DNA of 64,000 nt from Phytophthora colocasiae. Lineage: Eukaryota > Oomycota > Peronosporomycetes > Peronosporales > Peronosporaceae. The notes below the pieces were generated by a model, which saw only the letters and a program-made list of their open reading frames with translations, was not told the origin of the DNA and did no database searches. Both the position numbers and the translations under genes were made by a program. Where the stretch lies: NCBI GenBank assembly GCA_018806915.1, contig JAGKQI010000007.1, positions 186,001 to 250,000 on the forward strand, read 5' to 3'. Shown here piece after piece: positions 1-64,000 of the stretch (positions within the stretch are counted from its first letter, which is position 1; every line of letters starts with the position of its first letter).

Positions 1-894
1 TAGCCCCTCGCCAGATACCCGATGCCCCAAGTAGTCGACCCTCTTCAGACCCCAAAAGCTCTTGGCCACGCTGATCGACAAGTTCCACTTGTCACAGGCT
101 TCCAGTAGTAACAGCACTCGTTCGCACAGGTGATCCCAGGATCCAGCGGTCACTAGAATGTCATCGATATATGACCTTGAGTACGGACTGTTTACCATCC
201 GTCTCCGGAATCCCGTCTCGGAAGAGATCCAATGCGTATTCGGATCCAGCCGTGGGCGGGATCCTTAGGATTCATAGAGCGCGTTGTCCAACAAACGCTG
301 GTAGAACTGCGGCATTCTTGAGGCCAAACGGCATTCGGTTCCACTCAAACAGTCCAAATGGGGTAATACACGCAGAGATGGCCCTTGCACGATCCGCACA
401 ACCCAAAAACTACTAGTCATACCGAGAGAGCAGTACCACAACACGGCGTCGAGATCCTCCAGTAGATCATTGATGAGAGGCATCGGATACACCATCAACC
501 TCGTCAAACTATTCACCAGCTGGTAGTCAATACAAAGCCTGATATCGACGCCGTTCTTCTTGATGATGACGACGACGATCGGTGAGGCCCACGGCGACGT
601 AGAGACCTGAAGGATCTTCGCTTGTAACAGATCTTTGATTAGGTCCGAGAACTTCTCGACCCTACTCGGAGGATCTCGAGAAGGAGATGGCGGTGCTACC
701 TGAGGTTGGGACGACAACGGTCGAGGTGAAGGTCGAAGATCTCCAAGTGGGGGATCCGGCCTCCAACACGCCCGAAGAGATCCAACGACTGGCGAATGAG
801 ATCTGGAAGTATAAGCATCTGTTGATCGGAAAGGGTAACGCCTTGCCCCCTGCTGCAGTAGGCGCGATCTGTGACATTGACGGGGAAGGGCCAA
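1..894 (-). pseudogene. Reverse transcriptase of element A (broken, truncated by window edge)
   Basis: Translation of the minus strand gives Ty3/Gypsy RT landmarks in order: a finger segment with SPWASPIVVV and KNGVDIRLCIDY, the YPMPLINDLL segment, a degraded palm motif A (SLGMTSSFWVV, where the catalytic aspartate expected before M is now Gly), and YIDD at 160-171. The remainder of the palm and the thumb continue past base 1. Stops lie near 265 and the frame must change to reach YIDD, so this is a pseudogene. The family is known to copy the element RNA into cDNA in cytoplasmic particles. Closest in the window is the RT of element C, which shares the KNGVDIR and YIDDI segments. Confidence 0.8.
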
Positions 895-2620
895 GCCGAT
901 CGCCCAGAGAGTTCGTAAAGTGGCGCCGCAGTATCGTCATCATTCTCGTGGGCGAACATTCCATCATCGTCGTGGTCTTCCGCGGTACTGGGAACCAGCC
1001 GATACTTAGCAGCGGGATTCATCGATCCAACCGTAGAATCTGACAAAGCAAAGGCTCCAAGACCCGGCTGGGCACCGACCTCGAGATCCGGCTGGGATTC
1101 AGCCACGATACCCGGTCGGGATCCAGCAACAGGATCCTGTTCTGAAACCTCCTCACTATCTCTATGCCTTGAGGCTCTTAGCGGATCTCCACTCGTCTCA
1201 ACCACCGGCCGATCACTGGTCGTTGGATGGCACACAGGATCCAGCTTCCTCGTGGCAGGATCCGGTCCCTGAGTGGCACCCCCTTCGGCAGGCTCTGCAG
1301 CGTCAATTCTGGCAACCAAAACATTACCAAGAGCAGGATCCTCTCTTGCCGTATCTCTTCCAGGTTCTCGATCATCCTCCGGGGTCCTCGTCACTTCTAC
1401 ACACGTCGCCGTCCGTCGGTCCATTTCCCGTTGCGTTGTTACGTCTTCATCCGGCCTTCCTGGCGCCACTGAGTCTTCAACCTTGCCTTGGCGCACGCCA
1501 TCGTATTCGCCTTATCGAGACGCATCTGTAGCACCCTTGATACACGCGAAGATCGTCCTGGGTGCCTTGCTATCCGCGACGCCCTTCCTGCAGGACGTCT
1601 CCGCCGCTCGCTCATGTTTGTGTGAGGAGCTCAGATCCTTGCTAAGTGCGGAATCAGACGACCGTTCAGACCTGCCCCGTCCTTGGCCCATGTCGCCTGT
1701 GTGACACCGATCTTCAAGCCATTCAGATAAGGATCTGACTTTGGTTGTAGGTGTCGTTGCGAGGCGCGGGGCATCGCATTTGAAAGGTCTTGAGCAGGTG
1801 TGTACAATGGTTCCTCTCTGAGCTTCTGGGCATTCCTGTGAGCTTCGGGGCACTCCAAAACCTTGGATCTGACTGTGCCATCTGAGTGATGGTCACCTGG
1901 CTCATGATTATGGGGCGACCCTTCGGCATCATTGTCCCGGCTCTTCGCAGAGACAGGGCAGCTCTCCGGATCTTCAAGCAGTCGTGTCGACACAGGCCCT
2001 TCGGCTTCTAGAGCTCCATTTGAGGCGTGCGATAGCTCGTTAGACGCGCCTCGCCTTGCGCTACATTCCCATACCAACTTTTCCAGTCGGGCATGAGGAT
2101 TCGCCCCAGGGCGCTCCAAAATGTCCTCTCCGACTAATTTGTCGGAGTGATTGTCGTCACCCGTCGCGTCAACGTCCACGTCCCGTCTCTGACCAGAGAC
2201 AGTACAAGTCGTCGGATCTTCAATCGGACAAACTGAAGCGGATCCGACGGGTACTTCGGCCTCTGAAGCTTGGATCCGCGCACCGGAGGACGCATCTCGA
2301 TCCGGTAGTGCCGGTGTAGCGTCCTTTGTAGCCTCCGGCTCAAAACGGACACGGTGATACACCCGACGTTCAACGGTCGACGGATCAGGTCCATTAGACT
2401 GGGTGCTGTATCGCCAATTGACCGTCCTTTCAAGGATCTGGTCCGACGTAGGCGGCGAGCCGAGACAGCGTGACACGACAGCTGCATGGACGGGCCGCTT
2501 CAGAATCCCCTTCGGCTCCACGTACTTCGGCCGATCGACCGCCGGCTCAAGCTCCCAAGGCTCCTTCGGACGCGGCGGCGGCGGGATCTCCGTCGTGGCG
2601 CTCATGGCAAGGTTCTGCCA
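895..2620 (-). pseudogene. Protease-to-RT linker of element A pol (degenerate)
   Basis: A long acidic and proline-rich stretch, open in several segments (for example 1631-2605, 324 codons, and 696-1496), links protease to RT. It carries a KGILKRP segment followed by VYHRVRFEPEA. This parallels the segment after the C protease (RVRFALDA) and is one of several reasons to see A and C as distant relatives. No enzymatic motif is visible. Frames change more than once. Confidence 0.6.
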
Positions 2621-3007
2621 TTATCTCGCGCCTGGAGCCGACGGAGATGAAGCCCGTAGTGCGGGGAACGTGATCCCCGGCGAGCCACATGCCGATCTCT
2701 TCGTTGTGGTTGAGAGAGACCGCATTCTCACCGACGTTGGTAAGGTGTAGGTGACGGGTCTTGCCTGGGCCTTGTGCTAACGTCGGTACCCATTGCTTAG
2801 CTCTTCGTAGCCGCAGCTTCTCGTACTCCTTGAGATGAATCCGATCCGGGTGCTCGAAAGTTTCGCCAGGCTCCAGTCGAATGCCTTCCTGGAGGAGTAG
2901 CGGACGAGCTCGACCGCTGAATAATCTGTCGTCGCCCATGGAGTCGCATCCGGATCTCGTCATACAAGCACACGGATCCATCACCCAAGTCGAGTCGGAT
3001 CCCAGCC
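2547..3007 (-). pseudogene. Protease C-terminal part of element A, after the B insertion point
   Basis: Right at 3007, reading leftwards, the sequence encodes GIRLDLGDGSVCLYDEI, the usual continuation of a Gypsy protease after ILGMDF. That ILGMDFMVPA segment lies at about 27682-27720 on the far side of element B. A frame change follows, then a segment open at 2547-2984 with a region after the protease of unknown role. This continuity is independent support for B having inserted into A. Confidence 0.75.
3003..3007. repeat. Target site duplication CAGCC of element B, left copy
   Basis: The five bases CAGCC directly precede the LTR start TGTAATG at 3008. The same five follow the other LTR end at 27677-27681. 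The match fits a 5-bp staggered cut by a Gypsy integrase. Confidence 0.9.
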
Positions 3008-3467
3008 TGTAATGGGTCTGCTTAGACCTATTAGGTGGCGTACACGTGCGCTTACGTGTATGAGGAAGCGTGCAAGTAGAATAGACTTAATTTAAGTATA
3101 CTTATTTAAATAAGTATAATTAAATCAAATATAACAAAATTAACTGCAAAAATACCGTAAAAATGAGAACTGGTTTTGAATTTGGCACGAAGCCATTATG
3201 GAACCTCCTAAAACTAATTGATCTATATCTAAAGGCTCCGCCAACGTGTGGTTGGCATAAACTCTGCTCAATGATTGGTAGAAATCCGTTACTTTCTACC
3301 AATAACAGGCACAAATGCACACGTACCACCCAATGATGTGGTTCCCTCATGTAGCCATTGGTGTGTACAGCACACCAAGGTCTGAGGTCCCTTTCCAACC
3401 TCTAACAGTTATCGCAACTGTTAGAGTTACAAGTGGTATAACCACTTGTACGTTTAACCCCGTTACA
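3008..3467 (-). repeat. LTR of B1 (3' LTR in the element's reading direction)
   Basis: This 460-bp LTR begins TGTAATGGG and ends CGTTACA, and matches 27218-27676 and 36445-36904 nearly base for base. It contains several strong inverted repeats, such as the 11-bp arms ATTGGTAGAAA (3274-3284) and TTTCTACCAAT (3293-3303). Confidence 0.92.
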
Positions 3468-3486
3468 CCCCCCCCCCCCCCCCCCC
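3468..3486 (-). promoter_or_regulatory. Polypurine tract of B1: 19-nt G run on the coding strand
   Basis: Immediately inside the 3' LTR is an uninterrupted run of 19 C on the plus strand, that is 19 G on the element RNA. Position and purine content fit the plus-strand primer (PPT). Such a pure homopolymer is unusual. It may have lengthened by slippage, or its length may be a sequencing or assembly artefact. Confidence 0.75.
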
Positions 3487-3578
3487 GTTAAGATTCGACG
3501 TATCGGTCCCGATACGTCAATCGACAGAACTTGAAAAGACCGTCAAGTCCCCGAGAGAAAACTCGAGTTCATTTCGTA

Positions 3579-4444
3579 ATGGACTCGCCAACGCCCACGT
3601 CTTCGTCCGCTCCTGCGGACGCACAAGCCTCTCCTGCTGCCTCTGCAGCATGAACAACAACCTCAGCAGTGCCCACTAGCACTGCTGCTTCGAGAGGTTC
3701 GACAGAGAAGCTCTCTGTCACCGAGTACCATGCTCTCCACAATAGTCACGTCTTTGAGTCGGACACTGAAAGACGTGACTACTATTATCGGACTCTTCCA
3801 TGAGCTCCGATATTATGCAGCGAAGAAGACTTCGCGCAAAAGCAAAGTGCCAGAGTGGCAGGCACTTTGTCAGTCGTGGAACGCCTTTGTCGATAACTTC
3901 AACAAAGACCCGAAGGCGTATCGCGAGCGCGTTGTCGCGACTCGCGATCGCTACTACACTTACACTACTCGGGGTACGTGTGAACTCCTCCATGAACTAT
4001 GCATGGAAGCGAAGATCCCATGTGCCGTTCCCTTTGGCACATTCTGCCCGCTCTGCCAACCCTTGGCAGTACGTCTCTCCGAAAGTGACCTCCTGGGGTA
4101 CACGGACGACCATGTACCCGATCACAGCGAGTAGCTCCGTGCTCGTCTTAAGCCACGCGAAGCTCCGAGTGCTGTGGCTCCCTCCGCATGGTCAATGCTA
4201 TGACCATGACGATCGTGCCCTGCACGATCGAGTTGCTGCGCTGGAGCAGACACAGAGCGCTGAGATACCGGCTCTGAAGCAGGAGGTTCGTGTCCTCCGT
4301 GCTGAAGTTGGCCAGGCAGCTCAGACTGCCTCGAATCTCTCGTCCGGTCTCGGAACGAGAGTGAACCGGCTTGTCGACCGTGTCGACAGTCTCGAGAAGG
4401 CGTTCCAGGCCTCTCGCACTCTTCAGTCGGACTACCATCTCTAG
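3579..4444 (+). pseudogene. Antisense ORF of element B, between integrase and 3' LTR (broken)
   Basis: On the plus strand, opposite to gag-pol, an ATG at 3579 opens a Ser/Ala/Pro-rich N-terminus (MDSPTPTSSSAPADAQ). TGA codons follow at 3651 and 3801. Protein-like sequence continues in the next frame at about 3800-4040 (EWQALCQSWNAFVDNFNKDP) and then in the third frame to a TAG at 4442-4444. The last part (residues such as DRVAALEQTQ and LVDRVDSLEKAF) looks like a coiled coil. An ancestral ORF of about 285 codons with two frameshifts and one nonsense change would explain this. Product and function are unknown. The same location holds a large antisense ORF in family C. The alternative, that this is only shadow sequence of an untranslated 3' region, cannot be excluded from one copy. 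Confidence 0.5.
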
Positions 4445-5877
4445 GTAGTCCGTGCTGCACGAACGGCTTCAACCGCCCGACGTAGAAGGTCGGGTGGAGC
4501 CTCATGCTGGACGGTATATCCAGCAGGTACGCGTTACTATGCCGTTCAAGTACCTTGAACGGCCCAATGAATCTTGGAGCAAGCTTGCTTGCTCCAAAGT
4601 CTGACACTGCATGTTTAGGTAGGTTTTGTGTAGCTAACAAAACTAATGAACCCGCTTTGAATTCATTAACGTTGCCTCTACCAACAATATCAGCGTTCAG
4701 CTTCTGTCGATCGACAGAAGCTGCGATAGCATCCTGGACAAACCGTATGACGGCTTGTCTTCGCTGGACAAAGTCTAGCGCACTCGAGCTGACTCCTATC
4801 AGCTTGTCGCCTTTGTCAGCAGCAGGCCCTGCCTGCTCGCTATCATCTCTCATGCCTGTGCCCGGCACAGACATAGCGCGCTCGTTCCTGCAAGAACAAG
4901 ACGTCGCACGCGCCACCGCAGCTGATAGTGTGCTGCTATCAGTTGCATTCTGGACGCAACCGTAGATCCTCCTCCACTTGAGGAGGAAGCTACCCCACCG
5001 AGCATGCTCGGCAATCTTGGATGCCGCATGGAATTCACGTAGGACGGTGTATGCCCTGTCGATGCATGCACCGAGTTGTTGATGGCAAAATCTGCCATCG
5101 GCAAGCACTCGCTCCATTGCGGGAACGAGTGAGCGTAGCTCTTCAGCGTGTCACCCAATACACGGTTGACACGTTCGGTCTACCCGTCCGTCTGCGGATG
5201 ATCCGCAAGTCGACATTAATAACTGTGAACCAAGAAGTGTAAACACTTCTTGCCAGAACCGCGCTGTGAAGCGTGGATCACGGTCCGACACAATGTCGAG
5301 CGGCATGCCATGGTGTTTGAACATCATGTCAACAAACAGTCGCGCAGTCTGCGCGGCTGTAACAGAAGCCGGGACGGCAGCAAGATGAACCATCTTGCTG
5401 AATCTGTCTACAAAGATAACGATGCCCGTCCTCCGCTTGCTGTCAGGCGGAAGACCGAAGACAAAGTCCATGGACATGGACTGCCAACACTCCGACGGAG
5501 TCGGAAGTGACTGAAGAGGAGCCTGCGAGAACCGCGCAGGCTTCACGCGTTGACAAACCTCGCAAGTATGTACGTACTTGCGCACCCACTTGTACTGGTG
5601 GTGCCAGTAGAAGTCACGCGTGAGAAGAGTGTATGTCTTCTCACGACCCGGATGCCCTGTCGTAGGGGCATCGTGATACTCGAACATGATCCTCAACCGA
5701 AGGTCATGATCATTCGGAACGACAATGCGATCCGCATTGTCGTCTACTGCACTGTACAACAGTAGGCCTTCGTGTACACGATAGCGGTGTACAGGAGCCC
5801 GAAGATGAGGGGTTAGCTTCCGACGTGCCACGTCGGAAGGTGCTGCGTGGAACTCCAGCAGCCCCTTCGCGTCTGCA
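4122..5877 (-). pseudogene. Integrase of element B (broken)
   Basis: The zinc-binding HHCC is visible (EYHDAPTTGHPG, then HTCEVC) around 5620-5750. The core has MDFVFGLP (first Asp) and SDRDPRF (second Asp). The third catalytic segment QTDG-stop-TERVN near 5190 has a nonsense codon in place of Gln and a frame change before it. The end has FKAGSLVLL, FIGPFKVLE and HPTFYVGRLKPF, the GPF/Y module. No chromodomain follows, and the frame runs on opposite the end of the antisense ORF, so its true end is near 4440. Upstream, the reading joins the RNase H end at 23029 across the C1 insertion, with one frame change. The family inserts cDNA into the host genome. Confidence 0.82.
5874..5877. repeat. Target site duplication TGCA of element C1, left copy
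   Basis: TGCA precedes the LTR start TGTCGCG at 5878 and follows the other LTR end at 22998-23001. The duplication is 4 bp; extending to 5 bp gives no match. B pol reads on across the junction. Confidence 0.85.
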
Positions 5878-7562
5878 TGTCGCGAAGTCGGTGAAACTTT
5901 GGTCGCGGAGCAGGTGGAGTATAGTGAACCCTAGTTATACGACTACTAATAGGGGTTTTCAGAGCCGTACAACGGTAGGTTGGCGTGTGGTACCTTGCGG
6001 TATCCTCGTGGGTTCGTGGTCTTCTGAAATATGACCCTCGCCGGAGTCTGAGAATTTGTTATAAAGAGAAATTGGTGTTCCCTTGGAGTCTGGTGTCGGT
6101 ATTCAGGAAATCCTTCCAGGAGCGTTCGGGAGTCGGAATCTCTGGGAACCAAGATGGTTTCCAGGAAGTCGGCGGTCGAAAAGAGGTTAATGTACCAGAG
6201 AAAGTCTGAAATCGGTGTCTGAATATCACAAATCCAGAACCGAGATGCCTGACTTTCAGAGATAACCAACCAATACACAGAGTTCGAAAATATACAAATA
6301 TATACAGCCGTTCTTATTCTTTCTAGGCCCTTGAACGGTGGGCTAACACTCCAGGTCAACTAGGGACTTGCTACCAGACACCTGGTCTGTCTGGTACCCC
6401 TTTACGTTCGCGCACCACCCTCTAGTATAGAGGGAAAATATAAACCAATACAATCGGCTATATATAACAGTCTACCTTGCACTCTGAAAACGACTGTCTA
6501 GTTTCCAGAGCCTGTCCAAACGATCAATATGAAATGGGCTACCGCTAGAGACAAAACAAACGACCCAACTAGGATATGGAATAGGCGGGTCCTTTCAGGT
6601 CTCTCCGTTACCTGATCTCCGCCTAAGGGGATTGAATTTGGTGGAGATCACACGACGTACGTGATGACGCTGTGGCTTGAATACCTCTCAAGCGGACTTG
6701 TGCAGTAGCAAGCAAATTGAACTCTGTTTATCGTTTATCTTCCTCATAACTATCATATATCTCTGGTAACTCTCTTCTTCTTGTCGTCTTTTGCGTCCTT
6801 TATGCAGTCAGTCTTCATATCTCAGGTACTCTTGGTCTTTGTATACATCTGGTACTTTGACTTGGTCTCAGTATGCAGTCTGTGCAGCCGATCTCGATGG
6901 GTTAACAGGTAGAGACGTCATTACGGGGGATGTGCAGGTCAGTAATCACTTGAATGCGTGACTTGAACTTGGGTTCACTTGGTTTCAGTATGGTCTTGGA
7001 TCTTCGGTGATTTCAGAGTCCGGTATCCTGATTTTCAGAGTCTGATATCACTTGGTTTTCAGAGTCTTGGTCACTCAGAGTTGGAGATACCAGAGTTTTG
7101 AGTAAGAAACCAGAGTACGGAGCACTAATGCTTCAACGTACATGAAGATCTTGAGGGTTGCGCGGGTGCGCGGCGTCCGGCGCGCGATACTTGGTCTCTG
7201 TGAGTATATATTGCGAATCCTTGAACCATCCATCGTCGCGCTGGACGGTAACGGGATGAGGTCCCTCAGAGATACGTTCTTCTGAGAGACTTTCCGCCAG
7301 AACTTAGGCACTCATTGTCGGGGAAAGTCCGGTGACCAGACAGAGTGTAGTTGACCTTCAGAGTTGTGCACACTCTGAAGTACACTTCTGGTCTTTTGGG
7401 CCCCTTTACAGTCAGGCGAAGGTTTATCCACAATGTTCCACAGATGTCGCACGGGTACGGCCACGTCCCAAAGTCCCTTTCGCTTATAACCCATAGTATA
7501 ACCAATCACATCATAACGTAATATCCACCTGTCGCTCGAAAATCGGAATTAACATCATGTCA
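5878..7562 (-). repeat. LTR of C1, left copy (3' LTR in reading direction)
   Basis: This 1,685-bp LTR begins TGTCGCGAAG and ends CATCATGTCA. It differs from the right C1 LTR at many positions, mostly in the first 450 bp. It carries the type I version of a roughly 78-bp block (about 6637-6714) that is non-homologous to the type II block of C2. Because the antisense ORF starts 56 bp after it, this LTR would have to supply plus-strand promoter activity if that ORF is expressed. Confidence 0.92.
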
Positions 7563-7574
7563 ACCGCCCCTCCT
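7563..7574 (-). promoter_or_regulatory. Polypurine tract of C1
   Basis: On the coding strand the bases abutting the 3' LTR are AGGAGGGGCGGT, purine-rich and in the position of the plus-strand primer. The same sequence abuts the LTRs at 41482 and 56943. Confidence 0.7.
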
Positions 7575-7617
7575 GGTCACGATCCATCAGTGCGGAACTT
7601 TCTCCAAGCTGTGTATC

Positions 7618-10600
7618 ATGGCCAGGCCTATCAAACATTCTGATAGACGGTTTTCAGAGCGTAGCGTAGCTGCAACTCTTTGCCAGTTGCCTGGTTTTCA
7701 GAGTCTCTGGTGTCCTGTCGCACAATCTGATTCTCTCAGACTCAGAAACTTGCACTTGACTCGCCTAACAGGCGATCATTTTCAAACCTCCGTCCTTTCG
7801 CTCATGACTGAGGAAACAAACACTTCCCTGAGCTCAAACGCCCCAGCGAGTGGGGTGGCAGGCGACGCCACAGGCACTTGTCCTGCTTCGGCAACTGCCA
7901 GGATAGTGCAGGGTGGAGATGTTGGTTCAGCCACATCGCCAGGTGGCAGCCCTAGCGCTCCAGCCCATGTATCCAAGCCTACAGACCTACAGGTCGATGG
8001 CCCGATTGAGGACCTCCCTGGTGGTGACATGGACGCGGCCGGTTCTGGTGATCTCTCGCCACCAGTGGCCTCACGTGGGGAATCTCGCTCTGAATTCTCT
8101 GAGGGAACTCCTGGGGTCTTCAGACCGCGAGCCTTTGGTGCCCCACGGCTTTTGTCCACGGAAGAGGTCGATCGGCTGTTTCGTCAGGGTCTGGTGACAC
8201 CCACAGGAGACCAAGTCACGGCGTTGGGGGACTCTGATGTTCCCCAGAATTATGTCGCTCCCAACGTGAGACCGGAGGGACGTGCCTTTCTGGTGAGTAC
8301 CCCGGCGCGAGCTGAGGACTTCAGAAGAGGGCGCCACATAGCAAATGCGTACGGCGGCCCCTGTGTACTCGTGGGTTACGAGGCACTCTCTGATGAAGAC
8401 CTCCGGGAGCTGGAGCGAGTGATCCCAAGCTTCGATCCCGACGAGGTTGTGTCTCCATGTGCCCAAACTCCGGATGTACGCACTCTAGATGCTCTGACGT
8501 CATCCGTAGATGTTCGCCGGGAACTGGGATCTCTGGTTTCTCACGTCTCCCCCACCCGACTTGCTGAGAAGGTTTTTCGGACGGCTGAATGCTTGAAACT
8601 CATGGCTGCTGCTCACCGCCGCCTTCGAGAACGTGTTGGTTCTCAGAACGGCGTCGCCTTGATCGATGCGGCCGCAGCGCGCTCTGAATGCGAAGAAATC
8701 AAGCGCGAGTGGGTACTGCACTGTCAATACTGGAAGCACGAGCTTAAGTGTGCCCAGCAAGACGCCGGTGTGGTAGAAGAACGCATGGCCTCGGAGATTC
8801 AGGATCTCAACGCTCATTACCAGGACCAAGTGGAAGCTCTGAAGTCGGACAAGGCAGCTCTGAAGTCCCAAGTCGCTGATCTTCAAGCGCAGGTCTCTGA
8901 AGTCGCGTCCTGAGGTCAAGCCCACAGATCCGTGGGGGTTCTCAGAGTTCTTACAAGAGAATTCTGAAATCTCTGGTAATTGGGATCGGCTTCATGACCT
9001 TCTGGTGTCATACCAAGAGGACACCATCGTCCCTGATAACTGGACGACTATCATCAATGTGACAACCTTGGACGCGCGGAAGAAGCCCGTTCCTGACTTC
9101 AAGAAACGGCTCTCTGAAGAACGAGCTCGTCAGGCTGCCGAGGAAGCTGCGAAGGGTACCAGAGTTCTGGATCTCACCCGCCCAAGTGCTAAGGCCTCGG
9201 AGTCCAAGAGCGAGAGCCCACGGTATCTGTCATACCCGCCGAAGTCCCAGGTTCTGAAATCATCTCCTAAGCGGCCGTTCAAGTGGGACCTCAAGAATTT
9301 GCAGCGTCGTCCTTCCGGACACAAGCCCGTCGAAGACTCGGTGCTTTCGGCGAATGCAGGTTCCAAGGTGGCAAAGTCTGAAGTGCACAAGAGGCTCCCT
9401 GGTGACGTGGTCTGGAAAGAAGTCCGCCCTGACCTCCGCCAGGCCCTGCTGTCTGGGATCAAGTACGATAAAGCCATGGAGTGGTTGGCGTCGGACAAAG
9501 AGGCTCGCACTCTCTTTAGTAGTCCGGCTCTCATTCAGATGTTGGTGAGTCTGGTATTTTCTCGTCGTCTGGATTCCACTCTCTGGGCCAAGTACGTCCG
9601 TGAAGTGTATTACCAGATGGCCGACGAGGTGGTGGATCGTCACATCTCAGCTGGTACCGAGCCTGCAGCCTGGGGTGATCTGGATGGTCATGTGAATTAC
9701 CCGGAGAGTGATGTTGAGTCCACTGCCGATGACCCCAAGGACGACCCCGATTACAAAGATTCTGGTGCAGTCAAGTCTGAAGACGAAGATGACGACGAGA
9801 GCTCAGGTGACAGTGCGTCTGACGACAGCGATTCCGAGAGCGACAAGTCTAAGAACAAGAAGTCTGGGGACAAGAAATCTGGGGACAAGAAATCTGGAGA
9901 CAAGAAGTCCGGGAACAAGAAGTCAGGAGACAGGAAGTCTGGGAACAAGAAGTCCGACGACTACCCGCGTCCTGGTTCCAAGCGTCCCCGAGACTCTGAT
10001 GACGACTCGGACTCTGATGATGGGCCTATCATCCCCACCAAGAAGTCCAAGAGAAGTCTTGAGTCCATAAAAGCCCACACCAGTCCCAAGTCTCGCCCGA
10101 AATCCACCAGTGGAAGTGGGTCGAAGTCCAAGGGTTCTTCAGGGAAGGCACTTAGTCTGGTATCCAAGCCCTACAATTCTCTGGCGGTCAAGGAGCTCCA
10201 GGTGGTGGAAACACCAGACTGTGAGGCATCCTCCTGGTTGTACTATGGCATCAGAGTACAACGAGTGAGCTCCACTAGGACTACCACGGGCAAGACATTG
10301 AGTTCCCCAGACTACGAGGTACACAAGCACTCATGTGCCATCCTCAAGAAGCGCTGGGACTCTGAGCGGTACTGTGCGGTCATCCGCAAGAAGCGCGCCC
10401 CTTGGGAAGTCATGTTCGACAACAGATTCTCAGAATTTTACTTCCACAAGCGGGAAGAACTGGGGCCCATGGTGTTGGCTGACGTAGAAGACATTGTGCG
10501 CAGCATGAAGAAGCACGCTCAAGCCTTCTGGGAGCGAACGCATTGGGTGACCATGGATGTTGAGGCTGACGACAAGTCTGCGGAGCTTCACAAGTACCGG

Positions 10601-10948
10601 TCCATGCGTCGAGCCGCCATGATTCGTCAACACAACGCCCTCATCCGAAAGGTCCTGGAGCACAAAGATTTCCCAGAGTCGTTGCTTTCAGAGCCTGGTA
10701 TCTGGGTTGTCCCAGACAAGTCCTGCCCTTGGATCTGGCAAGATCCCAGAGTCGCAGAGCTGGGGGGGCCCAAGTGTCTGAGTCTAGAGACGCAACTGGG
10801 TGACTTGGATGCGATTGAGCCTGCTCGGATGCAATGGGCCACGGTGAATGTGGACGAAGAGTGGCTCCAGTACGTCCCCGCTGACGTCAAGAAGGATCAT
10901 TTGACACCTACGGAGCGTTCCGAGAACCCGATCTCCCTTCGCTACTGA
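7618..10948 (+). pseudogene. Antisense ORF of C1 (about 1,110 codons, one frameshift)
   Basis: This large ORF is on the strand opposite to gag-pol, between the 3' LTR and the integrase. It is open at 7618-8913 and then 9005-10948. A 5-bp deletion near 8898, relative to C2 and C3, breaks the frame. The ATG at 7618 is the first in frame; the ATG at 7804 (MTEETNTSLS) is an equally good start. Order of parts: a low-complexity Ser/Pro/Gly N-terminus; a globular part; a coiled coil (ALKSDKAALKSQVADLQAQV); a basic segment; an acidic Asp/Ser tract; 7 units of KKSGD (9857-9961); basic patches KRPRDSDDD and KKSKR that resemble nuclear signals; and a Trp-rich C-terminal domain (for example SSWLYYGIRVQ, GIWVVPDKSC). 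No known family is recognised. The frame is preserved over three copies apart from separate point lesions, which suggests it once coded. Antisense ORFs at the same place are known in some plant Tat elements. Confidence 0.75.
9857..9961 (+). repeat. 15-bp coding minisatellite, 7 units (KKSGD)
   Basis: Seven units encoding KKSGD-like pentapeptides in the antisense ORF. C2 has 9 units (43781-43915) and C3 has 8 (59235-59354), so unit number changes between copies while the frame is kept. Confidence 0.9.
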
Positions 10949-11333
10949 AGCTCAGGTGTCCACCATGGTGGCCACGGGAAGGCTGCATTTTCGAGAAGCC
11001 AAATAGTTGTCTGCATTTGTGACGTAAACCCCTGGCCTCAGTGTAGCTTCCTAATCCCTTAATCTTTCAATATCATTCCACGTAATCACACTTCTTCTCA
11101 TCATCTCATTGTTCATAACTTCGTATCCTCCAGCACTTAATTCTCCACAAACTCACTTCCATATTCACATTCACACAGTCGTTTTATATAAGCAGTAACA
11201 TGGTCGATCACATATCCAAACGCACGACTTTCAGAAATAGGTCTCTGAAAACACGCACTCAGACTACCACACTCTAAAAGTCAATGTCTGAAATCTTTCA
11301 GATATCAGACTTTTAGATGTGTTTTCAGAGTTA
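10949..11333. other. Spacer between convergent antisense ORF and integrase (C1)
   Basis: About 385 bp of AT-rich, pyrimidine-rich plus strand with no ORF. The two coding regions point towards each other across it, so it should hold the 3' ends of both messages. Its last 100 bp contain several TCAGA/TCTGA words typical of this family. The counterparts are 44894-45275 and 60342-60723. Confidence 0.6.
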
Positions 11334-12794
11334 TTAGACTCTGGGGTGATCGTCTCCAGCCTGCATCGCCTGAAAACGGGCTCGTGCTCGTGCACTCTGG
11401 TTGAATTCGTAAAGTAATGCTCCACAGTTCAACTTCGATAACGGTAACCACTCCGTTTCATCGTAACCTTTCCACTTAATCAGATATTCGCGCAGGCGTC
11501 TGGACGTCCTGGTACGCTTGTTCCAGCGGGTATCCAGATTTTTCTCCACTTCATACTCGTCGTTTTCAGTGTCAGGTTCCCAACTATCTTCTGGTAACAG
11601 GGCGGCGTCAAAGTCATCATCTTCTGGAATCTGGAGCTCCACCGTGGGTCGTCTGGGGAACAGAGCCCTTGGCTTCAGACGGCTCACATGTACCCAGGGG
11701 TTCACGCGGTAGCCGGTATCTTCAACCTTGAGTCGTATTCTGAAATCGTCCAGCATCTCCTCGATCCTGAAGGGTCCGTGCCACATGTGTGCTAGTTTTC
11801 TGCTCAATCCCGTTTGTACCTTAGGGATGTAGAGCCATACGGCGTCGCCTATAGCGAAACCTGACTTCAGACGCTCTGATAACTCGTTCCACTTTCTGGT
11901 CTGTTCTTCAGACCGGTCACGCTTTGCCTTCTTCTGGAGATCTTCGGCACATGCCAGAGCATAGCTATAATCTCGTTGCATCTTCCTTCTCCATTCGTAC
12001 GCAGTTCGCTCCTGAGTCGTCGATGGCTTGGGTCCAAGCATAGCGGACACCGTCCCGTGAGCATCCCAACCATGTACCAGGTAGAAAGGCGTTTCCAGAC
12101 GGGTGGCATCGAATGACGTATTCAGGGCGAACATCAGACGTTCGGCGTGGTCATCCCAGTCACTTTGATCAGCTTCAGAGATATATGCCTTAATCGCGCG
12201 CACCACAGTCTGTACTGATCTCTCTTGCTGGCCGTTGGCTTGAGGCCGGTATCCTAGAGTAGCTCGTTGTCTGCTACCCAAAAGTTCCCTGAAACACTTG
12301 AACACCTCACTCATAAAGCGAGGATCTTGATCATGACGAATCAGAGAGCTAGCTCCAAAGTTTCTGAAAACGCGTTCCTCATAAGCCTCTGCTACATCCT
12401 GAGCAGTGGTGACACTCATTGGCTTGCACATCACGTATCCTGAATACATATCCTGGAACAGCAAGAGAAATGTGTTTCCACGTGCTGATTTCGGCATGTG
12501 AGTCACAAAATCCATAGACACCACTTCAAACGGCCGGCTGGGCTCAATATTTCCAGGGGACGGTCCAGGATTTGGGGGTCGCCCCTTGCCACTGGCACAG
12601 TCCACACATTCCTTCCCAAATCTCTCCACATCAGCATACATACCCAGCCAGTAAAACTCCGAACTCAGCTTCTCAAAGGTTCTCCTAATTCCCTGATGTC
12701 CACCTTGGTAATCTTCATGAGCATAGTGCAACAAGTCTGGATACAAGTCTCTGGGAACCACCAGTCTGAGTTCGTCAACATTGTCCCGGGGCCC
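11334..12794 (-). CDS. Integrase with C-terminal chromodomain, C1
   Basis: This part of pol is open from the frame junction at 12788-12794 to the stop at 11334 (475 codons from the Met at 12761). The zinc-binding module reads LLHYAHEDYQGGHQG ... CVDCASG (HHCC). The core has SMDFVTHMP (D), RHDQDPRFM (D) and NGQQERSVQ (E), a DD35E-type triad. The C-terminal module has WHGPFRIEEML (GPF/Y). A chromodomain follows (EYLIKWKGYDETEWLPLSKL), which in this family directs integration through histone marks. This is the best preserved gene of the copy. The start of the domain lies upstream in a different frame: the reading upstream runs through into an unrelated 40-codon tail in all three C copies. Confidence 0.88.
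   Translation of the reverse strand, partial: GPRDNVDELRLVVPRDLYPDLLHYAHEDYQGGHQGIRRTFEKLSSEFYWLGMYADVERFGKECVDCASGKGRPPNPGPSPGNIEPSRPFEVVSMDFVTHMPKSARGNTFLLLFQDMYSGYVMCKPMSVTTAQDVAEAYEERVFRNFGASSLIRHDQDPRFMSEVFKCFRELLGSRQRATLGYRPQANGQQERSVQTVVRAIKAYISEADQSDWDDHAERLMFALNTSFDATRLETPFYLVHGWDAHGTVSAMLGPKPSTTQERTAYEWRRKMQRDYSYALACAEDLQKKAKRDRSEEQTRKWNELSERLKSGFAIGDAVWLYIPKVQTGLSRKLAHMWHGPFRIEEMLDDFRIRLKVEDTGYRVNPWVHVSRLKPRALFPRRPTVELQIPEDDDFDAALLPEDSWEPDTENDEYEVEKNLDTRWNKRTRTSRRLREYLIKWKGYDETEWLPLSKLNCGALLYEFNQSARARARFQAMQAGDDHPRV
12788..12794 (-). promoter_or_regulatory. Candidate -1 slippery heptamer GGGCCCC between RNase H and integrase frames
   Basis: On the coding strand the upstream frame reads GAG GGC CCC and the integrase is in the -1 frame. 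GGGCCCC has the X XXY YYZ pattern in the right phase and sits where homology to integrase changes frame. It is identical in C2 (46724-46730) and C3 (62167-62173). It may instead be an inherited 2-bp insertion, because the RT/RNase H junction shows a similar shared shift with no heptamer. Confidence 0.4.
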
Positions 12795-14150
12795 TCTCGA
12801 GTAGCGCGACTCAGACGATAAAGTACATCTCTAAAATCCAGAACGAAGTCCTCAGCAACTCTGGCAAGCTTCCTGACTCGGGGTCGTGGTAAATCTCCCA
12901 CGTCGCCCTTCAGAAACTTCATGGAGCTCAACCAAGTGCGGGTCCTGAGCTCTGATGCGCCTTAATCCGTCGCCAGCGTTCTGCTCTGGAACTCCAAAGC
13001 GCCCCAAAGGTTCTCGTTCGTCATCGTCCTCAGGCGGATTAGCATCAAGCGGAGCTTGGGGCACGGGTTACGGCAACCAATATTCTAACTGATCGAGGCA
13101 GGGGTGCGGATTCCGGACCAGAAGCATCCTCAGATTCTGGTGACGCATTATGATTTTCAGAGTCTGGTATCTTTGACTCTTGAACTTCCATGTTCGGGAC
13201 TGAACGAGGCTTCATCAGTTTCTCATGAACTTTGGATACCAGCTGCAGGTGCATAAGTTCATCCTCATCTTGTACTCGCCAAGCTTCCCCAAGGGTCAAA
13301 GTCTTCGAGGTCAGGTAATCCGCCGCTTGGTTGAACTCGCGCTTCACATGCACCAACTTCAGAGTCTGAAACTTGGTTTTCAGAGTCTCAAATTCGGCCA
13401 ACCTCCGTTGCAAGTTAGGCTGATTGCAGTTGATCAATCCCTGAGCCTGCTGTATCGCGATGCGTGAGTCTCCTACAACCACCAGCTCCTGTATTTCGTA
13501 CTCGAGCGCCATCTTCAGACCATAATTCAGGCCACAGTACTCTGAATCGTTCACTGTGACATCCGCCAGGGGAAATCCTCGGGCGTCCAGAACACTCCAC
13601 CCCGGGAGTTCCCAGAGTATACACCCACAGCTTCCCAGACGAGTAGACGTCTTTGCGGCACCGTCAAAACTCAGAACATAACCCTGATAATCTGCTTCCA
13701 ACATTTCCACACTGATAGGAACTGGCGGCTTGACTCGCCCTTTGACTGGAATCAGATTTTCAGAGACTTCATCCAGATGCTCCCTAGGAGTTATGCCTGC
13801 GCCGAGTATAGCTGGGAGTCCATCTTCATCACGCTGGATCCGGCGGATCTCCAAGTTCCACTGCGACAGCTTCAGACCCCACTTGACGTTTCTGCCGTCG
13901 GTGGAACTCGATGTCAGCAACCATTTCAGGACAGAGTATCTGGTATAAACCACAATCACCGGACTCGACTCCACCAGAGCTCTGAAGTTTTCCAAAACTC
14001 TAAGGATCGCAATCACCTCCTTCTCAGCGATATGATACCTGAGCTCGGCGTCATTCAGGACACGACCTGTGAACCGGACCGGGTGTATTATTCCCTCATA
14101 TTCTTGTCCCAAGACTGCCGAAGCAGCCCAAGGGTCGCATGCGGAATGAC
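12795..14150 (-). pseudogene. RNase H (degenerate Ty3 type) plus second RNase H (archaeal/plant type), C1
   Basis: Open mainly at 13045-14112. The first part aligns with the Ty3 RNase H (ELRYHIAEKEVIAILRVLE), but the first catalytic Asp region reads IPHAT and the third reads VYTRYSVLKWLL with Arg in place of Asp. A second RNase H follows: SFDGAAK, NDSEYCGL, VVGDSRIA and NQAADYLTS give the D, E, D, D set of the archaeal/plant-type enzyme. A linker with poly-acidic PPEDDDERE leads to the integrase. C1 has single-base insertions around 12940-13060. Elements with such a second RNase H are known from plants (Tat) and oomycetes. The change of frame from RT near 14130 is shared by all three C copies. 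Confidence 0.82.
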
Positions 14151-15272
14151 AACAAACGGTCTGGTTCGGTCTGGATGTCTGAGTAGTGGAGTAGAGACTA
14201 TCTTGCGTTTCAGAATCTCGAATGCCTCTTTCGCACGAGTCAGGTCTCGTCCAGCACGAATCTGCTCGTCTGTCAGCTCATAGAGAGTAGCAGCGATCAC
14301 CGGTAAATCCTCAATAAACTTGTTGTAATAATTGAGGCTTCCCATAAAACTCTGTACCCCCTTCAACGTAGACGGAAATGGCAGTTCTTCAACTTCTTTG
14401 ACGATCTTGGGTGTTGCCCTCAGACCCTCGGCACTGATTTCGTGGGATAGGTACGGTATCGACAACTTCCCGAACTCGCTCTTGGGCAAACTCACAGAAA
14501 TGTTCCAATAGCGAAGTCTGAAATGCAGGGCGTTCAAGTCGTCACATAATTGGTCCTAAGTCGGTGCTCCATGTGCGATGTCGTCGATGTATGAACTCCT
14601 CCCCAGGACTGGGCCCATGCATGTGGGGACGGGAATATTCCTCTGAAAGACGGTCATCTGACTTGTGAGTGCTGGCATCTCTGAAATCGGAGTATGGTTC
14701 TCAGAGTCTGAAAGATGCTTCTCAGAGTCCTGAGGCTGGAGTTGTAGGAATTCCAGAACCTCCGCATCAACTTCAGCTTCTTCTTCTGGTGACAGTCTCA
14801 CGAATCCCTACAGGCAATTGTCCAACATAGCCTGATACACAAGAGGGGCGTTCTTCAGACCAAACGGCATCCTTACCCACTGAAAATGCCCAAACGGGCA
14901 AATGAAGGCTGATATCAGTCGTGCACGCTCCGTCATCCTGATCGCCCAGAAACCGCTAGCCATATCCAGACTCATGAACCACATAGCAGCCTTAAAACCG
15001 ATTAGGAGGTCGTCAATAAGAGGTAGAGGGTAGCGCGACAGTTGAATGAAGCCATTCACAATGCGATAGTCGATGCACATTCGTATGTCAACACCATTCT
15101 TCTTGAGAACGATCACAATAGGAGATGCCCACGGGGAGTTAGAGTACTCGATCAAACCAGTTTCCAGAAGTTTCTTCAGAAGCTCGTACACCTTCAGCAT
15201 GAGATGGGGAGCGACGGACCTCGGACGTTGAGCTACCGGCTTGGCATCTCCCACATCTAGATCACAGACCAC
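14088..15272 (-). pseudogene. Reverse transcriptase, C1 (two stops)
   Basis: RT landmarks: NSPWASPIVIVLKKNGVDIR, MCIDYRIVNGF, YPLPLIDDLL, SLDMASGFWAI (catalytic Asp of motif A), PFGHFQWVRMPFGLKNAP (motif B region) and SSYIDDIAHG (two catalytic Asp). A roughly 65-residue acidic insertion separates the motif B region from YIDD, where Ty3 relatives have only about 25 residues. Stops at 14808 (TAG for Trp) and 14556 (TAG for Trp) interrupt the frame. Both are intact in C2, whose RT (48006-49118) is open throughout. Confidence 0.85.
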
Positions 15273-16999
15273 GCCGCATTACCGTCTCCCAGGAATATTT
15301 TTGTGTGGCGTTTCAGAATATCACGCAGTCTCTTCTCCATTTCTGGGGTCGTCTTTCCCGGTTCCTTAACATCAGCGCTATCAATGTCACACTCTGGTGT
15401 CAACTCTTCCAGCTCTGGTAGCATGACCAATTGATCGCGTAATTGGGCAAGGAGTTCCGTGCCTTCTCGCATATACACACCTGGCTCCAAGTCTAACTCT
15501 TCGCTCGAAACGTTCATACACCGCTCGTATTCCACTCGTAACTTTTCCATCGGCGTTCCAGGCATTCCCTGAATGGGGATATCCCAAGATTCATCCATTA
15601 AGTCGAAATCATCCGCGGGTAACTCAGGAGTCTGAGGATCCTCTAGGAGACACTCGGTTTTTGAGTCAAGGACATCATCGTCGAAAGCAACAGACGTGTC
15701 ACCAGGGTCGGTAGGCGAAGTACTTTCAGAGAATGTTTCCAAATCTCTGGTATCTGTACTGATATCCACACTTCCCGTCGATTCACTGTGGCAACCATCC
15801 TCTGTCTGGGTGGATGCATCCAGGGCGAAGCGCACTCGCTTCACGGTCGGTGGTGAATCTGGTTTCACGAACTGCACTCGAGCGTTGTCGAACCTTGGAC
15901 GTTGCAGTATTTCAGTCGGCCATGGGTAGTCTGGGCGATCTACACACGGGGGTTGCGGCATCAGAGCTTCCAACTCCGCCTCTCTCTTCATACGTTTCTT
16001 AGTCTCTGGTGACGGGGTGCTTTCCAGAATCAGAACTTCCCAGTCACGATAAGCAGCGGAACCTGGACGCACGAAACGTCCATGCCTTGGGAAGAAACCA
16101 TATTCCACGATCCTCGCAACATCGGAGAGTTCATTGACCCACGTGTTCTTATCAGAGATATTTACCACGCGAACGGCCACAGGCCAAGATCGAGCCGCAT
16201 AGATCAGCTGGGTTACCCAGCGATCACCGCGTCCGGCCCACACGACTTCCCTCTGGGGGTTCGTTGGGCCATAGTCAATTCGGACAATAAACTCCTCACC
16301 CCGACTCAGAAGGACAGCCTCGCTTGGTCTAACCGACCTGTTGCGACCAATGTGATCACCAGGTTCCCAATTACACATCATCACCACTACCTCGTCCGGT
16401 AACGACACCAGACCTTCACGAGCGCTAATTCTCACTCCAGCAGCAAACATAAAACCCATTCCCAGAAGCACGTCAATTCCTTCACCGATATTCGCGACCC
16501 AAACATCCACAATATATACCACTCTTGGCCCAAGTGTCAATTTGATCTCAGCGGTGGCACCAATATATGTTGGAACATGCTTGTGCGACTTAAGTCTGAG
16601 TCCGAGCTTACGCGCAAAGTCGTAACTCAGAATATTTATGGTCGCACCAGTATCCAAGAGAATCTTGGTCCGATGGTCATTCACAGCACCATACACCATC
16701 ACCACATCCCTCTTTGACCGATCAGGGTAGTTGTCCTCCCACCAGCCATAACACTCGCCATCCTTCAACTTGAACGACACTGTGTCGTCTGGTGTTTGGT
16801 CGGTGTTTTCGGCGATCTCAGGTAACTCGTTCCCTGAGTTTCCAGAAGATATGGTCGATTCTTGGGCAAAAGTAGTCATGCATTGTTGAATGTTATCTTG
16901 AGTCTTTCTCAGCTCTGGTCCTACACACACTAGAACACACAACTCTGGGGTAACGCCATGCCCGGCGCGTTTCGGATCCCCATCCGACGGGCATATTAG
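15257..16999 (-). CDS. Aspartic protease and linker (start of pol), C1
   Basis: The reading enters by a -1 shift from gag at 16999-17005 and is open to 15257. The active site is LLDTGATINILSYDF (Asp-Thr-Gly) with VLLGMGFMF as the flap-side ILG-type motif. About 350 residues of linker follow, including an RVRFALDA segment and acidic stretches. The end is altered: relative to C2, 19 bp between CGCC repeats near 15274 have been lost. This cuts the connection to RT and creates the stop at 15257. In the family this enzyme cleaves the Gag-Pol precursor. There is no in-frame ATG until 16942, so frameshift entry is more plausible than separate initiation. Confidence 0.85.
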   Translation of the reverse strand, partial: LICPSDGDPKRAGHGVTPELCVLVCVGPELRKTQDNIQQCMTTFAQESTISSGNSGNELPEIAENTDQTPDDTVSFKLKDGECYGWWEDNYPDRSKRDVVMVYGAVNDHRTKILLDTGATINILSYDFARKLGLRLKSHKHVPTYIGATAEIKLTLGPRVVYIVDVWVANIGEGIDVLLGMGFMFAAGVRISAREGLVSLPDEVVVMMCNWEPGDHIGRNRSVRPSEAVLLSRGEEFIVRIDYGPTNPQREVVWAGRGDRWVTQLIYAARSWPVAVRVVNISDKNTWVNELSDVARIVEYGFFPRHGRFVRPGSAAYRDWEVLILESTPSPETKKRMKREAELEALMPQPPCVDRPDYPWPTEILQRPRFDNARVQFVKPDSPPTVKRVRFALDASTQTEDGCHSESTGSVDISTDTRDLETFSESTSPTDPGDTSVAFDDDVLDSKTECLLEDPQTPELPADDFDLMDESWDIPIQGMPGTPMEKLRVEYERCMNVSSEELDLEPGVYMREGTELLAQLRDQLVMLPELEELTPECDIDSADVKEPGKTTPEMEKRLRDILKRHTKIFLGDGNAAWSVI

Positions 17000-17005
17000 T
17001 TTAAC
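16958..17005 (-). promoter_or_regulatory. Gag-pro -1 ribosomal frameshift signal, C1
   Basis: The gag frame ends CCG TTA AAC TAA. The heptamer GTTAAAC (16999-17005) has the phase G TTA AAC and is a known -1 slip site in other viruses. The -1 frame is open from there into protease. After a 4-nt gap an RNA fold spans 16958-16994: a 7-bp outer stem ATGCCCG/CGGGCAT, a 6-bp inner hairpin TCGGAT/ATCCGA with loop GGGG, and a 7-nt bulge AACGCGC on the 3' side. The loop can pair with CCCC a few bases downstream (possible pseudoknot). Confidence 0.82.
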
Positions 17006-18635
17006 GGCTTCCCAGAGTCTGCCTCATCACCCAGGAGTTTCTCCCGTAGGTGGTTCGGCATGTCCTTGAGTGCGCCTTGTCGAGCGAGTTGCTTGAGTGC
17101 TTCCAGCGTTTTCAGATCTTCACAGGGTTTTCCAGGGTGTACTCTTCCATATACTTCACAGGGTGGCATCCGACACATTCGACTCGGGTGTCCCTTCTCC
17201 TGGCATCGGTCACACGTGACATCTCTCCAGCAATCTTCCTCTGAGTGTCCTGAGCGTTGACATTTTTCACAGAACTTGTTCCAGTAGCCACTATTCTCAT
17301 GACGTCTCTGGTGGAATCCTTGACCTGACGATCCAGACGGGGACTGGGGCGGCGGACGCCATCCCATGTTATCCATCACTCGATATACCTCATTCGTCAG
17401 AGTCTGCGTCCAATCTGCACTTGGTGAAGCCTTCGAATTGTTCGAAGATGCCTGCGCAGTACTTTTATCACGAGTAGACTCTGAAGTCGCACTTGGAGTT
17501 CTGGAATCACCCGTCTGATCTCTGGTATCCTGATTGGATTTCAGAGATTCCTTATGATTTTCAGAGTTTTCAGAGTCATAGTCTTCAGAATCCATATCTC
17601 TTGCGACATAAGTCCGATGCACACGCTTGGGCTTGAACTGTCCTCGCGGAATATTGTCAGCCCGGAAATCTCGAGACTTGGTAGGGGTCATCTCTTGGTC
17701 ACCAGTTCGCCACACGTCTTCATCTTGCTGCAACGCATATTCCAAGTCTGAAATTCGTGAAATCTCTGACCTTGCAGCGACGTTTTCAGGCGTGCATCCT
17801 TAAGCTTCGTGATGAATCGCAGTACATGCTTTTCAAGACGCTTGGACGACTTCCGGAAATCGATGTCAGCTTTTCCGGCGGCAGAATTAAGTCGGTAGAA
17901 AAATTCAAGCGGAGTCTCAGAATCTTTCATAGCCACAGTGAAGTATCTCTCAGAATACGATGACCGAGCTTTGCAATAACGTTTCTTGAACTCTGAAGAC
18001 AGCTCTTTCCAGTCACGGGACACACTTTTGGGAAGCTGGTTAAACCAGTCTCGCGCAGACACAGGGAGCTTCAACTTAAGTTCCTGGATGCGCGTCTTAG
18101 TCGACCAACCTCCTTGAGAAGCCATATTCGTAAACCGCTCCCACCAGTGGACACGTTCCCTGAGTGTAGCTCTGGGGTCGAATTCTCCAAGGTTGTTGGA
18201 GTTCATGAACGGCCTCAGTGTCAGAAGTGTGGTTCCGGCCTGTGCTTGAGTTGCTGCCGTCAGGTTCACCACTTCACCTGGCTCCGAGTTTTCTGATGAC
18301 GAGCTCGCAGAGTCTGAGCTCGAGTTATCGGAGTCTCCGCCAGAGTCTGGCGCTCCATCATGACGTTTCTCTCTGCGAGACGCTCTTCGATCTCCATTAG
18401 GCCGTCTAGCCTCAGTTCTCTGCGGCGGATCTCGTCTCGGAGTAGGCGCACGTCTAGTATCACCCTTGGTCTCTGTCACCAAGGTCGCTTGAGTCACCTG
18501 GGTGGCCGTAGCAGTAGTAGCGCCGCCATTCCTCTCCGCCTTCACTCGCTTCGTTACCGTGCTTCGTGCAGGGGTGCCTTGCTGGAAGGTTGCAACCTCT
18601 CGAGATTCCGTCTTGAGGACCGGTGAATGTGACAT
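16996..18635 (-). pseudogene. Gag (capsid and zinc-knuckle nucleocapsid), C1, one frameshift
   Basis: The ATG at 18635 (MSHSPVLKTESRE) is followed by a basic then acidic Ser-rich region, a retrotransposon-Gag capsid region (HWWERFTNMASQGGW, ARDWFNQLPKSV, PLEFFYRLNSAAG) and zinc knuckles CEKCQRSGHSEEDC and CDRCQEKGHPSRMC (CX2CX4HX4C). A third, CEVYGRVHPGKPC, has lost its second Cys (C2 has CEVCGRVHPGKPC). A one-base deletion near 17757, absent from C2, breaks the frame. The start overlaps the end of ORF1 by 82 bp in the -1 frame. Gag forms the particle and binds the RNA. Confidence 0.85.
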
Positions 18636-21226
18636 GGGTTCGCGTCACTTCTGATTTCCGACCCTGATACTGGATACATAGTTGCAGCTTCAGGGTTGCC
18701 GGTTTGTAACACTTGGTTTGAAGTTGCTGAATCAGGGTGACCGACCCTTCGCGCCTCTTGAACTTGGGATAATGTCGCTCGAAGGTTTCTCAACTGACCG
18801 GCTTGAAATCGTTGCATGTTCTGAGAACTTTCTTTCTCCCTGTCGCGCTCGGCTTCCATGACTTTCATTCGCTGCTGTAAGGCTTCCATTTGAGAAATCC
18901 AGTCTCGTTTCATCTCGTCAGCCGCACGCGCAAAATCGGCTTCGGTCTCGGCCTCTCTCTGTCGCCAGCGTTCAGCAAACACTGATTCCAGACGTTGGTT
19001 TTCAGAGCTCTGGAGCTCCGTTTTCAGAGTTTCCAACTCTGCCACGCTGCGATTCCTGAGTTTGTTTTCAGATACCAGACTTCTGCGTTCTTCAGCGTCG
19101 TCGGCACGTCTCTCAGCTTCCAGCCTCGCATTTTCGGACTTCAGCAAGCGCTCAGTGAGCGTCTGAATCTCGCGTCTTGCCTCCAAGTCACGTTGCTCTC
19201 GACGACGATCGCGTTCCATGGACTCCAAGCGTTCTCGGGCCAAGAACTCCATCTGCGCTTGCTCCATCCGGCTTTGCCACTCCTGCTGTTGCCTCATGAC
19301 GTTCAACTCGATCTGGGCAGGCCCTGATCTCTGAGAACTTCGAGCTTCAGACTTCGTACGACTCGACGCGATGGAACTCAAGCGTCGGGACGGTGGTCTC
19401 GGAAGGTCTTCACTCTTCACACTTTGGCGGTGGCTCGGGTGACTTTCGCTTCGGGTGGAGACAGATACAGGCGGAATCTCCGGAGTCAATTGTCTGAAAT
19501 CCCGTGAAGAACTTCCGACAGACACCTGGTTTCCAGACTCCGCGTCCGGCACCTCTGGTTTCTCTTCCGGCATGTCGACATCTTCGAACTCTGGTTTCAC
19601 TGGTAACAGCGTTCGCGTCACTTGGATCCCCATGCCTTCAGAGACTGTTCCTCCTACATCAGCACCTTGAGCGATTAACGCCAGACTTCCTGTGGGCAGC
19701 GGCATATGTGATGCCGCCCCTCGACTCATGGACATCAAGGACGAGTCCGTAGAGCTTCCGCGTGAAGTCTGGAATCCCGACGACTGATCATCCGAGGTCC
19801 TAATGACACTGAGAATTGGTACATCCGACATCTGAGTCTGAGAGATGCTGTGATCTTCGGACATTGGAGTTTCAGACTCCGGTCGCGTGTTATCGGAACG
19901 ACTCTCGTACTGCGGCAGTGAAGACAGCGATGGAGTCGATAAAGCTGAAGGTGTCGACGGGATTTGTGGGCGCGGCGGTCTCTGCTGTAAGCGCTTGGAC
20001 CGCGGTGGCTCGTCACTGCTGGAACCATCGAAACTGTGCGTCACTCGGAGTCCGGTCACCCGGAGTCGCATGATCAGTCGTTGTCCTTGTAGGTCAGCAT
20101 CTTTGTCAGGTAATACACTGTCTGCTTCGTTCTTGCCAGTTGTGTCTTCTTGCTTCATGCCTTCTGGGAGTCGGCAAACTTGTAACCTGGCGGTCACTGT
20201 GGCCCACTCAACCAATTCCACTGCGAGTCGACTCTGAAGTTCGGACGCCACACTGCGTACTTGAGACCCAACGACGGCTGACGCCTGCGTCTGGGGCCAG
20301 GTTGGGAGGAGGTTCTGGAATTCGAAACCTGCCTCGTACAACATTGTCTGAAGTACAGCCACACACTCCGGTGCTGTCAACGTGCTCATCGGAATCTCAA
20401 CATAAGATAGGTCTTGGATCCAACCAAAACTATGACGCCTCACGTGAAACTCTGAGATCCACATATCCTCAGGGAAGACGGAGGAACATCGCCATTTGAT
20501 GTAGTCGCCGGTCGCTGCAGCGGCTTTCTGGAAAGCATCAGCACTAGGCTTCGTCGTTGGCCACATATATTCGATGCTAGGCGGGATGACCTTGCCTGTG
20601 TCCATATCTCTCCAACGGCGGAACTCACGACGCACATACCTCAGAGCTCGTTCCCCGTCAAGCGAATCAGCCCTCCCAGACTCATCAGACGGTGTCTTCA
20701 GAGACTCTTCAGACTTGATCGCCATGTCATCAGACATTGGTGCGTCTTCAGACTTTGGGGACCGTGGAACATGTTCTTCAGAGAGTCCGGGTTCTGGTTT
20801 CACTTCATCCACGGACTGGCCGGAAGTTGCCGAATCTGAACACAGATCGATCACTTCCGGGGACTCAACCATATCGGCGCCTCCCTCAGACGCCTCATCA
20901 CCGCCCTCGCGGGCAGTGGTCACCTCGCCACCAGAAGCTTCGACTTCTGACGGGCCTTCAGAACCTTGTTCACCAGAGACAGCAGGAGTCTCCTGAGCTT
21001 CTGGTTCCTCAGCAGGCTGGTCTTCGACCGCCGGTTCTGGGACGCTCACACTCTCAGCTGCCTTCTTCTCTCGCGCAGCTTTCCTCTTCTCGCGGGCCGC
21101 CTTCTGGATAGCATCCAAGTCTGGTTGCTCCTCAGGCGACAGACCTTGTAGACGCTTGGACTGACGTGTCGGAATACTCCGACCACGACCACAGCGTCCT
21201 CCTCTCGTAGATCCTGGCGTAGCCAT
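18554..21226 (-). CDS. ORF1: long coiled-coil protein before gag, C1 (intact)
   Basis: About 890 codons, uninterrupted. I chose the ATG at 21226 because its context AAGATGG is good and MATPGSTRGG is conserved in C2; the frame is open to an earlier ATG at 21289. Order: a basic N-terminus (GRGRSIPTRQSKR), a charged alpha-helical part, an acidic Ser/Glu-rich region, a compact part around residues 210-350 with conserved Trp (EYMWPTTKPS, DMWISEFHV), a Ser/Pro-rich linker, then a long Glu/Arg/Gln-rich coiled coil (ERLESMERDRRREQRDLEAR). No known family is recognised. By position it may be a matrix-like Gag extension or a separate protein. It ends 82 bp inside gag in the other frame, with no slippery heptamer in the overlap, so leaky scanning or a separate message is more likely than frameshifting. 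Confidence 0.75.
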   Translation of the reverse strand: MATPGSTRGGRCGRGRSIPTRQSKRLQGLSPEEQPDLDAIQKAAREKRKAAREKKAAESVSVPEPAVEDQPAEEPEAQETPAVSGEQGSEGPSEVEASGGEVTTAREGGDEASEGGADMVESPEVIDLCSDSATSGQSVDEVKPEPGLSEEHVPRSPKSEDAPMSDDMAIKSEESLKTPSDESGRADSLDGERALRYVRREFRRWRDMDTGKVIPPSIEYMWPTTKPSADAFQKAAAATGDYIKWRCSSVFPEDMWISEFHVRRHSFGWIQDLSYVEIPMSTLTAPECVAVLQTMLYEAGFEFQNLLPTWPQTQASAVVGSQVRSVASELQSRLAVELVEWATVTARLQVCRLPEGMKQEDTTGKNEADSVLPDKDADLQGQRLIMRLRVTGLRVTHSFDGSSSDEPPRSKRLQQRPPRPQIPSTPSALSTPSLSSLPQYESRSDNTRPESETPMSEDHSISQTQMSDVPILSVIRTSDDQSSGFQTSRGSSTDSSLMSMSRGAASHMPLPTGSLALIAQGADVGGTVSEGMGIQVTRTLLPVKPEFEDVDMPEEKPEVPDAESGNQVSVGSSSRDFRQLTPEIPPVSVSTRSESHPSHRQSVKSEDLPRPPSRRLSSIASSRTKSEARSSQRSGPAQIELNVMRQQQEWQSRMEQAQMEFLARERLESMERDRRREQRDLEARREIQTLTERLLKSENARLEAERRADDAEERRSLVSENKLRNRSVAELETLKTELQSSENQRLESVFAERWRQREAETEADFARAADEMKRDWISQMEALQQRMKVMEAERDREKESSQNMQRFQAGQLRNLRATLSQVQEARRVGHPDSATSNQVLQTGNPEAATMYPVSGSEIRSDANPCHIHRSSRRNLERLQPSSKAPLHEAR

Positions 21227-21299
21227 CTTGAATATAGACGCTTGACAGGAAACTTTCTCCTCTTGTACTCTCAAATCCGGTGATATCACGATTCCAAAG

Positions 21300-21317
21300 A
21301 TCCGGGCACGCGCACCA
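21300..21317 (-). promoter_or_regulatory. Primer-binding site of C1, 18 nt
   Basis: The plus strand reads ATCCGGGCACGCGCACCA, two bases from the 5' LTR. It equals the last 18 nt of a tRNA (T-arm 3' strand, acceptor CACGCGC, discriminator A, CCA). 18 nt is the length expected if copying of the primer stops at m1A58. The tRNA species cannot be named. Confidence 0.85.
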
Positions 21318-21319
21318 GT

Positions 21320-22997
21320 TGTCGCGAAGTCGGTGAAACTTTGGTCGCGGAGCAGGGGGCGTATAGTGAACCCTAGTTATACGACTACTGAAAAGGGGTT
21401 TTCAGAGCCGTACAACGGTAGGTTGGCGTGTGGTACCTTGCGGTATCCTCGTGGGTTCGTTGTCTTCGGAAATATGACCCTCGCCGGAGTCTGATAATGT
21501 GTTTGTGAAGAGAAGTTGGGGTTCCCTTGGAGTCTGGTGTCGGTATTCAGGAAATCCTTCCAGGAGCGTTCGGGAGTCGGAATCTCTGGGAACCAAGATG
21601 GTTTCCAGGAAGTCGGCGGTCGAAAAGAGGTTAATATACCAGAGAAAAGTCTGAAATCGGTGTCTGAATATCACAAATCCAGAACCGAGATACCTGACTT
21701 TCAGAGATAAACAACCAATATACAGAGTTCGAGAATATAAAAATATATACATTCTTTCTAGGCCCTTGAACGGTAGGCTAACACTCCAGGTCAACTAGGG
21801 ACTTGCTACCAGACACCTGATCTGTCTGGTATCCCTTTACGTTCGCGCAACACCCTCTAGTATAGAAAGAAAATATAAACCAATACAATCGGCTATATAT
21901 AACAGTCTACCTTGCACTCTGAAAACGACTGTCTAGTTTCCAGAGCCTGTCCAAACGATCAATATGAAATGGGCTACCGCTAGAGACAAAACAAACGACC
22001 CAACTAGGATATGGAATAGGCGGGTCCTTTCAGGTCTCTCCGTTACCTGATCTCCGCCTAAGGGGATTGAATTTGGTGGAGATCACACGACGTACGTGAT
22101 GACGCTGTGGCTTGAATACCTCTCAAGCGGACTTGTGCAGTAGCAAGCAAATTGAACTCTGTTTATCGTTTATCTTCCTCATAACTATCATATATCTCTG
22201 GTAACTCTCTTCTTCTTGTCGTCTTTTGCGTCCTTTATGCAGTCAGTCTTCATATCTCAGGTACTCTTGGTCTTTGTATACATCTGGTACTTTGACTTGG
22301 TCTCAGTATGCAGTCTGTGCAGCCGATCTTGATGGGTTAACAGGTAGAGACGTCATTACGGGGGATGTGCAGGTCAGTAATCACTTGAATGCGTGACTTG
22401 AACTTGGGTTCACTTGGTTTCAGTATGGTCTTGGATCTTCGGTGATTTCAGAGTCCGGTATCCTGATTTTCAGAGTCTGATATCACTTGGTTTTCAGAGT
22501 CTTGGTCACTCAGAGTTAGAGAGACCAGAGTTTTGAGTAAGAAACCAGAGTACGGAGCACTAATGCTTCAACGTACATGAAGATCTTGAGGGTTGCGCGG
22601 GTGCGCGGCGTCCGGCGCGCGATACTTGGTCTCTGTGAGTATATATTGTGAATCCTTGAACCATCCATCGTCGCGCTGGACGGTAACGGGATGAGGTCTC
22701 TCAGAGATACGTTCTTCTGAGAGACTTTCCGCCAGAACTTAGGCACTCATCGTCGGGGAAAGTCCGGTGACCAGACACAGTGTAGTTGACCTTCAGAGTT
22801 GTGCACACTCTGAAGTACACTTCTGGTCTTTTGGGCCCCTTTACAGTCAGGCGAAGGTTTATCCACAATCTTCCACAGATGTCGCACGGGTGCGGCCGCG
22901 TCCCAAAATCCCTTTCGCTTATAACCCATAGTATAACCAATCACATCATAACGTAATATCCACCTGTCGCTCGAAAATCGGAATTAACATCATGTCA
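21320..22997 (-). repeat. LTR of C1, right copy (5' LTR in reading direction)
   Basis: 1,678 bp, TGTCGCG to ATGTCA, with the type I block at about 22073-22149. Its right part, beyond a point corresponding to 31444, is the source of the right part of the hybrid LTR 30570-32247. Confidence 0.92.
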
Positions 22998-23001
22998 TGC
23001 A
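22998..23001. repeat. Target site duplication TGCA of C1, right copy
   Basis: Matches 5874-5877. It is copied again at 32248-32251 as part of the tandem duplication. Confidence 0.85.
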
Positions 23002-23028
23002 TCCCTTGCATACGCGTTCTTCACGTCG

Positions 23029-25407
23029 TCAATCAACGTTGACGACGGCACACTTTGTCGTCATGACGCTAACTGCGTTGGCGTCGACCATCTCCGCATA
23101 GTCAGGTCGACGCGATAACGCGTCGGCCACTACATTGAGTCTTCCGGGTTTGTACTCCACCCGGAAGTTGTACTCCGCGAAGAAGGACAACCATCTCGCC
23201 ATACGTTGCGAGATGTGCGGCGACTTAATCGCCGTACGCAATGATGCGCGGTCTGTATTGACCACGAACGGTCTACTCCCAAGTAGATACACTCGGAACT
23301 TTGCGAGTGCATACTTCATGGCAAGGAGCTCCTTGTCATGTACGGGGTAATTACGCTCAGCTGGCTTCGGCTGACGCGATTGATAGTAGACTACACGATC
23401 ACGCCCTTCGTGATCGTGTTGCATCAAAGCACATCCGATTGCAAAGTCGGATGCATCGCACACCACGTGGAATGGACGATCTTGGTCCACCACGGCCAAG
23501 ATCGGCGCTTCAGTCAAGCCCTGCTTGACTGCACCGAATGCCTCCTCGCACTCGGTCGTCCAAATCCACTCAGCTTCTTTCTTAAGAAGCTGTGACAACG
23601 GGCGAATCTTGCCCGCATAGTTCTCCACGTACTTGCACAAGTACGTGGCAAGCCCAAGGAACTGCCTCAGTTCCTTCACATTGGATGGCGTGGGCCATTC
23701 ATTGATCACTCTGACCTTCTCTGGGTCAGGGCGCACGCCGTCTTTCCCCACGAGACACCCCAGCACGGGTATCTCGCTCGCCCCGAAGATACACTTCTTC
23801 AGGTTTGCATAGAGCTTATGTTTCCTCATAAGCTCTAGCAGCTTCCGGAGATGCACCTTGTGCATCTCAATGTCCGTCTTCCCGTTCACAGCCCGGCTGT
23901 GGATGAACACGTCGTCGAAATAACTCGGTGCGAAGTCGCGCACCGAGCGCAATAGATGCGTCACGCACCTATTGAACGTTGCAGGGGCATTCTTAAGCCC
24001 CTGTGGCATTACGAGCCACTCCCAAAGCATACCTCTTGGAGTGCTTACCGCTGTGAGAGGGATATCCCTCTCACGCATGAGGACTTGACAGAATCCATCA
24101 CGCAGATCTAGAGCACTGAAGATAGTGCTCAAGGCCATCGAATCGATGATAACATCTTTTCGCGGTTTCGGCGTCTGCGCCAGTATCGTCGCATAGTTCA
24201 ACTTGTTGTACGCATGAACGATGCGCCAGCCGCCCTGTGGTTTCTTAACACAGAACGTTGGGGTACTGTGCGGGGACTTCGATTCCCGCACTTGACCTGC
24301 AAGGCGACGACTTTCAAAGAAGTTGTCGATTGCTTGAACTTGTTCTCGCGGCAGTGGCCACTGCCGTGTAACACAGTACTTCGTGCCCGGCACGAGATCA
24401 ATCTCGTGCTGTACGCCCTTATCCTTCGGAAGCTCCGAAGGAATCTCGTCCGGGAGTACATCCTTGTACTCCCGCAGAATCTCGTAATAGGGACTCGACT
24501 TCAACGAGTCCCAGCTCTGCTCCTCGAAACGTTGCTTCTTGGTCTTCGCACTGAGGGGGCCATCGCCGTCAGTGATGCCATCGACGACGAGCTGCTTCAG
24601 CTCTTCGGCTTCGCGATCCACTCTCTCGATATCCGAGAGAATGCGAATTTGTTCGATGCGTCCATCGTAAAAGTCCGGCTTCCAACTCATCGTTGGAAGT
24701 GCGGTCAACGCCGACGCACACGTCGGCGGATTCTCCAACCGCATCCTCTGGTACTGTAACCCAGTATCAGTTCGTGTCAAGACGTTCCTCGTCTTGACAC
24801 TCGGTGTCTGCACTGCAGACACACCCTCCACAGTCACGGACTGGGACTCGCAAAGCTCTCTGAGCTTGCGCCGCGAAGGTCTGCCATGGAGCTCAGCTCC
24901 AGGCGCTCCACGTCCAAGGTATCTCACCTTGGACTGGACTTTATCGCAATCGTCAGCGGATTCCTTCCGCTTACTCGCACAATCAAGCACCGCTGCACGT
25001 GAGCACACAGGTTCTTCTGGTGCTGGACGTTTGCAACCGCCAGCACCTCCTGCCGCACAGTCGGTTCCCTGAACCGCTGCGCCTCCATCCGCTCCTACGG
25101 ATTGAGCTTCATCCGCTACAACGGATGAAGCAACTGCATCGTCGACTCCCGGAGTCGACGTGCTCTCGCTAGCTTCCAGCGCTAGCGAGTGTTCGCTTAT
25201 ACACGTATCATCAGCTCCCGGGGCTGATGAACGATCGCTAGTTCCCGGAACTAGCAGCGAAGCGCCAGTAGCGTAGCTGACGCACGTCGGTTCCCCGAAT
25301 TTTATTTTCTTCGTCAACTCCCAGAGTTGACGCGACGTCGTCGGCGCGACCCTTGGGGGCTTGAAGTACCTCCAAGGATACCGGTAATACCGGTAATACC
25401 GGTACAA
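23029..25407 (-). CDS. Reverse transcriptase and RNase H, B1
   Basis: 792 codons without interruption. After a variable N-terminal region of about 300 residues come RT motifs: HSTPTFCVKKPQGGWRIVH, SALDLRDGFCQVLM (Asp), LVMPQGLKNAPATF, and SYFDDVFIHS with YFDD at 23911-23922 (about residue 496). The Ty3 RNase H keeps its residues (VVCDASDFAIG, VHDKELLAM, VNTDRASLR, VADALSRRPD). The stop at 23029 comes just before the C1 insertion. The integrase continues beyond it, at 5877 leftwards, after a frame change. Tandem 9-bp repeats encode the tyrosine-rich start (YRYYRYYRY). PR lies upstream in the same frame but behind stop codons at 25510. Confidence 0.88.
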   Translation of the reverse strand: MYRYYRYYRYPWRYFKPPRVAPTTSRQLWELTKKIKFGEPTCVSYATGASLLVPGTSDRSSAPGADDTCISEHSLALEASESTSTPGVDDAVASSVVADEAQSVGADGGAAVQGTDCAAGGAGGCKRPAPEEPVCSRAAVLDCASKRKESADDCDKVQSKVRYLGRGAPGAELHGRPSRRKLRELCESQSVTVEGVSAVQTPSVKTRNVLTRTDTGLQYQRMRLENPPTCASALTALPTMSWKPDFYDGRIEQIRILSDIERVDREAEELKQLVVDGITDGDGPLSAKTKKQRFEEQSWDSLKSSPYYEILREYKDVLPDEIPSELPKDKGVQHEIDLVPGTKYCVTRQWPLPREQVQAIDNFFESRRLAGQVRESKSPHSTPTFCVKKPQGGWRIVHAYNKLNYATILAQTPKPRKDVIIDSMALSTIFSALDLRDGFCQVLMRERDIPLTAVSTPRGMLWEWLVMPQGLKNAPATFNRCVTHLLRSVRDFAPSYFDDVFIHSRAVNGKTDIEMHKVHLRKLLELMRKHKLYANLKKCIFGASEIPVLGCLVGKDGVRPDPEKVRVINEWPTPSNVKELRQFLGLATYLCKYVENYAGKIRPLSQLLKKEAEWIWTTECEEAFGAVKQGLTEAPILAVVDQDRPFHVVCDASDFAIGCALMQHDHEGRDRVVYYQSRQPKPAERNYPVHDKELLAMKYALAKFRVYLLGSRPFVVNTDRASLRTAIKSPHISQRMARWLSFFAEYNFRVEYKPGRLNVVADALSRRPDYAEMVDANAVSVMTTKCAVVNVD

Positions 25408-25518
25408 TACCTTCTCTCAGGTGAATCGCATTCACCTGACCATCACTCATGTGACAAACATCATTCAGATGTTTATGCGTCAGGTGATTATCATTCACCT
25501 GACCATCACTCATGTGAC
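25380..25518. repeat. Tandem 9-bp repeat and spaced 27-bp direct repeat between PR and RT of B1
   Basis: CCGGTAATA is repeated about three times at 25381-25405. A 27-bp sequence at 25429-25455 recurs exactly at 25492-25518. Each 27-bp copy contains the inverted pair CAGGTGA/TCACCTG with its neighbours and places a TGA in the PR frame. The same arrangement is in B2 (34627-34765). Confidence 0.8.
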
Positions 25519-26483
25519 CGCGACCTTCGGCTCAGATTTCTGAGTCGACACACATTTTCTCCCAACGACTCCCTGAGTCGCTAGCGGTCGCCGGCGGCGA
25601 TCGGAGGCAGCGGCGGACGCTGCTGCCTCAACTGGGGAACCACATGCACCGCCCGGTGCATGTGCAGCACTGACAGGGCCATCGCTCTCTGTCGCGCATG
25701 TATTGTTGAAGCGTACGAGCGTACGCTGCTCCCAGTTGATCACCGGGCCATGCCGTGCAAGCCACGGCATGCCTAATAAGTCGAACTTATCGTCTAGATC
25801 TAAGACGATAAGGTCTTCTACAAAGGTCCTTCGTTTGTAAGAGAAGCGCACACGGACCACGCGCTTCTCACTCCTCACGGTGGCACCTGTTGCCAACCGC
25901 GCCTCCAACACGTCGCGAGGCGTGTCGGAGGTGCGCCGCGAGGCGTGTCGGTCTCTTCGAAGTCAAGCCTTCGAAGACTTCCCTGCCGAACAAAGTTGTT
26001 CGACGCGCCCGAGTCCACTAGGGCACGAAGAGAGTTCACTCTCTTCGACATCAGGATGACAAGGCCTGGCTTGTCATCTTGCATCTCGCAGCGAGAAACC
26101 TTCTCGCTGGGGGCAGCAGCCTTCAATGTCGCGTGTCCGAGTTCGACACGCGAGACTGCATTACCAGTAGGACGCCCCGCGCCTACTGGTCCTTGGCGTT
26201 TTTGAACGCCCACCCGCTGTGCACTTGCGTGCATAGTGACCGATGTTACCACACAGGTAACATAGAACCTTGACGTTCTTACGCTGCTGTTGACCAGCAG
26301 TCGTAGCACTCGAAAGGTCCATAGGCTCAGGACCTCCCGTCTTCGCAACAGGACGCGCCGGCTTCGGCGCGTTCGCATGGAGTTTAGCTTGACGCCGGCT
26401 AAACTCCTCTTGCATCGCAAGGCTAATCGCTTCTTCGAGAGTATTTGGATACTCTCGGAAGAGATACGTTTTGACGGGACCAT
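25510..26483 (-). pseudogene. Aspartic protease region, B1
   Basis: ALVDSGASNNFVRQG is the active site (Asp-Ser-Gly), and FDLLGMPWLARHGPVINW is the typical Gypsy protease end, here lacking one Val codon present in B2. The frame overlaps the gag end and is +1 relative to gag. A 23-bp duplication near 25911-25933, absent from B2, breaks the frame. Confidence 0.8.
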
Positions 26484-27168
26484 CTCTCAGTCCCTTCATG
26501 AACGTGACGACCTTGGTCGCCTGGTCGATCGGGTTGGCCACTATGTCCTATACCAGGTATCGAGCACGCTAAGCAAAGGTGTGAACATCATCCTTGCCCT
26601 GCTACAGATCGAGAAACTCCGCTCTCGATCTGAACTCGTTCTTCGGAGGCTCAAACGCAAGCTTGAGTTCCTCCTTGAACACCTCGTACGTGCTGAAGCA
26701 CGTAGGATCCGAGAGTCGGCGCCCATAGGCCCAACTCCTCGCACGTCCGCCAAGACATGACATGGCGAACGCGACCTTCGACATCGGATCGACGATACGT
26801 CGAGCCGCAACGGCTGTGTCGAGTTCGACAAGCCAACGAAGGAGGGTCTCGTCCTCCTTCCCCGTGTAGGTACTCACGTGGAGTTTCAACGACTCCACGC
26901 GTGGCTTAGGGGAAGCCACCGAGGCAGCAACATCTCGTTGCTACTTAACAATGTACCCCAGAGCAACACCATGTTGCTCTGTCGGCGATAGCGTACGAAG
27001 CATCGTCGCTACCGCTGCCTCTCCAATGGCTTGCGAGAGTCTTTGGAGAGCCTCCCACTCTGGGTCCGACAGGTGGGCACAGTCCGTGCGCGTCACGGAC
27101 ATGTGAGGGGTCCCAGTGGATCCCTCATCCATTGGGGAGTTCTCTACCCCGCGTTCGTATGACTCCAT
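26161..27168 (-). pseudogene. Gag of element B1 (broken)
   Basis: The ATG at 27168 (MESYERGVENSP) opens a capsid region (LKLHVSTYTGKEDETLLRW, DPMSKVAFAMSCLGGRA) and a zinc knuckle CYLCGNIGHYARKC (CX2CX4HX4C) near 26220-26270. Breaks: a TAG at 26941 where B2 has GAG, a frame change near 26570, and a TAG near 26546 shared with B2. Gag builds the particle and the knuckle binds RNA. Confidence 0.82.
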
Positions 27169-27197
27169 ACGAACGAACAGCAGTCGGTCGTGGGACG

Positions 27198-27215
27198 GAC
27201 TACAAAGTGCTACCA
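27198..27215 (-). promoter_or_regulatory. Primer-binding site of B1
   Basis: The plus strand GACTACAAAGTGCTACCA ends in CCA two bases from the LTR, as the 3' end of a primer tRNA would. The tRNA was not identified. B2 has the same sequence at 36425-36442. Confidence 0.6.
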
Positions 27216-27217
27216 GG

Positions 27218-27676
27218 TGTAATGGGTCTGCTTAGACCTATTAGGTGGCGTACACGTGCGCTTACGTGTATGAGGGAGCGTGCAAGTAGAATAGACTTAA
27301 TTTAAGTATACTTATTTAAATAAGTATAATTAAATCAAATATAACAAAATTAACTGCAAAAATACCGTAAAAATGAGAACTGGTTTTGAATTTGGCACGA
27401 AGCCATTATGGAACCTCCTAAAACTAATTGATCTATATCTAAAGGCTCCGCCAACGTGTGGTTGACATAAACTCTGCTCAATGATTGGTAGAAATCCGTT
27501 ACTTTCTACCAATAACAGGCACAAATGCACACGAACCACCCAATGATGTGGTTCCCTCATGTAGCCATTGGTGTGTACAGCACACCAAGGTCTGGGGTCC
27601 CTTTCCAACCTCTAACAGTTATCGCAACTGTTAGAGTTACAAGTGGTATAACCACTTTACGTGTAATCCCGTTACA
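27218..27676 (-). repeat. LTR of B1 (5' LTR in reading direction)
   Basis: 459 bp, TGTAATGGG to GTTACA, near-identical to 3008-3467. Followed by CAGCC (27677-27681). Confidence 0.92.
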
Positions 27677-27681
27677 CAGCC

Positions 27682-28255
27682 GGCACCATGAAGTCCATAC
27701 CGAGGATTGCGTCACAGTCGGGCGGCAGATCTTCGCCGACAGACATCGCAGAAGTACACCAAGTACCCAGCCAAGGTAACCTTGATCCTTGTTTTGCCTG
27801 CTGCAATGTACAGCTGCTCACCAATTCCGAGGCATTCTTGTGTTTGACTAGTATCAATCTGGGGAGCCAACCTTACGAGCAAAGGCGGCATCGATGATCG
27901 ACACCTCGGATCCCGAGTCAAGAAGCACGGTGGACTTAGCATTGTTGATCTTGCACGTTGCCTTGGCCTGCTTGAAGTGTTTGCTGGGGACATGGTACTT
28001 CCAGTACCCGCGTGACTCTCCAGGCATTAGATCCAAGGACATGGCAACCTCGGATCTCTGGTACTCATCGTCTGTAGAGCGGAAGTTTGCAACTCTAGCC
28101 GTACGTTTCCCATGAAGTTCACATGTATTATCCAATAGATCCGTTCGCTTGTTGCTAACTTGATCCATGGCCTTCTTGTTCACATATGCATAGATGTAAG
28201 ACGTTGAACGCTCGTCTCGTACCGGATTCAAACCCGGCGAGCGTCCTAGTTTAAC
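27682..28255 (-). pseudogene. Protease N-terminal part of element A, first copy
   Basis: Entered from gag by a -1 shift at 28249-28255. Reads LGRSPGLNPVRDERS, then the active site VLLDSGSEVSIIDAAF (Asp-Ser-Gly), a frame change, LAPQIDTSQTQE, and ILGMDFMVPA just before the B insertion. A 2-bp loss near 27760, absent from the other copy, adds a further break. Confidence 0.8.
28208..28255 (-). promoter_or_regulatory. Gag-pro -1 frameshift signal, element A first copy
   Basis: Gag ends AAG ATG TTA AAC TAG. The heptamer GTTAAAC is at 28249-28255 and the -1 frame runs into protease. After a 4-nt gap the fold at 28208-28244 has a 7-bp outer stem ACGCTCG/CGAGCGT, a 16-nt inner hairpin (CCGGG/TCCGG with one GU, loop TTTGAA) and a 7-nt 3' bulge TACGAGA. 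Gap, stems, hairpin and bulge lengths equal those in element C although the sequences differ. Confidence 0.82.
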
Positions 28256-30518
28256 ATCTTCTCGGCAGCTTCGGGAAGCATATGCTTGCTTGGATCGAAC
28301 CACTGCCGGATGAGATTGTAGAACTCCTCCATTTGGCACTTGCCGTGATCATGAAGCTCTCCACAGCCGCGACATACAGAAGAAGCAGCGATCCGACGGA
28401 TGACCCTTCTTGCCGCACTTTTGGCAGGTGAGGCGCTTCCAACAGCCAAGATCCGAGTGTTTCCTGGATCCGCAGTGCGAGCAGCGCTGTCCTTCGTTGG
28501 AGAAGCGCGGTCGACGATCTGATGGCGTCGAGTCCGAGCTGACTTGGGTTGGATCCAGGTCCTTCTTAGGGTCTGAAGTTCCTGTCTTGGTCTCTGCTGG
28601 TCCGGTTGGCGTCGAGGTGATCGGTCGGTCACTCGAAGCTGCTACGTATGCTCTGCGGAGCTCGCCATCGGATCCAGAGTCGTCGGAGTCGGATCCTTCG
28701 GATTCTACGGCTTGCATAGAGCGGATCGCACGCGTCAGGCCGGTCAGCTGTAGGGTCGTAGTTGTCTTCGGCCGGAACTTGCTGGATCCTGACGACGGCT
28801 TCTTCTGTCTGGATCTCGAGCGATCCCGGGGCCGCAATACGTCCTCGAGTTGCTCCGCGTCCGCGAGTCGAAGTAGCGTCAGTTGATCTGCTAAACCGGC
28901 GTCCCCAAGTGTCTCGATGAAGTGCTCGACATGCTCGCGGCGAGCCTTGCCATCTCCATCCTTGACCATCACTCGAGCGCGAAGACCTGCTACGTTGAGG
29001 CGATATAGGTATTCCAGCGGTGACTCATCGGATCTCTTACGACCGTGGTAATACTGCCACGCCACCGAGACTCCGAGGCCACAGTACTGCGTCTGGTAGG
29101 CTTTCAGCAGATCACTCCACCTCAGTCTCGTGGATCAACTGAGCTGTCGGTACCAGTTTCGCGCTGGACCGGTGAGGAGATCTCCAAAGGTAAGACACTT
29201 TTCTTCGTCCGAAGCTTGATCTCTCGTGAAGGCTTACTTAACCAGGAGTTCACGAGGAAGGATCATGACGAGGAACGAGCAAGAACATGGATTAGTAATC
29301 AGGTCCGATATCGCAGAGACTCGGATCCCTTGGATCGTGCTAGCTCCTGCCGTAGCTGATGCAGCGGTGGTCGTCGCCGTACACCGGGGAGCAGATCCGT
29401 CGAGATCGTCGGGGTCGTACTTCCAGTTCTCGGGATGTGATCCTACTGACTCCATCTCGACGTCCCGGTATACAGGATCTGCAGCGCGCGTCGTGGCTTG
29501 TGGGACCGCAGTCATCTGTCGCTCCTTCAGGAACTTGTCCATGGCTGACTGGAAGTAAGCTTGCAGTCCGTTGGTGGATGCATGCGGCTGATCCACGGCT
29601 CGGGGCCGATCCGGCGACGGGGTGTTCAGCGTTCGAGTCGGCTTGGCATCCAGGATGTCAGTCAACATACGGGTTGTCAACATAGCAGCACCTGCGGGAC
29701 CGACCATACGTCGGGGTTCAGACGAGCAGTCAGTTCCTGCCTCGGACTCCGCCGAGGCGTATCGAGAGGATCCTGTCTGGTACTCCGGGGACTGCGCCAG
29801 CTTGGACATCGGATCTCGGATCGCTCGTCGCTCACCGACGAGGGGCTCCAGTCGGCTGAAGAGCGAGGCCGCTGCGATACGGATCCTGTCGTGTTCCAAA
29901 CGGAAGAGGTATCTCCGTCGAAGGCTCCCGTAGCAAAACCGGCTTCCTCGAGCAGGCGGAGGAGATCCAAAGCACTGTCCAGACTGTTCGTGGACTGAGC
30001 TGGTGCCGTGATGGGACCGGTGAGTGATCCAAGCAATCGAAGTTGTACGATCCTCATCACAGGGTCCTCCCGGAGGAAGTCCTCGAAAGCAACCCGGCGA
30101 TACGAAGCCTCCAGCTGGGTTGACGACCACTCTGACTTCACCTCCGGCTTCTCGTCGTCAGATCCTGGTGCCTTCAGCTTCTTACGCGCAGTCTTCGTCT
30201 TCTTCTTCGACGTTTTACCACCTGAGGGCTGCGCGTTGGTGGTGGTGGTGGATGAAGATCCAACAGCTTTCGCTGTCGAATCCCCATCCAGCGGTTCAGA
30301 ACGCGAGCTCTGAACCGCGGGGGTACCCGAAGGGACCTGGGGAGGAGGGGAGGTTTTTCTTCCGAGTCTGTTACGAGACTCGCCTCCTTCCTATCGACAG
30401 AACTCCTCCCAGGGCTCTGTCGATCTGTGGATCTAGCGTTCAGCAGTGCTGACGGCGATCCAACGCATTGTGGTGTAGTGGATCCGCTGGAATGAGCAGG
30501 GATCCAACGTTCACACAC
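28246..30518 (-). pseudogene. Gag of element A, first copy (broken)
   Basis: From an ATG near 30518 an N-terminal region with Pro- and Arg-rich tracts leads to LEDFLREDPVM-like sequence and then, in other frames, a long polar region. The capsid-type segment ESPLEYLYRLNVAGL parallels PLEFFYRLNSAAG of element C. Zinc knuckles CSHCGSRKHSDLGC and CQKCGKKGHPSDRC are CX2CX4HX4C. A third, CRGCGELHDHGKC (CX2CX3HX4C), follows after a 2-bp insertion at about 28378 that is absent from the second copy. Several frameshifts make it non-functional. Confidence 0.78.
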
Positions 30519-30569
30519 GGCGCCCAGACACTGACTAACGGAGGGGGTACTCCGATAACCGTGGGGGTT

Positions 30570-32247
30570 TGTCGCGAAGTCGGTGAAACTTTGGTCGCGG
30601 AGCAGGGGGCGTATAGTGAACCCTAGTTATACGACTACTGAAAAGGGGTTTTCAGAGCCGTACAACGGTAGGTTGGCGTGTGGTACCTTGCGGTATCCTC
30701 GTGGGTTCGTTGTCTTCGGAAATATGACCCTCGCCGGAGTCTGATAATGTGTTTGTGAAGAGAAGTTGGGGTTCCCTTGGAGTCTGGTGTCGGTATTCAG
30801 GAAATCCTTCCAGGAGCGTTCGGGAGTCGGAATCTCTGGGAACCAAGATGGTTTCCAGGAAGTCGGCGGTCGAAAAGAGGTTAATATACCAGAGAAAAGT
30901 CTGAAATCGGTGTCTGAATATCACAAATCCAGAACCGAGATACCTGACTTTCAGAGATAAACAACCAATATACAGAGTTCGAGAATATAAAAATATATAC
31001 ATTCTTTCTAGGCCCTTGAACGGTAGGCTAACACTCCAGGTCAACTAGGGACTTGCTACCAGACACCTGGTCTGTCTGGTATCCCTTTACGTTCGCGCAA
31101 CACCCTCTAGTATAGAGGGAAAATATAAACCAATACAATCGGTTATAAATAACAGTCTACCTTGCACTCTGAAAACGACTGTCTAGTTTCCAGAGCCTGT
31201 CTAAACGAGCAATATGAAATGGGCTACCGCTAGAGACAAAACAAACGACCCAACTAGGATATGGAATAGGCGGGTCCTTTCAGGTCGCTACGTTACCTGA
31301 TCTCCGCCTAAGGGGATTGAATAGGCGAGAGATCACACGGCAGCGATGCTTGGCGTGGCCTTGCAAACAGAAATACAACGACTTCTGGGTTACACGGAAA
31401 ATTGAACTCTGTTTATCGTTTATCTTCCTCATAACTATCATATATCTCTGGTAACTCTCTTCTTCTTGTCGTCTTTTGCGTCCTTTATGCAGTCAGTCTT
31501 CATATCTCAGGTACTCTTTGTCTTTGTATACATCTGGTACTTTGACTTGGTCTCAGTATGCAGTCTGTGCAGCCGATCTTGATGGGTTAACAGGTAGAGA
31601 CGTCATTACGGGGGATGTGCAGGTCAGTAATCACTTGAATGCGTGACTTGAACTTGGGTTCACTTGGTTTCAGTATGGTCTTGGATCTTCGGTGATTTCA
31701 GAGTCCGGTATCCTGATTTTCAGAGTCTGATGTCACTTGGTTTTCAGAGTCTTGGTCACTCAGAGTTAGAGAGACCAGAGTTTTGAGTAAGAAACCAGAG
31801 TACGGAGCACTAATGCTTCAACGTACATGAAGATCTTGAGGGTTGCGCGGGTGCGCGGCGTCCGGCGCGCGATACTTGGTCTCTGTGAGTATATATTGTG
31901 AATCCTTGGACCATCCATCGTCGCGCTGGACGGTAACGGGATGAGGTCCCTCAGAGATACGTTCTTCTGAGAGACTTTCCGCCAGAACTTAGGCACTCAT
32001 CGTCGGGGAAAGTCCGGTGACCAGACAGAGTGTAGTTGACCTTCAGAGTTGTGCACACTCTGAAGTACACTTCTGGTCTTTTGGGCCCCTTTACAGTCAG
32101 GCGAAGGTTTATCCACAATCTTCCACAGATGTCGCACGGGTGCGGCCGCGTCCCAAAATCCCTTTCGCTTATAACCCATAGTATAACCAATCACATCATA
32201 ACGTAATATCCACCTGTCGCTCGAAAATCGGAATTAACATCATGTCA
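30570..32247 (-). repeat. Hybrid solo-like LTR of family C at the duplication joint
   Basis: 1,678 bp, with no C internal sequence on either side. Up to 31398 its variants, including the type II block (31322-31399), match the LTR at 39799. From 31444 its variants match the LTR at 21320 (TATATCTCTGGTAACTC against TATCTTTCTGGTATCTC in 40669-40686). It is therefore the recombinant product of an unequal crossover, not a separate insertion. Confidence 0.88.
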
Positions 32248-32278
32248 TGCATCCCTTGCATACGCGTTCTTCACGTCG

Positions 32279-34654
32279 TCAATCAACGTTGACGACGGCA
32301 CACTTTGTCGTCATGACGCTAACTGCGTTGGCGTCGACCATCTCCGCATAGTCAGGTCGACGCGATAACGCGTCGGCCACTACATTGAGTCTTCCGGGTT
32401 TGTACTCCACCCGGAAGTTGTACTCCGCGAAGAAGGACAACCATCTCGCCATACGTTGCGAGATGTGCGGCGACTTAATCGCCGTACGCAATGATGCGCG
32501 GTCTGTATTGACCACGAACGGTCTACTCCCAAGTAGATACACTCGGAACTTTGCGAGTGCATACTTCATGGCAAGGAGCTCCTTGTCATGTACGGGGTAA
32601 TTACGCTCAGCTGGCTTCGGCTGACGCGATTGATAGTAGACCACACGATCACGCCCTTCGTGATCGTGTTGCATCAATGCGCATCCGATTGCAAAGTCGG
32701 ATGCATCGCACACTACGTGGAATGGACGATCTTGGTCCGCCACGGCCAAGATCGGCGCTTCAGTCAAGCCCTGCTTGACTGCACCGAATGCCTTCTCGCA
32801 CTCGGTCGTCCAAATCCACTCAGCTTCTTTCTTAAGAAGCTGTGACAACGGGCGAATCTTGCCCGCATAGTTCTCCACGTACTTGCACAAGTACGTGGCA
32901 AATGAGAACTGCCTCAGTTCCTTCACATTGGATGGCGTGGGCCATTCATTGATCACTCTGACCTTCTCTGGGTCAGGGCGCACGCCGTCTTTCCCCACGA
33001 GACACCCCAGCACGGGTATCTCGCTCGCCCCGAAGATACACTTCTTCAGGTTTGCATAGAGCTTATGTTTCCTCATAAGCTCTAGCAGCTTCCGGAGATG
33101 CACCTTGTGCATCTCAATGTCCGTCTTCCCGTTCACAGCCCGGCTGTGGATGAACACGTCGTCGAAATAACTCGGTGCGAAGTCGCGCGCACCGAGCGCA
33201 ATAGATGCGTCACGCACCTATTGAACGTTGCAGGGCGTTCTTAAGCCCCTGTGGCATTACGAGCCACTCCCAAAGCATACCTCTTGGAGTGCTTACCGCT
33301 GTGAGAGGGATATCCCTCTCACGCATGAGGACTTGACAGAATCCATCACGCAGATCTAGAGCACTGAAGATAGTGCTCAAGGCCATCGAATCGATGATAA
33401 CATCTTTTCGCGGTTTCGGCGTCTGCGCCAGTATCGTCGCATAGTTCAACTTGTTGTACGCATGAACGATGCGCCAGCCGCCCTGTGGTTTCTTAACACA
33501 GAACGTTGGGGTACTGTGCGGGGACTTCGATTCCCGCACTTGACCTGCAAGGCGACGACTTTCAAAGAAGTTGTCGATTGCTTGAACTTGTTCTCGCGGC
33601 AGTGGCCACTGCCGTGTAACACAGTACTTCGTGCCCGGCACGAGATCAATCTCGTGCTGTACGCCCTTATCCTTCGGAAGCTCCGAAGGAATCTCGTCCG
33701 GGAGTACATCCTTGTACTCCCGCAGAATCTCGTAATAGGGACTCGACTTCAACGAGTCCCAGCTCTGCTCCTCGAAACGTTGCTTCTTGGTCTTCGCACT
33801 GAGGGGCCATCGCCGTCAGTGATGCCATCGACGACGAGCTGCTTCAGCTCTTCGGCTTCGCGATCCACTCTCTCGATATCCGAGAGAATGCGAATTTGTT
33901 CGATGCGTCCATCGTAAAAGTCCGGCTTCCAACTCATCGTTGGAAGTGCGGTCAACGCCGACGCACACGTCGGCGGATTCTCCAACCGCATCCTCTGGTA
34001 CTGTAACCCAGTATCAGTTCGTGTCAAGACGTTCCTCGTCTTGACACTCGGTGTCTGCACTGCAGACACACCCTCCACAGTCACGGACTGGGACTCGCAA
34101 AGCTCTCTGAGCTTGCGCCGCGAAGGTCTGCCATGGAGCTCAGCTCCAGGCGCTCCACGTCCAAGGTATCTCACCTTGGACTGGACTTTATCGCAATCGT
34201 CAGCGGATTCCTTCCGCTTACTCGCACAATCAAGCACCGCTGCACGTGAGCACACAGGTTCTTCTGGTGCTGGACGTTTGCAACCGCCAGCACCTCCTGC
34301 CGCACAGTCGGTTCCCTGAACCGCTGCGCCTCCATCCGCTCCTACGGATTGAGCTTCATCCGCTACAACGGATGAAGCAACTGCATCGTCGACTCCCGGA
34401 GTCGACGTGCTCTCGCTAGCTTCCAGCGCTAGCGAGTGTTCGCTTATACACGTATCATCAGCTCCTGGGGCTGATGAACGATCGCTAGTTCCCGGAACTA
34501 GCAGCGAAGCGCCAGTAGCGTAGCTGACGCACGTCGGTTTCCCGAATTTTATTTTCTTCGTCAACTCCCAGAGTTGACGCGACGTCGTCGGCGCGACCCT
34601 TGGGGGCTTGAAGTACCTCCAAGGATACCGGTAATACCGGTAATACCGGTACAA
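32279..34654 (-). pseudogene. RT and RNase H of B2 (frameshifted)
   Basis: Same product as 23029-25407 but cut into three frames: 32279-33217 (RNase H and YFDD part), 33210-33752 (RT fingers and palm) and 33749-34654 (N-terminal region). Small indels near 32903 (altered LGLATYL), 33187, 33235 and 33808 distinguish it. The motifs SALDLRDGF, SYFDDVF and VVCDASDF remain. Confidence 0.85.
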
Positions 34655-34756
34655 TACCTTCTCTCAGGTGAATCGCATTCACCTGACCATCACTCATGTG
34701 ACAAACATCATTCAGATGTTTATGCGTCAGGTGATTATCATTCACCTGACCATCAC

Positions 34757-35710
34757 TCATGTGACCGCGACCTTCGGCTCAGATTTCTGAGTCGACACAC
34801 ATTTTCTCCCAACGACTCCCTGAGTCGCTGGCGGTCGCCGGCGGCGATCGGAGGCAGCGGCGGACGCTGCTGCCTCAACTGGGGAACCACATGCACCGCC
34901 CGGTGCATGTGCAGCACTGACAGGGCCATCGCTCTCTGTCGCGCATGTATTGTTGAAGCGTACGAGCGTACGCTTCTCCCAGTTGATCACCGGGCCATGC
35001 CGTGCAAGCCACGGCATGCCTAATACCAAGTCGAACTTATCGTCTAGATCTAAGACGATAAGGTCTTCTACAAAGGTCCTTCGTTTGTAAGAGAAGCGCA
35101 CACGGACCACGCGCTTCTCACTCCTCACGGTGGCACCTGTTGCCAACCGCGCCTCCAACACGTCGCGAGGCGTGTCGGTCTCTTCGAAGTCAAGCCTTCG
35201 AAGACTTCCCTGCCGAACAAAGTTGTTCGACGTGCCCGAGTCCACTAGGGCACGAAGAGAGTTCACTCTCTTCGACATCAGGATGACAAGGCCTGGCTTG
35301 TCATCTTGCATCTCGCAGCGAGAAACCTTCTCGCTGGGGGCAGCAGCCTTCAATGTCGCGTGTCCGAGTTCGACACGCGAGACTGCATTACCAGTAGGAC
35401 GCCCCGCGCCTACTGGTCCTTGGCGTTTTTGAACGCCCACCCGCTGTGCACTTGCGTGCATAGTGACCGATGTTACCACACAGGTAACATAGAACCTTGA
35501 CGTTCTTACGCTGCTGTTGACCAGCAGTCGTAGCACTCGAAAGGTCCATAGGCTCAGGACCTCCCGTCTTCGCAACAGGACGCGCCGGCTTCGGCGCGTT
35601 CGCATGGAGTTTAGCTTGACGCCGGCTAAACTCCTCTTGCATCGCAAGGCTAATCGCTTCTTCGAGAGTATTTGGATACTCTCGGAAGAGATACGTTTTG
35701 ACGGGACCAT
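34757..35710 (-). CDS. Aspartic protease region of B2
   Basis: 317 codons open. ALVDSGTSNNFV is the active site and FDLVLGMPWLARHGPVINW the C-terminal protease motif, complete here unlike in B1. The N-terminal part overlaps gag in the +1 frame, so its first residues are probably not all used. Stops separate it from RT. Confidence 0.78.
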   Translation of the reverse strand: MVPSKRISSESIQILSKKRLALRCKRSLAGVKLNSMRTRRSRRVLLRRREVLSLWTFRVLRLLVNSSVRTSRFYVTCVVTSVTMHASAQRVGVQKRQGPVGAGRPTGNAVSRVELGHATLKAAAPSEKVSRCEMQDDKPGLVILMSKRVNSLRALVDSGTSNNFVRQGSLRRLDFEETDTPRDVLEARLATGATVRSEKRVVRVRFSYKRRTFVEDLIVLDLDDKFDLVLGMPWLARHGPVINWEKRTLVRFNNTCATESDGPVSAAHAPGGACGSPVEAAASAAASDRRRRPPATQGVVGRKCVSTQKSEPKVAVT

Positions 35711-36395
35711 CTCTCAGTCCCTTCATGAACGTGACGACCTTGGTCGCCTGGTCGATCGGGTTGGCCACTATGTCCTATACCAGGTATCGAGCACGCTGGG
35801 CAAAGGTGTGAACATCATCCTTGCCCTGCTGCAGATCGAGAAACTCCGCTCTCGATCTGAACTCGTTCTTCGGAGGCTCAAACGCAAGCTTGAGTTCCTC
35901 CTTGAACACCTCGTACGTGCTGAAGCACGTAGGATCCGAGAGTCGGCGCCCATAGGCCCAACTCCTCGCACGTCCGCCAAGACATGACATGGCGAACGCG
36001 ACCTTCGACATCGGATCGACGATACGTCGAGCCGCAACGGCTGTGTCGAGTTCGACAAGCCAACGAAGGAGGGTCTCGTCCTCCTTCCCCGTGTAGGTAC
36101 TCACGTGGAGTTTCAACGACTCCACGCGTGGCTTAGGGGAAGCCACCGAGGCAGCAACATCTCGTTGCTCCTTAACAATGTACCCCAGAGCAACACCATG
36201 TTGCTCTGTCGGCGATAGCGTACGAAGCATCGTCGCTACCGCTGCCTCTCCAATGGCTTGCGAGAGTCTTTGGAGAGCCTCCCACTCTGGGTCCGACAGG
36301 TGGGCACAGTCCGTGCGCGTCACGGACATGTGAGGGGTCCCAGTGGATCCCTCATCCATTGGGGAGTTCTCTACCCCGCGTTCGTATGACTCCAT
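35388..36395 (-). pseudogene. Gag of B2 (single in-frame TAG)
   Basis: Open at 35775-36395 and 35388-35768 in the same frame, interrupted only by a TAG at 35772-35774. It carries the same capsid and zinc knuckle (CYLCGNIGHYARKC) as B1 but without the B1 nonsense and frameshift. B2 therefore shows the older state of this gag better. Confidence 0.85.
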
Positions 36396-36444
36396 ACGAA
36401 CGAACAGCAGTCGGTCGTGGGACGGACTACAAAGTGCTACCAGG

Positions 36445-36904
36445 TGTAATGGGTCTGCTTAGACCTATTAGGTGGCGTACACGTGCGCTTACGTGTATGA
36501 GGAAGCGTGCAAGTAGAATAGACTTAATTTAAGTATACTTATTTAAATAAGTATAATTAAATCAAATATAACAAAATTAACTGCAAAAATACCGTAAAAA
36601 TGAGAACTGGTTTTGAATTTGGCACGAAGCCATTATGGAACCTCCTAAAACTAATTGATCTATATCTAAAGGCTCCGCCAACGTGTGGTTGGCATAAACT
36701 CTGCTCAATGATTGGTAGAAATCCGTTACTTTCTACCAATAACAGGCACAAATGCACACGAACCACCCAATGATGTGGTTCCCTCATGTAGCCATTGGTG
36801 TGTACAGCACACCAAGGTCTGGGGTCCCTTTCCAACCTCTAACAGTTATCGCAACTGTTAGAGTTACAAGTGGTATAACCACTTGTACGTGTAATCCCGT
36901 TACA
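36445..36904 (-). repeat. LTR of B2
   Basis: 460 bp, copy of 27218-27676. Followed by CAGCC at 36905-36909. Confidence 0.92.
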
Positions 36905-37485
36905 CAGCCGGCACCATGAAGTCCATACCGAGGATTGCGTCACAGTCGGGCGGCAGATCTTCGCCGACCCAGACATCGCAGAAGTACACCAAGTACCCAG
37001 CCAAGGTAACCTTGATCCTTGTTTTGCCTGCTGCAATGTACAGCTGCTCACCAATTCCGAGGCATTCTTGTGTTTGACTAGTATCAATCTGGGGAGCCAA
37101 CCTTACGAGCAAAGGCGGCATCGATGATCGACACCTCGGATCCCGAGTCAAGAAGCACGGTGGACTTAGCATTGTTGATCTTGCACGTTGCCTTGGCCTG
37201 CTTGAAGTGTTTGCTGGGGACATGGTACTTCCAGTACCCGCGTGACTCTCCAGGCATTAGATCCAAGGACATGGCAACCTCGGATCTCTGGTACTCATCG
37301 TCTGTAGAGCGGAAGTTTGCAACTCTAGCCGTACGTTTCCCATGAAGTTCACATGTATTATCCAATAGATCCGTTCGCTTGTTGCTAACTTGATCCATGG
37401 CCTTCTTGTTCACATATGCATAGATGTAAGACGTTGAACGCTCGTCTCGTACCGGATTCAAACCCGGCGAGCGTCCTAGTTTAAC
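36905..37485 (-). pseudogene. Protease N-terminal part of element A, second copy
   Basis: VLLDSGSEVSIID and ILGMDFMVPA as in the first copy. The segment FCDVWVGEDLPPDCDAILG is in one frame here. Frame change near 37090. The -1 frameshift signal with the same fold is at 37438-37485 (heptamer 37479-37485). Confidence 0.8.
37438..37485 (-). promoter_or_regulatory. Gag-pro -1 frameshift signal, element A second copy
   Basis: Identical to 28208-28255. It is a duplicate, so it adds no independent evidence of conservation. Confidence 0.8.
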
Positions 37486-39747
37486 ATCTTCTCGGCAGCT
37501 TCGGGAAGCATATGCTTGCTTGGATCGAACCACTGCCGGATGAGATTGTAGAACTCCTCCATTTGGCACTTGCCGTGATCATGAAGCTCTCCACAGCCGC
37601 GACATACGAAGAAGCAGCGATCCGACGGATGACCCTTCTTGCCGCACTTTTGGCAGGTGAGGCGCTTCCAACAGCCAAGATCCGAGTGTTTCCTGGATCC
37701 GCAGTGCGAGCAGCGCTGTCCTTCGTTGGAGAAGCGCGGTCGACGATCTGATGGCGTCGAGTCCGAGCTGACTTGGGTTGGATCCAGGTCCTTCTTAGGG
37801 TCTGAAGTTCCTGTCTTGGTCTCTGCTGGTCCGGTTGGCGTCGAGGTGATCGGTCGGTCACTCGAAGCTGCTACGTATGCTCTGCGGAGCTCGCCATCGG
37901 ATCCAGAGTCGTCGGAGTCGGATCCTTCGGATTCTACGGCTTGCATAGAGCGGATCGCACGCGTCAGGCCGGTCAGCTGTAGGGTCGTAGTTGTCTTCGG
38001 CCGGAACTTGCTGGATACTGACGACGGCTTCTTCTGTCTGGATCTCGAGCGATCCCGGGCCCGCAATACGTCCTCGAGTTGCTCCGCGTCCGCGAGTCGA
38101 AGTAGCGTCAGTTGATCTGCTAAACCGGCGTCCCCAAGTGTCTCGATGAAGTGCTCGACATGCTCGCGGCGAGCCTTGCCATCTCCATCCTTGACCATCA
38201 CTCGAGCGCGAAGACCTGCTACGTTGAGGCGATATAGGTATTCCAGCGGTGACTCATCGGATCTCTTACGACCGTGGTAATACTGCCACGCCACCGAGAC
38301 TCCGAGGCCACAGTACTGCGTCTGGTAGGCTTTCAGCAGATCACTCCACCTCAGTCTCGTGGATCAACTGAGCTGTCGGTACCAGTTTCGCGCTGGACCG
38401 GTGAGGAGATCTCCAAAGGTAAGACACTTTTCTTCGTCCGAAGCTTGATCTCTCGTGAAGGCTTACTTAACCAGGAGTTCACGAGGAAGGATCATGACGA
38501 GGAACGAGCAAGAACATGGATTAGTAATCAGGTCCGATATCGCAGAGACTCGGATCCCTTGGATCGTGCTAGCTCCTGCCGTAGCTGATGCAGCGGTGGT
38601 CGTCGCCGTACACCGGGGAGCAGATCCGTCGAGATCGTCGGGGTCGTACTTCCAGTTCTCGGGATGTGATCCTACTGACTCCATCTCGACGTCCCGGTAT
38701 ACAGGATCTGCAGCGCGCGTCGTGGCTTGTGGGACCGCAGTCATCTGTCGCTCCTTCAGGAACTTGTCCATGGCTGACTGGAAGTAAGCTTGCAGTCCGT
38801 TGGTGGATGCATGCGGCTGATCCACGGCTCGGGGCCGATCCGGCGACGGGGTGTTCAGCGTTCGAGTCGGCTTGGCATCCAGGATGTCAGTCAACATACG
38901 GGTTGTCAACATAGCAGCACCTGCGGGACCGACCATACGTCGGGGTTCAGACGAGCAGTCAGTTCCTGCCTCGGACTCCGCCGAGGCGTATCGAGAGGAT
39001 CCTGTCTGGTACTCCGGGGACTGCGCCAGCTTGGACATCGGATCTCGGATCGCTCGTCGCTCACCGACGAGGGGCTCCAGTCGGCTGAAGAGCGAGGCCG
39101 CTGCGATACGGATCCTGTCGTGTTCCAAACGGAAGAGGTATCTCCGTCGAAGGCTCCCGCAGCAAAACCGGCTTCCTCGAGCAGGCGGAGGAGATCCAAA
39201 GCACTGTCCAGACTGTTCGTGGACTGAGCTGGTGCCGTGATGGGACCGGTGAGTGATCCAAGCAATCGAAGTTGTACGATCCTCATCACAGGGTCCTCCC
39301 GGAGGAAGTCCTCGAGAGCAACCCGGCGATACGAAGCCTCCAGCTGGGTCGACGACCACTCTGACTTCACCTCCGGCTTCTCGTCGTCAGATCCTGGTGC
39401 CTTCAGCTTCTTACGCGCAGTCTTCGTCTTCTTCTTCGACGTTTTACCACCTGAGGGCTGCGCGTTGGTGGTGGTGGTGGATGAAGATCCAACAGCTTTC
39501 GCTGTCGAATCCCCATCCAGCGGTTCAGAACGCGAGCTCTGAACCGCGGGGGTACCCGAAGGGACCTGGGGAGGAGGGGAGGTTTTTCTTCCGAGTCTGT
39601 TACGAGACTCGCCTCCTTCCTATCGACAGAACTCCTCCCAGGGCTCTGTCGATCTGTGGATCTAGCGTTCAGCAGTGCTGACGGCGATCCAACGCATTGT
39701 GGTGTAGTGGATCCGCTGGAATGAGCAGGGATCCAACGTTCACACAC
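37476..39747 (-). pseudogene. Gag of element A, second copy
   Basis: 37476-38294 is open for 272 codons with capsid segment, acidic Ser-rich part and all three zinc knuckles in one frame, ending in the stop of the frameshift site. The N-terminal part (38463-39747) is in several frames. Confidence 0.8.
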
Positions 39748-39798
39748 GGCGCCCAGACACTGACTAACGGAGGGGGTACTCCGATAACCGTGGGGGTT

Positions 39799-41481
39799 TG
39801 TCGCGAAGTCGGTGAAACTTTGGTCGCGGAGCAGGGGGCGTATAGTGAACCCTAGTTATACGACTACTGAAAAGGGGTTTTCAGAGCCGTACAACGGTAG
39901 GTTGGCGTGTGGTACCTTGCGGTATCCTCGTGGGTTCGTTGTCTTCGGAAATATGACCCTCGCCGGAGTCTGATAATGTGTTTGTGAAGAGAAGTTGGGG
40001 TTCCCTTGGAGTCTGGTGTCGGTATTCAGGAAATCCTTCCAGGAGCGTTCGGGAGTCGGAATCTCTGGGAACCAAGATGGTTTCCAGGAAGTCGGCGGTC
40101 GAAAAGAGGTTAATATACCAGAGAAAAGTCTGAAATCGGTGTCTGAATATCACAAATCCAGAACCGAGATACCTGACTTTCAGAGATAAACAACCAATAT
40201 ACAGAGTTCGAGAATATAAAAATATATACATTCTTTCTAGGCCCTTGAACGGTAGGCTAACACTCCAGGTCAACTAGGGACTTGCTACCAGACACCTGGT
40301 CTGTCTGGTATCCCTTTACGTTCGCGCAACACCCTCTAGTATAGAGGGAAAATATAAACCAATACAATCGGTTATAAATAACAGTCTACCTTGCACTCTG
40401 AAAACGACTGTCTAGTTTCCAGAGCCTGTCCAAACGAGCAATATGAAATGGGCTACCGCTAGAGACAAAACAAACGACCCAACTAGGATATGGAATAGGC
40501 GGGTCCTTTCAGGTCGCTACGTTACCTGATCTCCGCCTAAGGGGATTGAATAGGCGAGAGATCACACGGCAGCGATGCTTGGCGTGGCCTTGCAAACAGA
40601 AATACAACGACTTCTGGGTTACACGGAAAATTGAACTCTGTTTATCGTTTATCTTCCTCATAACTATCATATCTTTCTGGTATCTCTCTTCTTCTTGTCA
40701 TCTTTTGCGTCCTTTCAGCAGTCAGTCTTCATATCTCAGGTACTCTTGGTCTTTGTATACATCTGGTACTTTGACTTGGTCTCAGTATGCAGTCTGTGCA
40801 GCCGATCTCGATGGGTTGACAGGTAGAGACGTCATTACGGGGGATGTGCAGGTCAGTAATCACTTGAATGCGTGACTTGAACTTGGGTTCACTTGGTTTC
40901 AGTATGGTCTTGGATCTTCGGTGATTTCAGAGTCTGGTATCCTGGTTTTCAGAGTCTGATGTCACTTGGTTTTCAGAGTCTTGCTCACTCAGAGTTGGAG
41001 ATACCAGAGTTTTGAGTAAGAAACCAGAGTACGGAGCACTAATGCTTCAACGTACATGAAGATCTTGAGGGTTGCGCGGGTGCGCGGCGTCCGGCGCGCG
41101 ATACTTGGTCTCTGCGGGAATATATTGTGAATCCTTGAACCATCCATCGTCGCGCTGGACGGTAACGGGATGAGGTCTCTCAGAGATACGTTCTTCTGAG
41201 AGACTTTCCGCCAGAACTTAGGCACTCATTGTCTGGTAAAGTCCGGTGACAATAAAGAGTGTAGTTGACATTCAGAGTTGTGCACACTCTGAAGTACACT
41301 TCTGGTCTTTGCGCCCCTTTACAGTCAGGCGAAGGTTTATCCACAATGTTCCACAGATGTCGCACTTTTGAGTGTACGGCCACGTCCCAAAATTCCTTTC
41401 GCTTATAACCCATAGTATAACCAATCACATCATAACGTAATATCCACCTGTCGCTCGAAAATCGGAATTAACATCATGTCA
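39799..41481 (-). repeat. LTR of C2, left copy
   Basis: 1,683 bp, type II block at 40551-40628. Source of the left part of the hybrid LTR at 30570. Confidence 0.92.
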
Positions 41482-41536
41482 ACCGCCCCTCCTGGTCACG
41501 ATCCATCAGTGCGGAACTTTCTCCAAGCTGTGTATC

Positions 41537-44500
41537 ATGGCCAGGCCTATCAAACATTCTGATAGACGGTTTTCAGAGCGTAGCGTAGCTGCAACTCTTT
41601 GCCAGTTGCCTGGTTTTCAGAGTCTCTGGTGTCCTGTCGCACAATCTGATTCTCTCAGACTCAGAAACTTGAACTTGACTCGCCTAACAGGCGATCATTT
41701 TCAAACCTCCGTCCTTTCGCTCATGACTGAGGAAACAAACACTTCCCTGAGCTCAAACGCCCCAGCGAGTGGGGTGGCAGGCGACGCCACAGGCACTTGT
41801 CCTGCTTCGGCAACTGCCAGGATAGTGCAGGGTGGAGATGTTGGTTCAGCCACATCGCCAGGTGGCAGCCCTAGCGCTCCAGCCCATGTATCCAAGCCTA
41901 CAGACCCACAGGTCGATGGCCCGATTGAGGACCTCCCTGGTGGTGACATGGACGCGGCCGGTTCTGGTGATCTCTCGCCACCAGTGGCCTCACGTGGGGA
42001 ATCTCGCTCTGAATTCTCTGAGGGAACTCCTGGTGTTTTCAGACCGCGAGCTTTCGGCGCCCCACGGCTTTTGTCCACGGAATAGGTCGATCGGCTGTTT
42101 CGTCAAGGTCTGGTGACGTCCACAGGAGACCAAGTCACGGCGTTGGGGGACTCTGATGTTCCCCAGAATTATGTCGCTCCCATCGTCAAACCAGAGGGAC
42201 GTGCCTTTCTGGTGAGTACTCCTGCACGAGCTGAAGACTTCAGAAGAGGGCGTCACATAGCGAACGCGTACGGTGGCCCCTGTGTACTCGTGGGTTACGA
42301 GGCACTCACTGATGAAGACTTCCGGGAGCTGGAGCGGGTGATCCCAAGCTTCGATCCAGACGAAGTGGTGTCTCCGTGTGCTCAGACTCCAGACGTGCGC
42401 ACTCTGGATGCTCTGACGTCGTCTGTGGAGGTTCGCCGGGAACTGGGGTCTCTGGGTTCTCACGTCTCCCCCACTCGACTTGCCGAGAAGGTTTTTCGGA
42501 CAGCTGGATGCTTGAAACTCATGACCGCTGCTCATCGCCGCCTTCGGGAACGCGTTGGTTCTCAGAACGGTGTCGCCTTGATCGATGCTGCAGCAGCGCG
42601 CTCTGAATGCGAAGAAATCAAGCGCGAGTGGGTACTGCACTGTCAATACTGGAAGCACGAGCTTAAGTGTGCCCAGCAAGGCGCCGGTGTGGTAGAAGAA
42701 CGCATGGCCTCGGAGATTCGGGATCTCAACGCTCATTACCAGGACCAAGTGGAAGCTCTGAAGACGGACAAGGCAGCTCTGAAGTCCCAAGTCGCTGATC
42801 TTCAAGCGCAGGTCTCGATTCTGAAGTCGCGTCCTGAGGTCAAGCCCACAGATCCGTGGGGGTTCTCAGAGTTCTTACAAGAGAATTCTGAAATCTCTGG
42901 TAATTGGGATCGGCTTCATGACCTTCTGGTGTCATACCAAGAGGACACCATCGTCCCTGATAACTGGACGACTATCATCAATGTGACAACCTTGGACGCG
43001 CGGAAGAAGCCCGTTCCTGACTTCAAGAAACGGCTCTCTGAAGAGCGAGCTCGTCAGGCTGCTGAGAAGGCTGCGACAACCACCAGAGTTCTGGATCTCA
43101 CTCGTCCAAGTGCTGAAGCCTCAGAGTCCAAGAGTGAGAGTCCACGGTATCTGTCATACCCACCGAAGCCCCAGATTCTGAAATCATCTCCTAAGCGGCC
43201 GTTCAAGTGGGACCTCAAGAATTTGCAGCGTCGTCCTTCCGGACACAAGCCCGTCGAAAACTCGGTGCTTTCGGCGAATGCAGGTTCCAAGGTGGCAAAG
43301 TCTGAAGTGCACAAGAGGCTCCCTGGTGACGTGGTCTGGAAAGAAGTCCGCCCTGACCTCCGCCAGGCCCTGCTGTCTGGGATCAAGTACGATAAAGCCA
43401 TGGAGTGGTTGGCGTCGAACAAAGAGGCTCGCACTCTCTTTAGTAGTCCGGCTCTCATTCAGATGTTGGTGAGTCTGGTATTTTCTCGTCGTCTGGATTC
43501 CACTCTCTGGGCCAAGTACGTCCCTGAAGTGTATTACCAGATGGCCGACGAGGTGGTGGATCGTCACATCTCAGCTGGTACCGAGCCTGCAGCCTGGGGT
43601 GATCTGGATGGTCATGTGAATTACCCGGAGAGTGATGTTGAGTCCACTGCCGATGACCCCAAGGACGACCCCGATTACAAAGATTCTGGTGCAGTCAAGT
43701 CTGAAGACGAAGATGACGACGAGAGCTCAGGTGACAGTGCGTCTGACGACAGCTATTCCGAGAGCGACAAGTCTGAGAACAAGAAGTCTGGGGACAAGAA
43801 ATCTGGGGACAAGAAATCTGGGGACAAGAAATCTGGGGACAAGAAATCTGGAGCCAAGAAGTCCGGGAACAAGAAGTCAGGAGACAGGAAGTCTGGGAAC
43901 AAGAAGTCCGACGACTACCCGCGTCCTGGTTCCAAGCGTCCCCGAGACTCTGATGACGACTCGGACTCTGATGTCATCCCCACCAAGAAGTCCAAGAGAA
44001 GTCTTGAGTCCATAAAAGCCCACACCAGTCCCAAGTCTCGTCCGAAATCCACCAGTGGAAGTGGATCGAAGCCCAAGAGATCTTCTGGGAAGGCGCGTAG
44101 TCTGGTGTTCAAGCCCTATAACTCTCTGACGGTCAAGGAGCTCCAGGTGGTGGAAACACCAGACTGTGAGGCATCCTCCTGGTTGTACTATGGCATCAGA
44201 GTACAGCGAGTGAGCTCCACTAGGACCACCACTGGCCAGACATTGGGTTTCCCAGACTACGAGGTACACAAGCACTCATGTGCCATCCTCAAGAAGCGCT
44301 GGGACTCTGAGCGGTACTGTGCGGTCATCCGCAAGAAGCGCGCCCCTTGGGAAGTCATGTTCGACAACCGATTCTCAGAGTTTTACTTCCACAAGCGGGA
44401 CGAACTGGGACCCATGGTGTTGGCTGACGTGGAAGACATCGTGCGCAGCATGAAAAAGCACGCTCAAGCCTTCTGGGAGCGAACGCATTGGGTGACCATG

Positions 44501-44893
44501 GACGTCGAAGCTGACGATAAGTCTGTGGAGCTTCACAAGTATCGGGCCATGCGTCGAGGGGCTATGATCCGTCAACACAATGCTCTCATCCGAAAGGTCT
44601 TGAAGCACAAGGACTTCCCAGAGTCGATACTCTCAGAGCCCGGCATCTGGGTGGTTCCTGACAAGTCCTGTCCCTGGATGTGGCAAGATCCCAGAGTCGC
44701 GGAGCTCGGTGGTCCCAAGTGTCTGAGTCTGGAGACGCAACTGGGTGACTTGGATGCTGTTGAGCCTGCTCGGATGCAATGGGCCACGGTGAACGTGGAC
44801 GGAGAGTGGCTCCAGTACGTCCCTGCTGATATCAAGAAGGACTTGCTGACGCCTACGGAGCGCTCTGAAAACCCGATCTCCCGTCGCTATTGA
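41537..44893 (+). pseudogene. Antisense ORF of C2 (about 1,118 codons, one TAG)
   Basis: The best copy of the plus-strand ORF. One reading frame from the ATG at 41537 to the stop at 44893 is broken only by TAG at 42083-42085, where C1 has GAG. Downstream of it 926 codons are open. Same parts as in C1: a coiled coil ending AQVSILKSRPEVKPTDPWGF (the junction lost in C1), an acidic Asp/Ser tract, 9 units of KKSGD (43781-43915), basic patches, and a Trp-rich C-terminal domain. The protein is unlike any family I recognise. Nuclear location is a guess from the basic patches. Confidence 0.75.
43781..43915 (+). repeat. 15-bp coding minisatellite, 9 units (C2)
   Basis: Longest of the three alleles of the KKSGD array. 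Confidence 0.9.
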
Positions 44894-45275
44894 AACTCAG
44901 ATGTCTGTCACGGCACCCACGGGAAAACTGCAGCCTGAGAAGCCAACTAGTTGTCTGCATTCGTGACGTAAACCCGGCCTCAGCGTAGTCTCCTATCCCT
45001 TAACTTTTCAATATCACTTCACGTAATCACACTTCTTCTCTTTATCTCATTGTTCATAACCTCGTATCCTTCAGCACTTAATTCTCCACAAACTCACTTC
45101 CATATTCACATTTACACAGTCGTTTTATATAAGCAGTAACATGGTCGATCACATACCCAAGCACACGAATTTCAGAAATAGGCCTCTGAAAAACATGCAC
45201 TCAGACTACTATTCTCTGAAAGTCAGAGTCTGAAATCCTTCAGATATCAGACTTCCAGATGTGTTCTCAGAGTTA

Positions 45276-46730
45276 TTAGACTCTGGGGTTATCGTCTCCA
45301 GCCTGCATCGCCTGAAAACGAGCTCGTGCTCGTGCACTCTGGTTGAATTCATAAAGCAGTGCTCCACAGTTCAACTTCGATAATGGTAACCACTCAGTTT
45401 CGTCGTAACCTTTCCACTTAATCAGATATTCGCGCAGGCGTCTGGACGTCCTGGTACGCTTGTTCCAGCGGGTATCCAGATTTTTCTCCACTTCATACTC
45501 GTCGTTTTCAGTGTCAGGTTCCCAACTATCTTCTGGTAACAGGGCGGCGTCAAAGTCATCATCTTCTGGAATCTGGAGCTCCACCGTGGGTCGTCTGGGG
45601 AACAGAGCCCTTGGCTTCAGACGGCTCACATGTACCCAGGGGTTCACGCGGTAGCCGGTATCTTCAACCTTGAGTCGTATTCTGAAATCGTCCAGCATCT
45701 CCTCGATCCTGAAGGGTCCGTGCCACATGTGTGCTAGTTTTCTGCTCAATCCCGTTTGTACCTTAGGGATGTAGAGCCATACGGCGTCGCCTATAGCGAA
45801 ACCTGACTTCAGACGCTCTGATAACTCGTTCCACTTTCTGGTCTGTTCTTCAGACCGATCATTTTTGCCTTCTTCTGGAGATCTTCGGCACATGCCAGAG
45901 CATAGCTATAATCTCGTTGCATCTTCCTTCTCCATTCGTACGCAGTTCGCTCCTGAGTCGTCGACGGCTTGGGTCCCAGCATAGCGGACACCGTCCCGTG
46001 AGCATCCCAACCATGTACCAGGTAGAAAGGCGTTTCTAGACGGGTGGCATCGAATGACGTATTCAGGGCGAACATTAGACGTTCAGCATGATCGTCCCAG
46101 TCACTCTGATCAGCCTCAGAGATATATGCCTTAATCGCGCGCACCACAGTCTGTACTGATCGCTCCTGCTGACCGTTGGCTTGAGGCCGGTATCCTAGAG
46201 TAGCTCGTTAAAAAAAAAGCTCCCTGAAACACTTGAACACCTCACTCATAAAGCGAGCATCTTGATCATGACGAATCAGAGAGCTAGCTCCAAAGTTTCT
46301 GAAAACGCGTTCCTCATAAGCCTCTGCTACATCCTGAGCAGTGGTGACACTCATTGGCTTGCACATCACGTATCCTGAAAACATATCCTGGAACAGCAAG
46401 AGAAATGTGTTTCCACGTGCTGATTTCGGCATGTGGGTCACAAAATCCATAGACACCACTTCAAACGGCCGGCTGGGCTCAATATTTCCAGGGGACGGTC
46501 CAGGATTTGGGGGTCGCCCCTTGCCACTGGCACAGTCCACACATTCCTTCCCAAATCTCTCCACATCAGCATACATACCCAGCCAGTAAAACTCCGAACT
46601 CAGCTTCTCAAAGGTTCTCCTAATTCCCTGATGTCCACCTTGGTAATCTTCATGAGCATAGTGCAACAAGTCTGGATACAAGTCTCTGGGAACCACCAGT
46701 CTGAGTTCGTCAACATTGTCCCGGGGCCCT
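45276..46730 (-). pseudogene. Integrase with chromodomain, C2 (broken)
   Basis: Same domains as C1. The core is damaged: after FKCFREL the coding strand has a run of nine T (plus-strand A at 46210-46218) replacing about 20 bases present in C1, which removes residues between the second Asp and the Glu. A frame change near 45861 separates the C-terminal module and chromodomain (45276-45893). The GGGCCCC junction is at 46724-46730. Confidence 0.85.
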
Positions 46731-48177
46731 CTCGAGTAGCGCGACTCAGACGATAAAGTACATCTCTAAAATCCAGAACGAAGTCCTCAGCAACTCTGGC
46801 AAGCTTCCTGACTCGGGGTCGTGGTAAATCTCCCACGTCGCCCTTCAGAAACTTCATGAGCTCAACCAAGTGCGGGTCCTGGCTCTGATGCGCCTTAATC
46901 CGTCGCCAGCGTTCTGCCTGGAACTCCAAAGGCCCCAAAGGTTCTCGTTCGTCATCGTCCTCAGGCGGATTAGCATCAAGCGGAGCTTGGGCACGGGTTA
47001 CGGCAACCAATATTCTAACTGATCGAGGCAGGGGTGCGGATTCCGGACCAGAAGCATCCTCAGATTCTGGTGACGCATTATGATTTTCAGAGTCTGGTAT
47101 CTTTGACTCTTGAACTTCCATGTTCGGGACTGAACGAGGCTTCATCAGTTTCTCATGAACTTTGGATACCAGCTGCAGGTGCATAAGTTCATCCTCATCT
47201 TGTACTCGCCAAGCTTCCCCAAGGGTCAAAGTCTTCGAGGTCAGGTAATCCGCCGCTTGGTTGAACTCGCGCTTCACATGCACCAACTTCAGAGTCTGAA
47301 ACTTGGTTTTCAGAGTCTCAAATTCGGCCAACCTCCGTTGCAAGTTAGACTGATTGCAGTTGATCAACTGCTGTATCGCGATGCGTGAGTCTCCTACAAC
47401 CACCAGCTCCTGTATTTCGTACTCGAGCGCCATCTTCAGACCATAATTCAGGCCACAGTACTCTGAATCGTTCACCGTGACATCCGCCAGAAATCCTCAG
47501 GCGTCCAGAACCTCCACCCCGGGAGTTCCCAGAGTATACACCCACAGCTTCCCAGACGAGTAGACGTCTTTGCGGCACCGTCAAAACTCAGAACATAACC
47601 CTGATAATCTGCTTCCAACATTTTCACACTGATAGGAACTGGCGGCTTGACTCACCCCTTGACTGGAATCAGATTTTCAGAGACTTCGTCCAGATGCTCC
47701 CTAGGAGTTATGCCTGCGCCGAGTATAGCTGGGAGTCCGTCTTCATCACGCTGAATCCGGCGAATCTCCAAATTCCACTGCGACAACTTCAGACCCCACT
47801 TGACGTTTCTGCCGTCGGTGGAATTCGATGTTAGCAGCCATTTCAGAACAGCGTATCTAGTATAGACCACAATCACCGGACTTGACTCCACCAGAGCTCT
47901 GAAGTTTTCCAAAACTCTAAGGATCACCAATCACCTCCTTCTCAGCGATATGATACCTGAGTTCGGCGTCATTCAGGACACGACCTGTGAACCGGACCGG
48001 GTGTATTATTCCCTCATATTCTTGTCCCAAGACTGCCGAAGCAGCCCAAGGGTCGCATGCGGAATGACAACAAACGGTCTGGTTCGGTCTGGATGTCTGA
48101 GTAGTGGAGTAGAGACTATCTTGCGTCTCAGAATCTCGAATGCCTCTTTTGCACGAGTCAGGTCTCGTCCAGCACAA
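46600..48177 (-). pseudogene. Degenerate RNase H plus second RNase H, C2
   Basis: 46600-47475 holds the second RNase H from NDSEYCGL onward with VVGDSRIA and QAADYLTS, then the integrase N-terminal lead. The frame changes near 47490, so SFDGAAK lies in another frame. 47652-48177 holds the first, degenerate RNase H (VYTRYAVLKWLL). Confidence 0.8.
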
Positions 48178-49118
48178 ATCTGCTCGTCTGTCAGCTCATA
48201 GAGAGTAGCAGCGATCACCGGTAAATCCTCAATAAACTTGTTGTAATAATTGAGGCTTCCCATGAAACTCTGAACTCCCTTCAACGTAGACGGAAATGGC
48301 AGTTCTTCAACTCCTTTGACGATCTTGGGTGTTGCCCTCAGACCTTCGGCACTGATTTCGTGGGAGAGGTACGGTATCGACAACTTCCCGAACTCGCTCT
48401 TGGGCAAACTCACAGAAATGTTCCAATAGCGAAGCCTGAAAAGCAGGGCGTTCAATTCGTCACATAGTTGGTCCCAAGTCGGTGCTCCATGTGCGATGTC
48501 GTCGATGTATGAACTCCTCCCCAGGACTGGGCCCATGCATGTGGGGACGGGAATATTCCTCTGAAAGACAGTCATCGTACTTGTGAGTGCTGGCATCTCT
48601 GAAATCGGAGTATAGTTCTCAGAGTCTGAAAGGTGTTTTTCAGAGTTCTGAGGCTGGAGTTGCAGAAATTCCAGAACCTCCGCATCAACTTCAGCTTCAT
48701 CTTCCGGTGACAGTCTCACAAATCCCCACAGGCAATTATCCAACATAGCCTGATACACAAGAGGGGCGTTCTTCAGACCAAACGGCATCCTTACCCACTG
48801 AAAATGCCCAAACGGGCAAATGAAAGCCGATATCAGTCGTGCACGCTCCGTCATCCTGATCGCCCAGAAACCGCTAGCCATATCCAGGCTCATGAACCAC
48901 ATAGCGGCCTCAAAACCGATTAGGAGGTCGTCAATAAGAGGCAGGGGGTAGCGCGACAGCTGAATAAAGCCATTCACAATGCGATAGTCGATGCACATTC
49001 GTATGTCAACACCATTCTTCTTGAGGACGATCACAATAGGAGATGCCCACGGGGAGTTGGAGTACTCGATCAAACCAGTTTCCAGAAGTTTCTTGAGAAG
49101 CTCGTACACCTTCAGCAC
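48006..49118 (-). CDS. Reverse transcriptase, C2 (open)
   Basis: 370 codons with SPWASPIVIVLKKNGVD, SLDMASGFWAI, MPFGLKNAPLVYQAM, the roughly 65-residue acidic insertion, SSYIDDIAHG, and the thumb/connection up to VVIPHAT. No stop, unlike C1. It lacks the few codons before LKVYELLKK owing to a deletion at about 49118-49130, relative to C1. Confidence 0.87.
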   Translation of the reverse strand: MLKVYELLKKLLETGLIEYSNSPWASPIVIVLKKNGVDIRMCIDYRIVNGFIQLSRYPLPLIDDLLIGFEAAMWFMSLDMASGFWAIRMTERARLISAFICPFGHFQWVRMPFGLKNAPLVYQAMLDNCLWGFVRLSPEDEAEVDAEVLEFLQLQPQNSEKHLSDSENYTPISEMPALTSTMTVFQRNIPVPTCMGPVLGRSSYIDDIAHGAPTWDQLCDELNALLFRLRYWNISVSLPKSEFGKLSIPYLSHEISAEGLRATPKIVKGVEELPFPSTLKGVQSFMGSLNYYNKFIEDLPVIAATLYELTDEQICAGRDLTRAKEAFEILRRKIVSTPLLRHPDRTRPFVVIPHATLGLLRQSWDKNMRE

Positions 49119-49193
49119 GGACGCTGAGCTACCGGCTTGGCATCTCCCACATCCAGATCACAGACCACGCCCCTTGCTGGTGCGGGCGCCGCA

Positions 49194-50945
49194 TTACCGT
49201 CTCCCAGGAATATTTTTCCTGTGGCGTTTCAGAATATCACGCAGTCTCTTCTCCATTTCTGGGGTCGTCTTTCCCGGTTCTCCAACATCGGTGCTATCAA
49301 TATCACACTCTGGTGTCAACTCTTCCAGCTCTGGTAGCATGACCAATTGATCGCGCAATTGGGCGAGGAGTTCCGTGCCTTCTCGCATATACACACCTGG
49401 CTCCAGGTCTAATTCTTCGCTCGAAACGTTCAAACACCGCTCGTATTCCACTCGTAACTTTTCCATCGGCGTTCCAGGCATCCCCTGAATGGGGATATCC
49501 CAAGATTCATCCATTAAGTCGAAATCATCCGCGGGTAACTCAGGAGTCTGAGGGTCACCTAAGAGACACTCAGGCTTTGAGTCAAGGACGTCGTCGTCGA
49601 TAGCAACGGAGGTGTCACCAGGGTCTGTATGCGAGGTACTTTCAGAGAATGTTTCCAATTCTCTGGTATCTGTACTGATGTCCGCACTTCCCGTTGATTC
49701 ACCGTGACAACTATCCTCCGTATGGGTGAACGCATCCAGGGCGAAGCGCACCCGCTTTGCGGTCGGTGGTGAATCTGGTTTCACGAACTGCACTCGAGCG
49801 TTATCAAACCTTGGACGTTGCAGTATTTCAGTGTGCCATGGGTAGTCTGGGCGATCTACACACGGGGGTTGCGGCATCAGAGCCTCCAACTCCGCCTCTC
49901 TCCTCATACGTTTCTTAGTCTCTGGTGACGGGGTGCTTTCCAGAATCAGAACTTCCCAGTCACGATAAGCAGCGGAACCTGGACGCACGAAACGTCCATG
50001 CCTTGGGAAGAAACCATATTCCACGATCCTCGCAACATCGGAGAGTTCATTGACCCACGTGTTCTTATCAGAGATATTTACCACGCGAACGGCCACAGGC
50101 CAAGATCGAGCCGCATAGATCAGCTGGGTTACCCAGCGATCACCGCGTCCGGCCCACACGACTTCCCTCTGGGGGTTCGTTGGGCCATAGTCAATTCGGA
50201 CAATAAACTCCTCACCCCGACTCAGAAGGACAGCCTCGCTTGGTCTAACCGACCTGTTGCGACCAATGTGATCACCAGGTTCCCAATTACACATCATCAC
50301 CACTACCTCGTCCGGTAACGACACCAGACCTTCACGAGCGCTAATTCTCACTCCAGCAGCAAACATAAAACCCATTCCCAGAAGCACGTCAATTCCTTCA
50401 CCGATATTCGCGACCCAAACATCCACAATATATACCACTCTTGGCCCAAGTGTCAATTTGATCTCAGCGCTGGCACCAATATATGTTGGAACACCACCCA
50501 TTCCTGACACCTTGGTCTGCTTGTGCGACTTAAGTCTGAGTCCGAGCTTACGCGCAAAGTCGTAACTCAGAATATTTATGGTCGCACCAGTATCCAAGAG
50601 AATCTTGGTCCGATGGTCATTCACAGCACCATACACCATCACCACATCCCTCTTTGACCGATCAGGGTAGTTGTCCTCCCACCAGCCATAACACTCGCCA
50701 TCCTTCAACTTGAACGACACTGTGTCGTCTGGTGTTTGGTCGGTGTTTTCGGCGATCTCAGGTAACTCGTTCCCTGAGTTTCCAGAAGATATGGTCAATT
50801 CTTGGGCAAAAGTAGTCATGCATTGTTAAATGTTATCTTGAGTCTTTCTCAGCTCTAGTCCTACACACACTAGAACACACAACTCTGGGGTAACGCCATG
50901 CCCGGCGCGTTTCGGATCCCCATCCGACGGGCATATTAGTTTAAC
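49194..50945 (-). pseudogene. Protease and linker, C2
   Basis: 541 codons open from 50819. The active site LLDTGATINIL is intact, and it has an extra segment (KQTKVSGMGGVPTY) missing from C1, which suggests a deletion in C1. A TAA near 50826-50828 (CAA in C1) lies between the frameshift site and protease. A frame change near 49215 cuts the link to RT. Confidence 0.83.
50898..50945 (-). promoter_or_regulatory. Gag-pro -1 frameshift signal, C2
   Basis: Heptamer at 50939-50945 and fold at 50898-50934, identical to C1. Confidence 0.8.
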
Positions 50946-52572
50946 GGCTTCCCAGAGTCTGCCTCATCACCCAGGAGTTTCTCCCGTAGGTGGTTCGGCA
51001 TGTCCTTAAGTGCGCCTTGTCGAGCGAGTTGCTTGAGTGCTTCCAGAGTTTTCAGATCTTCACAGGGTTTTCCAGGGTGCACTCTTCCACATACTTCACA
51101 GGGTGGCATCCGACACATTCGACTCAGGTGTCCTTCTCCTGACATCGGTCACACGTGACGTCTCTCCAGCAATCTTCCTCTGAGTGTCCTGAGCGTTGAC
51201 ATTTTCACAGAACTTGTTCCAGTAGCCACTATTCTCATGACGTCTCTGGTGGAATCCTTGACCTGACGATCCAGACGGGGACTGGGGCGGCGGACGCCAT
51301 CCCATGTTATCCATCACTCGATATACTTCATTCGTCAGCGTCTGCGTCCAATCTGCGCTTGGTGGAGCCTTTGAATTGTTCGAAGCTGCCTGTGCAGTAC
51401 TTTCATCACGGGTAGACTCTGAAGTCGCACTTGGAGTTCTGGAATCACCAGTCTGATTTCTGGTATCCTGATTGGATTTCAGAGATTCCTTGTGATTTTC
51501 AGAGTTTTCAGAGTCATAATCTTCAGAATCCACGTCTCTTGCGACATAAGTCCGATGCACACGCTTGGGCTTGAACTGTCCTCGCGGAATATTATCAGCC
51601 CGGAAATCTCGAGAGTTGGCAGGGGTCATCTCTTGGTCACCAGTTCGCCACACGTCTTCATCTTGCTGCAACGCATATTCCAAGTCTGAAATCCGTCGAA
51701 ATCTCTGACCTTGCAGCGATGTTTTCAGGCGTGCATCCTTAAGCTTCGTGATGAATCGCAGTACATGCTTCTCAAGACGCTTGGACGACTTTCGGAAATC
51801 GATGTCAGCTTTCCCAGCGGCAGAATTAAGTCGGTAGAAAAATTCAAGCGGAGTCTCAGAGTCTTTCATAGCCATAGTGAAGTATCTCTCAGAATACGAT
51901 GACCGAGCTTTGCAATAACGTTTCTTGAACTCTGAAGACAGCTCTTTCCAGTCACGGGACACACTTTTGGGAAGCTGGTTAAACCAGTCTCGCGCAGACA
52001 CAGGGAGCTTCAACTTAAGTTCCTGGATGCGCGTCTTAGTCGACCATCCTCCTTGAGAAGCCATATTCGTAAACCGTTCCCACCAGTGGACGTTCCCTGA
52101 GTGTAGCTCTGGGGTCGAATTCTCCAAGGTTGTTGGAGTTCATGAACGGCCTCAGTGTCAGAAGTGTGGTTCCGGCCTGTGCTTGAGTTGCTGCCGTCAG
52201 ATTCACCACTTCACCTGGCTCCGAGTTCTCTGATGACGAGCTCGCAGAGTCTGAGCTCGAGTTATCAGAGTCTCCGCCAGAGTCTGGCGCTCTATCATGA
52301 CGTTTCTCTCTGCGAGACGCTCTTCGATCTCCATTAGGCCGTCTAGCTTCAGTTCTCTGCGGCGGATCTCGTCTCGGAGTAGGCGCACGTCTAGTATCAC
52401 CCTTGGTCTCTGTCACCGAAGTCGCTTGAGTCACCTGGGTGGCCGTAGCAGTAGTAGCGCCGCCATTCCTCTCGGCCTTCACTCGCTTCGTCTCCGTGCT
52501 TCGTGCGGGGGTGCCCTGCTGGAAGGTCGCAACCTCTCGAGATTCCGTCTTGAGGACCGGTGAATGTGACAT
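50936..52572 (-). pseudogene. Gag, C2
   Basis: Open at 52036-52572, 51096-52127 and 50936-51145. A 2-bp deletion near 52092 and single-base losses near 51130 and 51206 break it. It keeps the intact third knuckle CEVCGRVHPGKPC and the capsid-to-linker join that is frameshifted in C1. Confidence 0.82.
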
Positions 52573-55173
52573 GGGTTCGCGTCACTTCTGATTTCCGACC
52601 CTGATACTGGATACATAGTTGCAGCTTCAGGGTTGCCGGTTTGTAACACTTGGTTTGAAGTTGCTGAATCAGGGTGACCGACCCTTCGCGCCTCTTGAAC
52701 TTGGGATAATGTCGCTCGAAGGTTTCTCAACTGACCGGCTTGGAACCGTTGCATGTTCTGAGAACTTTCTTTCTCCCTGTCGCGCTCGGCTTCCATGACT
52801 TTCATTCGCTGCTGTAAGGCTTCCATTTGAGAAATCCAGTCTCGTTTCATCTCGTCAGTCGCACGCGCACGTTCGGCCTCAGTCTCAGCCTCTCTTTGTC
52901 GCCACCGTTCATCAAACTCTGATTCGAGACGTTGGTTTTCAGAGTTCCGAAGTTCCGTTTTCAGAGTTTCCAACTCTGCCACGCTGCGATTCCTGAGTTT
53001 GTTTTCAGATACCAGACTTCTGCGTTCTTCAGCGTCGTCGGCACGTCTCTCAGCTTCCAGCCTCGCATTTTCGGACTTCAGCAAGCGCTCAGTGAGCGTC
53101 TGAATCTCGCGTCTTGCCTCCAAGTCACGTTGCTCTCGACGACGATCGCGTTCCATGGACTCCAAGCGTTCTCGGGCCAAGAACTCCATCTGCGCTTGCT
53201 CCATCCGGCTTTGCCACTCCTGCTGTTGCCTCATGACGTTCAACTCGATCTGGGAAGGTCCTGATCTCTGAGAACTTCGAGCTTCAGACTTCGTACGACT
53301 CGACGCGATGGAACTCAAGCGTCGGGACTGTGGTCTTGGAAGGTCTTCACTCTTCATACTTTGGCGGTGGCTCTGGTGACTTTCGCTTCGGGTGGAGATA
53401 GATACAGGTGGAATCTCCGGAGTCAATTGTCTGAAATCCCGTGAAGAACTTCCGACAGACACCTGGTTTCCAGACTTCGCGTCCGGCACCTCTGGTTTCT
53501 CTTCCGGCATGTCGACATCTTCGAACTCTGGTTTCACTGGTAACAGCGTTCGCGTCACTTGGATCCCCATGCCGTCAGAGACTGTTCCTCCCACATCAGC
53601 GCCTTGAGCGATTAACGCCAGACTTCCTGTGGACAGCGGCATATGTGATGCCGCCCTCGACTCATGGACATCAAGGACGAGTCCGTAGAGCTTCCGCGTG
53701 AAGTCTGGAATCCCGACGACTGGTCATCCGAGGTCCCAATGACACTGGGAATTGGTACATCCGACATCCGAGTCTGAGAAGTACTGTGATCTTCAGACAT
53801 TGGAGTTTCAGACTCCGGTCGCGTGTTATCGGAACGACTCTCGTACTGCGGCAGTGAAGACAGCGATGGCGTCGATAAAGCTGAAGGTGTCGACGGGATT
53901 TGTGGGCGCGGCGGTCTCTGCTGTAAGCGCTTGGACCGCGGTGGCTCGTCACTGCTGGAACCATCGGAACTGTGCGTCACTCGGAGTCCGGTCACCCGGA
54001 GTCGCATGATCAGTCGTTGTCCTTGTAGGTCAGCATCCTTGTCGGGTAATACACTGTCTGCTTCGTTCTTGCTTGTTGTGTCTTCTTGCTTCATGCTTTC
54101 TGAGAGTTGACAAACTTGTAACCTGGCGGTCACTGTGGCCCACTCAACCAATTCCACTGCGAGTCGACTCTGAAGTTCGGACGCCACACTGCGTACTTGA
54201 GACTCAAAGACGGCTGACGCCTGCGTCTGAGACCAGGTTGGGAGGAGGTTCTGGAATTCAAAACCCGCCTCGTACAACATTGTCTGAAGTATTGCCACAC
54301 ACTCTGGTGCTGCTCATCGGGATCTCTACGTATGAAAGATCTTGTATCCGGCCAAAATCATGACGCCTCACGTGAACCATGACGCCTCACGTGAAACTCT
54401 GAGATCCACATATCCTCAGGGAAGACAGAGGAACATCGCCACTTGATGTAGTCGCCGGTCGCTGCAGCAGCTTTCTGGAAAGCATCAGCACTAGGCTTCA
54501 TCGTCATCCACATATATTCGATGCTTGGCGGGACGACCTTGCCTGTGTCCATATCTCTCCAACGGCGGAACTCACGGCGCACATACCTCAGAGCTCGTTC
54601 CCCGTCAAGCTAATCAGTCCTCCCAGACTCATCAGACGGTGTCTTCAGAGACTCTTCGGACTTGATCGCCGTGTCGTCAGACATTCGTGTGTCTTCAGAC
54701 TTTGGGGACTGTGGAACATGTTCTTCAGAGAGTCCGGGTTCTGGTTTCACTTCATCCACGGACTGACCGGAAGTTGCCGAATCTGAACACAGATCGATCA
54801 CTTCCGGGGACTCAACCATATCGGCGCCTCCCTCAGACGCCTCATCACCACCCTTACGGGCAGTGGTCACCTCGTCACCAGAAGCTTCGACCTCTGACAG
54901 GCCTTCAGAACCTTGTTCACCAGAGACAGCAGGAGTCTCCTGAGCTTCTGGTTCCTCAGCAGGCTGGTCTTCGACCGCCGGTTCTGGGACGCTCACATTC
55001 TCAGCTGCCTTCTTCTCTCGCGCAGCTTTCCTCTTCTCGCGGGCCGCCTTCTGGATAGCATCCAAGTCCGGTTGCTCCTCAGGCGACAAACCTTGTAGAC
55101 GCTTGGATTGACGTGTCGGAATACTCCGACCACGACCACGGCGTCCTCCTCTCGTAGATCCTGGCGTAGCCAT
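52479..55173 (-). pseudogene. ORF1, C2 (broken)
   Basis: Starts at the ATG 55173 (MATPGSTRGG). Frames: 54610-55173, 54358-54582, 53612-54298, 52479-53642. A TAG at 54610, an indel region around 54310-54380 that contains a short direct repeat (CATGACGCCTCACGTGAA), and a frame change near 53655 break it. The overlap with gag is kept. Confidence 0.8.
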
Positions 55174-55234
55174 CTTGAATATAGACGCTTGACAGGAAAC
55201 TTTCTCTTCTTGTACTCTCAAATCCGGTGATATC

Positions 55235-55262
55235 CTCGGTTCGAATCCGGGCACGCGCACCA
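55235..55262 (-). promoter_or_regulatory. Extended primer-binding site of C2/C3 LTR: 28-nt tRNA 3' end
   Basis: The plus strand has CTCGG, TTCGAAT, CCGGG (a complete T stem-loop with one GU), then CACGCGC, A and CCA. This is the last 28 nt of a tRNA. C1 matches only the last 18. The flanks (TGATATC upstream, GT then the LTR downstream) are the same in both copies, so tRNA sequence has replaced the 10-12 bases upstream of the usual PBS. Confidence 0.85.
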
Positions 55263-55264
55263 GT

Positions 55265-56942
55265 TGTCGCGAAGTCGGTGAAACTTTGGTCGCGGAGCAG
55301 GGGGCGTATAGTGAACCCTAGTTATACGACTACTGAAAAGGGGTTTTCAGAGCCGTACAACGGTAGGTTGGCGTGTGGTACCTTGCGGTATCCTCGTGGG
55401 TTCGTTGTCTTCGGAAATATGACCCTCGCCGGAGTCTGAGAATGTGTTTGTGAAGAGAAGTTGGGGTTCCCTTGGAGTCTGGTGTCGGTATTCAGGAAAT
55501 CCTTCCAGGAGCGTTCGGGAGTCGGAATCTCTGGGAACCAAGATGGTTTCCAGGAAGTCGGCGGTCGAAAAGAGGTTAATATACCAGAGAAAAGTCTGAA
55601 ATCGGTGTCTGAATATCACAAATCCAGAACCGAGATACCTGACTTTCAGAGATAAACAACCAATATACAGAGTTCGAGAATATAAAAATATATACATTCT
55701 TTCTAGGCCCTTGAACGGTAGGCTAACACTCCAGGTCAACTAGGGACTTGCTACCAGACACCTGGTCTGTCTGGTATCCCTTTACGTTCGCGCACCACCC
55801 TCTAGTATAGAGGGAAAATATAAACCAATATAATCGGTTATATATAACAGTCTACCTTGGACTCTGAAAACGACTGTCCAGTTTCCAGAGCCTGTCCAAA
55901 CGAGCAATATGAAATGGGCTACCGCTAGAGACAAAACAAACGACCCAACTAGGATATGGAATAGGCGGGTCCTTTCAGGTCGCTACGTTACCTGATCTCC
56001 GCCTAAGGGGATTGAATAGGCGAGAGATCACACGGCAGCGATGCTTGGCGTGGCCTTGCAAACAGAAATACAACGACTTCTGGGTTACACGGAAAATTGA
56101 ACTCTGTTTATCGTTTATCTTCCTCATAACTATCATATCTTTCTGGTATCTCTCTTCTTCTTGTCATCTTTTGCGTCCTTTCAGCAGTCAGTCTTCATAT
56201 GTCAGGTACACTTGGCTCTTGTATATATAAGATATCTTGACTTGATCTCAGTATGCAGTCTGTGCAGCCGATCTTGATGGGTTAACAGGTAGAGACGTCA
56301 TTACGGGGGATGTGCAGGTCAGTAATCACTTGAATGCGTGACTTGAACTTGGGTTCACTTGGTTTCAGTATGGTCTTGGATCTTCGGTGATTTCAGAGTC
56401 TGGTATCCTGGTTTTCAGAGTCTGATGTCACTTGGTTTTCAGAGTCTTGCTCACTCAGAGTTGGAGATACCAGAGTTTTGAGTAAGAAACCAGAGTACGG
56501 AGCACTAATGCTTCAACGTACATGAAGATCTTGAGGGTTGCGCGGGTGCGCGGCGTCCGGCGCGCGATACTTGGTCTCTGCGGGAATATATTGTGAATCC
56601 TTGAACCATCCATCGTCGCGCTGGACGGTAACGGGATGAGGTCTCTCAGAGATACGTTCTTCTGAGAGACTTTCCGCCAGAACTTAGGCACTCATCGTCG
56701 GGGAAAGTCCGGTGACCAGACAGAGTGTAGTTGACCTTCAGAGTTGTGCACACTCTGAAGTACACTTCTGGTCTTTTGGGCCCCTTTACAGTCAGGCGAA
56801 GGTTTATCCACAATCTTCCACAGATGTCGCACGGGTGCGGCCGCGTCCCAAAATCCCTTTCGCTTATAACCCATAGTATAACCAATCACATCGTAACGTA
56901 ATGTCCACCTGTCGCTCGAAAATCGGAAATAACATCATGTCA
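55265..56942 (-). repeat. LTR shared by C2 and C3
   Basis: 1,678 bp, type II block at about 56015-56092. C2 internal sequence ends on its left and C3 internal sequence begins on its right, so two elements share one LTR. Confidence 0.92.
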
Positions 56943-56997
56943 ACCGCCCCTCCTGGTCACGATCCATCAGTGCGGAACTTTCTCCAAGCTGTGTATC

Positions 56998-59900
56998 ATG
57001 GCCAGGCCTATCAAACATTCTGATAGACGGTTTTCAGAGCGTAGTGTAGCTGCAACTCTTTGCCAGTTGCCCGGGTTTCAGAGTCTCTGGTGCCCCGTCG
57101 CACAGTCTGATTCTCTCAGACTCAGAAACTTGAATTTGACTCGCCCAACGGGCGATCATTTTCCAATCTCCGTCCTTTCGCTCATGACTGAGGAAACCAG
57201 CGCTTCTCTGAGCTCAAACGCCTCAGCGAGTGGGGTGGCAGGCGACGCCACAGGCAACTGTCCTGCTTCGGCAACTGCCAGTGTAGTGCAGGGTGGAGAT
57301 GTTGGTTCAGCCACATCGCCAGGCGGCAGCTCTAGCGCCCCAGCCCGTGCGTCCGAGCCTAAGCATTCACAAGTCGATGATCTGGGTGAGAATCTCCCTG
57401 GTGGCACTATTGACTCGGCTGGCTCCGGTGATCTTTCGCCAACGGCTGCTTCACATGGGTTCAGCTTCCGGAATTCTCTGAGGGAACTCCTGGTGTTTTT
57501 CAGACCGCGAGCTTTCGGCGCCCCACGGCTTTTGTCCACGGAATAGGTCGATCGGCTGTTTCGTCAAGGTCTGGTGACGTCCACAGGAGACCAAGTCACG
57601 GCGTTGGGGGACTCTGATGTTCCCCAGAATTATGTCGCTCCCATCGTCAAACCAGAGGGACGTGCCTTTCTGGTGAGTACTCCTGCACGAGCTGAAGACT
57701 TCAGAAGAGGGCGTCACATAGCGAACGCGTACGGTGGCCCCTGTGTACTCGTGGGTTACGAGGCACTCACTGATGAAGACTTCCGGGAGCTGGAGCGGGT
57801 GATCCCAAGCTTCGATCCAGACGAAGTGGTGTCTCCGTGTGCTCAGACTCCAGACGTGCGCACTCTGGATGCTCTGACGTCGTCTGTGGAGGTTCGCCGG
57901 GAACTGGGGTCTCTGGGTTCTCACGTCTCCCCCACTCGACTTGCCGAGAAGGTTTTTCGGACAGCTGGATGCTTGAAACTCATGACCGCTGCTCATCGCC
58001 GCCTTCGGGAACGCGTTGGTTCTCAGAACGGTGTCGCCTTGATCGATGCTGCAGCAGCGCGCTCTGAATGCGAAGAAATCAAGCGCGAGTGGGTACTGCA
58101 CTGTCAATACTGGAAGCACGAGCTTAAGTGTGCCCAGCAAGGCGCCGGTGTGGTAGAAGAACGCATGACCTCGGAGATTCAGGATCTCAACGCTCATTAC
58201 CAGGACCAAGTGGAAGCTCTGAAGACGGACAAGGCAGCTCTGAAGTCCCAAGTCGCTGATCTTCAAGCGCAGGTCTCGATTCTGAAGTCGCGTCCTGAGG
58301 TCAAGCCCACAGATCCGTGGGGGTTCTCAGAGTTCTTACAAGAGAATTCTGAAATCTCTGGTAATTGGGATCGGCTTCATGACCTTCTGGTGTCATACCA
58401 AGAGGACACCATCGTCCCTGATAACTGGACGACTATCATCAATGTGACAACCTTGGACGCGCGGAAGAAGCCCGTTCCTGACTTCAAGAAACGGCTCTCT
58501 GAAGAGCGAGCTCGTCAGGCTGCTGAGAAGGCTGCGACAACCACCAGAGTTCTGGATCTCACTCGTCCAAGTGCTGAAGCCTCAGAGTCCAAGAGTGAGA
58601 GTCCACGGTATCTGTCATACCCACCGAAGCCCCAGATTCTGAAATCATCTCCTAAGCGGCCGTTCAAGTGGGACCTCAAGAATTTGCAGCGTCGTCCTTC
58701 CGGACACAAGCCCGTCGAAAACTCGGTGCTTTCGGCGAATGCAGGTTCCAAGGTGGCAAAGTCTGAAGTGCACAAGAGGCTCCCTGGTGACGTGGTCTAG
58801 AAAGAAGTCCGCCCTGACCTCCGCCAGGCCCTGCTGTCTGGGATCAAGTACGATAAAGCCATGGAGCGTCGGACAAAGAGGCTCGCACTCTCTTTAGTAG
58901 TCCGGCTCTCATTCAGATGTTGGTGAGTCTGGTATTTTCTCGTCGTCTGGATTCCACTCTCTGGGCCAAGTACGTCCCTGAAGTGTATTACCAGATGGCC
59001 GACGAGGTGGTGGATCGTCACATCTCAGCTGGTACCGAGCCTGCAGCCTGGGGTGATCTGGATGGTCATGTGAATTACCCGGAGAGTGATGTTGAGTCCA
59101 CTGCCGATGACCCCAAGGACGACCCCGATTACAAAGATTCTGGTGCAGTCAAGTCTGAAGACGAAGATGACGACGAGAGCTCAGGTGACAGTGCGTCTGA
59201 CGACAGCGATTCCGAGAGCGACAAGTCTGAGAACAAGAAGTCTGGGGACAAGAAATCTGGGGACAAGAAATCTGGGGACAAGAAATCTGGAGACAAGAAG
59301 TCCGGGAACAAGAAGTCAGGGGACAAGAGGTCCGGGAGCAAGAAGTCCGATGACCACCCGCGTCCTGGCTCTAAGCGTCCCCGGGACTCTGATGACGACT
59401 CGGACTCTGACGATGGGCCTATCATCCCTATCAAGAAGCCCAAGAGAAGCCTTGCGTCCGTAAAAACCCATACCAGTCCCAAGTCCCGTCCGAAGTCCAC
59501 CAGTGGAAGTGGATCGAAGCCCAAGAGATCTTCTGGGAAGGCGCGTAGTCTGGTGTTCAAGCCCTATAACTCTCTGACGGTCAAGGAGCTCCAGGTGGTG
59601 GAAACACCAGACTGTGAGGCATCCTCCTGGTTGTACTATGGCATCAGAGTACAGCGAGTGAGCTCCACTAGGACCACCACTGGCCAGACATTGGGTTTCC
59701 CAGACTACGAGGTACACAAGCACTCATGTGCCATCCTCAAGAAGCGCTGGGACTCTGAGCGGTACTGTGCGGTCATCCGCAAGAAGCGCGCCCCTTGGGA
59801 AGTCATGTTCGACAACCGATTCTCAGAGTTTTACTTCCACAAGCGGGACGAACTGGGACCCATGGTGTTGGCTGACGTGGAAGACATCGTGCGCAGCATG

Positions 59901-60341
59901 AAAAAGCACGCTCAAGCCTTCTGGGAGCGAACGCATTGGGTGACCATGGACGTCGAAGCTGACGATAAGTCTGTGGAGCTTCACAAGTATCGGGCCATGC
60001 GTCGAGGGGCTATGATCCGTCAACACAATGCTCTCATCCGAAAGGTCTTGAAGCACAAGGACTTCCCAGAGTCGATACTCTCAGAGCCCGGCATCTGGGT
60101 GGTTCCTGACAAGTCCTGTCCCTGGATGTGGCAAGATCCCAGAGTCGCGGAGCTCGGTGGTCCCAAGTGTCTGAGTCTGGAGACGCAACTGGGTGACTTG
60201 GATGCTGTTGAGCCTGCTCGGATGCAATGGGCCACGGTGAACGTGGACGGAGAGTGGCTCCAGTACGTCCCTGCTGATATCAAGAAGGACTTGCTGACGC
60301 CTACGGAGCGCTCTGAAAACCCGATCTCCCGTCGCTATTGA
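56998..60341 (+). pseudogene. Antisense ORF of C3 (broken)
   Basis: Open at 56998-57546, 57574-58800 and 58917-60341. Breaks: the same TAG as C2 (57544-57546), a TAG at 58798 for Trp, and a 7-bp deletion near 58867. The first 550 bp and about 59320-59500 are clearly diverged from C2, while the rest is nearly identical. KKSGD has 8 units (59235-59354). Confidence 0.75.
59235..59354 (+). repeat. 15-bp coding minisatellite, 8 units (C3)
   Basis: Third allele of the KKSGD array. Its right end has different units (KRSGS) from C1 and C2. Confidence 0.9.
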
Positions 60342-60723
60342 AACTCAGATGTCTGTCACGGCACCCACGGGAAAACTGCAGCCTGAGAAGCCAACTAGTT
60401 GTCTGCATTCGTGACGTAAACCCGGCCTCAGCGTAGTCTCCTATCCCTTAACTTTTCAATATCACTTCACGTAATCACACTTCTTCTCTTTATCTCATTG
60501 TTCATAACCTCGTATCCTTCAGCACTTAATTCTCCACAAACTCACTTCCATATTCACATTTACACAGTCGTTTTATATAAGCAGTAACATGGTCGATCAC
60601 ATACCCAAGCACACGAATTTCAGAAATAGGCCTCTGAAAAACATGCACTCAGACTACTATTCTCTGAAAGTCAGAGTCTGAAATCCTTCAGATATCAGAC
60701 TTCCAGATGTGTTCTCAGAGTTA

Positions 60724-62173
60724 TTAGACTCTGGGGTTATCGTCTCCAGCCTGCATCGCCTGAAAACGAGCTCGTGCTCGTGCACTCTGGTTGAATTCAT
60801 AAAGCAGTGCTCCACAGTTCAACTTCGATAATGGTAACCACTCAGTTTCGTCGTAACCTTTCCACTTAATCAGATATTCGCGCAGGCGTCTGGACGTTCT
60901 GGTACGCTTGTTCCAGCGGGTATCCAGATTTTTCTCCACTTCATACTCGTCGTTTTCAGTGTCAGGTTCCCAACTATCTTCTGGTAACAGGGCGGCGTCA
61001 AAGTCATCATCTTCTGGAATCTGGAGCTCCACCGTGGGTCGTCTGGGGAACAGAGCCCTTGGCTTCAGACGGCTCACATGTACCCAGGGGTTCACGCGGT
61101 AGCCGGTATCTTCAACCTTGAGTCGTATTCTGAAATCGTCCAGCATCTCCTCGATCCTGAAGGGTCCGTGCCACATGTGTGCTAGTTTTCTGCTCAATCC
61201 CGTTTGTACCTTAGGGATGTAGAGCCATACGGCGTCGCCTATAGCGAAACCTGACTTCAGACGCTCTGATAACTCGTTCCACTTTCTGGTCTGTTCTTCA
61301 GACCGATCATGTTTTGCCTTCTTCTGGAGATCTTCGGCACATGCCAGAGCATAACTATAGTCTCGTTGCATCTTCCTTCTCCACTCGTAAGCAGTCCGCT
61401 GAGTCGTCGACGGCTTGGGTCCCAGCATGGCGGACACCGTCCCGTGAGCATCTCAACCATGTACCAGGTAGAAAGGAGTTTCTAGACGGGTTGCATCGAA
61501 TGACGTATTCAGGGCGAACATTAGACGTTCAGCATGATCGTCCCAATCACTCTGATCAGCCTCAGAGATATATGCCTTAATCGCGCGCACCACAGTCTGT
61601 ACTGATCGCTCCTGCTGACCGTTGGCTTGAGGCCGGTATCCTAGAGTAGCTCGTTAAAAAAAAAGCTCCCTGAAACACTTGAACACCTCACTCATGAAAC
61701 GAGCATCTTGATCATGACGAATCAGAGAGCTAGCTCCAAAGTTTCTGAAAACGCGTTCCTCATAAGCCTCTGCTACATCCTGAGCAGTGGTGACACTCAT
61801 TGGCTTGCACATCACGTATCCTGAAAACATATCCTGGAACAGCAAGAGAAATGTGTTTCCACGTGCTGATTTCGGCATGTGGGTCACAAAATCCATAGAC
61901 ACCACTTCAAACGGCCGGCTGGGCTCAATATTTCAGGGACGGTCCAGGATTTGGGGGTCGCCCCTTGCCACTGGCACAGTCCACACATTCCTTCCCAAAT
62001 CTCTCCACATCAGCATACATACCCAGCCAGTAAAACTCCGAACTCAGCTTCTCAAAGGTTCTCCTAATTCCCTGATGTCCACCTTGGTAATCTTCATGAG
62101 CATAGTGCAACAAGTCTGGATACAAGTCTCTGGGAACCACCAGTCTGAGTTCGTCAACATTGTCCCGGGGCCC
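60724..62173 (-). pseudogene. Integrase with chromodomain, C3 (broken)
   Basis: 60724-61437 holds the C-terminal module and chromodomain. The core has the same T-run lesion as C2 (plus-strand A at 61656-61664). 61654-61905 has MDFVTHMP and RHDQDARFM, where Ala replaces the usual Pro. 61925-62140 has the zinc-binding part. An indel at about 61933 separates them. Confidence 0.83.
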
Positions 62174-63624
62174 TCTCGAGTAGCGCGACTCAGACGATAA
62201 AGTACATCTCTAAAATCCAGAACGAAGTCCTCAGCAACTCTGGCAAGCTTCCTGACTCGGGGTCGTGGTAAATCTCCCACGTCGCCCTTCAGAAACTTCA
62301 TGAGCTCAACCAAGTGCGGGTCCTGGCTCTGATGCGCCTTAATCCGTCGCCAGCGTTCTGCCTGGAACTCCAAAGGCCCCAAAGGTTCTCGTTCGTCATC
62401 GTCCTCAGGCGGATTAGCATCAAGCGGAGCTTGGGCACGGGTTACGGCAACCAATATTCTAACTGATCGAGGCAGGGGTGCGGATTCCGGACCAGAAGCA
62501 TCCTCAGATTCTGGTGACGCATTATGATTTTCAGAGTCTGGTATCTTTGACTCTTGAACTTCCATGTTCGGGACTGAACGAGGCTTCATCAGTTTCTCAT
62601 GAACTTTGGATACCAGCTGCAGGTGCATAAGTTCATCCTCATCTTGTACTCGCCAAGCTTCCCCAAGGGTCAAAGTCTTCGAGGTCAGGTAATCCGCCGC
62701 TTGGTTGAACTCGCGCTTCACATGCACCAACTTCAGAGTCTGAAACTTGGTTTTCAGAGTCTCAAATTCGGCCAACCTCCGTTGCAAGTTAGGCTGATTG
62801 CAGTTGATCAACTGCTGTATCGCGATGCGTGAGTCTCCTACAACCACCAGCTCCTGTATTTCGTACTCGAGCGCCATCTTCAGACCATAATTCAGGCCAC
62901 AGTACTCTGAATCGTTCACCGTGACATCCGCCAGGGGAAATCCTCGGGCGTCCAGAACACTCCACCCCGGGAGTTCCCAGAGTATACACCCACAGCTTCC
63001 CAGACGAGTAGACGTCTTTGCGGCACCGTCAAAACTCAGAACATAACCCTGATAATCTGCTTCCAACATTTTCACACTGATAGGAACTGGCGGCTTGACT
63101 CGCCCCTTGACTGGAATCAGATTTTCAGAGACTTCGTCCAGATGCTCCCTAGGAGTTATGCCTGCGCCGAGTATAGCTGGGAGTCCGTCTTCATCACGCT
63201 GAATCCGGCGAATCTCCAAATTCCACTGCGACAACTTCAGACCCCACTTGACGTTTCTGCCGTCGGTGGAATTCGATGTTAGCAGCCATTTCAGAACAGC
63301 GTATCTAGTATAGACCACAATCACCGGACTTGACTCCACCAGAGCTCTGAAGTTTTCCAAAACTCTAAGGATCGCAATCACCTCCTTCTCAGCGATATGA
63401 TACCTGAGTTCGGCGTCATTCAGGACACGACCTGTGAACCGGACCGGGTGTATTATTCCCTCATATTCTTGTCCCAAGACTGCCGAAGCAGCCCAAGGGT
63501 CGCATGCGGAATGACAACAAACGGTCTGGTTCGGTCTGGATGTCTGAGTAGTGGAGTAGAGACTATCTTGCGTCTCAGAATCTCGAATGCCTCTTTTGCA
63601 CGAGTCAGGTCTCGTCCAGCACAA
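62044..63624 (-). CDS. Degenerate RNase H, second RNase H and linker, C3 (526 codons open)
   Basis: The most complete copy of this part of pol. Counting from the Met at 63624 (not a real start, since the frame enters from RT), the Ty3 RNase H remnant is at about residues 45-115 and lacks the catalytic Asp at VYTRYAVLK. The second RNase H is at about 193-320 with Asp199 (SFDGAAK), Glu240 (NDSEYC), Asp264 (VVGDS) and Asp311 (QAADYL). A linker and the integrase lead follow up to the GGGCCCC heptamer at 62167-62173. After that the frame reads an unrelated tail to 62044. Confidence 0.83.
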   Translation of the reverse strand: MCWTRPDSCKRGIRDSETQDSLYSTTQTSRPNQTVCCHSACDPWAASAVLGQEYEGIIHPVRFTGRVLNDAELRYHIAEKEVIAILRVLENFRALVESSPVIVVYTRYAVLKWLLTSNSTDGRNVKWGLKLSQWNLEIRRIQRDEDGLPAILGAGITPREHLDEVSENLIPVKGRVKPPVPISVKMLEADYQGYVLSFDGAAKTSTRLGSCGCILWELPGWSVLDARGFPLADVTVNDSEYCGLNYGLKMALEYEIQELVVVGDSRIAIQQLINCNQPNLQRRLAEFETLKTKFQTLKLVHVKREFNQAADYLTSKTLTLGEAWRVQDEDELMHLQLVSKVHEKLMKPRSVPNMEVQESKIPDSENHNASPESEDASGPESAPLPRSVRILVAVTRAQAPLDANPPEDDDEREPLGPLEFQAERWRRIKAHQSQDPHLVELMKFLKGDVGDLPRPRVRKLARVAEDFVLDFRDVLYRLSRATREGPGTMLTNSDWWFPETCIQTCCTMLMKITKVDIRELGEPLRS

Positions 63625-64000
63625 ATCTGCTCGTCTGTCAGCTCATAGAGAGTAGCAGCGATCACCGGTAAATCCTCAATAAACTTGTTGTAATAATTGA
63701 GGCTTCCCATGAAACTCTGAACTCCCTTCAACGTAGACGGAAATGGCAGTTCTTCAACTCCTTTGACGATCTTGGGTGTTGCCCTCAGACCTTCGGCACT
63801 GATTTCGTGGGAGAGGTACGGTATCGACAACTTCCCGAACTCGCTCTTGGGCAAACTCACAGAAATGTTCCAATAGCGAAGCCTGAAAAGCAGGGCGTTC
63901 AATTCGTCACATAGTTGGTCCCAAGTCGGTGCTCCATGTGCGATGTCGTCGATGTATGAACTCCTCCCCAGGACTGGGCCCATGCATGTGGGGACGGGAA
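63453..64000 (-). CDS. Reverse transcriptase, C3 (partial, window edge)
   Basis: Open from the window end (SSYIDDIAHG near 63955) through the thumb and connection to VVIPHAT. The N-terminal part is outside the window. The frame passes to RNase H by a -1 change near 63490, as in C1 and C2. Confidence 0.8.
   Translation of the reverse strand, partial: PVPTCMGPVLGRSSYIDDIAHGAPTWDQLCDELNALLFRLRYWNISVSLPKSEFGKLSIPYLSHEISAEGLRATPKIVKGVEELPFPSTLKGVQSFMGSLNYYNKFIEDLPVIAATLYELTDEQICAGRDLTRAKEAFEILRRKIVSTPLLRHPDRTRPFVVIPHATLGLLRQSWDKNMRE

What the first reader, a model, noticed from the sequence alone, without database searches (positions are those of the whole stretch)
3008..5877. Element B is built of short inverted repeats spaced about 25-40 bp apart
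Reading B, nearly every 25-40 bp there is a perfect or near-perfect inverted repeat with 5-13 bp arms and a 0-10 nt loop. Examples: GACGTATCGG/CCGATACGTC (3497-3518); a palindrome with 13-bp arms centred at 4710/4711; ATTGGTAGAAA/TTTCTACCAAT in the LTR (3274-3303); CCACGTACTTG/CAAGTACGTGG (23625-23648); AAGGAACTG/CAGTTCCTT (23656-23676); GTGAGAGGGA/TCCCTCTCAC (24053-24074). They occur in gag, PR, RT, integrase, the antisense ORF and the LTR alike, so codon choice is not the cause. A and C, in the same window, do not look like this. Possible causes are selection for a structured RNA (packaging signals, RNase or RNAi behaviour) or template switching by the reverse transcriptase that perfects quasi-palindromes.
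Basis: partly seen in the sequence, partly recalled or inferred. Interest (0 to 1): 0.86.

Follow-up and report, generated by a model that had tools for sequence, protein, structure and literature searches.

The report
Retrotransposon studded with short perfect hairpins
A jumping gene in what is probably a Phytophthora genome is studded from end to end with perfect little hairpins of about nine base pairs, and comparison of its copies and protein relatives suggests that natural selection keeps them and that they have shaped its proteins.

Summary
Element B (3008-5877 plus 22998-27677, split by nested element A) is a Ty3-type LTR retrotransposon. It holds 60 perfect inverted repeats with arms of 9 or more; dinucleotide shuffles give about 0.3. 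Codon-preserving shuffles of the pol ORF give 0.32 against 23. A's internal part, flanking DNA and the 8 other RT loci fetched lack it; all 30 B loci fetched (26 places) have it. Arms of 8 or more peak at 9 bp; loops are 0-11.

One-copy mutations hit arms and spacers alike. Variants shared between copies are depleted in arms, at third codon positions and outside ORFs too. Pol proteins of Phytophthora relatives can encode over half of B's hairpins at 68-95% identity; Globisporangium relatives 7-9%. A second family, D (61-63% aa identity), shows a thinner excess at other positions.

Best reading: selection for global short-hairpin structure, like viral genome-scale ordered RNA structure but more extreme, in a retrotransposon. 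Arm-copying by template switching is not supported. Which strand or molecule is selected, and why, is open.

The parts
3008..3468 (-). LTR of B (3' LTR in sense; coding strand is the window minus strand). Holds hairpins such as 3090-3125, 3274-3303, 3400-3426 and 3428-3450
   Evidence: 98.5% identical over 461 bp to 27218-27677; hairpin list
4122..5117 (-). C-terminal pol ORF with SH3_Tf2-1 domain, hairpin-rich
   Evidence: Pfam PF24626 E 3.7e-14; codon-shuffle MFED 34.4% sense, 32.7% antisense
5151..5831 (-). Integrase (H2C2 zinc finger and rve core), hairpin-rich
   Evidence: PF17921 4.8e-20, PF00665 2e-9; hairpin list
3469..5877 (.). Left internal part of B, from the LTR to the insertion point of A
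   Evidence: Hairpin list; 41 perfect IR with arms>=7 and loop<=10 in 3008-5877, LTR included
5878..22997 (.). Element A nested in B; not part of the hairpin trait, its internal part used as a control
   Evidence: Self-comparison; 4-bp TSD TGCA; internal part near shuffles for arms>=7
22998..27217 (.). Right internal part of B (pol, gag side)
   Evidence: 59 IR with arms>=8 vs 0.7 in shuffles for 22998-27677
23029..25407 (-). RT-RNase H ORF (792 aa, no stop), 39 non-overlapping hairpins with arms>=7
   Evidence: PF00078, PF17919, PF17917; codon-preserving shuffle test; hairpin count
26275..27162 (-). Gag-side region matching residues 2-306 of a P. ramorum polyprotein; four in-frame TAG in this copy
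   Evidence: place C26:212275-213162 (window position 1 = C26:186001)
27218..27677 (-). LTR of B (5' LTR in sense)
   Evidence: 4-bp target-site duplication AGCC on both sides of B
32248..36905 (.). Duplicate of the right part of B with its LTR; same hairpin excess
   Evidence: 44 IR with arms>=9 vs 0.2

Best explanation
B belongs to a Ty3-type LTR retrotransposon lineage whose whole sequence (LTR, gag, pol, integrase) is selected to carry a dense series of independent, self-contained, perfectly Watson-Crick hairpins with stems of about 7-11 bp. Shown here by sequence statistics: the excess, its restriction to the elements, constraint on the arms in shared variants, a matching imprint on pol proteins of Phytophthora relatives, and the same kind of excess at other positions in family D. 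Inferred: the single-stranded nucleic acid of the element (RNA genome/mRNA, perhaps also its complement) is shielded by this folding, as proposed for genome-scale ordered RNA structure in RNA viruses. Stems stay short, so there are no long duplexes. Individual hairpins are replaceable over long times; density is what matters.
For: Excess beyond dinucleotide and codon-preserving shuffles. In three alignments (11, 22 and 14 rows) singleton variants per site: spacer 0.083, arm 0.086, loop 0.098; shared variants 0.040, 0.024, 0.072 (Fisher against singletons, arm vs spacer p=0.0017, loop vs spacer p=0.061). Shared plus fixed variants at third codon positions: arm 18/465, spacer 74/763, loop 15/113 (arm vs spacer p=1e-4); outside the three ORFs 66/1173, 197/1971, 53/310 (p=1e-5); first and second positions 32/921 vs 79/1539 (p=0.057). 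Arm codons are more conserved in 84 Phytophthora-group proteins, 0.885 vs 0.803, reached by 1 of 588 circular shifts. B's pol hairpins are encodable in 141/270 cases at 68-74% identity in the Phytophthora group against 5/56 in Globisporangium. Protein hairpin-feasibility ratio 1.70 in 48 Phytophthora proteins, 1.01 in 34 Globisporangium, 1.26 in 92 unnamed (176 of 218 scored). Family D: arms>=8 12 vs 0.6, with 0 of 28 B hairpins intact in D and 0 of 10 D hairpins intact in B. Codon-shuffle MFED 30-39% in pol.
Against: RNA structure was not measured. Strand evidence conflicts: sense G.U is tolerated more than sense A.C in shared and window-fixed variants (41:21, private 63:65, p=0.03) and in relatives' proteins (16 vs 4 sites, 11 ties; controls 8 vs 11). 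But standing hairpins hold more sense A.C than G.U (43 vs 26; 8 vs 4 among mismatches shared by 80% of copies), and antisense folding gain in pol is larger (39.3 vs 30.3%). Wobble pairs are rarer than in ordinary RNA helices (recalled). In Globisporangium, arm codons are also somewhat more conserved (0.696 vs 0.643, 55 of 588 shifts higher), and the arm effect is not significantly larger in Phytophthora than there (113 of 588 shifts). Two Phytophthora-group proteins at 62-68% identity encode only 3/33 hairpins. Family D has little folding gain (4.4% sense). Aa-level covariation between arms is not significant. DNA of relatives from other species could not be reached.
Confidence: 0.6

Rival explanations
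1. Template switching or fold-back copying by the element's reverse transcriptase (or a host polymerase) writes one arm from the other and keeps perfecting quasi-palindromes; the hairpins have no function.
For: Arms are perfect with sharp ends: pairing at +2 to +8 beyond the arm is 0.18-0.36, near chance. G.U is rare. The Nematomorpha paper considers the same mechanism (passages). Even in sparse family D there is no excess of 6-bp arms and a clear one from 7 bp. Eleven paired double changes private to one copy were counted beside 195 private single breaks, more than I would expect by chance (inference).
Against: Shared variants are rarer in arms than in spacers; arm-copying predicts equal rates with paired changes. 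Paired double changes are 3 (window copy) and 6 (shared) beside 63 and 37 single breaks, and 15 of the 21 double-change rows listed lie in one local repeat that may be misaligned. B-D identity differs no more between the two arms of a hairpin (0.175, 21 hairpins) than between control windows (0.169). Arm codons are no less similar to Globisporangium than the rest, 0.696 vs 0.643. A's internal part in the same host lacks the excess.
Confidence: 0.15
2. The hairpins are an anti-silencing shield on both strands: the sense target and antisense small RNAs cut from the element are self-structured, so guides and targets pair poorly; stems stay below the length that Dicer or dsRNA sensors recognise.
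For: No consistent strand preference in the pairing. 25-mers at or below -4 kcal/mol: 50-53% of the left part of B (copy L039) against 29-31% in its shuffle and 32-34% in A. P. infestans makes 21 and 25/26-nt small RNAs, most of all mapping to LTR retrotransposons (abstract and passages of PMC3522703). Only 4 of 110 stems reach 12 bp.
Against: Only 12-13% of 21-mers and 21-22% of 25-mers contain a full 6-bp perfect hairpin, so cover is partial. No small-RNA data were examined.
Confidence: 0.25
3. Selection acts on single-stranded cDNA or on DNA cruciforms rather than on RNA.
For: Rarity of wobble pairs, more sense A.C than G.U in standing hairpins, and greater folding gain of the antisense strand in pol.
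Against: Shared variants and protein-level data favour sense G.U over sense A.C.
Confidence: 0.15
4. Dispersed packaging or Gag-binding signals.
For: Hairpins spread over the whole element.
Against: No dominant loop motif or shared arm among 110 hairpins; positions not kept in family D.
Confidence: 0.05

Closest known systems
[quoted passage not shown] abstract and passages seen)
   Same: Hundreds of stem-loops along coding sequence; positions poorly conserved between relatives; paired sites less variable; long duplexes avoided (paper: often interrupted above 14 consecutive pairs; here 4 of 110 stems reach 12 bp)
   Different: Here an LTR retrotransposon in a cellular genome. Stems are uninterrupted and almost purely Watson-Crick. 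Codon-shuffle MFED is 30-39% in pol against about 15% for SARS-CoV-2 and a maximum of 23.4% quoted there for vertebrate RNA viruses (shuffling and windows not identical). Both strands are structured; no host-persistence link was tested
Coding palindromes of Nematomorpha mitochondria (PMC6649704; abstract, passages and first of three parts of Results seen)
   Same: Many perfect inverted repeats inside conserved coding sequence, nearly all long ones perfect
   Different: There 110 repeats of at least 15 bp, mean 43 bp, on average 37 bp apart, at least 48 species-specific, with a phase effect on length. Here arms are 7-13 bp, loops 0-11, no codon-phase preference (16/14/12), and many sites remain encodable across the Phytophthora group
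Ty3/gypsy LTR retrotransposons of oomycetes
   Same: LTRs, RT-RNase H-integrase order, SH3_Tf2-1 domain, 4-bp target-site duplication
   Different: The eight other RT loci tested in the same genome (L001-L008) and A's internal part lack the hairpin trait

Membership tests
Ty3-type LTR retrotransposon | Two near-identical LTRs and a target-site duplication | tested here: met
   98.5% over 461 bp; AGCC on both sides
Ty3-type LTR retrotransposon | RT-RNase H upstream of integrase | tested here: met
   Pfam hits and order on the minus strand
Ty3-type LTR retrotransposon | tRNA primer-binding site and polypurine tract | tested here: inconclusive
   Sequence next to the LTRs inspected: an 18-G run precedes the 3' LTR in sense; no tRNA match was tested
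GORS | Folding energy far below sequence-order-randomised controls along the whole genome | tested here: met
   MFED 27-45% by dinucleotide shuffle in 250-nt windows, 30-39% by codon shuffle in pol; predictions only
GORS | Pairing positions turn over between relatives | tested here: met
   0 of 28 B hairpins intact in D and 0 of 10 reverse; but many sites stay encodable within the Phytophthora B group
GORS | Lower diversity at paired sites | tested here: met
   (shared variants; not in singletons)
GORS | Genome of a positive-strand RNA virus | tested here: not met
   LTR retrotransposon; so it works like GORS but is not filed as a member
GORS | Structure shown in the RNA by probing | not testable with these tools
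   No SHAPE data
Template-switch quasi-palindrome correction | One arm rewritten from the other (asymmetric divergence from relatives) | tested here: not met
   0.175 vs 0.169 in controls, 21 hairpins
Template-switch quasi-palindrome correction | Frequent paired changes in both arms | tested here: not met
   Paired double changes against single breaks: window copy 3 against 63, shared 6 against 37, private 11 against 195; 15 of 21 listed double-change rows lie in a local repeat
Nematomorpha-type coding palindromes | Long arms (15 bp and more) | tested here: not met
   Longest arm 13 bp among 110

The most novel reading that the evidence does not exclude
An LTR retrotransposon lineage has adopted a second, element-wide code: every part of it must form ~9-bp perfect hairpins on both strands. 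This bends amino-acid evolution, persists across Phytophthora, and acts as armour against small-RNA silencing by making both target and guide self-structured.
Probability: 0.25. Interest if true: 0.93.

Novelty: new variant of a known kind. Interest (0 to 1): 0.85.

Why it matters
If it holds, a retrotransposon shows stronger element-wide structuring than the RNA-virus values quoted in the one GORS paper opened here, strong enough to leave a mark on protein sequence. It would extend genome-scale ordered structure from RNA viruses to LTR retrotransposons. It would also make the question 'what is such structure for?' testable inside one genome, where B (dense), D (sparse) and A or L007/L008 (none) face the same host silencing machinery.

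Tried and rejected
Template-switch perfection: tested by rates, double changes and arm asymmetry and not supported. Codon choice: rejected by codon-preserving shuffles and by hairpins in LTR and non-ORF parts. Sense-RNA-only selection: wobble tests point both ways. Aa-level covariation between arms in relatives: 28 hairpins, 0.097 with s.e. 0.069, not significant. Loop or arm motifs: none dominant. Periodic spacing: sd/mean about 0.53, no sharper than I would expect for random placement with exclusion (the exclusion argument is inference).

Related DNA elsewhere: viral contigs twice and genome contigs once gave no relatives. Whole-genome searches with P0004 and P0050 gave what look like B-family places again (only L052 of the unfamiliar ones was fetched and is B, 94%); P0132 gave family D. 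An early comparison mixed strands; its cross-orientation rows are void and were replaced.

Weaknesses: site counts treat related copies as independent. One search counts a 124-bp overlap of two alignments twice (one search does not). In some searches hairpin columns were called from the copies themselves. Columns with letters in fewer than 70% of the other copies, or with a gap in the window copy, were dropped. Feasibility calls used only listed proteins: 120 of 951 hits and 120 of 876, 218 in all, 176 long enough. Taxon groups come from source names and were sorted by hand.

Literature: nine searches showed no title or abstract start that reports this trait in a retrotransposon, but only the listed papers were seen (for example 8 of 1,171), most subscription papers are not held, and three papers were opened (abstracts, passages, one Results part).
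Full report
What is there. The window (C26:186001-250000 of an unnamed 92.5-Mb, 105-contig genome) holds nested LTR elements. Element B runs from 3008 to 27677 and is interrupted by element A (5878-22997; TGCA on both sides). B has LTRs 3008-3468 and 27218-27677 (98.5% alike) and AGCC on both sides. Its genes lie on the minus strand: RT-RNase H 23029-25407, integrase 5151-5831, SH3_Tf2-1 domain 4122-5117, and a gag-side region 26275-27162 that has four in-frame TAG in this copy. The nearest named proteins are from Phytophthora species, so the host is probably Phytophthora (inference).

The observation. Perfect inverted repeats with loop 10 or less far exceed dinucleotide shuffles in both parts of B (arms>=9: 17 vs 0.1 and 43 vs 0.2). 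They do not in 1-3007 or 27678-30568, nor for arms>=7 in A's internal part; A's internal part has a slight excess of arms>=6 (49 vs 31.6) and A's LTR holds two arms>=9 (0.1 expected). Protein- and codon-preserving shuffles of the pol ORF give 0.32 against 23. The 30 B loci fetched (L009-L038; 26 places) show 10.4-18.6 repeats with arms>=7 per kb, against 0-1.3 in the 8 other RT loci. Among 110 non-overlapping hairpins with arms>=8 in pieces of two other B copies, arm lengths are 8:27, 9:43, 10:24, 11:12, 12:3, 13:1 and loops 0-11; no loop or arm motif dominates; hairpins with arms>=6 cover about half the sequence. Pairing beyond the arm falls to near chance at once. The trait stops at the element borders: flanks of B are at chance, and 13 of 15 arms>=8 repeats in the two loci flanking D's pol lie within its LTR-to-LTR span.

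Is it selected? I compared copies in three alignments (11, 22 and 14 rows). Variants seen in one copy only, taken as mostly post-insertion (inference), are spread evenly: spacer 0.083, arm 0.086, loop 0.098 per site. Variants shared by two or more copies, taken as arising in active lineages, are not: 0.040, 0.024, 0.072; differences of the window copy from at least 85% of the others likewise 0.045, 0.028, 0.068. Against singletons, arm versus spacer gives Fisher p 0.0017 and 0.0016; the loop excess p 0.061. Shared plus fixed variants at third codon positions: spacer 0.097, arm 0.039, loop 0.133 (p=1e-4); outside the three ORFs 0.100, 0.056, 0.171 (p=1e-5); at first and second positions 0.051, 0.035, 0.095 (p=0.057). 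So protein constraint alone does not explain it. The copies are related, so the p-values are optimistic. Two D copies 4% apart differ in arms at 2 of 295 or 7 of 325 sites (by which copy defines the hairpins) against about 4.4% in spacers; this comparison is biased towards arms that agree.

How old is it? No DNA of other species could be reached, so I asked of each related Pol protein whether some choice of synonymous codons could form B's hairpins. At 68-74% identity to B, proteins of the Phytophthora group can encode 141 of 270, unnamed environmental ones 44 of 196, Globisporangium 5 of 56; two Phytophthora-group proteins at 62-68% encode only 3 of 33, Globisporangium 11 of 157 there. Sites where B could form a hairpin but has none are less contrasted: for 9-bp arms, 55% encodable in the Phytophthora group and 32% in Globisporangium, against 63% and 6% for real hairpins. 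Arm codons are more conserved than others in the Phytophthora group (0.885 vs 0.803; 1 of 588 circular shifts as extreme). In Globisporangium they are 0.696 vs 0.643, not significant, and the difference between the two groups is not significant either (113 of 588 shifts). Without reference to B's sites, the number of possible 9-bp hairpins over amino-acid-shuffled controls averages 1.70 in 48 Phytophthora proteins (1.72 in the 13 with identity up to 72%), 1.01 in 34 Globisporangium, 1.26 in 92 unnamed; one Peronospora protein has 1.63 (176 of 218 proteins scored). The simplest reading is that the hairpin demand has left a mark on amino-acid sequence.

A second family. A search with P0132 led to family D (L053-L055; 61-63% aa identity to B pol, about 67% nucleotide identity in the best BLAST match in RT, 63% in the full alignment). 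It also has the excess, more thinly: arms>=8 12 vs 0.6 and arms>=9 8 vs 0.2 in L053, and by codon shuffle in its pol arms>=8 8 vs 0.76. Aligned to B, none of 28 B hairpins is intact in D and none of 10 D hairpins in B: the trait is shared, the sites are not. D's predicted folding gain is small (4.4% sense, 7.3% antisense). RT loci at 34-35% identity (L007, L008) lack the trait.

Mechanism. Arm-copying predicts paired changes at the neutral rate and one arm resembling relatives more than the other. Neither is seen, though 11 private paired changes remain partly unexplained (most listed rows lie in a local repeat). Selection for pairing fits. On which molecule is unsettled. For sense RNA: shared and window-fixed variants favour sense G.U over A.C 41:21, against 63:65 in private ones; by substitution type 51:32 in arms against 105:120 in spacers (sums of rows); relatives' losses favour G.U at 16 of 20 decided sites, controls 8 of 19. 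Against: standing hairpins hold more sense A.C (43) than G.U (26), old shared mismatches 8 to 4, and antisense folding gain is 39.3% against 30.3% in pol. Selection on both strands, or on cDNA, stays possible. The function (shielding from small RNAs or nucleases, compaction) is inference. P. infestans makes abundant 21 and 25/26-nt small RNAs, mostly from LTR retrotransposons (PMC3522703, abstract and passages), so silencing pressure is plausible.

Comparison. The closest concept is genome-scale ordered RNA structure: SARS-CoV-2 MFED about 15%, highest quoted vertebrate RNA virus 23.4%, positions poorly conserved, paired sites less variable, duplexes over 14 bp often interrupted (PMC7642675, abstract and passages). 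B works like that but is a retrotransposon, with purer and discrete stems and 30-39% in pol (shuffling and windows differ). Nematomorpha mitochondrial coding palindromes (PMC6649704) share perfection inside coding sequence, but their arms are much longer and at least 48 of 110 are species-specific.

Noticed in passing
21319-41481: 30569-41481 repeats 21319-32247 at 98.6%: LTR of A, right part of B and 27678-30568 are duplicated in tandem, joined at LTRs of A.
   Followed up: partly
3469-3486: An 18-base run of G (sense) stands directly before the 3' LTR of B, where a polypurine tract is expected.
   Followed up: no
25130-25260: Two tandem paralogous units each hold two hairpins whose arms differ while pairing is largely kept: a small natural covariation case. 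It may also misalign between copies; 15 of the 21 double-change rows lie there.
   Followed up: partly
3742-3750 and 4178-4179: The window copy lacks about 436 bp and 252 bp that copy L039 has at these points.
   Followed up: no
L039 5303-5564: About 130 bp of pol (window 24746-24875) match twice in succession in L039; a subset of copies has a pol match that breaks at residues 178-223.
   Followed up: no
L057:1916 to L056:2382: Family D has 165-bp LTRs at 99.4% identity, and its hairpins include the LTRs.
   Followed up: partly
P0129-P0134, P0136, P0144, P0053: These unnamed Pol proteins at 55-71% identity to B have hairpin-feasibility ratios of 1.47-1.92; in the seven of these nine checked, only 1-4 of 17 B hairpins are encodable. 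Further hairpin families may exist outside Phytophthora.
   Followed up: partly
5878-7562: The LTR of A holds two inverted repeats with arms>=9 where 0.1 is expected.
   Followed up: no
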